NCBI GenBank assembly: GCA_946699065.1
Contig: CAMPDV010002334.1
Location: 1-64,000, forward strand
Reading direction: 5' to 3'
Length of the DNA stretch: 64,000 nucleotides
Source: Loxodes magnus
Taxonomy: Eukaryota; Ciliophora; Karyorelictea; Loxodida; Loxodidae
A program made the position numbers and the translations under genes. The notes under the pieces are model-generated. The model made no database searches and was not told the origin of the DNA. It was given only the letters and a program-made list of their open reading frames with translations. Shown piece by piece: positions 1-64,000 of this stretch (the first letter of the stretch is position 1; the number at the start of each line of letters is the position of its first letter).

Positions 1-1404
1 CAATTTATATAATACGTAATGTTAGGACCAGATTTAAGTAATCTATTTTTTCAAGCTACTTTTTCGCAAATTTTATCGCTTGACTTTTTAGTTATAAAGA
101 TGAGCAATTATTTCTTTTGAACTAGTGTTCTCTTTAGTTCAATCTTGGCCTTTTTTATCATTTTTCTATATTTAGCTTTTTTATTCTAATTCGAGGTGAA
201 GTATAAAAGCAATTGTATACTAAGAAATTTGGGAAAGTTCTCTTATCTTTTTAGTCCTATTTGACAGAAATAATTTTTATGCCAGTTATTTTTATACTAA
301 CAGAGATATACAAATGCAGCTATGGTAGAGATAGCAATTTAAATGAAGAAATAGAAATCTCCGAAAGCTTTTTAGATATAAACTGCTCTAAATAATGCTT
401 TACATAAATGCATTTTATAGCCATAGCCTTATCAACCCTAGCTTTATTTTTCTACATTCCTTTAGTAAGTTTTTAGTAAGACCTCACTGATAAGAATTAT
501 AAGGAGATACTATTCATATAAAATAGCAACCCTGATATATTGTACTTAAGAGCACTATTTAGAATTATAATAGTAATTTTGAGTTAGGCTTTAAAAGAAT
601 TTCATCCTTTCCTTCATGGTATTATTTACTCTCTAATATTTCTAGTTTTTGCTATTCTAGTGCTTATAAAGAAGGCTTTAACTTACCTAAAATTTAACTG
701 AATGTAATTTATTCTTCTTCTACTTACTTCCTTCATAACTGCAATAGTGGCTTTATCATTCTAAACCTCTAATTCAGGGAAAATAGTTTTATAGATAATA
801 CTTATATCAGGTATTGGATTAATCTTTATAGTAGGTATAGTAGTTATGATTAAATACCCTTCATACCTCAAATAAATAAAGCCAGATTTAGTAAACTTAT
901 TTAGATTTGGATTTAGACTAAGAGTAGATGTAGGTATACTAAATAAGCATATAGATACATAAAACAAAAGAATATAAATATATAAACAAATATTCCTTTA
1001 GAACTCTAGCAACTCAGCTTTAATGAGAACAAACTCTTCCTAGGATTAAAAGTGAATAGCATCTTTACAAGACAAATAAACTCTTATGAGCGTTAAGAAC
1101 TAAGTCACTACTTTTGTTTTAGAAGAAAGCTAAGAAAATAACTTTACAATAGATTACTCTTAACAAAAAATGAATGAAAATACTAAAAACTAAAGTATAA
1201 ATCCTTGAGTTACTAAATTTAAATTAGATAGCAAATAAAGTAAGTTATTCTTATAGTAAACAGAAGCTAGACAGGAAAATAGCATACCTTAGGAATATGA
1301 AATAAAGGACCTTACTTAACACTATAACTTTTCATTTTAAAACTATTAAATTTTAAATTTAAGATTTAAAGAAAAATAGGCTATGTCTTATTCTAATTAA
1401 ATGA
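1..1404 (+). pseudogene. C-terminal part of polytopic membrane protein, frameshifted copy
   Basis: Aligns base for base with 38801-40207, the C-terminal part of the intact gene at 36227. The frame starts at base 1 (CAA TTT ATA TAA) and encodes the membrane-spanning part and tail. Relative to the intact copy it lacks one T near 259, has two extra bases near 466-473 and one extra A near 562, leaving the frame shifted. Counting by eye, silent and replacement differences between the copies are about equal, fewer replacements than neutral drift would give. One silent change is TAA (762-764) against CAA (39560-39562), which supports TAA as Gln. The short indels lie in homopolymer-like runs, so assembly error is an alternative to true decay. 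The 5' part would lie before the window. Confidence 0.7.
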
Positions 1405-2000
1405 CTAAGTTCTATTTAAAAATATTTATTTCATACTAATTAGATATATTTATATTGCTTGCTATTATTTTTTAATTTAAAGGTATAAATAAAAAGATTT
1501 AATGGCTTATAGTCACATCAAATTTTTATTAATTATGCTAACGGAAAGTAAATTAAATGAACCTTGTAATAGTTAAAAAGAGTTAACTTAGTTATTAAAT
1601 TTCCTTTAGCTATTTTTTATAATTTTAACTAAATAGTTAATTAAAATTATTAGCCCTAGTATTAGTACAATTCTATTTATGATTTATTAGCTCTATTTAG
1701 CATTAATTTGCTTCAATTAACTGAGAAATGAAAAGTTTAACTTAAGATTAAGTTATTAATTAAATTCTTTATTTTCTAATCTTAAGATAAAGTCCTTATG
1801 ATTTATATTTATTAATTAAGCCAAAACATTATTAAAACTGTAAGTTTTGCTTTGAAATATCTAAAAGTTTCAACCTAATTAAATTAATAGCTTACTTTTT
1901 AAGTATTGCTTACAATTACAAAGATAGACACTACTGGGATAGTTAGCTTATGATTAAGCTAAAAAAAATCAGATTAATAGAATAAAACTCTTGATATTTC
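1405..2000. other. AT-rich gap between genes
   Basis: About 600 bp of very AT-rich sequence following the membrane-protein fragment, matching 40208-40820 with many small indels. I recognise no gene, RNA or repeat here. Confidence 0.5.
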
Positions 2001-4735
2001 ATGTCAAGCTGAATAAATAAAGCATTGCTTATTATTTTTCAAGATGGAATTTCTCTTAAATTACAAAACTAAGTCAGGACTATTACATTAAGATGAGTAT
2101 TCCTCATATAGGATATGCATGAGAACTATTATTTAATCTTTAAATAAATCTTTAAAATGATTAAAGAGAATTATTGCAACTGAAGTTATCATAGAATGAT
2201 AATTCTTGTAAAATATATGGTTTTCAATGCTATAATTACAACGGATGAAGATATTAACTTTTATCATAATTTCTACATTTTTAGTCTAAATGTAAAAAGC
2301 AACTTGTTTCAAAACATCTTCAGACCAAGAAATATGAAAAAATCTTGCTAATAATTAAGTAAATAAAAATTAGAAAATTTTATAGATTTTTACTCTTATT
2401 TTTAGGTATCCTGATCGAGCAGTTTTAATACTCCAATTTATTAAGGAATATCATATATCCTAGATAATTTAGACATTTGAAGACTAAACTAAGAAAAATT
2501 TGGAAAATAATTTAAATAACTTAATTTTATTTCCTTATATTTTCGAACTAAGAACATTGGTATTTTCTAATTAACCAAAACATTATATTAACAAGAAGAT
2601 AAAATAAAAATGGAAAAGCTATAAAAGCAATCTCCATAAAATTAATAAAGCTAAATAATTAAGAAATTAACTATTGATAAAATTAGAAAAAGCATATATG
2701 CAATAATTGATAAAGTTGTATTTATTTAAATAAAAATAATATATAAATAGAGTTATTATAAAGAAGGAGTTTTATCATTTTTAATAATTTAGATGAGGAT
2801 AGCTGTGGCATGCACATATAATCCAAAAACTTATTGAAATTATAATCCAAATTTTTTATTTAATTTTATAATAAGATTATCCCCTTTTTTATTATTCTAG
2901 ATATATTTAATTATATCCTCTACAATAAAATTTAATTTTTTTATTTATTTTTCTATTTTCTAAGTTTGCTAATATAAAAAAATTGTATCCTAAACAACTG
3001 TAAGCATATCATATTTTCCTCTCTAATTTCAATTTGTTTGTTGATATTTAAAATGGTGTCGAAATTTTTATATTCAGCTATAGCTCTTTTAAACCAGTTG
3101 AAAAGATATTATCACAATTTTTTTATGATTGATTATTGACAATGTATCTTAAATTGCATTAAAAGCTAAATCTAACTTAAGGAAGATAATTAATTTTAGT
3201 AATTTATATCTGGATAAGTACATTAATATTTAATTCTTTGTTCTTAAATTTGTTTTTATTTATAATACTTTTAATTTAATTTAAGCTACTTAAATTATGC
3301 AGATGATTCTTCTTTTAGTTTGTAAGATATACATTTAATAAATTGATTATGTGGTTTAGCACATCAATAGATTAAACAAATTTAAAATTAATATTTATAA
3401 ATTCTCAATTATTTCCTTTAATTATGCTGATAAATACTCGTACTAGATAATCATCATTTCTTGTAGTAAAGTTTTCCACTTTGGTTTATCTCAAAGTCTA
3501 ATACTTTCAAGTATTTTATTTACATTTATCACTGCTTATTAAATTTAAATTCTAACAAAAATTTTAAATATTATTTTGCCATCGAACGCACTATAAATTA
3601 GGAAACAAGGGATCAGGCTTGAGATTCATTTGTTTAAATATTGCGTTTTTGTACAAAATTTTAATATTCGAATTCTATTTTTTATTTTCATAATAATTCT
3701 GTGAGCATTGCTTACTTCTGCTTATTAGAGTTTTTCAGAGAATTAACAAAATACCTTGGCCAAAAGTTTAATTTAATTTTATATTAAGATAAATATTCTT
3801 CTAAAACCTAACTCTTTGGCTTTTTTAGTTTTTTTAGTTTTTTAAGAAGATTCGATGATTTTTACTCTTTATTGATAAGTAAATTTTTAGCTGATTTCTT
3901 TATCCACAATTTTTTCTATGCTTAAAAATAAAAATTTTGATTCAAAAGTTGATTTAATTAACACAAAAGCTTTGAATCCCTTTTATAGTTCTTCAATTAA
4001 AAATAACTTTTTAATTTACCCTGTTTTTGTATACTTCTTTTAGTGAATCAATATTAAGATGAACCTAATTATTAATAGCTAGCTAAGCATTAAATAAAGC
4101 ATACATTAGAAAAAACTTTTTCTTATTTCATTCAATTTTTTCTAATCTTTAGATGCTGCTCTTAACTTGGGGATATTTTACAGACTAACTTTAAAAATTA
4201 ATTTCAACTAAAATTTATTCCAAAAAGAAATTAATTGCAATTTTATAGAAATTTATTTAAGTTAATGAAGCGAAATTTTTTTATAATAATTTAAATTTAT
4301 CAATAAATAATTATTTTACTCTTTTATAAAATTGTTTGTTTTGCTTTTAATAATTTAACTATAATCTAATAACCTTATAACTCTTTATACTTAGAATATT
4401 TAAAATTTTAAAAGTTATTTAGCATTCTATCATTAAGATTAATTAATATATATCATTTTATTTGAAATTCCCTCCAAATTTAAAAAGTTATCAAATAAAC
4501 ATATAATTGTTTCTTATATAAGCTTTATATTTTAGTTTGCTCCATTTATTTAAACTTATTTTCCTTTTTATTATTTAAAATTAGTTGCTAGTATTATTGC
4601 TTATCCATTCTTTATTTTTGCTAAATTCAAGATATTTTCCTAATAAATATCTAGAATGCCTTTTTTTAAAAATTTATTTACTCTTACTTCTACTTAGTTA
4701 GATCAATTTTATAAATAAAGCAAATATATTAGTAA
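2001..4735 (+). pseudogene. Family B member (degenerate), copy 1
   Basis: Function unknown. Read with TAA/TAG as Gln and TGA as Trp, this stretch gives protein-like blocks richer in G than their surroundings. One begins near the ATG at 2044. Another at 2650-2685 reads AKQLRNQLLIKL and matches SKQFRNILVKL of the family B copy at 12910-12947. A third at about 2770-2797 resembles an LLSFLxxLDE block also found in the copy at 13.1 kb and 47.5 kb. Downstream to about 4.7 kb one forward frame stays plausible. Against copy 2 (40862-43560) there is an in-frame 9-bp deletion but also several 1-bp indels, so at least one copy is broken. Start, end and exact frame are unresolved, and in a code without stops an open frame is weak evidence. 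Confidence 0.3.
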
Positions 4736-4925
4736 TTTGTTTACTATATTATTATATATAATACATCTTTTAAAAGGATTCTAAGCAACAACCAGGCTAC
4801 GGCAGGTTAAATGGAACCAAATCGAAACTCTGAATGCACTAGAAATGGAATGCTCAGTAGTTAAAAATCTCCACTATTGATTAATATTAAAAGATTCTAA
4901 TGAAAGGTGGAATGGAAAGCCAAAA

Positions 4926-5480
4926 ATGTCAAAAACAACAAAAGCAAAATTAATAAAGATAAAAGATAAAACCCAGTTCATACTTAAGCCCAAAATAAGG
5001 AATTTCTCTCCGCCATTGTGCTGAAAGAACAAATAATGTGAATATACGAGAACGCATATTAAGATCTTATACATAGTGGCGATTACGTACTTTAGCTATT
5101 ATTTAGACAACATAGCATGAGATGGATAAAGCATTACAGAACAAGTAGCAATTAAAGAATTTAGAGAATGGTATGGTAAAAATATGGCAAAAGAAATGCA
5201 AGATTCACAGTGAAATCCAACGGCTCAGTATTTGTTGTATTCAATGGCATGAAAAAATATATGAATATCACAAGCAAAAGAATATGAGAATAACGAGGGA
5301 AAAAATTTCAATTGAATAGAAAAATTAGCATTAATAGTATGGCCCACATAACTACAAAATATATTTCAACTTAAATGAATTTTCAAATATATTTGAAATA
5401 AAGAAGCCCATAGAAAATACGGAAAGATTAGAGGAGACATAATGCACACATTTCCAAGCATAAAGATATTAACAGGAAAA
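4926..5480 (+). CDS. ORF1 (gag-like) of LINE 1
   Basis: A continuous frame begins MSKTTKAKLIKIKDK at the ATG 4926-4928 and stays protein-like for about 180 codons. It includes a Trp-rich stretch FREWYGKNMAKEMQ, using TGA as Trp together with TGG. After about 5480 the best frame changes. In copy 2 a following block reads KCNQCGQKGN, a zinc-knuckle-like C-x2-C pattern whose usual His is Asn and whose last Cys is missing. ORF1 proteins of non-LTR elements bind RNA; that role here is inferred from position upstream of endonuclease and reverse transcriptase. The copy 2 version is frameshifted near 44250. Confidence 0.5.
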
Positions 5481-6779
5481 ATATGAGTATACAAGACTTA
5501 GAAAACCTAAAGGAAGCTAGTAGAATTCCAGAGGTAATAGATCTGCAGGGAAAATTAATGAAAATATACCACCCTTTAAATTTTAAGGTCAATCAATGCG
5601 GTCAGAAAAGTAATACAGATAAATAAAGTAGAAGAATCGAAACAGTAAAAGTGAAAAAAATATTTTAATAAGTTAGGAAGATAACAAGCAGAGATTAGCA
5701 TAGTTCTCAATTAGTCCGGGTTAGCAATGGCACAAGAAGAAAAAGAGATAATAAAAGAGAAAGAAAAGATGATAATTAAAGAAAGAGAAGAAAGATTAAT
5801 AGAAGAATGATAGTAGGAGAGACTTAAAAAACTAAAAAGAAATAAAAATTAAATCTTATTATAATGAAATTATGAATGATCATTATTTCTCGCAAAAATG
5901 AGATTGAGCATACGTAAAAAGATTAAATAAAGATACATTTGTTTATTTGGGTAAATTAGAAAAGATTGATAAGGGACAAAAACCAAGCAAAATTCAATCT
6001 AGAAAGATGATACAATGAGAAAGGAGGCAAACTCTAAAAATAAAATTGGGAAAATAATAAACAGGATGTTACAGAATATTATGCTAAAAAAGAGGAATAT
6101 CAAAAATATCTATATGAAACAGAAGAATTATAGGCAAGAAGAGAATTACAAGCAAGCAAAAAATGACAAAATAAAAGTAGATGGAAGTAATAAACACTAA
6201 CTAAGATATAAAAAGCAAAAAGACCACTTTAGAAATGAGAAACAAGAAAACAATATGAGGTAAGAGTAAGAGACGAAGAATAATGAGAGTAAAATAAAAG
6301 AAGTATAAAAGGAAGAGGATCTGAAGGAAAATGTAGAAAAGAAAAAGGATAAGGAAAGAGAAGAAATATTATAGAGCAGATTGAAGAATAACAATTGGGA
6401 TAAATATTAAAAATGGTACAGCAAATGTAAGAGGAATATGAATAGAAAAACGCATTAGCAAAATTTATGAAGCAAAAAAGAATCCTCACTATGGCTAATT
6501 AAGAGATCTAAATCGAAAACTAAAATGAAATGTGTAATATAGCAGGATTTAAAAACTTGATTAAGTGGAATAAGAAAATGAAAAGGTGTAGATTTTTACA
6601 TAAAAAGCGAAATATGTGATGAAATAAGAGAAATAAAAGGTGGAATAAACTAAACGATACTTTTCGGAGATCGTCAATAATAAGCATAGAAATAATGAAA
6701 AAACTTGCTGTAATAAATGTATATGAACCGCTTGCGAATGATTACATTTATTATGAACCATACTACAACTTATTAAATT

Positions 6780-8500
6780 AATTCAAAATATTAGCGGCAG
6801 GAAGAGGAATCAGTGTAATAATAGTAGGAGATTGGAATGCTTACATAGAAAAGTGATTACCCAAAGTAACAAATTCAGCAGGAAAAAGAATGTTTTAGTT
6901 TATGGAACAAAATAACTTAATATGTATTGGCACAGAGAACTTAGGAATGTATGCATATTAAAACAATGAATATAGATAGATTATTTTTGTAATAGAAGAA
7001 AAACTGAGGGGAAAAGTAATGAAAAGTGACTTATATTTTTCGCATATAATTGGAGAACTTAGACCAGAAATTACACAATTAATTATTGAAAAAACAATCA
7101 GAAAGAAGAGAAAATAATAAAGATAAACTATGCACTATTAAAAAGATAGGAATTTTAGAATAAATTTGAAAGATATACATAAGAAAACATATAGAAAGAA
7201 GAAATGAGCCATAAGAATGGAGAACAAATAAATAAATGATGGGGACAAAAATTGGAGAAAGGAGCATAAAAGATATGCAGAATAATTAAAAATAGTAGAA
7301 ACAAATTATAATACTAAGAAGAAACGAAAACGAGAAAGAATAATTTCAGAAAATAAAATAAACGAATAAAGGCGATTGCGAAAGAAAGGAGTGAAAGTAG
7401 TGAAAGAATAGTAAAAAAAGTGAATAAAATATTAAAAAGCAAAAAAGGTATATATTTAAGCACGAATGAAAGATTTAAATTTAACTTCTTTATTAATAAT
7501 GTAAATAAAGGAAAATTTACAGAAATGTGGAAGAAATTAAAAAATCTATTCAATAGAAAAAATAATTAATGAATACCATTTTAGAAGAAGATATTTAAAG
7601 TTTCAAAAATACATATCAAAACTTATATGAAAACGGGGATAACACTTTATCTAAGAAATTCATAAATGAAAATAAAATAGAAATGTATGAATATGAATAA
7701 TAAGAAAGCATGTACAAAATGAAAAGCAGTCAGACCTGATGAAATTAAACGAAGACTATTCTAGCAGAAAGTTAAAAATTAATAGAAATCATTTGCAGAA
7801 TGATAGCATAAATATTAAGAGAAGGAGTAATACCAGTAGAAGCGAAGAAACAATATATTATATTATTGTATAAAAAAGGAAGTTAAATGGATCCTTTGAA
7901 CTATAGGCCAATCTCCTTACTTAAATATTCTCTAAAGGTCATAGATATTTGGATTTTGTAGTAAATGTAAGGTCATCTACACAAATATCTAATACGGTTT
8001 CAAAAAAGATAAATCTTGCGCATTTTTCATTTTTAACTTAAGAACAGTATAAGAATTAGTATCTAGAAATAATAAAATCACTTATGTGATTATTGTTGAT
8101 ATTCAGAAAGCATACGATTCAGTCTAGAGAAGTAATATATGATTGATTTTAAATTAGCAAATAAGTACCAAGATAACTTAATAATCTACTAGTTAATTCT
8201 ATGATGAAGAAGAGATTAAAATAAAAATAAATAATATATTAGCAGAAGTCTTCTAGACAAATAAAGGTGTAAAACAAGGTAGCATTATATCTCCTAGATA
8301 ATTTAACTTGATAATAACAAATATTTTTCATAGTCTAGAAGAACAAGAGTTAGATATTACAAAATGATATAGAAATAAAGAAGTATAGAAGCATATGCAG
8401 ATTTTTTGCTTTTGAGAATGACCTAGCACTAGTAAGCGAAAGAGATTAAGTGGAAGAAGTAATCTAAGAACTGACACAATAAATGGATAAATTTTAACTG
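6780..8500 (+). pseudogene. Endonuclease/reverse transcriptase remnant of LINE 1
   Basis: The endonuclease part shows IIVGDWNAY (GDWN at 6827-6838). The reverse transcriptase part shows LYKKGSQMDPLNYRPISLL, motif A VDIQKAYDSV (8095-8124) and a KQGSIISP motif. The catalytic YADD box is interrupted: AYAD ends at 8402 and DLALVS resumes at 8420, so 17 bp separate the two aspartates and shift the frame. The enzyme would be inactive. Motifs lie in more than one frame, so further frameshifts exist. This region is absent from copy 2. Confidence 0.75.
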
Positions 8501-8715
8501 CAAATTGCAAATAAAAAAATGAATGACCTGAAATCAGAAGAGAATAAATATGAAAATATTGAAAAAAAAATAATATAGATACCTTGAGAATAGAAAGAGT
8601 TAAATCTTTTTGGGTCATGTTAAGGAAGAAAATATAAGTTTCGAAAAACATAGAAAAACTATGGAAAAATAGATCGAAGCACGCAAAAGATGTAAAAGTG
8701 AGTGACAAGGAAATA

Positions 8716-9131
8716 TGATTGTTCCTTTTGATAAGCTGTACTTTTTTTTAATACTTTATTATCTTGCTAATAAACTTCTTTTTGCAATTCTTCATTTATC
8801 TTTCTATTCGGTCTTTCTTAAGCAGTTTCTTGATAACTTTATCCTATGTTCTGATTAAGTAAAAAGATTTGAAAATTTTAACTGGAGCTGAACATGAGCA
8901 CTTAAAAGATAGTCAAAAAAATTTATTACTCGCCAAATAATTTGAAGCTAAAGAAATTGTATTTTCGTCTTCTATACATTCACAATCTAATAAATTAAAA
9001 GCAGTATTGGAAGTTTTTAAATTTTCTTTTAAGTTAAAGGAACATTTTCGAGCAGAATTACTGATGGACTTCACAAAGAAAATTGTTTATAGCTTTTTTT
9101 AAGCTAGGCTTGGATCTCAAATTCTATCTAA
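8716..9131 (-). pseudogene. Family A member 1 (fragment)
   Basis: Unknown function. On the minus strand, just after the shared upstream block (9132-9198), a frame reads through LLDCECIEDENTISLASN to KCSCSAPVKIF. The latter matches KCSFAAQARIFVY of the copy at 22.5 kb and KCSFTVPVRIFVY of the copy at 14.6 kb. The position equivalent to the start codon is ATT. The gene is cut off near 8716, where LINE 1 sequence begins, so the C-terminal half is missing. In copy 2 only the first bases beside the upstream block remain (45256-45309). Confidence 0.55.
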
Positions 9132-9198
9132 TTTATTATAATTTTAAACATTATATCAAATTTATACAGTAGTTATTGTAAAAATTTTAAACTAGAAA
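9132..9198 (-). promoter_or_regulatory. Conserved upstream block of family A, member 1
   Basis: Read on the minus strand, TTTCTAGTTTAAAA is followed by CAATAACTACTGTATAAATT and TTTAAAATTATAATAAA. The same order and spacing precede the other two family A members. It contains a TATAAA-like core. A promoter or 5' leader is inferred; it could instead be the terminal part of a mobile unit. Confidence 0.5.
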
Positions 9199-12150
9199 AA
9201 TGAAAATAAGCATGAGAGGTAAATATTTTGCTTTAATATTGATGGTTGTTGATTCATAATAATGGTTTTAAAAATATAAAGGAATTTAGAAGGAAAAACT
9301 AAATAATAAAATTTATCTGATGGATAGTTAAAGATAAGGTAATGGCAGTTAATAGAGCAAATTAATTTTAGAACTGTATAGTTGCTAAAATAATAAGATA
9401 ATTAGTTATAAAATTATTGTTCTTTCAAATTATGATAGAACTATATTTCTATATAAGATCATTTTAGAAATAACAAAATTAATTGTTACTAATTTAAAAT
9501 CTAAAAATATCAGAGAAAAAGAAGCTGAATAAACCAATAGAATCCTTAGACTAAAATAAAAATATATGATTTACTTTCAAAGCAAATATTTATCTTACCT
9601 AAAAAATTAAATTTAGAATATTAATAGATATATAGCCTAGAATAAAGTTGAAAGTCTATCATAAATTTAAAATAATTAAAAATACATTGTATACTTCAAA
9701 AGTTTGATACTTCTATAATATGCCATAAGAGTAAGTTCTATATAGATATCAAATTGAAAAATATAAGAAATATTTAATTAAGAGAGAATAAATAACTGCA
9801 TACACTAGAATTATATATATCTAACTTAAAAGAAATAAAAGAATTGAAAATAAGTGAACAAAATTATTCTAAGCCAAATAATTAAATATAAATTTGCAAA
9901 TATATTGTTATTTTTAATTTATATATCTTGATATATTTTGATTTTATTCATAAAGAAATCTCAAAATTTTTTAAAATTAATTAGCTTAGCCTGGCATAAA
10001 ATTAAATTTAATTACTATTAAATTAATCTAGATTCACTTTATAAATTTTGTTTTCTTTTGTATGGATAAATAAAGATTAAATAAACTTAAAAAGAGATCT
10101 ACATAAATGAATAATAATAAATTTAAATAAACTTGAATAAAAGGAACAATTAAAGAAATTATTATTTTTGTATAAATGTATTGAAATAAAATATTTTAAA
10201 TTAGTAATAAATCTTTTAGAGAATTTAAATCAAGCTAGGAGAATATTTAGTAAAATTAATTTAAATTAATTATAATTAAAATATTTGATCATATAAATTG
10301 ACTTTGATTGAATAAATGTAAAGATATTTAAGTTTTAAATCATGTTTTGCTTAATAAAATAAATAGCTTATTTATTTACAAATAAATATTTTGAAAAGAA
10401 AATTTTGAATTAAAAAGAAGATTATATTTATTATGAATGGAGATAAATGTAATAAAAATCTTGAATTTTAAAATAATAGTTAAAATAAATATATAGTACT
10501 GCTTAAAGTATTTGATTTAGTTGTTTATTTAATTAGATTAAATAATTAATAACATTTTTATTTTTATATTTTCTAGCTTTTTAATTATCTTTTTCGAAAT
10601 TAATCTAACTTTATTAACAATCAAACCGAGCAATCAAAAGAATTCTTCTTTTTCCATATATTCTTTAAAACTTATGAGTGAAAAATTCTTTTTTGAGTAT
10701 AATTTTGTCTGTGCAAAATAAAAAATTAATGAATTAAATAAAAAATTACATGAAAAAGGTAAAAACAAAATCTTTGCTAATTTTAGAGATTATAGACAAA
10801 TAATTTAAATTACTATAAAATAAATTCCTTAATAGAAATAATTTTAAGTTAAATAATAAATTATTTATATATTTTAGCTATCAAATTGCTAAATTAATTT
10901 TAAGTTAAAATTTTTAATCTTTATATGGATCTAATTTATAGAAGTTATTTGCTCAAAAGTCTTCATATACTTTTGAGATTCCTCAGTATAATTTAGTAAA
11001 TTTTAGACTTTAAAAGTGCTTAATATTTTGGTGTAAGCTTAATAATTTACATGTCTTCTATATAATTACTAATGTTGATTGCTCTTTAAAAATATTTATA
11101 TCTTAAATCTAATATTTATTTAATTCTAATTTTTAAATATGAATATATTTGATTAGATATTCTTGAATTATTCTTAAATGTATTAAATAAATAAACATTT
11201 CTAACAATTTTCTTTAAAATTTAGATTAATAATTTAGGTTTGATTTTAAGTTTTACTTATTTCTGGAAATAGAAAGATGATATAATTATTTGTTTATTCT
11301 TATTTATTGTTAATAATTTGTAATTTAGATCTTTAATATTTAATGATAACTTCTATTTATTTATATCTAAAGTTCCTTTTAAAATTTAATTATATTCTCA
11401 TATAATTATTGTATTATATAAGTCTATCTATTTTGAAATCTAATAGATATATAGGTATTAACTATTTAAAGTTAATTATAGATAGTAGTATTTTTATATT
11501 TTATCTACATTTAGTATTTCTTAGAAATAAAAGGAATAGAGTAGTAATTGTTAAATTAGGTATATTTAAAGAACTGTAAATAATCTTTTTAGTTAAAATC
11601 TTTATTTCATTATAAATTTTAATCAGAATCATAAAGATTTTAAAGTACTAGACTCTAAGTTTAATTTTAGTATTTCTAAGTGATTATATATATTTATATA
11701 ATTATAAAGCATATCTAAAATAATGTAAGAATAAATAAAATAAGAATATCTTAAATTAAGTATAATAAATTAAATTAAAAAATAACTTATATTGCTTTAT
11801 ATTCAATTATTCAGTCTTTTCCAATACTTACCTTTTTATTTTCTCCAATCTTAATTTTAAATCAATCATATCAGATTCAATCTTCATGTTTATTCATCAA
11901 TTCAAATCTTAAAATTATTTTAGTGAAGAAAATTATTAAATCTTAAGGTATAAATAATGAGGAAATAGAAGTGATTATTAAATCAGTATTTAGAAAGCCT
12001 TAATAGAAAATTTTATTTAGTATTATGTAAATTAACAGATAGAAGATATAAATTAAAGCTTTAAGATTATTAAATCAAATATTTTTAAGAAATACGCTAA
12101 TTCTTTTAAATTAATTTAATAAGATTAATAGAAATTTAGAGTTACCATAG
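9199..12150. other. AT-rich tract including a 1.9-kb stretch absent from copy 2
   Basis: Bases 10204-12113 have no counterpart in copy 2; the missing part is bounded by the 10-bp direct repeat TTTTAAATTA (ending at 10203 and 12113). Within it, a forward frame from the ATG at 10674 begins MSEKFFFEYNFVCAKQKIN and stays protein-like for about 40 codons, but nothing supports it beyond composition. The rest matches 45310-46500 and I see no gene in it. Confidence 0.4.
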
Positions 12151-12189
12151 TTAAAATAACCTTTGTTTTACTGTTTTTATTTAAGCTAT

Positions 12190-13260
12190 TAATATCTTTG
12201 GATTTAATAATATTCATTTAAATAATAGAAAAATTTACATTAAAAAGTCTAAGAAAAAGTATTTAGGATATTTTCAATTGATAAAAAATAAAAATTATAA
12301 TAAAGCTTTATATCCTTATTATTAGATCTCCCTTTTAAAAATTTAATTGAAAGCGTTATAAAAAATATTTTATTTCATAATACATAAATTATTTTAAAAA
12401 TGCTGTTAAATAAAAAAATAACTTACTCAAATATATTTAAGAAACATAAAAACGATATTCAATTATTATATGGTATTAACAATTAATCTAATATCAGATC
12501 AATTTAGATATATCCAGAAAATAAATATTTAATATATTCTTCAGGCTTAGAAGTTTGCTTAACAAAAATAACTGCTTTTCTAAAAAGTTAAATAATAAGG
12601 AGATAAATTCTATTTTTATAGATGAAGAAAATAAAGCACGTGAAGCCATATGAAAACGCCAACAAAAATATTTAATAAACAACACAAAAATAATAAAGAA
12701 AAAGTTTAAAAAATTTGATTTATTTTTCTTAAAGAAATCTTGCCAATATATCGATAAAACCAATAGAAAAAAGGACTTTTAGCATAAGAATAAATTGCTG
12801 GCTTTTAATCGAGCAGAGCATAGAAGCATCAATCATAAATTTAAATGGGACATGATTCTATAAAAAAATAAAGTTATAAATAATTTATTATTTCTTTAAG
12901 ATAAAAAATTATTAAGCAAATAATTTAGAAATATATTAGTGAAATTATTCAGAATTATATCTTTCATCTATAAATAAAGATTGATTATTATTATAATTCT
13001 TAAAAATAAAATTTAAGAAAATTGTTAATTATATTTATTTATAAAATAGAATATAACTTTTTATTCTAGGAGGAGTTATGATCATTTTTACATAATTTAG
13101 ATGAAAAATATAAAGATGTAGAGTTATTGCAAACTTATAAAATAAATGCAAATATAAATAATTTTTATCTAAAAATAGAAAAATAAACAAAAAAATTATA
13201 AAAGAATTTATAAACTTATATATCAAAAATAAAACATTTATTCAAATTTTAGAGTATAAT
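12190..13260 (+). pseudogene. Family B member at 12 kb, copy 1
   Basis: Unknown protein. In forward frames it shows DISRK (about 12506-12520) followed by an RSL motif, then IFIDEENK (about 12605-12630), then LKKSCQYI (about 12727-12752) followed by DFQHKNK, and later KQFRNILVKL (12910-12947). The first three recur in the same order in the minus-strand gene at 59.3-57.8 kb; the last and an LLSFL..LDE block recur at 2.6-2.8 kb. The upstream part is in another frame before about 12490 and the frame changes again near 13075, so this copy is broken. Copy 2 (46610-47660) differs mildly, for example FIEEE for FIDEE, and also carries indels. Confidence 0.45.
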
Positions 13261-14549
13261 CTTTGTATTAAATCTTTTATAAAGATAATTAAAATATTAT
13301 AAATGATATTTATATTTTATTTAGCATTTTGCATTTACTTTAAAATAAAAATATATGAAATTATTAAATTTAAATTTAAGAATTTAATTTAATCAGTATC
13401 TGGTTTTAGACTTGTATAGAGTTATTTCATCTTTCTAATTTAATATTTTAAGTTTATTTATTAACATCTTAGCCTAAATGAAAATAAATAAGTTAAATTA
13501 TTTAATAAAATAGATTAAATTTTAAATAAATAAGGGTAAGTAGAAGTTTATTCCTTTATAATATTCAGAATACTCAATTTTATCTATTGCTTAATATTTT
13601 ATATAAAATATTATTATTTACGTAATTCTATCGCTTAAAACACTCTAATTAAAACTTTGAACTTTTAACTTGTTGTCTAATGAACATAATGTCACTATAG
13701 CTTTTAAAATTTAAATTAATCTTAATTGTAATAATTAAAATAAATTCCTAATAATTAAAATTTACATCTAGCTTATGAAAAAATAAACATTTATAGTAAT
13801 TATTATAAAATATAAATGCGTCTATTTGCTCTCCATAAAGATATCTTTAAACTTAGTTTTTATTTAATTTTTTTAATCTAACAATGATATAAATTTTCTC
13901 TGCATTGATTAAGAAATAAATAAGAGGAAGATTAATATTTTGTTAAATGAATAACTTTTAAATAAACATTTAATAAATACTTTAAGCTTCTTAGTTTCTT
14001 TGTACTTACAAGAATATAAGATTAAGTTGCTTCATACTCTATTAAATCTTAATAAATATGTTTTAGAATGAAAATCAATAAAGATAGATTAAGTTTAAAC
14101 TAACAAAAAGGAAAAGTTTAAATTTGATTGAATTATAAATATTTTTTAAATAGACTCATGTTTCAATTATTTAATATTAGTCTTTTAGAATCTTTTAACA
14201 AATACAGTCTTTTTTATTTATATTTATGATAAAATAAAAATTTAGAGAAAACCAACTTCAGAACAAATAATTATATAAATCCTAGTTTATATAATTTATT
14301 AAAAATAAACTTTTAAAAAAATATTTTTCTCTAATATATTTAAAATAAGGTTGCTCATTATTATGTATATTAAAGCCAGTTAAGTAATCATTTTATCTTC
14401 ATTGACTTTTTGAAATATTTTTCTAGTTTGATAAGTTATTTGAGTTTATCTCTTTTTTAATTAAGTATCTTAATTTTAAGTTCCTAATATTTTAAAAATT
14501 TATAGTGCTTTTTTATTTAAATTTATAATAATTATTTAATTTAATTAAT
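13261..14549. other. AT-rich tract upstream of family A member 2
   Basis: Very AT-rich and well conserved against 47661-48956. It may hold the tail of the family B copy. I see no RNA gene, and no start or end can be fixed. Confidence 0.4.
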
Positions 14550-14616
14550 TTTCTAGTTTAAAACTTTTGCAATAACTACTGTATAAATTCGAGAAAATTA
14601 TTTAAAATTATAATAA
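14550..14616 (+). promoter_or_regulatory. Conserved upstream block of family A, member 2
   Basis: Contains TTTCTAGTTTAAAA, CAATAACTACTGTATAAATT and TTTAAAATTATAATAAA directly before the ATG at 14617. The first and last parts are near identical to the blocks before the other two members, on the opposite strand. It probably serves as promoter and leader; TATAAA lies about 35 bp before the ATG. Confidence 0.55.
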
Positions 14617-15711
14617 ATGAGATAGAAGTCGGATTTCTAAGCAAAATCCAGCAAGATTAAAGTAAATTTCTTCATGAATTTATCAGTAGCGTTCCTAGAT
14701 AAAATTCCTTAAACTTTTGCGAACTTTTAAAAATTTGGAAAGTTGCTTCAAGTTTCTAAGTCAGTGAGTTAGTGTAAGAGATGAAGGAAAGATTTATTAA
14801 GCTATAGATCAGTCGAAAAGAAATAAGAATAGTAAGTTTCTTATAAGTGCTCATTCACAGTTCCAGTTAGAATTTTCGTTTATTTTGGTTGAATAGAATA
14901 TAAATGAATGGTATCAAAATACAACCTTACTATCTGAGTAATACTCTCGAGGAAATTGTAAAATCATGAAGAAAGATCAAGAATAAAGATAAGCAAGGAA
15001 TTGATAAAAGAAATAACTAAAAGGATAGTAAAGAGCTAACCTTAAAGAAACAACCCAGCAAAAGTAGTAGTAATAATTTTTAGATTAGAGAAAACAGCAA
15101 GCCATAAGTGTAAAATCATCATTTTTTCTGCTAGTAAGCAAATTTTTAGAAAATATCAATCAAAAATGCTGAAAAATGAAGATAAATTCTATAAAATAAT
15201 AGAAGAATGCCCACTACTTATAATATAACACATATAAATTCTCTCTAAATAAATTATCAAAAATGATATGTAAAAAATTAGAAAAATACGAGGAGACAAT
15301 CGAAACTTATGGAAAGATTGGAATAGATTAAGATATTTAATTAGGTAAAAATAGATATTGCTTTTAGTAGCAATATAAAATCTTTCCAATAATAGAGCAA
15401 TGATTATTTTACAATATATGTAAAGTTTCAATTGTCTTATAAAATATTCTACTATTGCTCATAGAGCAATAGATCAGAATAACTTATTGCTATAAAATAA
15501 TATAGTACCCTAGTAACTTAGAAATAATTTTAAACAAAAAAGTAAAAATCCGTTATCTAGAAGCTATTTCTTAAGATTTAAAAATATATTAAGATAGATT
15601 TTTTAAATTTCAAGTTGAATGAAAAAAGAGACGAAGAATATCACCTCTTCAATAAGAATTATTTTCTGTATAGAAGAATTTGACTAAAGATTTAAAATAA
15701 AATGTAATTAA
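14617..15711 (+). pseudogene. Family A member 2, copy 1
   Basis: Unknown protein of about 365 codons, the only family A copy that keeps an ATG after the shared upstream block. Recognisable blocks are KCSFTVPVRIFVY, NGIKIQPYYL, LVSKFLENI, LSKMICKKLEKY, LWKDWNRL, QQLRNN.FKQ and a C-terminal EEFDQRFKIKCNQ. All have counterparts in the member at 22.5-21.5 kb. Aligning the two shows that the blocks lie in different frames here, with shifts near 14895, before 15140 and near 15307, so this copy is probably decayed. It also contains nested inverted repeats (15295-15472). The end is set at a TAA conserved between the paralogues, which is a guess in this code. Confidence 0.5.
15295..15472. repeat. Nested inverted repeats inside family A member 2
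   Basis: An outer 14-bp arm pair (15295-15308 and 15423-15436, one mismatch) encloses a 10-bp pair (15310-15319 and 15379-15388) and an inner 8-bp pair ATATTGCT/AGCAATAT (15355-15362 and 15369-15376). A separate perfect 9-bp hairpin CTATTGCTC-ATA-GAGCAATAG follows at 15452-15472. In copy 2 the outer arms are a perfect match. Confidence 0.7.
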
Positions 15712-18012
15712 ATTTTTAATTTTATACCTATAATTAAATATTTAAATTTAGATATTTAAAATTAAATTAATTTGAATAAATAAATTTGTTTATAGTTTTA
15801 TAAATGCTAGTGTTACATAATAATTATTAATTATCTTATCTCTTTAGTTCCTTTTGTAGTTATTTGGTCTAAATAGTTTTTATTTCTTAATTATTATAAA
15901 ATATTTTAATGAATTTTAGATATTTTATAGAAGCTGATAAGAGCTTGGTTCTAAAGTGTTATAAGTATGAAATTAATATTGATACTTGTGAAATATGAAA
16001 GCTTATAATTAATTATTAAATATTTTTACAAGTCTTTAAATCAGTTATTTCATTATGTCTAATACGTATACTACAAATTTTATTAACCTAAACATACAAA
16101 TATAGTTAGCTGCAAAAAGTATTAAAGAAAAATAGCTATAAATAAACTAATTTAAATTATCATAAATTAGTATTTCCTTTCTATTCAATTAGTAAGTCTT
16201 TATATTAACTACTTTATTTTCTTACTAATTATTTCCAAGTGCTTTATACATTTTATTACAATATGCTTTCTCAAAGTTGCCTTATCTTATAATTGTGATA
16301 TACCATTACTTTTCAATATTAGCAGCTTATATCTATTTATAGCCATTATTTCTTTTATAAACATAATAGAAATTCATTTTCTAAAATCTAGTTTTGCTTC
16401 ATTTATTTCTAGATTAATTATCATTGAAAAAGAGAAATTTAGTATTTTACAACCCTTTTCTATGTGAGAAAATAAGTTTATCTTAATAAATTTAGTTATA
16501 GATTTATTTAAAATATCAAAGATTAAATTTAATAGCTAATACGAACCTTTATTAGCTATTATTTTTATAATCAATCCTTACATTCTTATTTTCTTCTATC
16601 TGCTTGCCTTTCTTACCAAATTAAAAATTTAGATATGATTAATAAATAAAACTTAATATAATAGTTTTAAATTATTAGCTAGATATAAACTTAATGCTTT
16701 AATACATTTTAATAATACTACTTTTTTATTCTAATTTTAGTTATATTGCTGCTATATTTTAAGTATTTCATGAATTACTAATATTATAATAATTGAAATT
16801 TGTTTCTTAATTTCTTAATTTTGAATTAAAACTATTTTAGAAGTTTAGGTTCTTTGTTCTTAATTAAATTTCTAAATTAAAATGGATTTGAAATAAGAAA
16901 ATATTTAATATATTTGTATTAATTATTTAATTTTTAAATGTTTTATAAATTAAAAGAGTATAAATGTTAATAGTTTATTTTATAATTTTTATATAAAATT
17001 ATATCTAAAATAAATATTATTTCCTATTTAATTTTGAGAAATAAACATTAATTTTTAAATAATTGTTTAATTATAGACTTTAAAGTTTAAGCAATAGCTT
17101 TAATTATTTATTTTAATTAATTGAAAGAAATAAAATAATTTAGATTATTAGATATATTTTATCTCTATATTTTAAATTAAGTTATTTAGTTCATATTCTT
17201 TAACTTTATTTACAATTAAGTAACTCTTTAAACATAAGTTTATATCTCTTTCAGGATTATATTTTACCTCATTTATTTAATTAACAAAATCTAAATCAAA
17301 TTTACTATAAATCAGCAAAAGAGATGAAGGGAGTATGATGCTTTTTTGATTGTGATAATATAAATATTAAATTGAAAGTAGCAGATATAAGTTATAAAGA
17401 TAGTAATAAATAAAGATTTGCTAAAAGTTTAGCTTGGCAATGTAATAATATATGAAATTGATTAATTATAATTAAATAAATATTTAGAATTCTAACTAAA
17501 TGTATAAATGAGGAATCTAATTTAATAAATTAACTATTAATTCTTTTTATGGTACTTTTAACTTAAATTGTTTAGTCGTTAACAAAAATCAAATTTACTC
17601 TAGTCTTTCATAATTTGCTACTAAATTTAAAAATTATACTTTTATCTATCTTAATTATTTAGAAATTATTATTTTAAATTCCAAATAGTTTATTTTTAAA
17701 ATTATCTTCTTTCATATTTCTTAAAAAAGGAAAGCAAAAAGTAAAATTATTTGAAGATAATCAAAAAGAATCTTGATGTAGAGTTAAAGAAATAATTTAG
17801 GTAATTCTTAAGTTATTCTTACGTTTATTTGGTTGCATACATATAGAATCATTATATATAGTTATTTTCTAAAACACATAAATAAGAACTCTAATAAAAT
17901 TTCTTAGATTGTATTAAAGCATTAATAAATTATCTCCTTTAAATAAATCTAAATCATCAAACATTAATGTAATTATCAAGTTTTTAAGCTAATTAAAAGT
18001 ATATTTATATAA
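15712..18012. other. AT-rich tract upstream of the tRNA cluster
   Basis: About 2.3 kb of very AT-rich sequence, almost identical to 50126-52425. I see no gene in it. Near-identity of the copies gives no information on constraint. Confidence 0.5.
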
Positions 18013-18093
18013 GACACTATGGCCGAGTGGTTAAGGCGACAGACTTGAAATCTGTTGGGTTCTCCCGCGCAGGTTCAAATCCTGCTGGTGTCG
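18013..18093 (+). tRNA. tRNA-Ser (UGA)
   Basis: Acceptor arms GACACTA and TGGTGTC pair over 7 bp with discriminator G. The anticodon stem ACAGA/TCTGT carries loop CTTGAAA, giving anticodon TGA, which reads UCA. A long variable arm (GGGTTCTCCC) is typical of serine tRNAs, and the T arm holds GGTTCAAAT. No intron and no encoded CCA. A TTTTTT run right after the gene fits a polymerase III terminator. The copy at 52426 has the same sequence. Confidence 0.97.
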
Positions 18094-18153
18094 TTTTTTA
18101 GTAGCATTTTTGATTTAAATATATTTATAGAAGCGAAATGTTATAGTATAAGT

Positions 18154-18226
18154 GCCCTTGTAGCCTAATGGATAAGGCGCTTCCCTCCTAAGGAAGAGAT
18201 TGCGGGTTCAAGTCCCGTCAAGGGTG
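18154..18226 (+). tRNA. tRNA-Arg (CCU)
   Basis: Acceptor GCCCTTG pairs with CAAGGGT (last pair G-T), discriminator G. The anticodon stem CTTCC/GGAAG carries loop CTCCTAA, anticodon CCT, reading AGG. The T arm is GCGGG-TTCAAGT-CCCGT. A TTTTT run follows. It lies 60 bp after tRNA-Ser on the same strand. Confidence 0.96.
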
Positions 18227-18246
18227 TTTTTAATAAAAGTATCTTA

Positions 18247-18276
18247 TTAAGAATGATTAAGATATATCATTCTTAA
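18247..18276. terminator. 11-bp hairpin after tRNA-Arg
   Basis: Perfect inverted repeat TTAAGAATGAT / ATCATTCTTAA with an 8-base loop, starting 20 bp after tRNA-Arg; copy 2 has it at 52660-52689. Polymerase III does not need a hairpin to stop, so a terminator role is only a guess. Confidence 0.3.
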
Positions 18277-18931
18277 TCACTATAATTAACACTTTTCTTT
18301 ACTATATTAATTGATAACTACCAAAAAAAATTGATATTATAAAATAATAAGAAATGAAAAATAAGTATAAGACACACTATTTTTTAAGATAATAAACTAT
18401 TTTAAGTTTATAAGAATTTCCTTTTGATGCAAATTAAGAATGGGAAAAATAATACGTTACGTAATAGTTTAGTATAAAATTATTCAGCAAATGTATTAAA
18501 ACTTCCTGCTTATTAAATATATTGTTCATGTTAGTTTTTTATTATCTATCTTAATTAAATAAAAGTAATTTTAAAGCTAAGTAAAATTATTTTCTTATGC
18601 TTCTTGAATTCTATAAGGTTAGGTATAAATTTGCTCTAAAAGTTAAGAAATAGCGATTTATTAATTTAAAATTTTATAAAGAGTGTTAATCAAGTTTAAT
18701 CTGATATATCATTGAGTATAATTTTGAGTATTTGCAGTGATCAAGCTATTCTCATTTTTATTATCCAAAAAGATATAAAATACATTTATATATTTATTTA
18801 TTTATTTTTGTTGAGATTTTTTAATTTAAAAAGTTAAATGAATGATTTAGATATGATTAATGTAAATGAATTAATTACTTAGTATTTATAAGAAAAAATA
18901 TAGAAAATATTAAAATAAATAATATCAAAAT
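18277..18931. other. AT-rich spacer between tRNA-Arg and tRNA-His
   Basis: About 650 bp with no recognisable gene. Confidence 0.5.
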
Positions 18932-19003
18932 GTCGGTGCAGAGACTTGAACTCCGGTTTCGACGGCCACAACGTCGTGCCCTAACCACCTAGACTACACC
19001 GAC
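18932..19003 (-). tRNA. tRNA-His (GUG)
   Basis: On the minus strand the 7-bp acceptor GTCGGTG/CACCGAC, anticodon stem CGACG/CGTCG with loop TTGTGGC (anticodon GTG), and T arm CGGAG-TTCAAGT-CTCTG fold into a standard cloverleaf of 72 nt. A TTTT run follows its 3' end. The same 72-nt gene occurs four times in the window, twice per unit, always on the minus strand. Confidence 0.97.
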
Positions 19004-21466
19004 TTATTATTTAATATCAGAAGCAATATTTAAATTAGCTTTTAAGCTAAGTCTTTTCCCCCTTTATTAGCAAGGTAGGTAAAATAAAATGAATATTTTT
19101 TCCATGAATAGATAGTAATTAATTATAAATAGTACAGTGATAAATGTATTAAATAAAAATTTGATGCAGTATTATGATAGAAACTAGGACCAAGATTAAA
19201 TCAAAGTCAGAAGCTCACTTAATATTAAACAATTACTTATATAATTTTCTTTGTTAAAAGATATAATTAAAAGCTTAAGTCCCTTTACACTTAAGATCAT
19301 AAATTAACTTAACTTGATAAATCTACACCATTTTAGCGGATTTTCTATTTAAGTTTAAGTTCTCTTTAATGTATAAATTTTGCTTATTATGATTAATTTC
19401 TTTAATATTAATCTTAAAGCTTTCAGTTTATGAAGCTAAAGATAGTAATAATTTTTGCTTCATTAATTAACTTAAATTTATTTCTTTTATTTTAATTTTT
19501 AAAGTTTATAATGCAGCAAGATCTATTTTATAGCCAATTTTTGAAAGACTGGAAATATTTGGATTTTATATTTTTAAGTTAAATAAAAAATTAGTTAATT
19601 AATAATTCTAATTAATTAAATAATTAAGCAATAAAGGGAAAAATATAAAAATTTTCAACTTTAAATTAGAATTGAATATCATTTTATTTTTAGTTTGAGT
19701 CATTAAGACAGAAATTTTTAAATAAAAAGTTGCCTTGAAAGATAAAAATTATATTTAAAAGAATTTAAATTGACTTGATAAAACTTTTACAAGCAGTTAT
19801 ATATCCTAAGTTGTAAATTAGATTGAAATGTAAGATTAAAGTTAGAATGTAAATTTATCAAGTAGATATTCAATAAAAATTAATTTTCTTTCTCCTCTTG
19901 TTATTTCTTAATATTTTACTCGATTTCAGATTTAAAAAATTAGAATTAATTTAATTTGACTAAACATTAATTCTTAATTAATAAATTAAATGTAAATTTA
20001 AAAATTACTATTTTATACTTTTTTATCTGTTAATATTCACATTGCTATCTCATTTTTCTTTTAAGTTGTAAGAATATTAAAAAATAGTTTCGTAAATGGT
20101 TCATATAACTCTTTTATAAGTAATATTATTTGAATTTCTATAATAATCCTTTTTCTTGTCTTAACTCAAAGAAATTACAAAAGGAAAGAGTAAAAATGGT
20201 AAATGGTTTTTTCTGATTTAATGATTTATAAGGTAAAAGATTGGTAAGGACTGGTTTAAAGGGAATTTGAATATATGAATAAATAATTTAGACTAAAGAT
20301 TATACTAAATAAATGGTAATGAATTGAATAAATTGAATCCTTTACTATTTATATAATAAATATGATTTTGAAGTTTGGTAATTACATTTATATGTATATA
20401 TATTGATGGTTATAAAAAATAGTGTTAAAAATAAATAAATTTCTATATATAATATAGTAAAAAGATATAAAATTGATTTATAGAAATAACTAATATAAAA
20501 ATAAAAAAATCAGATATAATTATTAAAATATAAAATAAATCCTTATTATACAAATAATTTTTAATTTATAAATTCTATATTTTATATAAATTATTTTCTA
20601 TATCTAAAATTAATTAAATATATTTTTGAAATAAGATAATTATTATTTTATAAAAGATCTTATTTAGATTATCTATAATCTAAATATTAGTATATTAAAT
20701 AGTTAAAAATTATAAAGTTAAATATAATTTAAATCTCTAAGTTTAATATTAGTGATTATTAATTTATTATAGCCTATAAAACTATGAAGCTTATATTTGA
20801 TCTAAAGAATATTAAATAATAAAATTAATTTTAATATTATTAAGTATAAGATAAATCATTACTTTTAGTATTAACTCAATCTAATTATTAAATATCAATT
20901 ATTTATTAAGTTAGTTTTTATATTCAAAATTATACTTCCATTAGAGGGTATATCTAAGTGAGTATGTTCATTAGTAATTTAGCAAAATAATATTAGTTTC
21001 TAATTTCCTAAATATCTATCTAAGCATTCTAATTATAAAGGCATTTGGCTTACTATTCTAATATAATTATTTAAAGTTAAAAATCATATTTTATAATTAT
21101 ACTTAAAGCTATAAAGAGTAAATAGATTAGTCAAGCTTTAATTCATTATTTTACTAAAAGTAAATAATTAATGATACTTAAATCATTTAACTCTTTACTA
21201 ATTATTGTTATATAACTATTTTTTAAATAAATGGAAACAGAACATTTATTATATAAAAGTAGGATATTAAAACTATCAAAAATATAAAAAAGAATAAAAA
21301 ATCAAAACTAACAAATAAATTAAATTAAAAGTTATTAACATTTTTAAATTCAATACTTACATTCAAAAATATTCAATTAGATATATCTTTAATAAGATAT
21401 AAATCAACTTAACCATTTAAATTTAACTTAATAATACAATATTATATTTAACTATGAACATTTATT
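19004..21466. other. Extremely AT-rich tract
   Basis: About 2.4 kb with almost no G or C over 20.4-21.4 kb. I see no gene. From about 19.9 kb it is essentially identical to copy 2. Confidence 0.5.
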
Positions 21467-22551
21467 TTAACTACATTTAAATTACAAATCTTTCCCAAAT
21501 TCTTTATAGATTAGAATATTCTAAGAATCAATGTTCTATTAGATTCAATTCTTTTAAATCAAAATTTATTTCACTTTTAAGTTATTCTATCACTAATGCT
21601 TCTAAGCAACTAATCTTTACTTGAACCTATTATTTCTAAGTTACTAGAATACTATTCAACAATTATTTTGTGATAATATTTATTCTTATTTATTGCCCTA
21701 TAACCAATAGTAAGCAATCGTTTGATTAAAATAAATTTTGCAGAATAGTGCAAAATAATCAGTATTCCGTTAATGGAAAAATTTATTTTCGATATTTTTT
21801 ATTTTAAGCAATATCTATATTGATATCATTAAATATTTCAAACTATTCCATTTTTTCCATAAGCTTTCGATAGCTTCTTTGCATTTTTCTATTTTTTTAC
21901 ATATCATTTTTGATAATTAAAGATAATTCATAATAATCTTATTATGAGCAGTAACCAGTATTCTATTATTTTATAGAAGCTAAGTTAATCCTTCATATTT
22001 TTATTTTATATTTTCTACAAATTTACTTACAAGTAGAAAATAGACTAATCCTGCTGATGATACAATTTAATTGCATTGTATTTCTATAGTCATGATATTA
22101 CTAATATTCCTTTGCCATATTGGTAATGTCAGCATTACTATATTATCTTTTCAATAACTTCTTTTCCCGACTTTTAAATGTTTTTTTATTTGGTATTTTT
22201 TAAGGATTTATTTTGTGTTGCAAGAGTAAAACTCTATAATAATGATGAATTTTGATTGCATTCCCTAATGTTCTATTCAGTCGTAAATAAACGAAAATTC
22301 TAGCTTGAGCTGCAAAAGAGCACTTAATAGTGACTTGAGCATATTTATCATTATCAGACGATTTGTAGTCAAATAACTTTTCCTTTATCTAAAATATAAA
22401 TTCACTATTGAACTACTAAAATTGGCTTCCCAGATTTTAAAATGCTAGGAAGCAATTAAGGAATATTTTTAAGTAATTTTGCTAACAAATTTAAAAAAGT
22501 AAACTACTTTTAGCATGTTAAGCTTTGCTTTGGTTTCCAACCTCTACTTGT
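21467..22551 (-). pseudogene. Family A member 3, copy 1
   Basis: Unknown protein on the minus strand after the shared upstream block. Blocks in order are QHAKSS, FLAFQNLGSQ, LFDYKSSDNDKYAQV, KCSFAAQARIFVYLRLNR, NAIKIHHYY, LLVSKFVENIKQKY, LSKMICKKIEKC, SLWKKWNSLKYLM, QQLRNNRFKQ and a C-terminal KEFGKDLQFKCSQ. These align with the member at 14617 and gave the reference frame for it. The position of its ATG holds AAC instead, so this copy may be untranslated or start elsewhere. No membrane segment or known domain is recognisable. Copy 2 (55880-56961) shows many substitutions, several changing amino acids, although the flanks are nearly identical. Confidence 0.5.
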
Positions 22552-22619
22552 TTTATTATAATTTTAAAGCATTTTTTCTAATTTATACAGTTTGTATTGT
22601 AAAAATATTAAACTAGAAA
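22552..22619 (-). promoter_or_regulatory. Conserved upstream block of family A, member 3
   Basis: Minus-strand TTTCTAGTTTAA, CTGTATAAATT and TTTAAAATTATAATAAA in the same order and spacing as before the other family A members. Confidence 0.5.
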
Positions 22620-23402
22620 CTTAATTAAATTAAATAACAATCATAATTTAAAAGAAAAAGTACTGTAAATCTTAGAGTATTGTAAGTTAATATTAGACAC
22701 TTAAAAATAAATAGATATTAGCTTATACTCAAATAGCTTAAATTAATTAAATTATTATTTATCCTTTCTTTATGGTTGAACTTGTGATACTCGGCACACT
22801 TTAAAATATGCTATAAACTGCGTTTAATATAAACAGACTAAACTTAAACTGTTTTAAAATATATTAGAGAAATAAGTTTTTAAAAAGATTATATTAATTA
22901 ATTATATAATTTAGATATCTACATTTATATATTTTTAGCTAGGTTTCTCATAATTTTTATTGTTAGCATTAATTTAAATAGAAGAGACAGGTTAGTTTAA
23001 AATGTCCATAGAGGATTATAATTACTTAATTAATAATTAATTATGAATCTACTATAGACTATCATTTATCATAAAGTCAGATAAAAGATTTTACTATTTG
23101 TTCATTTTAAATAAATCTTTCATTATAAATACTCAGTCTAAAGTATTTGTATAGCTTTAGAAAGTATAAAATGTCTTATCATAATTATCTTATTAGATGA
23201 AAATGCTTTTAATATATATTAAAAACTATATATAAAATTTCAATAATTTTATGAGATATTCACTCTTTTTCTTCAATCAATATAAAAAACTAAATAATTA
23301 CAATATTAAAATAAAATATAATTGAGTAATGATATAATAGAAATGCATATATTAAATAAATAAAATATATAACTTTTTAGATAATTAATTATTATAATTA
23401 TA
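22620..23402. other. AT-rich spacer between family A and family B genes
   Basis: No confident gene. A minus-strand frame of about 70 codons beginning MKDLFKMNKQQNLLSD (seen best in copy 2, 57300-57518) is protein-like, but several differences between copies change residues and no homologue is known to me. Confidence 0.35.
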
Positions 23403-24915
23403 TTATAACTTTAATAACTATCCTATGCTCATAATAACTTAATTAAAAGTTACAAATTAAAGTTTATTCGTAATCAATTTCATAGATATTTATTTTATCT
23501 TTCTAGTTATAGCAAGTTAATATATTAGAAATTAAATAGCTATCAAATATAAAATTGCTTGCTACTTTTTTACATTAGCAAGAATTTAAATTTTAAAATA
23601 TTAGTAAAAATTAAAGATATAGCATAATAATATTTTAAAATAACTTAACTAAAATCTAGCATCTTTTTAAGAATTAGAAAAACTTAAATAGATAAGCTTA
23701 TTTTAAATTATTTTTTTGCTAATTAAATAGAATAAATATATTACTAAAGAATTATGCTTATCTGTTTTTCTATATGATTTATCTTTTATTTTTCTATTTA
23801 AAAAATTTGGATCATACTTATTTTTTACCCTTCAGTTTGAATTTATTTTTGATTGATAATTCTATATCAATCTTTTATAGCATTTAACAAATTTTACTTT
23901 ATGGTTAAAGTCTAATTTTTCTTTGTTATTTTATCTTATGAATTGGCAAGTTCTTTTTAATTGAATTAAGCTACATTGTTTTCTAATTTCTTCTTCCATA
24001 TTTTAACGTCGCTTACTATTGATAGCCTTTATATTTTAATAATTTATACAAATTTTAATTTCTTCATCTATGAAAGTAATATCTGAATCATTACTGTTTA
24101 AACTTATAAGGAAATTTTTTAGATTTTCAAACTTCTTTGCTTTATTAATATAGAAAATTTGCTTTTTCTTGAAATATCATGATCTTATTTTATATTTATT
24201 ATAATAGACCCAGCAAAGAATAATTGAGTATCTAATTTATCTTGCTTAAATTATAGTTGAATAAAGTGATTTAAAGCATTTCATAAAAATTTTGTTTATT
24301 ATAAATTAATTTTAATTTTATTGATTTAATTAGTAAAATCTAGAATTATAATAAAGATAAAGCTTTTATTTATAAATTTTATATTGTACCATTTTAAAAC
24401 AAAATTAAATTATTTTCTTATATAATATTATAATAAAATTTCTTTTTCTTCTTTATCAATCTTAAATAAATGTACTTTTCTTCACAGAATTACTAAATTT
24501 TTCCTTTAAAAATGATTATTTTATAATTTTAAGATTAAATCTCAGGTGATTTATTTAAAATAAGCTATGGTAAAATGAAAAAGTAAGGATTAATATTAAG
24601 TTTCTATTTTCTAGATTCATCGAAATAATGAATTTGAGTTTTATGCCTCTTCCCTTTTGATTTGTTATAAATACTTTTACATTTACTTAGAATAAAAGTA
24701 TCTTTATTTAGTTAATTTTTAGTTTTGTATAAGTTTATATTTAATTATTAAGGGATATAGCAATATAAACTTTCTAAGTTCTTAATGTTAATATTAGATT
24801 GAGTTAAAGAAAATGAATGTTCTAGATTATAATTTAAATAGTGATAAATATTAAGATTATAATTAAAATAATAATCCTAACTTTATTAGTTTAATGCTTC
24901 TAAGTTATCATTCAT
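23403..24915 (-). pseudogene. Family B gene on minus strand, copy 1 (two 1-bp deletions)
   Basis: Counterpart of 57798-59312. It is 2 bp shorter because of one lost base near 24115 (in a T run) and one near 24305, which split the frame that is continuous in copy 2. The differences between copies include silent changes such as CAA against TAA for Gln, but more replacements than silent ones by my count. The region may therefore be drifting. Assembly error in homopolymers could also explain the two deletions. Confidence 0.4.
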
Positions 24916-27900
24916 ATATAATTTATTTGATTTAAATAAGTATCTAAATGCATTAAAATAAACAAATTACTATTTGCTTGCTTTTATTAATTTATTATCT
25001 ATATTTATTAGACTTAAGTTTTTACAATAAAATCTAAATTTATAAATTAAAAAATAATATACATATAACTAAATTTTATAATGAATTTTAAATATAAATA
25101 AGTATGAAATTATAATTAAATATAACAAAACTAAATAGAAATTATTAACAAACTAATATTTAATTTAATACAATACAGAGATTAATTATTTTAAATATAT
25201 ATTTAATTTCAGATATTAGTAGAAATATCAAATAGAAAGATAGCTTATTGCTCTACAATTTAAAATAAAATAACTAATTATTTAATTAATTCTTGTCATT
25301 TAAAATAATCAAAAATATAAAATTAATAGATTCATATTTTAAAATTAGACTGAATTAAATACTATTTTAAATAAATTGTTTAAAAGAATATTTAAATTTA
25401 GTAATAATATGGAAATAATAACTAAACTTAAAAAATAGTTTTAATTTATATTAAAATCTAGAACTAACTAAAATTAGATTAAGGGATCACAAGAATCATA
25501 CAAAAAGTTTTAAATAATTTGTTATTAATTTAAATAATTTGTTTATTTAATATTATTTAAATAATTTGTCTATTATATCCAAAAATAACTAAGAATATTC
25601 ACTTTTAATGTTTTATTTATTTCTAATTTTAATATTTATTTTGAACAGAAGTTCTTTATTTAACTATATTTTTACACATTTTTTTAAAGGATTAAGTGAA
25701 AAAAGTATTTAATATTTTTTAAGAGCTAGATTTAGTTATATTTAATAAATTTAGATTCTTGCTTAGAAAAGGGAATGAAAGAACTAGAAAGAATTTAAAC
25801 AGAATTGTTTAATTGGTAGAGTTTATTGATAAGGCAAATAAGATAAAGTTATTAATAGACTAATAAATTAGTTAGTTATAATAATCAATTAAGTTTATGA
25901 ATTTATCTCTTATTATTGAAATTTCTTATATTATTAATAAAGGATATTCTAATCAATAGTACTTTAAATTAAATATCTTTATAGTTATTCAGTCAATATT
26001 AATAAGCAACCATGAAATATTTTTAAGTTTTAATTTATTTAAAATAATTTAATTGAAAATACTCCTATTTTGATTGAGATTCTCTTAGCATTTATTTAAA
26101 TTTTAACTTAATTAAAAGGACTTTTATCTTAGATCATAATATACAATAAATAACTTTACATTCATAATTTCTATTAATTGAAGTTATTTAATCTTAATTG
26201 ATAATCTTGAAATTAAAGTTAACCTTTTAAGAAAAATATTTAGTTACCTTATAAAAATAATAAAAGCTTTCTAAAGAAAAGATTCTAATAATTATATAGT
26301 AATTAAATTTAATTTTTAAGTTAATTTAAGATAATAAATATTTAAATTGTTCTACAGTTTTATATGGATTTAAGAAAATATCAAGCTATATCAATTAAAA
26401 TAATAATAAGATTTAAAATATATCAATCCTTTATTACCTTATAATCAATTATGTCCAATAACATTATAAGCTAGATGTAATAACCTATTCTCTCTTAATT
26501 CAAATATTTCTAAGATACTTTTAAGTCTGCATACTTTCTTTTATTGCATATTAAGGAATTATTGAAAACTAAGTATAATATGATTTTCAAACATTTTAAA
26601 ACACACTACTAGCCTGGAATTTATACGATTTAAATAATTAAATAATAAGAGACTTATCATATTTTTGTTCTACTTATATTAGAAAATACTAATGTTTAAT
26701 TTATTTACTTTATAATTTAACTTACTTTTATATTTTATTGCTTAAATCTTTACATAAATCAATTAAATCATATATTAATTGTTATTCACGAACCTTGCTA
26801 CTGTAAGAAAAACTATAGCCAACTAGATACCAAACTATTAATTGTTTCAAAATACTGCAAAGAATCAATACTTTTCTAAATCAAGATTAATGTAGCTCAG
26901 AATTAAAATTTTGCCACTGACAACTTTTGAATAAAATAGTTACTCAAAATTGAACTATAAACCTTTTAGATTCTTTTTATAAAATAGATAATAGAAAATT
27001 TTATTAAGCTATTTTTAAACAATCTAATGAACCTTTAATTAGCAAATAAATCAAATTATGTTAAAGGTAATTTTCACTATTTAAGGTTTTTAGAATGAGA
27101 ATAAATTAGAAATTTAGCTGAAATATATTAGATTAAAATATAAATTTAATTTTAGTACGTAAGAATGAGATAAAAGACAAAGATCTGACTTTAAGTATAT
27201 TATTTTGATTTAGAATTTCATAAAAGCCTTATGATTATATATCAATATTACTCATAGATTGATTAATAAATAATGAAGTCTTAAGATAAATCTAAAGGTA
27301 TGAAAATTCTTAAAGTTTGAAATATATAGATAATTAATTAATTTTAAGATATTACAAAAAGGATAGCTATTGCTTAGTCATATCTAAATAATTTGATAAC
27401 TCTAAATAAAAATATAAAGTAATAATATTTATATCTTTTATCTAATTATACTTTTTATAATTTTATATAAACCTATATTAATTTTATCTTAGATTCTTTT
27501 AAGCTCAGCCTATCTTAATTTCCATTAAATAAACTATTAATAGAAAATGTTTATTTCCAAACTTATAAGGTATATAACAAGTTGGTTTATTCATTTAATA
27601 TAATAATAAATTAAATTATAATTCAGACATAATCTAATATTAATAGCTTATCTTAGATCTAGAGATTTTATTGTTTAATAGCTAAAGTATTAGATTTGCA
27701 TATATCTGGGAATAAAACTTAAAATTAACTTTTTAAATTCAAGTATGAGAAATTAAAAATTACATATAGTCATTAAAATTTCCTTTAAGTCATTTAACAT
27801 AAAATACAAGGAACTTAATAACTTATAATTAATACAGGCTTTAGTTACTTTTATAAGCTAGTATTAGATTTATATATTTGTTTGTTCTTAATTCATTTAG

Positions 27901-28792
27901 TTTGCTCTTTAAAGATAATTGTTTAACTAAATAAATTAATTACATGCTTATTTATATAATAAATCAAGTTAATGAGTAAATCCAGGTATTAACTGTAAAT
28001 TATTTATTAACTAAGGAAAAATATAAACTTAAGCAAAACATTTAAGGAAGTGAAAGTTACAAGTTTTGATTATTTTTAAAAGAGAAAATTAAGAAACAAA
28101 CATAAATTATTTGAAATTATGAATTTCTTAAGAGATTATTAAGCAAATTAAATTTAAATCTATCGAAAAGGTAATTAATACATAATTATTCTAGCTAACA
28201 TTTTCAATTTTTACTTTTTATTACTTTGCTTAATATCTATTTGAATCTAAAGTAAATACAATTGCTTTATAAAAATAATTAGTTATAATATGTTTGTCAT
28301 ACTCTTTAAGGTTTTTTTTAATTTAATGTTATAAATAATTAGTTTCTATTTTAATTAAATAAAAATTCACTATAGATAAAATTAATATATTCTTTGCTTT
28401 TTTATTTTAGTAAACTTCAGTGATAACTATTTTAATATATATTCCTTTCTGGCTTCTAGAAGTATTGAAATGAGTAAACTTAAGAAAATTTTAAAGAGCA
28501 TTTTAACTTAAAGTTTTAGATAAATATATCCTTAATTAATAAAATTTAAGATTATATTTGCTTTATTTATATTCGAAGATTATTTAAAGTAAATTAGTTT
28601 AAATCAACCTTAAACTTTATTCTAACTATTTCAATTTTTCCTTAACTAAATCATTGGTTTGATATCCAAAAAGTATATAAATAAACTTTGACTTTACTGT
28701 TTTAACTAATTATATAAATACTTATTTTATTATCATTTTTTCTTATCTTTTTGTTTCTTTACTCTATTTTTTTACTTTTTCAAAATAAAAAT
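24916..28792. other. Long AT-rich tract
   Basis: About 3.9 kb, nearly identical to 59313-63189. It includes three copies of TTAAATAATTTGT at about 25510-25569. I recognise no gene or RNA. Because the copies do not differ, selection cannot be judged. Confidence 0.5.
25510..25569. repeat. Three copies of TTAAATAATTTGT
   Basis: Short direct repeats within 60 bp, also at about 59907-59966 in copy 2. Confidence 0.7.
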
Positions 28793-28864
28793 GTCGGTGC
28801 AGAGACTTGAACTCCGGTTTCGACGGCCACAACGTCGTGCCCTAACCACCTAGACTACACCGAC
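28793..28864 (-). tRNA. tRNA-His (GUG), second copy in the unit
   Basis: Identical 72-nt sequence to the gene at 18932, with anticodon GTG and the same acceptor and T arms. The flanks are unrelated. A TTTTT run follows its 3' end on the minus strand. Confidence 0.97.
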
Positions 28865-29974
28865 TTATAATATTAGATTACAATTGATTAAAAATAAGCT
28901 CCTTTTCACACTTTAAGGTACTAATTCTTTAAAGATCTAACCAAAATTAAAATGAAACCCTTTTAATTTGTTCTATTGTTTTTATACACTTAATTTATTG
29001 CTAACTAGCTTATTAGACTAACTAGTTAGATTTAAAACTTTCTTTTAACCTTAGAAAATAAAGATTAAGGGATATAGATGATAGCTTTAAATATAATTTG
29101 AATATTTGATACAATATAACTTAATTTATAAGCTTAAATATCTTTTTACCTTCATTCTATCAATTTTATTTTTAAATACATCCAACTCAATTTTCTTGCT
29201 TTCAATTGCCTTTCACTATTTTTCTTTTTCTTTGCTTTTATCAAGCAATTCTAATTAAATATAATACTTGCGTTCTTTCTTTATTTTTTATAGAAAGATG
29301 AAATAAAAATAGTTTTAAGCTTAGTTAATTATAATTATAACCATAGGAGAGTAAAATAATTGAATAAAATAAACCTAATTTATACATATAAGGAAATATA
29401 TCGATTATTCTAGCACTTGTAACTATTTAACCAAAAGAGACTAGGATAAAGAATTATTTTAGTAGAAAACTATTATTCATTGCAAAGCTTATACTCAAAA
29501 ATTAAAAAATAGGGAGATCTACTAAATTATTAAATATTAACAAGTATTTTTAAGGAAACTGATATGCTTATATTTAAAATTAAGACTTATTTAACACCAA
29601 AATTGTATAGTTATGCATATTCAAAATAATTTTTATATAGATTGAGAAAATACCAAGGTGAAAAGGTAAGCTTTATTGTTTACATAGAAAGATAAAATAA
29701 AAGAATAAAAAGAAAGAAGAAAGTAATTATAAAAATACTAATGTAAGTTTAGTGAAATTTAGATTATAATATTTATTTTTATTATATAGGCTGCTTTTAC
29801 AATTTTATATAAATTTCTTTATATTTTTACAAAAAAGAAAGATATCTTACATAGCATCTTATCAAAATTTAAATCCATTACTTGTAGCAAGGTGCTTGTA
29901 TTTTAGAAAATTAAAGGCTTTAGGTATCGTAGGACGTAAAATACTTAATTCGACTGTAACTATTTTATCTATAA
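28865..29974. other. Spacer before LINE 2
   Basis: AT-rich, no recognisable gene. The match to copy 2 is visible to 29603, where the window end cuts the comparison. Confidence 0.5.
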
Positions 29975-32900
29975 ATTTTAATAATTATCTATCTTTCAAA
30001 TTAGAATAAACATTTCATTATTGCTGGAGACTTTAATGCGCACCTATATAATTATGATAATTAAACAGATACAGATCTCTAATTATTTAATTTTACATAA
30101 GCTAATGAACTCATAGATAAAAATTAAAAATAAATTCCCACACATTAAATAAAATAAAACAAAAGACAATAAATCATTGACTATATCTTCTTAGACTAGG
30201 ACTTAGAGTAATCAACAAAATACATATTCACAGTAGATAAAGAAACAGGAGTTAATACTGACCATTATCTCTTAGTACTGAATATAATGCTAAAATAAAT
30301 GATGGTTAATTTAAATGCAGAAAATTAGTAAATAAGAATGATATATAATCTAAATAAACTGTAAGAATAAGAAAAACTATATTTATATAAAAACTAATTC
30401 CTTGGTGCTTATGATTTTTTTGAAAATAATATATAAAATTTGAATTTATCGTTATAATACAGATTTATTAAAAATTTAATCCATATTGCAGCTCTTGAGA
30501 TACTTGATCAAAGACAGTAAAATCAGCCAAAACTGCCTTCATCTGTAGTGATATAAATGAATAAAGCCAGAAATGCAAGAATATAATATATAAATAAATT
30601 AAACTAATTTAACCGTATGAATGATGAAGTCATCTAAATGAAATTAGAGGCAAAAAGGTAAAAGAAAAAATTCGTAAAAATGAAGAATGCCATGTGAAAA
30701 AATATAAATGGATAAAAATAAATAAATTTGAACGGTAATAACCAGGAAATGGCTAAGCAAGCAAATAAAATTTTCAATCCTAAAAAAGCTCTAAATATGA
30801 ATCTCAATTCAAATTAGACAGAATAATTTATTAAAAATTGAGAAAGTGTATTAAACTAATATAAAGATACTAATCAATAAGAAATACTTAAAGAAGTAAT
30901 AAAAATAGATGAAATCTACAAACAAAATAAAATTCTTTAATAAAAAATAGCATAATCATGGAGTAAAATAATATACTAAGAAGTTGCTGATATAATAAGA
31001 TACCTCCCAAATAATAAAGCTGCAGGTTTTGATTAAATACCAAATGAATTAATTAAATATGCAGGACATGAACTTTGAAAAATTTTAACAAAATTCTATC
31101 AAAACTGCTAACGCGATTAATTAATCCCTGCCGAACTAAATAAAATTAAAACAATAATGATCCATAAAAAAGATTCCAAATATGATTGAAAAAATTATAG
31201 ACCAATAGCAATTATAAATACAATCTAAAAAATATTCGACAAGATAATATCAAACCATATATATAAAGATGTAATTGAGTAAAACCAAATTAATAAAGAC
31301 TAAAAAGGATTCATAAAGAAAATGCAAACTACAATAAACATATGACAAATATAATAGATAATGAATCATTATTAAGAAAGTAAGAAAAAAAAGGAAGAAA
31401 ATGAATCGTTGATTTTTACCTTGATTGATATTGAGAAAATGTTTGATTCTATAAATCACTATTTACTTTTTAAATAACTAGAAAGATTTAAAATAGCCGA
31501 TAACTTAATAAAAACATTGAAAAACATATATTCTCAAGTACAAATACACTTTTAACTAGAAGACTAAATCACTAGAAAAATAGACTACAAAAATGGTATA
31601 CTTTAAGGAAGCTCATCAGGACCTATACTAGCCATAATTTATTATGATATTGCTATGTAATACTTAGAATAATATAATAAATTAGGATACAAGATAGGAA
31701 ATACATAATACTCAAAATTAGCATGAGCTGACGATTTATTATTAGTCTCCAAGAACGCTTAAAGAATGTAATAATTAATAGATCAAACTTAAAGAATATT
31801 CAATATAATAAAATTAAAAATAAACTTAATAAAAACCGAATGCATTAATATTAGTAAAGAGAAATAAGAGAACTAAAAAAAATTAGATTTGAAAATATAA
31901 GGGAAGCTAATTTAATAAAAGAAAACGTTGAATATTTAGGATTCACAATTGATTAGAATAATTAATTAATTACACATATACAAAAAGTATAAAATAAATA
32001 TTAGTAGGCCAAGTACTTATTTTAATAGAAATTTTACAGCAGATTTAATAAGACGATCCCAATTAATTTCAAAAATTTATTCAGATTATTTATTCTACCT
32101 AAATTAGAATATGGTGCTGAAATAATTCCATATAGTATACAAACTGGAATAACAAAGGTGAAAAATTAAATACATGTAAGTTAACGATAAATTATAAGAT
32201 AATATATGAAAATGCCATAAGCATCCTGAAATGAGTTACAACACATAGATTTTAACTGACTTGGATTTGAATAAATAACTGCAAAAAGATATTTTAAATT
32301 TTATAGAAAACTAAATGACTTATATAATCAATAGTAATAATCTAAGAATAAAGATGAAAAGTTTATCCAATTATTCTAAATAAGTTAAAAAAATAAGACT
32401 TAATAACAGAAATAAATTAAAAAAATGTAAAAGAAATTTAAAATAGATTTAAAAGCTTTATAAAATCTAAATATGATGTAATTCGATAAAAAAATTGATG
32501 TAAAAATTAAAGAACAATTTTTTAATTAAACAATTTAGAGAATAACAAAAACAACAAAAAAAAGAAAAAAAGAAATGATCACAGCAAAAATTATAACAAA
32601 GTAATTCAAAAATGTAGAAAAATTCCCAATTATAACCTACTTTTTATTGAACAAAGAGAAAATGCAACCATCAAAATTAATATTCAGACTGAGAACCTAA
32701 CTACTTTTTTTTAGAAGTGATCTTCAAGAAAGACATATTCCTTAAGAATATGATTAATGCTTATGTCAAGAAAAAGAGACATTCTAACACATATTCAAAT
32801 GTAAATACTACCAAACAAGTATAGATAATATTAAAACCTAAATAGATAAATTTATTAAAAGCAAAAATAAAGCGTAAAATAATATAAACTAAGCAAATAT

Positions 32901-33180
32901 TTACGAAAATATAGAACAAGAGCTCTTAGAATATAATTAAAACATAATAAATTAAATATTTTGCAAAAAAGACTATATGAATCAAATTGATAGAATAATA
33001 AAATCTACATGAAGCAGAATAAAATAAATATGAAAACAAATATATTCTTTCTAAAACTTAATGAAAATAAGACAAGTAAATCTAATCTTAATGAGACAAG
33101 AAGAAATACTACAACATTTTCAAGAGTACTTAAAAGTAGAAGTGTATTGAGTTTAGACTTAAAACTTCAAAGCTAATAAG
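29975..33180 (+). mobile_element. LINE-type non-LTR retrotransposon 2 (5' truncated)
   Basis: Runs from the middle of an endonuclease domain through reverse transcriptase to a C-terminal zinc motif. The endonuclease N-terminus and ORF1 are missing at the left edge, as expected of incomplete reverse transcription. The right edge is approximate. Its sequence differs from LINE 1, so at least two LINE families are present. Confidence 0.85.
30002..33162 (+). pseudogene. Endonuclease / reverse transcriptase of LINE 2
   Basis: Endonuclease motifs are IIAGDFNAH (GGA at 30026), IIDYIF and NTDHYLL (about 30254-30270). Reverse transcriptase motifs are KAAGFDQIPNELI, YDWKNYRPIAI (TGA at 31187-31189), IDIEKMFDSI (motif A), GILQGSSSGP (TAA at 31604-31606 as the invariant Gln) and LAWADDLLLVS (TGA at 31724-31726, ADD at 31727-31735). 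All lie in one frame from 30002. After KTEC (31832 on) the frame moves: VEYLGF (31927 on) and the zinc motif C-L-C...H...C (from 32758) are in another frame, so one frameshift sits at about 31845-31900. The last plausible end triplets are 33148-33162. The enzyme nicks target DNA and copies element RNA into it (known for the family). Its catalytic residues look intact. Confidence 0.85.
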
Positions 33181-33258
33181 CAAACTATATTATTTTTAAT
33201 TTAATTTAATTTAATATCTATCTTTCAAATAAACCATATAGATCATTTATTAAATAAA

Positions 33259-33565
33259 ATGGCACCTAAGAAATAATAGACCTCTATTAACGAATACTTG
33301 AAAAAATAAGAATAACCTAATTTAATTGAAGAATAGCCTTAATAAGATAAAGATTAATAATCTAAGGAACCCTTTGCATAATCAGTTCAGCAAAGGATAT
33401 CAAATATCCAATATGACTTGAAAAAGCAAAGATAAAAAATAGAAAATTTAGAAAACTTACTAGAAAAATTAATGGAATAATTAAACCTGTAATTCCCATC
33501 CATAGATGAATCATTAAATAAAATCTAATCTTAAATAGTAATTAAATTGGAATAAATTGATTAAA
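33259..33565 (+). pseudogene. ORF1 5' part of LINE 4, interrupted
   Basis: The ATG at 33259 opens MAPKKQQTSINEYLKKQEQP, followed by a Gln-rich stretch and a heptad-like region (RQKIENLENLLEKLMEQLN). This layout suits a coiled-coil ORF1 protein of a non-LTR element. QTSINEYL resembles a PCNA-interacting motif (Q-x2-I-x2-aromatic), though the last position is Leu. The frame is cut at about 33555 by LINE 3 in the opposite orientation; compatible coiled-coil sequence resumes at 34261. It starts about 80 bp after LINE 2 and could belong to a tandem element of the same family. Confidence 0.5.
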
Positions 33566-34260
33566 AAAAAAAAACTTTGATTAAAGTGCGCGTAGCACCA
33601 CAATGGTGCGCAGCACTATAAAAAGTCAATTGAATACAAATTCTTCCTCCAAGATCCCTTGTGGTAATAAATATTCCTCTATTATTTCGTCAATCTCTTG
33701 TTATTCTTCTTCTTCCTTCTACTACAGTATTTCACTATTTATTATTCTTCTTTTTACTATTCCCTCACTATAAGCCTTTTGAATTTTATCTTATATTTCC
33801 ATTTCATTATTATTTCTATATCTTTTTCTTTTTATTAAGTTTTTATATATTCAAATGAATTATCCTTTTCCAGCCCTATAATCTTTTCCAATTTCTTTCG
33901 ATCAATTATTCCTTCTTGATATCCTTTTTTCCTCTGCTTTAAAATTGTACTTATATAGTCTTTTACTATTTAATCTACTTATATTCTATGTTTTATTTCT
34001 TATTTTCTTTTAAATTTTTAGAATTTAGCCGTACCTCATACTACATCGAATAATTAAAGTCCTATTCAATTTAATTACATTTCTTCTAAATTTCTTATGC
34101 ATTTTTCTCTTCCATCACTGTATTCTTCACATTCTTCTATTATATGTCTTTCATCTTCTTTTGATTTATTGCACATCGGGCATTCGCTTTTTTCCACCAA
34201 ATGTCTTTCTTTCAATAAATAATTTAACGAAGTCCCTCAAATGTTCCAATTTCATTTTTC
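33555..34260 (-). mobile_element. LINE 3, 3' fragment nested in LINE 4 ORF1
   Basis: On the minus strand the first part encodes a reverse-transcriptase C-terminus with the zinc motif C-P-M-C...H...C (34183 down to about 34128), typical of LINE proteins, followed by a charged tail. The 3' end holds a GC-rich stem-loop (33585-33620) and then TTTAATCAAAG and a T run. It is flanked by near-identical 12-13 bp sequences TTAAATTGGAATA (33542-33554) and TTAAATTGAATA (34261-34272), a likely target-site duplication. Only the last 0.7 kb is present, so it is 5' truncated. Confidence 0.7.
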
Positions 34261-34745
34261 TTAAATTGAATACAAAATAAAGGAACTTTAAGAAAAACAA
34301 GAATAATAACAAGTAATAATTTAAAAATTATAAGATTAATAAGATTAATAATCAAATATCCCAATGGAAATTGAATCGGAATTCTAATAATAAGAAATAA
34401 ATAAGATCAATTATTATCGCAAAAAGATTCGGTGCTATTTATGCTAGAAAAATCATTGCTGGAAAAAATGCTGGAAGAAACAAGAAATTGAAAAAATTAG
34501 CAAGTAATAAATATTAGACTAACTTTTCAGAATATGACCAACAAGAACAGGATAAGTATACAGAAAGAAATTCTACAACTCAAGAAACAACGAGTTTTAT
34601 AAAAATGGAAGAAGAAACTATAACGATAATTAGTGGATGAGGGAGAGACAAGGATGGCGGACTAATGTAGTCCTACGCAGTACTTTAGTTCAGGAAAGAG
34701 TAGAAACAAAAACAAGTGAACCCTGGAGCTCTTTTCTAAAACTAT
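34261..34745 (+). pseudogene. ORF1 3' part of LINE 4
   Basis: Coiled-coil-like frame KIKELQEKQEQQQVII continues the ORF1 interrupted by LINE 3. The best frame then changes to RSIIIAKRFGAIYARK and a charged stretch, so it is degenerate. Past about 34745 no retroelement motif follows; the endonuclease and reverse transcriptase of this element are not here. Confidence 0.4.
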
Positions 34746-36226
34746 AAACTTAATTTTATCCTTTTAACCAGTTTAAAAAGTTATAGACTCACAATTTAAA
34801 CTATAGATGCTTACTAAGACTTTATCATATATTCAACCTTTCTTAACTATATTTCATATATTTCAGTATAAAGCAGACAGATTCGATCAAAAATAGATTT
34901 AATAACTTTAGATTTTGGTTAAAGCATCCAATTTATTTTTAGTCTATATATAGCAAATAAAAATAAAGCTATTTAATAATTTAAAATACCTCTATTTATA
35001 TTATGTGCTCTAATTTTATTTATAATAAGTATATATTTTGATATATCAGCTTTGAATCTTTTCATATGAACTATATACCAAAATTATAAAGTTTGCAAAT
35101 CATACAGAGATTCTTTATGCATTGCAAGGAAATTTAAATTATAGTTAATTAAATTAAATTTTAAGTTATTTTAGCTATTTTAAAAGAATCCAAATTCCTT
35201 TTATTCATATTAATTAAACATTTCTAGAAACCTAGGACTAATATAAGATATATCAAAATTATTAGATAAATTAGCATCATGCAGATTATAAGTTTTAACT
35301 CCTCTCTAGCTAGCTAAATAGCTATTAATAAGCTTATTTAATATATTAAAATTAGATTTTTATTGAAATTTTGTATTGAGGATATATTAAAAGCATATGA
35401 ATATTGGAACTAATAAACATATTTTAGTATGCAAAAGAAATTCCTTTAGAGTAAATATGATTGTTTTATCTAAAATGAAAGCTAATTGTTTTTAATTTAG
35501 TACCTAATCAATCTAAAACTTCACTCTATTATTAGCATTTAGCCAACATTCTAATTGTCTTACTTTTGCTTTATTTGCATTTAGTCAAATAAATAAAAGA
35601 TTACTCTTAAAGCAATTTTTTGGTCTTAATCAAAAAGTTGGAAACTAAAGTTGTTTTACTAAAATATTTAAATTACAAGCATCTTAGTTGAATATTTTGA
35701 CTATAATGAGTAAAAGAAAGAGAACAATTAAGATTATTTAATAAAAATTGGAAATAGGCTAATGATAAATAGTGGAATGAAGATTCAAATAGGATTGTGA
35801 TTTAATCTTATATTTAGTAATAATTACAACAAGTATACTTATAAAGTTCATACTTTTTAATATAATGTACTAAATTAAAAATTATTGTATATTTTTAATA
35901 CTCAAATATACTTAGTGGCTACTCTTAATAATTATAGTTGAAAGCTTGTATATTTAAAGGCAAATAATCAAGAAATATAAATACAAAGAAACTATTTCTC
36001 TTATATCAAACAATAGCTTGAAAAGAAAATAATTAACTATTGTAGAATTATCCTACTAGTAACAAAGGAATAAAATCATATTTAGCAAATAGATTCTAAA
36101 AATATATTTAGATGATTAAATATCTAGGAATTAATTAACGAAGCAGCTAAATTTATGGATTAATTAATTGCTTTAAATAATTCAAAACTAAATCTGAATA
36201 AAAGAAATAAAATATTTGTTTAAAAA
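34746..36226. other. Upstream region of the membrane-protein gene
   Basis: About 1.5 kb of AT-rich sequence between the LINE nest and the ATG at 36227. I see no other gene. The promoter should lie here but I cannot place it. Confidence 0.5.
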
Positions 36227-39200
36227 ATGCTTATTTGAATATTCTCAATCTTAGGTGTTACTCAAATAAGTTCATTGCAATTTTTAATTGTTAGTTCTCC
36301 TCATACAGTTCCGAACTTATCAGACTTCATTTAAAAGTAGGTGTCTCAAAGTTTGTTTGGAAACTATTCTTTCAATCCTATCCATCTATATCTGGAAAGT
36401 CCTAATTTTTTAACTTAGACTATTGAAAGATAAATATAAGACCATAAAATAGAATTCATTCTGGACTTAACATTCAACATCCTTTACACCTATAAACTAA
36501 GCCTTTTAAAGACTAATATCCCTTAGTTTGTAGCATACAGAGATATAAAATATTTTAGTAGCTAGAAAGTGTATTGAATTATGCCTAGTTATAAGTAAGA
36601 AGGAAAGGCATTGCAAGAACTATTTGCGAGCTTAAATTTAACTAGGATATCTTATATAAGCTAAGAAGAGGATAGATTTTATAAACCACCTGAATTTATT
36701 GATCAAAGCAAAATACGAATAGTCAACTCTGTAATAATTCCTTTGAATTCAAATTATGGTCTGAATTAATCAATATGTAATAATGATTATATGAAAGAAA
36801 GAATACTGAAAGAAGTTTTTTAAGTATATAGAATATATGGCTCTTCAGTAATCTTAATGCAGTTGGAAGTTTGCTGATAAGCATGAATTTATGCAGTTGC
36901 TGATTTATACAAAGCGCTAGAGGCTAGGTAAGTATGAGTAACAGGCTTGGAAGCTTCTTATATCATAAGTCCAAAAATATCTTAAATTATATAATAAAGC
37001 TCTAAGACTCGTGTTAGTATTTTAGATGATGGAATTATAGCTTTAACTCCAAAACTTTATATCCCTAGTAATTACTTTGATCTAACAATGTATTATGTTT
37101 CACGTTGCCTAGCCTTTATCGTAAAAATTGGTAACTTAAAAGCAGAGGAAAATTATTAATCTTTTAAAGAAACATTTACCAAGTTTAAAGGTGAAACTTT
37201 CGATAGTAACAATTTTATGATAACAGAATTTTCAGTTTTCAATCTGCAAAATAGGAGACTAGTAGAAGTTCTAGAAATAAAAGATGACTAAGTGATTAAG
37301 GTATAAGAGATATTATACCCTGGACCAAGCACAACACCACCTCCTAATTAATTTCCCATAGAAATGTCTTACTCAACTAACGATTAAGAACCAGACGGCT
37401 CAAAATCTCATTTCATTTTAACATCTCCTCCAAAGCATACTCCTTGCATTATTGATTATATCAACTTAGAATTAAGATAACTAAGTTAATTTTACTTTAA
37501 AGCAAACCCAATTTCATACGGTGGAATGAAATTTGATTTCAATTATACTCTGCAAGTTTTAGTGGAAAACTATCACGAAATAGGAATAGCTCATTAAAGT
37601 AGCTTATTATATTTAAGTTGGATATCCACTTACTTCGTTTTTAAATATATGGAGGTAAATATTCCTTATATTATAACGAGTAGAGAAGATGAACTATCAA
37701 ATATTCATTAATATGAGAATGTTATATACAACTATATTTCATGAGAATTTTTTCAAGACATGTATATTTAATTTTTAATCAGAAACAAATGAGATAAAAT
37801 TGGTATGATTTTTGAGAAATACGAACCTTCTAATAAAAAAATTCATGACAAGATAAAGTAATGACTGATAAAAAATGATAAGATAATTCTGAACTCCAAT
37901 GAAACTACACTCTTAGAATTTAATCAAACTGAAAATTAGTAGCTTTATGATGATATAGCTCGTCAGATAATTTAGAAGGAAATTAGAATATTATTTTCCT
38001 TACCTGCTTTAAATTTAATTTATAAAATTAAATAAAAAATTATGAAAATTGATTGATAAAAAGGAGATACAAATTTAGTTATTATGTACACTGCTAATTC
38101 CTTTGAATATGAAAGTGATGATGGTGAGTAGATAAATTCAAAAAAGTTATTACATGGAGCGATGACTATATCTCCTTAAGAATATATAGGAGAGATTGGA
38201 TAAGCTCTGTTAGAAGTTCAAAAAGAATGTATAGATTTTTTACCTCCTTCACCTTGTTATTATATTGAGTAACCGTTAATAATTGCTAGAGGACTTAAAC
38301 TTTGCATAGAATAAGTTTAAGATTTTCTAAATCCAAAAAATTTGATATAAAATATGAGAAATCCATAATTAACGGGATGTAGTGGATCAATAAAATTCTA
38401 AAAGAACTCCAATTTTAGAGATAATCTAAACTTTTTCTTCATCAATAATGTTTATGATTGACAGTGAAATTTGCATTTGGTTCCTTACCTTGAATATTGT
38501 TAAACATGTGCAATTGTATGAAATAAGCTAAACAAACCGACTTGAAATGACAACACCACAGATACTCCTTAAGATTCTTTCGAATTATACGACAGTAATT
38601 GTGACTTCTCAGTTCGAAGGGTGAAAAAATTCGATTTAGGTTATAATATAAGTATTTTAGAGTTAGTATTTATATCTTTAGTTACTCTTTCTGCAACTAT
38701 TTGGGGCTTTAAAGTTTGAAGATCTCATAAACAAGAAGTACTGAAGAATAAAGTATTGATGAGTAGCGAAGACGAAATATTTATAATATATTTGCTGATT
38801 CAATTTATATAATACGTTATGTTAGGACCAGATTTAAGTAATTTATTTTTTCAAGCTACTTTTTCGCAAATTTTATCGCTTGACTTTTTAGTTATAAAGA
38901 TGAGCAATTATTTCTTTTGAACTAGTGTTCTCTTTAGTTCAATCTTGGCCTTTTCTATCATTTTTCTATATTTAGCTTTTTTATTCTAATTCGAGGTAAA
39001 ATATAAAAGCAATTGTATACTAAGAAATTTGGGAAAGTTCTCTTATCTTTTTAGTCCTATTTTGACAGAAATAACTTTTATGCCAGTTATTTTTATACTA
39101 ACAGAGATATACAAATGCAGCTATGGTAGAGATAGCAATTTAAATGAAGAAATAGAAATCTCCGAAAGCTTTTTAGATATGAACTGCTCTAAATAATGCT

Positions 39201-40207
39201 TTACATAAATGCATTTTATAGCCATAGCCTTATCAACGCTAGCTTTATTTTTCTACATTCCTTTAGTAGTTTTAGTAAGACCTCACTGATAAGAATTATA
39301 AGGAGATACTATTCATATAAAATAGCAACCCTGATATATTGTACTTAAGAGCACTATTTAGATTATAATAGTAATTTTGAATTAGGCTTTAAAAGAATTT
39401 CATCCTTTCCTTCATGGTATTATTTACTCTCTAATATTTCTAGTTTTTGCTATTCTAGTGCTTATAAAGAAGGCTTTAACTTACCTAAAATTTAACTGAA
39501 TGTAATTTATTCTTCTTCTACTTACTTCCTTCATAACTGCAATAGTGGCTTTATCATTCCAAACCTCTAATTCAGGGAAAATAGTTTTATAGATTATACT
39601 TATATCAGGTATTGGATTAATCTTCATAATAGGTATAATAGTTATGGGAAAATACCCTTCATACCTCAAATAAATAAAGCCAGATTTAGTAAACTTATTT
39701 AGATTTGGATTTAGACTAAGAGTAGATGTAGGTATACTAAATAAGCATATAGATACATAAAACAAAAGAATATAAATATATAAACAAATATTCCTTTAGA
39801 ACTCTAGCAACTCAGCTTTAATGAGAACAAACTCTTCTTAGGATTAAAAGTGATTAGCCTCATTACAAGACAAGTAAATTCTCATGAGCATTAAGAACTA
39901 AGTCACTACTTTTGTTTTAGAAGAAAGCTAAGAAAACAACTTTACAATAGATTACTCTTAACAAAAAATGAAAGAAAATACTAAAAACTAAAGTATAAAT
40001 CATTGAGTTACTAAATTTAAATTAGATAGCAAATAAAGTAAGTTATTCTTATAGTAAGCAGAAGTTAGGCAGGAAAATAGCATACCTTAGGAGTATATAA
40101 TAAAGGAACTTACTTAACACTATAACTTTTCATTTAAACTATTAAATTTTAAATTTTAAATTTAAGATTTAAAGAAAAATAGACTATGTCTTGGTCTAAT
40201 TAAATGA
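36227..40207 (+). CDS. Large polytopic membrane protein
   Basis: One frame stays open and protein-like for about 1,320 codons with TAA/TAG as Gln and TGA as Trp (many in-frame TGA, also TGG at 37619-37621). It starts MLIWIFSILGVTQISS, a signal-peptide-like segment. A roughly 790-residue, presumably extracellular region follows. Then come hydrophobic spans near codons 805-825, 898-920, 945-960, 995-1017, 1036-1052, 1062-1080, 1092-1108 and 1119-1141, and a charged tail of about 170 residues, probably cytoplasmic. I do not recognise the family or a ligand. Against copy 1, silent changes are as frequent as replacements, implying some constraint. The end is uncertain: in-frame TAA at 40115 or 40157 or TGA at 40205 are all possible, and copy similarity in frame fades after about 40130. 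Confidence 0.8.
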
Positions 40208-40860
40208 CTAAGTTCTATTTAAAAACATTTAATTTACTCTGGGTAACTAAATTAAAATATTAAGCATACAACTTTCTATTTTTATTTAAATTAAAGATAA
40301 AATTAATAAAAGACTTAATGGTTTATAGTCACTTAAACTTTTTATTAACTAAGTTAACGGAAAGTAAATGAAATGAACCTTGTAATAGTTAATAAGAGTT
40401 AACTTAGTTATTAAATTTCCTTTAGCTGCTTTTTTATAATTTTAACTAAATAGTTAATTAAAATTATTAACCCTAGTATTAGTACAATTCTATTTATGAT
40501 TTATTAGCTCTATTTAGCATTAATTTGCTTCAATTAACTGAGAAATGAAAAGTTTAACTTAAGATTAAGTTATTAATTAAATTCTTTATTTTCTAATCTT
40601 AAGATAAAGTCCTTATGATTTATATTTATTAATTAAGCCAAAAAAATTATTAAAACTGCAAGTTTTGCTTTGAAATATCTAATAATATCAATCTAATTAA
40701 ATTAATAGCTTATTTTTTAAGTATTGCTTACAGTTACAAAGATAGACACTACTGGGATAGTTAGCATATGATTAAGCTAAAAAAAATCAGATTAATAGAA
40801 TAAAACTCTTGATATTTCATGTCAAGCTGAATAAATAAAGCATTGCTTATTATTTTTCGA
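40208..40860. other. AT-rich gap, copy 2
   Basis: Counterpart of 1405-2040 with small indels. No gene seen. Confidence 0.5.
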
Positions 40861-40861
40861 G

Positions 40862-43560
40862 ATGGAATTTCTCATAAATTACAAAACTAAGTCAGGACTA
40901 TTACATTAAGATGAGTATTCCTCATGCATGAGAACTATTATTTAATCTTTAAATAAATCTTTAAAATGATTAAAGAGAATTATTGCAACTTAGGTTATCA
41001 TAGAATGATAATTCTTGTAAAATATATGGTTTTCAATGCTATAATTACAACGGATGAAGATATTAACTTTTCTCATAATTCTACATTTTTAGTCTAAATG
41101 TAAAAAGCAACTTGTTTCAAAACATCTTCAGGCCAAGAAATATGAAAAAAGCTTGCTAATAATTAAGTAAATAAAAATTAGAAAATTTTATAGATTTTTA
41201 CTCTTATTTTTAGGTTTCCTGATCGAGCAGTTTTAATACTCCAATTTATTAAGGAATATCATATATCCTAGATAATTTAGATATTTGAAGACTAAACTAA
41301 GATAAATTTGAAAATAATTTAAATAACTTAATTTTATTTCCTTATATTTTCGAACTAAGAACATTGGTATTTTCCAATTAACCAAAACATTATATTAACA
41401 AGAAGATAAAATAAAACTGGAAAAGCTATAAAAGCAATCTCCATAAAATTAATAAAGCTAAATAATTAAGAAATTAACTATTGCTAAAATTAGAAAAAGC
41501 ATATATGCAATAATTGATAAAGTTGTATTTATTTTATTTTATTTTATTTAAAATAAGATAAAATAAAATTATTATAAAGAAGGAGTTTTATTATTTTTAA
41601 TAATTTAGATGAGGATAGCTGTGGCATGCACATATAATCCAAAAACTTATTGAAATTATAATCCAAATTTTCTATTTAATTTTATAATAAGATTATCCCC
41701 TTTTTTATTATTCTAGATATATTTAATTTTATCCTCTACAATAAAATTTAACTTTTTTATTTATTTTTCTATTTTCTAAGTTTGCTAATATAAAAAAATT
41801 GTATCCTAAACAACTGTAAGCATATCATATTTTCCTCTCTAATTTCAATTTGTTTGTTGATATTTAAAATGGTGTCGAAATTTTTATATTCGGCTATAGC
41901 TCTTTTAAACCAGTTGATAATGATATTATCACAATTTTTTATGATTGATTATTGACAATGTATCTTAAATTGTATTATAAGCTAAATCTAACTTAAGGAA
42001 GATAATTAATTTTAGTAATTTATATCTGGATAAGTAGCATTAATAATTGATTCTTTGTTCTTAAATTTGTTTTTATTTATAATAATTTTAATTTAATTTA
42101 AGCTACTTAAATTATGCAGATGATTCTTCTTTTAGTTTGTAAGATATATATTTAATAAATTGATTATGTGGTTTAGCACATCAATAAATTAACAAATTTA
42201 AAATTAATATTTCTAAATTCTCAATTATTTCCTTTAATTATGATGATAAATACTCATAATAGACATTCATCTTCTTATGTTAAAGTTTTCCATTTAGGCT
42301 TTGTCTCAAGGTATAAAATGTTCAAGTATTTAATTTATATTTATCACTTCTTATTAAATTTAAATTCTAAAAAATTTAATATTATTTTGCCATCGAATGC
42401 ACTATAAATTAGGAAACAAGGGATCAGGCTTGAGATTCATTTGTTTAAATATTGCGTTTTTACAAAATTTTAATATTCAAACTCTATTTTTTATTTTCAT
42501 AATAATTCTGTGAGCATTGCTTACTTCTGCTTATTAGAGTTTTTCAGAGAATTAACAAAATACCTTGGCCAAAAGTTTAATTTAATTTTATATTAAGATA
42601 GATATTCTTCTAAAACCTAACTCTTTGATTTTTTTAGTTTTTTAGTTTTTTAAGAAGATTTGATGATTTTTACTCATTAATTGATAAGTAAATTTTTAGC
42701 TGCTTTCTTTATCCACAATTTTTTCTATGCTTAAAAATAAAATTTTTGATTCAACAGTTGATTTAATTAACACAAAGCTTTGAATCCCTTTTATAGTTCT
42801 TTTAATTAAAAATAACTTTTTAATTTACCCTGTTTTTGTATACTTCTTTTAGTGAATCATCATTAAGATGAACCTAATTATTAATAGCTAGTTAAGCGTT
42901 AAATAAAGCATACATTAGAAAAAACTTTTTCTTATTTCATTCAATTTTTTCTAATCTTTAGATGCTGCTCTTAACTTGGTGATATTTTACAGAATAACTT
43001 TAAAAATTAATTTCACTTTTAATTTTTTTTCCAAACAAAAACTTAATTGCAATTTTATAGAAATGCTATTTAAGTTATTCAACCAAAATTTTTTTATAAT
43101 ACCTTAAATTAGTTAATAAATAATTGTTTTATTCTTTTATAAAATTTTAGTTTTCTTTTTAATAATTTAACTATAATCTAATAACCTTATAATTCTTTAT
43201 ACTTAGAATATTTAAAATTTTAAAAAGTTATTTAGCATTCTATCATTAAGATTAATTAATATATATCATTTTATTTGAAATTCCCTCCAAATTTAAAAAG
43301 TTATCAAATAAACATATAATTGTTTCTTATATAAGCTTTATATTTTAGTTTGCTCCATTTATTTAAACTTATTTTCATTTTTATTATTTAAAATTAGTTG
43401 CTAGTATTATTGCTTATCCATTCTTTATTTTTGCTAAATTCAAGATATTTTCCTAATAAATATCTAGAATGCCTTTTCTTAAAAATTTATTTACTCTTAC
43501 TTCTACTTAGTTAGACCAATTTTATAAATAAAGCAAATATATTAGTAATTTGTTTACTAT
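40862..43560 (+). pseudogene. Family B member (degenerate), copy 2
   Basis: Counterpart of 2044-4747. Relative to copy 1 it has lost 9 bp in frame near 40925 and single bases near 41080 and 41310, and has other 1-bp changes. One or both copies are therefore out of frame. An expanded TTTTA tract (about 41527-41570) lies within it, just before the LLSFL-like block. Confidence 0.3.
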
Positions 43561-43616
43561 ATTATTATATTATTTTTTAAAACCGCCATAGTTGTTCGAA
43601 AGTGAACAACAAGGTC

Positions 43617-43837
43617 ATCTTCATCAGAGGTTGGGGAAGTTAAGTACCCATAATCGACTTTATGTCTTCCTCTGCTTTGGTTTGGCCTCGAGACATAAGA
43701 TCCTTAGACCTTCGACACTGGCTTGACTTGGCTTAGTTTAGTTTTAATACTGGAACGAAAAAGAAATAATATTGCGAGCTTCATCAGAGGTGGGTAATTT
43801 AAGTACCCATAATTGACACATGTCGTCCTCTGCTTTG
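43617..43837. repeat. Two ~62-bp direct repeats inside the SINE-like insert
   Basis: Units at 43617-43680 and 43777-43837 share CTTCATCAGAGG, TTAAGTACCCATAAT and CCTCTGCTTTG in the same order, spaced by about 160 bp. Confidence 0.85.
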
Positions 43838-43914
43838 TTGATGCAATGAGACACAATCCTGCCATGTCCTTGAACCTCCAACAAGTATTAGAGATTACGA
43901 GTATTCTAAAATTA

Positions 43915-44030
43915 TATCAGTATTGAACATTTTTATCAGTACTGAATAATTATACCAGTATTGAACAAGGTCTACCAGTATCTGATAATTTTATCAGTAA
44001 CAAACATTCTTGTCAGTATGAAACATTTTT
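43915..44030. repeat. 19-bp minisatellite inside the SINE-like insert
   Basis: About six imperfect units of the type TATCAGTATTGAACATTTT in tandem. Confidence 0.8.
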
Positions 44031-44109
44031 TTTTAAAGAGCTGCGCACCAACGAGAGTGCTACACTCTCTATAATCAAATTTATTTATATATAATACATC
44101 TTTTAAAAG

Positions 44110-45256
44110 GATCCTAAGCAACAACCAGGCTACGGCAGGTTAAATGGAACCAAATCGAAACTCTAAATGCACTAGAAATGGAATCCAAAAATGTCAAAAA
44201 CAAAAAAAGCAAAATTAATAAAGAAAAAAGATAAAGCCCAGTTCATACTTTAGCCCCAAAATAAGGAATTTCTCTCCGCCATTGTGCTGAAAAAAACAAA
44301 TAATGTGAATATATGAGAACGCATATTAAGATCTTATGCATAGTGGCGATTACGTATTTTAGCTATTATTTAGACAACATAGCATGAGATGGATAAAGCA
44401 TTACAGAGCAAGTAGCAATTAAAGAATTTAGAGAATGGTATGGTAAAAATATGGCCAAAGAAATGCAAGATTCACAGTGAAATCCAACGGCTTAGTATTT
44501 GTTGTATTCAATGGCATGAAAAAATACATGAATATCACAAGCAAAAGAATATGAGAATAACGAGGGAAAAAATTTCAATTGAATAGAAAAATTAGCATTA
44601 ATAGTATGACCCACATAACTACAAAATATATTTAAACTTAAATGAATTTTCAAATATATTTGAAGCAAAGAAGCCCATGGAAAATACGGAAAGATTAGAG
44701 GAGACATAATGCACACATTTCCAAGCATAAAGATATTAACAGGAAAATATGAGTATACAAGACTTAGAAAACCTAAAGGAAGCTAATAGAATTCCAGAGG
44801 TAATAGATCTGCAGGGAAAATTAATGAAATCATACCACCTTTTAAATTTTAAGTGCAATCAATGCGGTCAGAAAGGCAATACAGATAAATAAAGTAGAAG
44901 AATCGAAACAGTAAAAGTGAAAAAAAAACATCTAAATAAGTTAGGAAGATAACAAGCAGAGATTAGCATAGTTCTCAATTAGTCCGGGTTAGCAATGGCA
45001 CAAGAAGAAAAAGAGATAATAAAAGAGGAAGAAAAGGTGATAATTAAAGAAAGAGAAGAAAGATTAATAGAAGAATGAAAGTAGGAGAGACATAAAAAAC
45101 TAAAAAGAAATAAAAATTAAATCTTATTATAATGAAATTATGAATGATCATTATTTCTCGCAAAAATGAGATTGAGCATACGTAAAAAGATTAAATAAAG
45201 ATACATTTGCTTATTTGGATGAATTAGAAAATATTGATAAGGGATAAAAACCAAAG
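44110..45256 (+). mobile_element. LINE 1 remnant, copy 2 (5' part only)
   Basis: Corresponds to about 4776-5986 of copy 1. About 68 bp is missing just before the ORF1 start, and everything from the endonuclease onward is gone. ORF1 is frameshifted near 44250. A downstream block reads MSIQDLENLKEANRIPEVID and then the zinc-knuckle-like KCNQCGQKGN (about 44850-44880), better preserved than in copy 1. The right junction fuses CCAA of the LINE to AGAAAATTG, which in copy 1 lies at 9077. Confidence 0.75.
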
Positions 45257-45309
45257 AAAATTGTTTATAGCTTTTTTTAAGCTAGGCTTGGATCTCAAAT
45301 TCTATCTAA

Positions 45310-45376
45310 TTTATTATAATTTTAAACATTATATCGAATTTATACAGTAGTTATTATAAAAATTTTAAACTAGAAA
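45310..45376 (-). promoter_or_regulatory. Conserved upstream block of family A, orphaned in copy 2
   Basis: Same block as 9132-9198, but the gene behind it has been deleted apart from about 50 bp. Confidence 0.5.
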
Positions 45377-45387
45377 AATGAAAATAA

Positions 45388-45504
45388 ACTTTAAATAATA
45401 GTTATAAGATAAACATATTAAGCATCACTATTTTTTATATTGTAAGTAGAAATAAACGCTTATCTATGATATATCACTAACAATTAAAATGTTTAAAATA
45501 TAAT
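45388..45504. other. ~116-bp segment present only in copy 2
   Basis: Inserted relative to copy 1 near 9208, between AAAATAA and CATGTGAG. AT-rich, with no obvious target duplication or coding content. Confidence 0.6.
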
Positions 45505-46600
45505 CATGTGAGTTAAATATTTTGCTTTAATATTGATGGTTGTTGATTTATAATAATGGTTTTAAAAATATAAAGGAATTTAGAAGGAAAAATAATAAAG
45601 TTTATTTGATGGATAGTTAAAGATAAGGTAGCGGCTGCTAATAGAGCAAATTAATTTTAGAACTGTATAGTTGCTAAAATAATAAGATAATTAGTTATAA
45701 AATTATTGTTCTTTCAAATTATGATAGAACTATATTTCTATATAAGATCATTTTAGAAATACTAAATTAATTGATGCTAATTTAAAATCTAAAAATATCA
45801 AACAAAAAGAAACTGAATAAATCAATAGAATCCTTAGACTGAAATAAAAATATACTTGCAAGGCAAATATTTAACTTAACTAAAAAATTAAATTTAGAAT
45901 ATTAATAGATATATTGCCTAGAATAAAGTTGAAAGTCTATCATAATTTTAAAATAATTAAAAATACATTGTATACTTCAAAAGTTTGATACTTCCATAAT
46001 ATGCCATAATAGTAAGTTCTATATAGACATCAAATTGAAAAATATAAGAAATATTTAATTAAGAGAGAATAAATAACTGCATACACTAGAATTTTATATA
46101 TCTAACTTAAAAGGATTAAAAAAGAATTGAAAATAAGTGAACAAAATTATTCTAAGCTAAATAATTAAATATAAATTTGTAAATTTATTGTTATTTTTAA
46201 TTTATATATCTTGATATATTTTGATTTTATTCATAAAAAAATCTCAAAATTTTTCGAAAATTCATTAGCTTAGCCTGGCATAAAATTAAATTTAACTACT
46301 ATTAAATTAATCTATATTCACTTTATAAATTTTGTTTTCTTTTGTATGGATAAATAAAGATTAAATAAATTTAAAAAAATACATATATGAATAATAATAA
46401 ATTTAAATAAACTTGAATAAAAGGAACAATTAAAGAAAATTATTATTTTTGTATAAATGTATTGAAATAAAATATTTTAAATTAATTTAACTAAGATTAA
46501 TAGTAATTTAGAGTTAGCATAGTTAAAATAACCTTTGTTTTATAATAAACTTTATTGTTTTAATTAAGTTAGTGTTTTGATTTGAGCTATTAATATCTTT
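45505..46600. other. AT-rich spacer, copy 2
   Basis: Matches 9215-10203 and then 12114 onward; copy 1 has an extra 1.91 kb at this join (about 46483). No gene seen. Confidence 0.5.
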
Positions 46601-46609
46601 AGATTAATT

Positions 46610-47660
46610 TTTAATATTCATTTAAATAATACAAAAATTTACATTAAAAAGTATAAGAAAAAGTATTTAGGATATTTTCAATTGATAAAAAATAAAAAGT
46701 ATAATAAAGCTTTATATCCTTATTATTAGATCTCCCTTTTAAAAATTTAATTGAAAGCGTTATAAAAAATATTTTATTTCATAATACATAAATTATTTTA
46801 AAAATGCTGTTAAATCAAAAAATAACTTACTCAAATATATTTAAGAAACATAAAAACTATATTCAATTATTATATGGTATTAACAATTAATCTAATATCA
46901 GATCAATTTAGATATATCCAGAAAATAAATATTTAATATATTCTTCAGGCTTAGAAGTTTGTTTAACAAAAATAACTGCTTTTCTAAAAAGTTAAATAAT
47001 AAGGAGATAAATTCTATTTTTATAGAAGAAGAAAATAAAGCACGTGAAGCCATATGAAAACGCCAACAAAAATATTTAATAAACAACACAAAAATAATAA
47101 AGAAAATGTTTAAAAAATTTGATTTATTTTTCTTAAAGAAATCTTGCCAATATATCGATAAAACCAATAGAAAAAAGGACTTTTAGCATAAGAATAAATT
47201 GCTGGCTTTTAATCGAGCAGAGCATAGAAGCATCAATCATAAATTTAAATGGGACATGATTCTATAAAAAAATTAAGTTATAAATAATTTATTATTTCTT
47301 TAAGATAAAAAATTATTAAGCAAATAATTTAGAAATATATTAGTGAAATTATTCAGAATTATATCTTTCATCTCTAAATAAGGATTGATTATTATTATAA
47401 TTCTTAAAAATAAAATTTAAGAAAATTTTTGATTATATTTATTTATAAAATAGAATATAATTTTTTATTCTAGGAGGAGTTATTATCTTTTTTACATAGC
47501 TTAGATGAAAAATATAAAGATGTAGAGTTATTGCAAACTTATAAAATAAATAAAAATATAAATAATTTTTATCTAAAAATAGAAAAATAAGCAAAAGCTT
47601 TAAAAAGAATTTATAAACTTATATATAAATTAAGTAAACACTTATTCAATTTTTAGAGTA
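46610..47660 (+). pseudogene. Family B member at 12 kb, copy 2
   Basis: Counterpart of 12190-13260. It keeps DISRK, FIEEENK (Asp to Glu against copy 1) and LKKSCQYI. Its downstream block reads EELLSFLHSLDEKYKDVELL (from about 47474), which is clearer than in copy 1. Frame changes between these blocks remain. Confidence 0.45.
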
Positions 47661-48956
47661 TATAATTTTTCTTTATATTAAATCTTTTATAAAGATAATT
47701 AAAATATTATAAATGATATTTATATTTTATTTAGCATTTTGCATTTACTTTAAAATAAAAATATATGAAATTATTTAAATTTAAATTTAGAATTTAATTT
47801 AATCAGTATCTGGTTTTAGACTTGTATAAAGTTATTTCATCTTTCTAATTTAATATTTTAAGTTTATTTATTAGCTTCTTCATCTAAATGAAAATAAATA
47901 AGTTAAAATTTAACAAATCAGATTAAATTTTAAATAAATAAGGGTAAGTAGAAGTTTATTCCTTCATAATATTCAGAATACTCAATTTTATCTATTGCTT
48001 AATATTTTATATAAAATATTATTATTTACGCTATTTTATCGCTTAAAACACTCCAATTAAAACTTTGGACTTTGAATTTGTTATTTAATGAGCATATCAC
48101 CACTATAACTTTTAAAATTTAAATTAATCTTAATTGTAATAATTAAAATAAATTCCAAATAATTAAAATTTACATCTAGCTTATGAAAAAATAAACATTT
48201 ATAGTAATTATTATAAAATATAAATGCGTCTATTTGCTCTCCATAAAGATATCTTTAAACTTAGTTTTTATTTAATTTTTTTAAATCTAACAATGATATA
48301 ACTGTTCTCTGTGTTGATTAAGAAATAAATAAGAGGAAGATTAATATTTTGTTAAATTAATAACTTTTATATAAACATTTAATAAATACTTTAAGCTTCT
48401 TAGTTTCTTTGTACTTACAAGAATATAAGATTAAGTTGCTTCATACTCTATTAAATCTTAATAAATATGTTTTAGAATGAAAATCAATAAAGATAGATTA
48501 AGTTTAAACTAACAAAAAGGAAAAGATTAAATTTGATTGCATTATAAATATTTTTTAAATAGACTCATGTTTCAATTATTTAATATTAGTCTTTTAGAAT
48601 CTTTTAACAAATACAGTCTTTTTTATTTATATTTGTGATGAAATAAAAATTTAGAGAAACAACTTCAGAACAAATAATTATATAAATCCTAGTTTATATA
48701 ATTTATTAAAAATAAACTTTTAAAAAAATATTTTTCTCTAATATATTTAAAATAAGGTTGCTCATTATTATGTATATTAAAGCCAGTTAAGTAATCATTT
48801 TATCTTCATTGACTTTTTGAAATATTTTTCTAGTTTGATAAGTTATTTGAGTTTATCTCTTTTTTAATTAAGTATCTTAATTTTAAGTTCCTAATATTTT
48901 AAAAATTTATAGTGCTTTTTTATTTAAATTTATAATAATTATTTAATTTAATTAAT
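47661..48956. other. AT-rich tract, copy 2
   Basis: Counterpart of 13261-14549, with no recognisable gene. Confidence 0.4.
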
Positions 48957-49023
48957 TTTCTAGTTTAAAACTTTTGCAATAACTACTGTATAAATTCGAG
49001 AAAATTATTTAAAATTATAATAA
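48957..49023 (+). promoter_or_regulatory. Conserved upstream block of family A, member 2, copy 2
   Basis: Identical in layout to 14550-14616 and directly followed by the ATG at 49024. Confidence 0.55.
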
Positions 49024-50125
49024 ATGAGATAGAAGTCGGATTTCTAAGCAAAATCCAACAAGATTAAAGTAAATTTCTTCATGAAATTGTCAATAGCGTT
49101 CCTCAATAAAATTCCTTAAAATTTGGCGAACTTTTAAAAATTTGGAAAGTTGCTTCGAGTTTCTAATTCAGTGAGTTAGTGTAAGAGATGAAGGAAAGAT
49201 TTATTAGGCTATAGATCAGTCGAAAAGAAATAAGAATAGTAAGTTTCTTATAAGTGCTCGTTCACAATTCCAGTTAGAATTTTCGTTTATTTTGGTTGAA
49301 TAGAATATAAATGAATGGTATCAAGATTCAACCTTACTATCTGAGTAATACTCTCGAGGAAATTGTAAAATCATGAAGAAAGATCAAGAATAAAGACAAG
49401 CAAGGAATTGATAAAAGAAATAACTAAAAGGATAGTAAAGAGCTAACCTTAAAGTATCAGCCTATTAAAAGCAATAGTAGTAAATTTTAGACAAGAGAAA
49501 AGCAGCAAGCCATAAGTGTATAATCAAACGTTTTCCTGCTAGTAAGTAAATTTTTAGAAAATATCAATCAAAAATGTTGAAAAATGAAGATAAATTCTAT
49601 AAAATAGTAGAAGAATGCCCACTACTTATAATATAACACATATAAATTCTCTCTAAATAAATTATCAAAAATGATATGTAAAAAATTAGAAAAATACGAG
49701 GAGACAATTGAAACTTATGGAAAGATTGGAATAGATTAAGATATTTAATTGGGTAAAACAGATATTGCTCTTAGTAGCAATATCAAAACTTAGTCTTTCC
49801 AATAATAGAGCAATGATTATTTTACAATATATGTAAAGTTTCAATTGTCTTATAAAATATTTTACTATTGCTCATAGAGCAATAGATCAGAATAACTTAT
49901 TGCTATAAAATAATATAGTACCCTAGTGACTTAGAAATAATAATAAGCAAAAAAGTAAAAATCCGTTATCTAGAAGCTATTTCTTAAGATTTAAAAATAT
50001 ATTAAGATAGATTTTTTAAATTTCAAGTTGAATGAAAAAAAGAGACGAAGAATATCACCTCTTCAATAAGAATTCTTTTATGTATAGAAGAATTTGAGTA
50101 AAGATTTAAAATTAAATGTAATTAA
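49024..50125 (+). pseudogene. Family A member 2, copy 2
   Basis: Counterpart of 14617-15711 with the ATG kept. It carries one extra base near 49490, one base fewer near 49757, six extra bases near 49790 and an extra A in the A run near 50036, so its frame differs from copy 1 in several segments. The replaced stretch around 49455-49500 differs at many positions in a row, more than the flanks do. The outer inverted-repeat arms (49703-49716 and 49836-49849) are a perfect 14-bp match here. Confidence 0.45.
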
Positions 50126-52425
50126 ATTTTTAATTTTATACCTATAATTAAATATTTAAATTTAGATATTTAAAATTAAATTAATTTGAATAAATGAATT
50201 TGTTTATAGTTTTATAAATGCTAGTGTTACATAATAATTATTAATTATCTTATCTCTTTAGCTCCTTTTGTAGTTATTCTGTCTAAATAGTTTTTATTTC
50301 TTAATTATTATAAAATATTTTAATGAATTTTAGATATTTTATAGAAGCTGATAAGAGCTTGGTTCTAAAGTGTTATAAGTATGAAATTAATATTGATACT
50401 TGTGAAATATGAAAGCTTATAATTAATTATTAAATATTTTTACAAGTCTTTAAATCAGTTATTTCATTATGTCTAATACGTATACTACAAATTTTATTAA
50501 CCCAAACATACAAATATAGTTAGCTGCAAAAAGTATTAAAGAAAAATAGCTATAAATAAACTAATTTAAATTATCATAAATTAGTATTTCCTTTCTATTC
50601 AATTAGTAAGTCTTTATATTAACTACTTTATTTTCTTACTAATTATTTCCAAGTGCTTTATACATTTTATTACAATATGCTTTCTCAAAGTTGCCTTATC
50701 TTATAATTGTGATATACCATTACTTTTCAATATTAGCAGCTTATATCTATTTATAGCCATTATTTCTTTTATAAACATAATAGAAATTCATTTTCTAAAA
50801 TCTAGTTTTGCTTCATTTATTTCTAGATTAATTATCATTGAAAAAGAGAAATTTAGTTTTTACAACCCTTTTCTTTGTGAGAAAATAAGTTTATCTAAAT
50901 AAATTTAGTTATAGATTTATTTAAAATATCAAAGATTAAATTTAATAGCTAATACGAACCTTTATTAGCTATTATTTTTATAATCAATCCTTACATTCTT
51001 ATTTTCTTCTATCTGCTTGCCTTTCTTACCAAATTAAAAATTTAGATATGATTAATAAATAAAACTTAATATAATAGTTTTAAATTATTAGCTAGATATA
51101 AACTTAATGCTTTAATACATTTTAATAATACTACTTTTTTATTCTAATTTTAGTTATATTGCTGCTATATTTTAAGTATTTCATGAATTACTAATATTAT
51201 AATAATTGAAATTTGTTTCTTAATTTCTTAATTTTGAATTAAAACTATTTTAGAAGTTTAGGTTCTTTGTTCTTAATTAAATTTCTAAATTAAAATGGAT
51301 TTGAAATAAGAAAATATTTAATATATTTGTATTAATTATTTAATTTTTAAATGTTTTATAAATTAAAAGAGTATAAATGTTAATAGTTTATTTTATAATT
51401 TTTATATAAAATTATATCTAAAATAAATATTATTTCCTATTTAATTTTGAGAAATAAACATTAATTTTTAAATAATTGTTTAATTATAGACTTTAAAGTT
51501 TAAGCAATAGCTTTAATTATTTATTTTAATTAATTGAAAGAAATAAAATAATTTAGATTATTAGATATATTTTATCTCTATATTTTAAATTAAGTTATTT
51601 AGTTCATATTCTTTAACTTTATTTACAATTAAGTAACTCTTTAAACATAAGTTTATATCTCTTTCAGGATTATATTTTACCTCATTTATTTAATTAACAA
51701 AATCTAAATCAAATTTACTATAAATCAGCAAAAAAGATAAAGATAATATGATGCTTTTTTGGTTGTGATAATAAAATGTTAAATTGAAAGTAGCAGATAT
51801 AAGTTATAAAGATAGTAATAAATAAAGATTTGCTAAAAGTTTAGCTTGACAATGTAATAATATATGAAATTGATTAATTATAATTAAATAAATATTTAGA
51901 ATTCTAACTAAATGTATAAATGAGGAATCTAATTTAATAAATTAACTATTAATTCTTTTTATGGTACTTTTAACTTAAATTGTTTAGTCGTTAACAAAAA
52001 TCAAATTTACTCTAGTCTTTCATAATTTGCTACTAAATTTAAAAATTATACTTTTATCTATCTTAATTATTTAGAAATTATTATTTTAAATTCCAAATAG
52101 TTTATTTTTAAAATTATCTTCTTTCATATGTCTTAAAACAGGAAAGCAAAAAGTAAAATTATTTGAAGACAATTAAAAAAGAATCTTGATGTAGAGTTAA
52201 AGAAATAATTTAGGTAATTCTTAAGTTATTCTTACGTTTATTTGGTTACATACATATAGAATCATTATATATAGTTATTTTCTAAAGCACATAAATAAGA
52301 ACTCTAATAAAATTTCTTAGATTGTATTAAAGCATTAATAAATTATCTCCTTTAAATAAATCTAAATTATTAAACATTAATGTAATTATCAAGTTTTTAA
52401 GCTAATTAAAAGTATATTTATATAA
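50126..52425. other. AT-rich tract upstream of the tRNA cluster, copy 2
   Basis: Nearly identical to 15712-18012. No gene seen. Confidence 0.5.
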
Positions 52426-52506
52426 GACACTATGGCCGAGTGGTTAAGGCGACAGACTTGAAATCTGTTGGGTTCTCCCGCGCAGGTTCAAATCCTGCTG
52501 GTGTCG
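52426..52506 (+). tRNA. tRNA-Ser (UGA), copy 2
   Basis: Same sequence as 18013-18093, with anticodon TGA, long variable arm and following T run. Confidence 0.97.
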
Positions 52507-52566
52507 TTTTTTAGTAGCATTTTTGATTTAAATATATTTATAGAAGCGAAATGTTATAGTATAAGT

Positions 52567-52639
52567 GCCCTTGTAGCCTAATGGATAAGGCGCTTCCCTC
52601 CTAAGGAAGAGATTGCGGGTTCAAGTCCCGTCAAGGGTG
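52567..52639 (+). tRNA. tRNA-Arg (CCU), copy 2
   Basis: Same sequence as 18154-18226, anticodon CCT, 60 bp after tRNA-Ser. Confidence 0.96.
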
Positions 52640-53344
52640 TTTTTAATAAAAGTATCTTATTAAGAATGATTAAGATATATCATTCTTAATCACTATAATT
52701 AAAACTTTTCTTAACTATATTAATTGATAACTAACAAAAAAATTGATATGATAAAATAATAAGAAATGAAAAATAAGTATAAGACACACTATTTTTTAAG
52801 ATAATAAACCATTTTCAGTTTATAAGAATTTCCTTTTGATGCAAATTAAGAATGGGAAAAATAATACGTTACGTAATAGTTTAGTATAAAATTATTAAGC
52901 AAATGTATTAAAACTTCCTGCTTATTAAATCTATTGTTCATGTTAGTTTTTTATTATCTATCTTAGTTAAATAAAATTAATTTTAAAGCTAAGTAAAATT
53001 ATTTTCTTATGCTTCTTGAATTCTTTAAGGTTAGGTATAAATTTGCTCTAAAAGTTAAGAAATAGCGATTTATTAATTTAAAATTTTATAAAGAGTGTTA
53101 ATCAAGTTTAATCTGATACATCATTGAGTATAATTTTGAGTATTTGCAGTGATCAAGCTATTCTCATTTTTATTATCAAAAAGATATAAAATACATTTGT
53201 ATACTTATTTATTTATTTATTTTTGTTAGATTTTTTAATTAAAAAGTTAAATGAATGATTTAGATATGATTAATGTAAATGAATTAATTACTTAGTATTT
53301 ATAAGAAAAAATATAGAAAATATTAAAATAAATAATATCAAAAT
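52640..53344. other. AT-rich spacer with hairpin, copy 2
   Basis: Contains the 11-bp hairpin TTAAGAATGAT/ATCATTCTTAA at 52660-52689; otherwise nothing recognisable. Confidence 0.5.
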
Positions 53345-53416
53345 GTCGGTGCAGAGACTTGAACTCCGGTTTCGACGGCCACAACGTCGTGCCCTAACCA
53401 CCTAGACTACACCGAC
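53345..53416 (-). tRNA. tRNA-His (GUG), copy 2
   Basis: Same 72-nt gene as at 18932, minus strand. Confidence 0.97.
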
Positions 53417-55879
53417 TTATTATTTAATATCAGAAGCAATATTTAAATTAGCTTTTAAGCTAAGCCTTTCCCCCCTTTATTAGCAAGGTAGGTAAAATAA
53501 AATGAATATTTTTTCCATGAATAGATAGTAATTAATTATAAAGAGTACAGTGATAAATGTATTAAATAAAAATTTGATGCAGCATTATGATAGAAACTAG
53601 GACCAAGATTAAATCAAAGTCAGAAGCTCACTTAATATTACACAATTACTTATATAATTTTCTTTGTTAAAAGATACAATTAAAAGCTTAAGTCCCTTTA
53701 CACTTAAGATCATAAATTAACTTAACTTGATAAATCTACACCATTTTAGCGATTTTTCTATTTAAGTTTAAGTTCTCTTTAATTTATAAATTTTGCTTAT
53801 TATGGCTAATTTCTTTAATATTAATATTAAAGCTTTCAGTTTATGAAGCTAAAGATAGTAATAATTTTTGCTTCATTAATTTTCTTAGATTTATTTCTTT
53901 TATTTTAGTTTTTAAAGTTTATAATGCAGCAAGATTTGCTTTAAAGCAAGTTTTTGAAAGACTGGAAATAGTTTGATTTTATATTTTTATGTTAAATAAA
54001 AAATTAGTTAATTGATATTCCTAATTAACTAAATAATTAAGCAATAAAAGGGAAAAATATAAAATTTTCAACTTTAAATTAGAATTGAATATCATTTTAT
54101 TTTTAGTTTGAGTCATTTAGATGAAATTTTTAAATAAAAAGTTGTCTTGAAAGATAAAAATTATATTTAAAAGAATTTAAATTGACTTGATAAAACTTTT
54201 ACAAGCAGTGATATATCCTAAGTTGTAAATTAGATTGAAATGTAAGATTAAAGTTAGAATGTAAATTTATCAAGTAGATTTTCAATTAAATTAATTTTTT
54301 TTCTCCTCTTGTTATTTCTTAATATTTTACTCGATTTCAGATTTTAAAAAATTAGAATTAATTTAATTTGACTAAACATTAATATCTTAATTAATAAATT
54401 AAATGTAAATTTAAAAATTACTATTTTATACTTTTTTATCTGTTAATATTCACATTGCTATCTCATTTTTCTTTTAAGTTGTAAGAATATTAAAAAATAG
54501 TTTCGTAAATGGTTCATATAACTCTTTTATAAGTAATATTATTTGAATTTCTATAATAATCCTTTTTCTTGTCTTAACTCAAAGAAATTACAAAAGGAAA
54601 GAGTAAAAATGGTAAATGGTTTTTTCTGATTTAATGATTTATAAGGTAAAAGATTGGTAAGGACTGGTTTAAAGGGAATTTGAATATATGAATAAATAAT
54701 TTAGACTAAAGATTATACTAAATAAATGGTAATGAATTGAATAAATTGAATCCTTTACTATTTATATAATAAATATGATTTTGAAGTTTGGTAATTACAT
54801 TTATATGTATATATATTGATGGTTATAAAAAATAGTGTTAAAAATAAATAAATTTCTATATATAATATAGTAAAAAGATATAAAATTGATTTATAGAAAT
54901 AACTAATATAAAAATAAAAAAATCAGATATAATTATTAAAATATAAAATAAATCCTTATTATACAAATAATTTTTAATTTATAAATTCTATATTTTATAT
55001 AAATTATTTTCTATATCTAAAATTAATTAAATATATTTTTGAAATAAGATAATTATTATTTTATAAAAGATCTTATTTAGATTATCTATAATCTAAATAT
55101 TAGTATATTAAATAGTTAAAAATTATAAAGTTAAATATAATTTAAATCTCTAAGTTTAATATTAGTGATTATTAATTTATTATAGCCTATAAAACTATGA
55201 AGCTTATATTTGATCTAAAGAATATTAAATAATAAAATTAATTTTAATATTATTAAGTATAAGATAAATCATTACTTTTAGTATTAACTCAATCTAATTA
55301 TTAAATATCAATTATTTATTAAGTTAGTTTTTATATTCAAAATTATACTTCCATTAGAGGGTATATCTAAGTGAGTATGTTCATTAGTAATTTAGCAAAA
55401 TAATATTAGTTTCTAATTTCCTAAATATCTATCTAAGCATTCTAATTATAAAGGCATTTGGCTTACTATTCTAATATAATTATTTAAAGTTAAAAATCAT
55501 ATTTTATAATTATACTTAAAGCTATAAAGAGTAAATAGATTAGTCAAGCTTTAATTCATTATTTTACTAAAAGTAAATAATTAATGATACTTAAATCATT
55601 TAACTCTTTACTAATTATTGTTATATAACTATTTTTTAAATAAATGGAAACAGAACATTTATTATATAAAAGTAGGATATTAAAACTATCAAAAATATAA
55701 AAAAGAATAAAAAATCAAAACTAACAAATAAATTAAATTAAAAGTTATTAACATTTTTAAATTCAATACTTACATTCAAAAATATTCAATTAGATATATC
55801 TTTAATAAGATATAAATCAACTTAACCATTTAAATTTAACTTAATAATACAATATTATATTTAACTATGAACATTTATT
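53417..55879. other. Extremely AT-rich tract, copy 2
   Basis: Counterpart of 19004-21466; from about 54.4 kb it is essentially identical to copy 1. No gene seen. Confidence 0.5.
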
Positions 55880-56961
55880 TTAACTACATTTAAATTACAA
55901 ATCTTTCCCAAATTCTTTATAGATTAGAATATTCTAAGAATCAATGTTCTATTAGATTCAATTCTTTTAAATCAAAATTTATTTCACTTTTAAGTTATTC
56001 TATCACTAATGCTTCTAAGCAACTAATCTTTACTTGAACCTATTATTTCTAAGTTACTAGAATACTATTCAACAATTATTTTGTGATACTATTTATTCTT
56101 ATTTATTGCCCTATAACCAATAGTAAGCTATCGTTTGATTAAAATAAATTTTGCAGAATAGTTCAAAATAATCAGTATTCCGTTAATGGAAAAATTTATT
56201 TTCGATATTTTTTATTTTAAGCAATATCTATATTGATATCATTAAATATTTCAAACTATTCCATTTTTTTCCATAAGCTTTTGATAGCTTCTTTGTATTT
56301 TTCTATTTTTTTACATATCATTTTTGATAATTAAAGATAATTCATAATAATCTTATTATGAGCAGTAACCAGCCTTCTATTATTTTATAGAAGCTAAGTT
56401 AATCCTTCATATTTTTATTTTATATTTTCTACAAATTTACTTACAAGTAGAAAATAGACTAATCCTGCTGATGATACAATTTAATTGCATTGTATTTCTA
56501 TAGACATGATATTACTAATATTCCTTTGCCATATTGATACTTTCAGCCTTACTAGATTATCTTTTCAATACCTTCTTTTCGCGATTTTTAAATGTCTTTC
56601 TACTTGGTATTTTTTAAGGATTTATTTTGTGTTGCAAGAGTAAAACTCTATAATAATGATGAATTTTGATTGCATTCCCTAATGTTCTATTCAGTCGTAA
56701 ATAAACGAAAATTCTAGCTGGAGCTGCAAAAGAGCACTTAATAGAGACTTGAATATATTTATCATTATCAGACGATTTGTAGTCAAATAATTTTTCCTTT
56801 ATCTAAAATATAAATTCACTATTGAACTACTAAAATTGGCTTCCCAGATTTTAAAATGTTAGGAAGCAATTAAGGAATATTTTTAACTTTGCTGACAAAT
56901 CTAAAAAAGTAAACTACTTTTAACATGTTAAGGTTTGCTTTGGTTTCCAACCTCTACTTGT
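55880..56961 (-). pseudogene. Family A member 3, copy 2
   Basis: Counterpart of 21467-22551 and 3 bp shorter. It keeps the KCSF...ARIFVY block, with APA in place of AQA, and the C-terminal KEFGKDLQFKCSQ. No ATG at the expected start. Substitutions are dense between about 56090 and 56920, whereas 54.4-56.08 kb on its left shows none that I could find. Confidence 0.5.
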
Positions 56962-57029
56962 TTTATTATAATTTTAAAGCATTTTTTCTAATTTATACAG
57001 TTTGTATTGTAAAAATATTAAACTAGAAA
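56962..57029 (-). promoter_or_regulatory. Conserved upstream block of family A, member 3, copy 2
   Basis: Identical to 22552-22619. Confidence 0.5.
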
Positions 57030-57797
57030 CTTAATTAAATTAAATAACAATCATAATTTAAAAGAAAAAGTACTGTAAATCTTAGAGTATTGTAAGTTAA
57101 TATTATACTCTTAAAAATAAATAGATATTAGCTTAAATTAATTAAATTATTATTTATCCTTTCTTTATGGTTGAACTTGTGATACTCGGCACACTTTAAA
57201 ATATGCTATAAACTGCGTTTAGTATAAACAGACTAAACTTAAACTGTTTTAAAATATATTAGAGAAATAAGTTTTTAAAAAGATTATATTAATTAATTAT
57301 ATAATTTGGATATCTACATTTATATATTTTTAGCTAGGTTTCTCATAATTTTTATTGTTAACATTAATTTAAATAGAAGAGACAGGTTAGTTTAAAATGT
57401 CTATAGAGGATTATAATTACTTAATTAATAATGAATTATGAATCTACTATAGACTATCATTTATCATAATATCAGATAAAAGATTTTACTATTTGTTCAT
57501 TTTAAATAAATCTTTCATTATAAATACTCAGTCTAAAGTATTTGTATAGCTTTAGAAAGTATAAAATGTCTTATCATAATTATCTTATTAGATGAAAATG
57601 CTTTTAATATATATTAAAAACTATATATAAAATTTCAATAATTTTATGAGATATTCACTCTTTTTCTTAAATCAATATAAAAAACTAAATAATTACAATA
57701 TTAAAATAAAATATAATTGAGTAATGATATAATAGAAATGCATATATTAAATAAATAAAATATATAACTTTTTAGATAATTAATTATTATAATTATA
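57030..57797. other. AT-rich spacer, copy 2
   Basis: Holds the weak minus-strand frame MKDLFKMNKQQ (start 57518) noted for copy 1; nothing firmer. Confidence 0.35.
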
Positions 57798-59312
57798 TTA
57801 TGACTTTAATAACTATCCTATGCTCATAATTATTTAATTAAAAGTTACAAATTAAAGTTTATTCGTAATCAATTTCATAGATATTTATTTTATCTTTCTA
57901 GTTATAGCAAGTTAATATATTAGAAATTAAATATCTATCAAATATAAAATTGCTTGCTACTTTTTTACATTAGCAAGAATTTAAATTTTAAAATATTAGT
58001 AAAAATGAAAGATATAGCATAATAATATTTTAAAATAACTTAACTAAAATCTAGCATCTTTTTAAGAATTAGAAAAACTTAAATAGATAAGCTTATTTCA
58101 AATTATTTTTTTGCTAATTAAATAGAATAAATATATTACTAAAGAATTATGCTTATCTGTTTTTCTATATGATTTATCTTTTATTTTTCTATTTAAAAAA
58201 TTTGGATCATACTTATTTTTTACCCTTCAGTTTGAATTTATTTGTGATTGATAATTCTATATCAATCTTTTATAGCATTTAACAAATTTTACTTTATGGT
58301 TAAAGTCTAATTTTTCTTTGTTATTTTATCTTATGAATTAGCAAGTTCTTTTTAATTGAATTAAGCTACATTGTTTTCTAATTTCTTCTTCCATATTTTA
58401 ACGTCGCTTACTATTGATAGCCTTTATATTTTAATAATTTATACAAATTTTAATTTCTTCATCTATAAAAATAATATCTGAATCATTACTGTTTAAACTT
58501 ATAAGGAAATTTTTTTAGATTTTCAAACTTCTTTGCTTTATTAATATAGAAAATTTGCTTTTTCTTGAAATATCATGATCTTATTTTATATTTATTATAA
58601 TAGACCCAGCAAAGAATAATTGAGTATCTAATTTATCTCGCTTAAATTATAGTTGAATAAAATGATTTAAAGCGTTTTATAAAAATTTTGTTTATTATAA
58701 AATTAATTTTAATTTTATTGATTTAATTAGTAAAATCTAGAATTATAATAAAGATAAAGCTTTTATTTATAAATTTTATATTGTACCATTTTAAAACAAA
58801 ATTAAATTATTTTCTTATATAATATTATAATAAAATCTCTTTTTCTTCTTTATCAATCTTAAATAAATGTACTTTTCTTCACAGAATTACTAAATTTTTC
58901 CTTTAAAAATGATTATTTTATAATTTTAAGATTAAATCTCAGGTGATTTATTTAAAATAAGCTATGGTAAAATGAAAAAGTAAGGATTAATATTAAGTTT
59001 CTATTTTCTAGATTCATCGAAATAATGAATTTGAGTTTTATGCCTCTTCCCTTTTGATTTGTTATAAATACTTTTACATTTACTTAGAATAAAAGTATCT
59101 TTATTTAGTTAATTTTTAGTTTTGTATAAGTTTATATTTAATTATTAAGGGATATAGCAATATAAACTTTCTAAGTTCTTAATGTTAATATTAGATTGAG
59201 TTAAAGAAAATGAATGTTCTAGATTATAATTTAAATAGTGATAAATATTAAGATTATAATTAAAATAATAATCCTAACTTTATTAGTTTAATGCTTCTAA
59301 GTTATCATTCAT
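57798..59312 (-). CDS. Family B gene, intact copy
   Basis: From an ATG at 59312-59310 one minus-strand frame reads 505 codons without a shift: MNDNLEALNQQSQDYY, KSKGKRHKTQIHYFDE, LFFAGSIIINI, DISRKSKFSI with RSL, NDSDIIFIDEE (about 58450-58470), LKRTCQFI followed by DFNHKVK, then NRKIKDKSYRK. DISRK, FIDEE and LK(K/R)(S/T)CQ recur in the same order in the forward member at 12 kb, which supports the frame independently of composition. I do not recognise a domain; the protein is basic and Asn/Lys-rich. The end (TAA at 57798) is arbitrary. Replacements between copies outnumber silent changes, so function is uncertain. Confidence 0.45.
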
Positions 59313-62300
59313 ATATAATTTATTTGATTTAAATAAGTATCTAAATGCATTAAAATAAACAAATTACTATTTGCTTGCTTTTATTAATTTATTATCTATA
59401 TTTATTAGACTTAAGTTTTTACAATAAAATCTAAATTTATAAATTAAAAAATAATATACATATAACTAAATTTTATAATGAATTTTAAATATAAATAAGT
59501 ATGAAATTATAATTAAATATAACAAAACTAAATAGAAATTATTAACAAACTAATATTTAATTTAATACAATACAGAGATTAATTATTTTAAATATATATT
59601 TAATTTCAGATATTAGTAGAAATATCAAATAGAAAGATAGCTTATTGCTCTACAATTTAAAATAAAATAACTAATTATTTAATTAATTCTTGTCATTTAA
59701 AATAATCAAAAATATAAAATTAATAGATTCATATTTTAAAATTAGACTGAATTAAATACTATTTTAAATAAATTGTTTAAAAGAATATTTAAATTTAGTA
59801 ATAATATGGAAATAATAACTAAACTTAAAAAATAGTTTTAATTTATATTAAAATCTAGAACTAACTAAAATTAGATTAAGGGATCACAAGAATCATACAA
59901 AAAGTTTTAAATAATTTGTTATTAATTTAAATAATTTGTTTATTTAATATTATTTAAATAATTTGTCTATTATATCCAAAAATAACTAAGAATATTCACT
60001 TTTAATGTTTTATTTATTTCTAATTTTAATATTTATTTTGAACAGAAGTTCTTTATTTAACTATATTTTTACACATTTTTTTAAAGGATTAAGTGAAAAA
60101 AGTATTTAATATTTTTTAAGAGCTAGATTTAGTTATATTTAATAAATTTAGATTCTTGCTTAGAAAAGGGAATGAAAGAACTAGAAAGAATTTAAACAGA
60201 ATTGTTTAATTGGTAGAGTTTATTGATAAGGCAAATAAGATAAAGTTATTAATAGACTAATAAATTAGTTAGTTATAATAATCAATTAAGTTTATGAATT
60301 TATCTCTTATTATTGAAATTTCTTATATTATTAATAAAGGATATTCTAATCAATAGTACTTTAAATTAAATATCTTTATAGTTATTCAGTCAATATTAAT
60401 AAGCAACCATGAAATATTTTTAAGTTTTAATTTATTTAAAATAATTTAATTGAAAATACTCCTATTTTGATTGAGATTCTCTTAGCATTTATTTAAATTT
60501 TAACTTAATTAAAAGGACTTTTATCTTAGATCATAATATACAATAAATAACTTTACATTCATAATTTCTATTAATTGAAGTTATTTAATCTTAATTGATA
60601 ATCTTGAAATTAAAGTTAACCTTTTAAGAAAAATATTTAGTTACCTTATAAAAATAATAAAAGCTTTCTAAAGAAAAGATTCTAATAATTATATAGTAAT
60701 TAAATTTAATTTTTAAGTTAATTTAAGATAATAAATATTTAAATTGTTCTACAGTTTTATATGGATTTAAGAAAATATCAAGCTATATCAATTAAAATAA
60801 TAATAAGATTTAAAATATATCAATCCTTTATTACCTTATAATCAATTATGTCCAATAACATTATAAGCTAGATGTAATAACCTATTCTCTCTTAATTCAA
60901 ATATTTCTAAGATACTTTTAAGTCTGCATACTTTCTTTTATTGCATATTAAGGAATTATTGAAAACTAAGTATAATATGATTTTCAAACATTTTAAAACA
61001 CACTACTAGCCTGGAATTTATACGATTTAAATAATTAAATAATAAGAGACTTATCATATTTTTGTTCTACTTATATTAGAAAATACTAATGTTTAATTTA
61101 TTTACTTTATAATTTAACTTACTTTTATATTTTATTGCTTAAATCTTTACATAAATCAATTAAATCATATATTAATTGTTATTCACGAACCTTGCTACTG
61201 TAAGAAAAACTATAGCCAACTAGATACCAAACTATTAATTGTTTCAAAATACTGCAAAGAATCAATACTTTTCTAAATCAAGATTAATGTAGCTCAGAAT
61301 TAAAATTTTGCCACTGACAACTTTTGAATAAAATAGTTACTCAAAATTGAACTATAAACCTTTTAGATTCTTTTTATAAAATAGATAATAGAAAATTTTA
61401 TTAAGCTATTTTTAAACAATCTAATGAACCTTTAATTAGCAAATAAATCAAATTATGTTAAAGGTAATTTTCTCTATTTAAGGTTTTTAGAATGAGAATA
61501 AATTAGAAATTTAGCTGAAATATATTAGATTAAAATATAAATTTAATTTTAGTACGTAAGAATGAGATAAAAGACAAAGATCTGACTTTAAGTATATTAT
61601 TTTGATTTAGAATTTCATAAAAGCCTTATGATTATATATCAATATTACTCATAGATTGATTAATAAATAATGAAGTCTTAAGATAAATCTAAAGGTATGA
61701 AAATTCTTAAAGTTTGAAATATATAGATAATTAATTAATTTTAAGATATTACAAAAAGGATAGCTATTGCTTAGTCATATCTAAATAATTTGATAACTCT
61801 AAATAAAAATATAAAGTAATAATATTTATATCTTTTATCTAATTATACTTTTTATAATTTTATATAAACCTATATTAATTTTATCTTAGATTCTTTTAAG
61901 CTCAGCCTATCTTAATTTCCATTAAATAAACTATTAATAGAAAATGTTTATTTCCAAACTTATAAGGTATATAACAAGTTGGTTTATTCATTTAATATAA
62001 TAATAAATTAAATTATAATTCAGACATAATCTAATATTAATAGCTTATCTTAGATCTAGAGATTTTATTGTTTAATAGCTAAAGTATTAGATTTGCATAT
62101 ATCTGGGAATAAAACTTAAAATTAACTTTTTAAATTCAAGTATGAGAAATTAAAAATTACATATAGTCATTAAAATTTCCTTTAAGTCATTTAACATAAA
62201 ATACAAGGAACTTAATAACTTATAATTAATACAGGCTTTAGTTACTTTTATAAGCTAGTATTAGATTTATATATTTGTTTGTTCTTAATTCATTTAGTTT

Positions 62301-63189
62301 GCTCTTTAAAGATAATTGTTTAACTAAATAAATTAATTACATGCTTATTTATATAATAAATCAAGTTAATGAGTAAATCCAGGTATTAACTGTAAATTAT
62401 TTATTAACTAAGGAAAAATATAAACTTAAGCAAAACATTTAAGGAAGTGAAAGTTACAAGTTTTGATTATTTTTAAAAGAGAAAATTAAGAAACAAACAT
62501 AAATTATTTGAAATTATGAATTTCTTAAGAGATTATTAAGCAAATTAAATTTAAATCTATCGAAAAGGTAATTAATACATAATTATTCTAGCTAACATTT
62601 TCAATTTTTACTTTTTATTACTTTGCTTAATATCTATTTGAATCTAAAGTAAATACAATTGCTTTATAAAAATAATTAGTTATAATATGTTTGTCATACT
62701 CTTTAAGGTTTTTTTTAATTTAATGTTATAAATAATTAGTTTCTATTTTAATTAAATAAAAATTCACTATAGATAAAATTAATATATTCTTTGCTTTTTT
62801 ATTTTAGTAAACTTCAGTGATAACTATTTTAATATATATTCCTTTCTGGCTTCTAGAAGTATTGAAATGAGTAAACTTAAGAAAATTTTAAAGAGCATTT
62901 TAACTTAAAGTTTTAGATAAATATATCCTTAATTAATAAAATTTAAGATTATATTTGCTTTATTTATATTCGAAGATTATTTAAAGTAAATTAGTTTAAA
63001 TCAACCTTAAACTTTATTCTAACTATTTCAATTTTTCCTTAACTAAATCATTGGTTTGATATCCAAAAAGTATATAAATAAACTTTGACTTTACTGTTTT
63101 AACTAATTATATAAATACTTATTTTATTATCATTTTTTCTTATCTTTTTGTTTCTTTACTCTATTTTTTTACTTTTTCAAAATAAAAAT
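59313..63189. other. Long AT-rich tract, copy 2
   Basis: Nearly identical to 24916-28792, including the three TTAAATAATTTGT repeats at about 59907-59966. No gene seen. Confidence 0.5.
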
Positions 63190-63261
63190 GTCGGTGCAGA
63201 GACTTGAACTCCGGTTTCGACGGCCACAACGTCGTGCCCTAACCACCTAGACTACACCGAC
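63190..63261 (-). tRNA. tRNA-His (GUG), fourth copy
   Basis: Same 72-nt sequence as the gene at 28793, minus strand. Confidence 0.97.
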
Positions 63262-64000
63262 TTATAATATTAGATTACAATTGATTAAAAATAAGCTCCT
63301 TTTCACACTTTAAGGTACTAATTCTTTAAAGATCTAACCAAAATTAAAATGAAACCCTTTTAATTTGTTCTATTGTTTTTATACACTTAATTTATTGCTA
63401 ACTAGCTTATTAGACTAACTAGTTAGATTTAAAACTTTCTTTTAACCTTAGAAAATAAAGATTAAGGGATATAGATGATAGCTTTAAATATAATTTGAAT
63501 ATTTGATACAATATAACTTAATTTATAAGCTTAAATATCTTTTTACCTTCATTCTATCAATTTTATTTTTAAATACATCCAACTCAATTTTCTTGCTTTC
63601 AATTGCCTTTCACTATTTTTCTTTTTCTTTGCTTTTATCAAGCAATTCTAATTAAATATAATACTTGCGTTCTTTCTTTATTTTTTATAGAAAGATGAAA
63701 TAAAAATAGTTTTAAGCTTAGTTAATTATAATTATAACCATAGGAGAGTAAAATAATTGAATAAAATAAACCTAATTTATACATATAAGGAAATATATCG
63801 ATTATTCTAGCACTTGTAACTATTTAACCAAAAGAGACTAGGATAAAGAATTATTTTAGTAGAAAACTATTATTCATTGCAAAGCTTATACTCAAAAATT
63901 AAAAAATAGGGAGATCTACTAAATTATTAAATATTAACAAGTATTTTTAAGGAAACTGATATGCTTATATTTAAAATTAAGACTTATTTAACACCAAAAT
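63262..64000. other. Window end, AT-rich
   Basis: Matches 28865-29603. No gene seen. LINE 2 would begin about 370 bp beyond the window if copy 2 has it. Confidence 0.5.

Follow-up and report, generated by a model that had tools for sequence, protein, structure and literature searches.

In the 64,000-nucleotide stretch of DNA analysed here (the window), TAA and TAG very probably encode Gln and TGA Trp as sense codons, in a karyorelict-type genetic code corresponding to NCBI table 27. The window would most likely be nuclear DNA of a ciliate using that code. Under table 11 (ATG, GTG or TTG starts), a single open reading frame of at least 100 codons was found in the window, yet reading through the triplets recovers a reverse transcriptase domain (RVT_1) with an E-value of 3.1e-25, and two copies of a second gene differ by an excess of silent substitutions; given this combination, the observation goes beyond chance. 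As far as can be judged from the DNA itself, the frames, the RVT_1 scores and the silent excess support the claim of a preliminary description that all three standard stop triplets are read as amino acids. A code of this kind is already known. Codes in which every triplet may be sense are rare and pose the question of how the ribosome recognises a stop, and the window provides an additional genomic example, with a gene in which TGA is codon 4 and two copies that show the silent excess across the triplets. A caution for annotation is that ordinary gene callers find almost no genes in such DNA.

Membrane-protein gene and codon usage

A continuous frame of 1,326 codons followed by a candidate terminal TGA was found on the forward strand at positions 36227–40207, extending from ATG 36227 to TGA 40205–40207 (1,327 codons counting the last) without a frame break. 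The earlier estimate of a frame of about 1,320 codons using TAA, TAG, TGA and TGG is borne out by counts of all four. Here, codon 4 is already TGA, and the A-ending codon is preferred in each pair counted inside the frame: TAA:TAG is 56:16, TGA:TGG is 20:2 (21 TGAs with the terminator candidate), CAA:CAG is 19:4, and GAA:GAG is 55:14. The GC content of the gene is 27.1%. Its predicted product has a hydrophobic N-terminus (residues 3–21) and approximately nine hydrophobic segments between residues 804 and 1147, consistent with a membrane protein. A resemblance to a receptor with a Venus-flytrap domain was considered and is not claimed here, given that a PDB search with residues 400–800 returned nothing up to an E-value of 10 and that the best Pfam family, TadB_TadC_N, gave E-values of 0.23–0.32, below the family cut-off. 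A search of viral_contigs for the membrane protein, made with short peptide patterns that recover close relatives only, gave no pattern matches.

Residues assigned to the triplets in a LINE reverse transcriptase

Under table 27, a protein of 643 residues (P0001) with endonuclease and reverse transcriptase domains is encoded on the forward strand at 29942–31871, in an element referred to here as LINE 2. The codons of this region include 53 TAA, 5 TAG, 6 TGA and 1 TGG. Along with RVT_1, Pfam assigns Exo_endo_phos_2 to the read-through product (E-value 5.7e-10). The best structural chain was 8c8j_A (1.2e-23), and the best chain named as a LINE-1 ORF2 protein was 8uw3_A (4.5e-23). The domains are similar to those of Loxodes magnus. 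A frame break occurs near 31,880, and the region at 31902–33173, on the same strand in another frame, is probably the C-terminal part of LINE 2, judging from its translation; Pfam found no family in it. Given that its frame is broken, LINE 2 is a weaker witness for the code. Relatives of LINE 2 were also sought: short peptide patterns, which recover close relatives only, gave no matches in viral_contigs, and none of 33 pattern matches in genome_contigs was confirmed. The LINE 1 copies (4.8–6.0 kb and 44.1–45.3 kb) contain no clear coding frame.

Individual residues of LINE 2 were compared in five alignments to near-identical LINE-1-type chains. TAA 31604–31606, proposed in the preliminary description as the Gln of the QG motif, faces the Gln of that motif in all five alignments. 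TGA 31724–31726, previously placed before the ADD box, is opposite the Phe of FADD, and thus at the aromatic position of the [FY]ADD motif. The TGA at 31187–31189 was likewise confirmed to precede NYRP (KNYRP in full), in the same forward-strand frame as the other two triplets. The other aligned TGAs, at 31076, 31187 and 31343, face Val, Lys and Arg, respectively, which are not conserved Trp positions, and those at 30695 and 30839 fall outside the aligned part.

All 20 residues were tried at TAA/TAG, and all 20 at TGA, against the RVT_1 profile. For TAA/TAG, Gln scored best (91.5 bits), followed by Glu (87.4) and Ser (82.1), with Trp lowest (64.6), and Gln is a well supported prediction from sequence for these triplets. 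The tested piece contains 19 TAA and 1 TAG, of which 16 and 1, respectively, lie within the RVT_1-matched stretch; TAG alone was barely tested, given that it accounts for 1 of the 17 aligned codons. For TGA, the scores over three codons were 96.2 bits for Tyr, 94.1 for Phe, 91.5 for Trp and 91.2 for Leu, with Asp lowest at 87.5. Thus, the three best of the 20 residues are all aromatic, which supports an aromatic residue at these three codons. Tyr and Phe rank above Trp, and the profile does not decide among the three, so that Trp is preferred on the grounds of precedent and codon bias. Inside genes, TGA is most likely Trp because the A-ending bias of TGA:TGG parallels that of CAA:CAG, TAA:TAG and GAA:GAG. 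TAA and TAG would be read by tRNA-Gln with UUA and CUA anticodons, and UGA by a tRNA-Trp; eight tRNA genes were found within the window, none of them for Gln or Trp.

Candidate end of the membrane-protein gene

The earlier view that the end of translation is not visible from sequence is one with which we agree, in that only a candidate terminal TGA, at 40205–40207 on the forward strand, can be named from the spacing of TGAs and a change in GC content, which falls to 19.1% in 40208–40600. The nearest internal TGA lies 67 codons upstream of the candidate, and the next in-frame TGA downstream is at 40616. Given that 8 of the 20 intervals from one TGA to the next within the gene span at least 67 codons, the 67-codon gap alone proves nothing about a terminal TGA. 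Termination near the mRNA 3' end at TGA has been published for Loxodes and Parduczia, and by analogy termination here would be set by nearness to the mRNA 3' end, with TGA 40205–40207 as the candidate. In L. magnus, coding TGA and TAA are reported to be depleted for ∼20 codons before the stop. By contrast, although the 66 codons ahead of the candidate stop contain no TGA, TAA is kept at 14 and 16 codons before it in this one gene.

A Condylostoma-type code (NCBI table 28) would give the three triplets the same sense meanings, with the difference that a gene might terminate at any of them close to the 3' end of its mRNA. Under such a code, TAA 40157 and TAA 40163 would also be possible gene ends. 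In Condylostoma magnum, for which this code is described (PMC4967479), all three triplets also terminate. Copies of RVT_1 and Exo_endo_phos_2 in L. magnus are put at ∼100 times those of the next ciliate counted (PMC11441545), an abundance that favours a karyorelict. Table 28 is the less likely choice, though not a remote one, and its odds overlap with those of table 27 because only termination differs. On that point, the two tables are indistinguishable in the window, and we lean towards table 27. It is improbable that the window belongs to a lineage other than those for which the code is reported, AT-richer than Loxodes, in which the code evolved independently, perhaps with another manner of ending genes (TAA near the stop).

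Silent substitutions between the two gene copies

A second, partial copy of the membrane-protein gene lies on the forward strand at 1–1404, where it is cut by the window edge. Positions 1337 and 1404 pair with 40135 and 40207, respectively. Three frame-breaking indels were observed up to 1337, in addition to a 5-base gap at 40139. The compared stretch sits downstream of 14 in-frame TGAs. Between 38801 and 40207, 18 of 42 substitutions are silent, as compared with 10.7 ± 2.7 for random placement (one-sided P = 0.0087). Between 38801 and 40135, the value is 17 of 36 (9.7 for random placement, P = 0.006); this border was chosen after the alignment was seen and leaves out six substitutions (one silent) and the 5-base gap, and the excess persists to 40207. 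For 39801–40207 alone, 9 of 24 are silent (P = 0.079, short of 0.05). Among changed codons, 16 of 33 are silent up to 40135, whereas the 3' flank has 25 silent ones among 129 (Fisher P = 0.0013). The pattern shows that selection acted on the membrane-protein frame downstream of in-frame TGAs, and it supports TGA as a sense codon.

Alignment of the copies also reproduced a silent pair noted previously, CAA at 39560–39562 on the forward strand and TAA at 762–764. Among the 36 substitutions up to 40135, this is the sole in-frame change involving a stop triplet (3.65 expected at random; P of one or fewer, 0.11), and one more, a non-silent AAA/TAA change, is found up to 40207. By itself, the silent CAA/TAA pair is a single event and weak evidence. 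No codon was observed as TGA in one copy and TGG in the other.

The Tetrahymena-type code (NCBI table 6) keeps TGA as a stop and translates TAA and TAG as Gln, an assignment found in many ciliates and like that proposed here. Under it, the TGA-bearing frames would be dead copies. Frame-breaking changes do indicate that LINE 2 and the copy at 1–1404 are partly decayed. However, the frame at 36227–40207 is unbroken through 20 internal TGAs, with the silent excess downstream of 14 of them; TGA outnumbers TGG 20 to 2; and in [FY]ADD the aromatic position is taken by TGA. The chance that TGA is a stop in these frames is therefore slim.

Comparison with other codes

Reassignment of all three stops is reported for karyorelict ciliates, Condylostoma and Plagiopyla (PMC4967479, PMC11441545, PMC11687900; for Plagiopyla, PMC11687900); this is in keeping with table 27 and with the earlier statement that such codes are known in karyorelictids and Condylostoma. 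Table 27, the code of L. magnus and Parduczia, shares with the window TAA/TAG as Gln, TGA inside genes and very AT-rich noncoding DNA. The window is very AT-rich, and a low-coding block of 17.4 kb has a GC content of 18.7%, compared with 18.6% for L. magnus 3'-UTRs; the membrane-protein gene, at 27.1%, has a lower GC content than L. magnus coding sequences, for which 33.5% is reported, and the source need not be Loxodes. In Blastocrithidia nonstop, all three stops are likewise sense and UGA is Trp, but UAR is Glu (PMC12153298), which scored 4.1 bits under Gln at TAA/TAG in RVT_1 here.

It is unlikely that the window comes from a non-ciliate sharing this code, of which Amoebophrya ex Karlodinium veneficum, a parasite of dinoflagellates, is an example. 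The likely code of this parasite is UAA/UAG Gln and UGA Trp, but the triplets occur in roughly half of the transcribed genes in its annotation (PMC12005148), as against both of the frames examined here.

Translated frames were compared window-wide for diverged paralogs (TGA columns) with duplicated blocks filtered; the 40 matches listed comprised tRNA genes and a single dispersed repeat, whose six frames gave no Pfam family below an E-value of 0.06.

RIP-like C-to-T decay in a repeat-rich fungal region would turn CAA into TAA and TGG into TGA, and is recognised by a composite index above zero, which results when TpA/ApT is high and (CpA+TpG)/(ApC+GpT) is low. That it created the stops can hardly be entertained: although the window is AT-rich and duplicated, with high TpA/ApT in 32 of 32 bins (0.91–1.28) and a positive composite index in 12 of 32 (maximum 0.42, at 1–2000), the index is −0.08 for the whole window and −0.42, −0.28, −0.22, −0.17 and +0.05 in the five bins of 30001–40000, the four in 30001–38000 all being negative, and C-to-T decay would not prefer silent sites, whereas the gene copies combine 26 transitions in 42 substitutions with a silent excess in frame.

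In-frame Stop Triplets in a Membrane Protein Gene and a LINE

The frame of the membrane gene runs on the forward strand from ATG 36227 to TGA 40205-40207 and comprises 1,327 codons, close to the ∼1,320 of the preliminary description, and it contains TAA, TAG and TGA as well as two TGG codons, as had been claimed. The counts are TAA 56, TAG 16, internal TGA 20, TGG 2, CAA 19 and CAG 4; A-ending codons make up 0.69 (AAA), 0.80 (GAA), 0.83 (CAA), 0.78 (TAA) and 0.91 (TGA) of their respective pairs. The N terminus of the protein is a hydrophobic, signal peptide-like stretch, codon 4 being TGA, and about nine more hydrophobic segments lie within residues 804-1147. No Pfam family scored above cut-off with the protein, and a PDB search with residues 400-800 found no relative.

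Translation of LINE 2 (29942-31871, forward strand) with table 27, the NCBI karyorelict nuclear code, yielded a 643-residue protein matching Pfam RVT_1 (3.1e-25) and Exo_endo_phos_2 (5.7e-10). A PDB search with this protein returned 11 distinct sequences at E 0.1 or better: 8c8j_A, named RNA-directed DNA polymerase (top match, 1.2e-23), four LINE-1 ORF2 proteins (best 4.5e-23), three R2 elements, two reverse transcriptase-like proteins and one GsI-IIC RT. The 643 codons include TAA 53, TAG 5, TGA 6, TGG 1, CAA 12 and CAG 3. The element is not intact, and its frame shifts near 31,880. The triplets singled out previously, TAA 31604, TGA 31724 and TGA 31187 in LINE 2 and the silent CAA/TAA pair at 39560 and 762, are each as stated.

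Residue Meaning of the Triplets

The reverse transcriptase piece at 31100-31871, which carries 19 TAA, 1 TAG and 3 TGA (16, 1 and 3 within the RVT_1-matched stretch), was scored against RVT_1 after translating the triplets as each of the 20 residues in turn. For TAA and TAG jointly, the bit scores were Q 91.5, E 87.4, S 82.1, N 81.3, K 80.3, R 79.3, D 78.8, A 78.7, T 78.4, H 77.9, G 76.1, V 74.3, Y 72.8, M 72.5, L 72.1, C 71.4, P 68.5, F 67.4, I 66.7 and W 64.6. Because Gln scores best, the predicted meaning of TAA and TAG is clear. For TGA (three codons), the three aromatic residues Y (96.2), F (94.1) and W (91.5) scored best, followed by L 91.2, H 90.8, C 90.3, M 90.2, P 90.1, N 89.4, V and T 89.2, A 89.0, I 88.9, R and S 88.8, Q 88.5, G 88.3, E 87.9, K 87.7 and D 87.5. 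By our own reading of the PDB alignments, most of this aromatic lead comes from the [FY]ADD slot; the preference for Trp over Tyr or Phe rests on known codes and the near absence of TGG.

The finding is real and was correctly read, and its kind is already published. Relevant passages occur in PMC11441545 (Loxodes magnus), PMC4967479 (Swart et al. 2016) and PMC11687900, where Karyorelictea, Condylostoma and Plagiopyla are named, with further material in PMC12005148 and PMC12153298.

Silent Changes between the Gene Copies

The last third of the membrane gene has a partner at 1-1404. Table 27 makes 18 of the 42 substitutions across 38801-40207 silent, where random placement of the same changes gives 10.7 ± 2.7 (one-sided P 0.0087). 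A first count over 38801-40135, a border chosen after the alignment was seen, gave 17/36 against 9.7 (P 0.006). The silent share was 9/18 (P 0.027) in 38801-39800 and 9/24 (P 0.079) in 39801-40207. Counted by codon up to 40135, silent changes account for 16 of the 33 altered codons; the 3' flank, read in that frame, has 25 silent among 129 (Fisher P 0.0013). The two remaining frames gave 10/35 and 8/34. Up to 40135 there are 3 indels in 1,335 bases, against 25 in the 3,363 bases of flank that start at 40208 (P 0.036); a 5-base gap at 40139, between these regions, was counted in neither.

Fourteen in-frame TGAs precede the tested stretch, and another six lie within it. Were TGA a terminator, no selection would be expected in this part of the frame. 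Counting against a sense reading of TGA, indels break the frame of the second copy, which is therefore decaying or carries sequence errors. No change to 40135 touches a TGA (0.93 expected; P of none 0.39), so a TGA/TGG exchange between the copies was not seen.

Candidate Gene End

TGA 40205-40207 is a candidate stop. GC content falls from 27.1% in the gene to 19.1% in 40208-40600. In frame, TGA next occurs at 40616, with 136 codons separating the two. The spacing of 67 codons before the candidate is not telling, since 8 of 20 successive TGA spacings in the gene are at least as long. TAA occurs 14 and 16 codons upstream. At 39838-40450, around and just past the 3' end, the copies differ more than in the preceding kilobase.

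Other Features of the Window

GC content is 20.7% overall, and a single table 11 ORF of at least 100 codons (ATG, GTG or TTG start) is present. In a codon-use scan, the membrane gene and the two LINEs gave the strongest signal, and the region 32.1-34.7 kb contributed weaker pieces; because the membrane gene and LINE 2 also served as its training set, the scan is no independent evidence for either. LINE 1 (4784-7756), distinct from LINE 2, is frame-broken and matches Exo_endo_phos_2 just above cut-off (2.1e-06); reverse transcriptase-like pieces spotted by eye in its other frames had no Pfam match.

At 33628-34276, a minus-strand fragment is bounded by a 13-base direct repeat (33628 and 34264; no third forward-strand site in the window). 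The fragment's match to zf-RVT is weak and below cut-off (E 0.0045). It resembles the 3' end of a LINE that was inserted with target-site duplication; the host is another coding-looking frame, from 33259, starting MAPKKQQTSINEYLKKQ.

For a dispersed repeat (14509-15528, 21628-22717 and 48854-49942; opposite orientations, ∼70-75% identity), a six-frame Pfam search of 21628-22717 returned nothing below E 0.06. RIP, the C-to-T decay of repeats, was judged by the customary index limits; the Tetrahymena-type and Condylostoma codes are NCBI tables 6 and 28.

One region is present in the window twice: identity is 95.0% between 1-4757 and 38801-43570 and 98.2% between 12168-29603 and 46569-64000. The latter pair, a 17.4-kb block of low coding signal, reflects either tandem duplication or the joining of two haplotypes by the assembly; each copy carries genes for tRNA-Ser(TGA), tRNA-Arg(CCT) and two tRNA-His(GTG).
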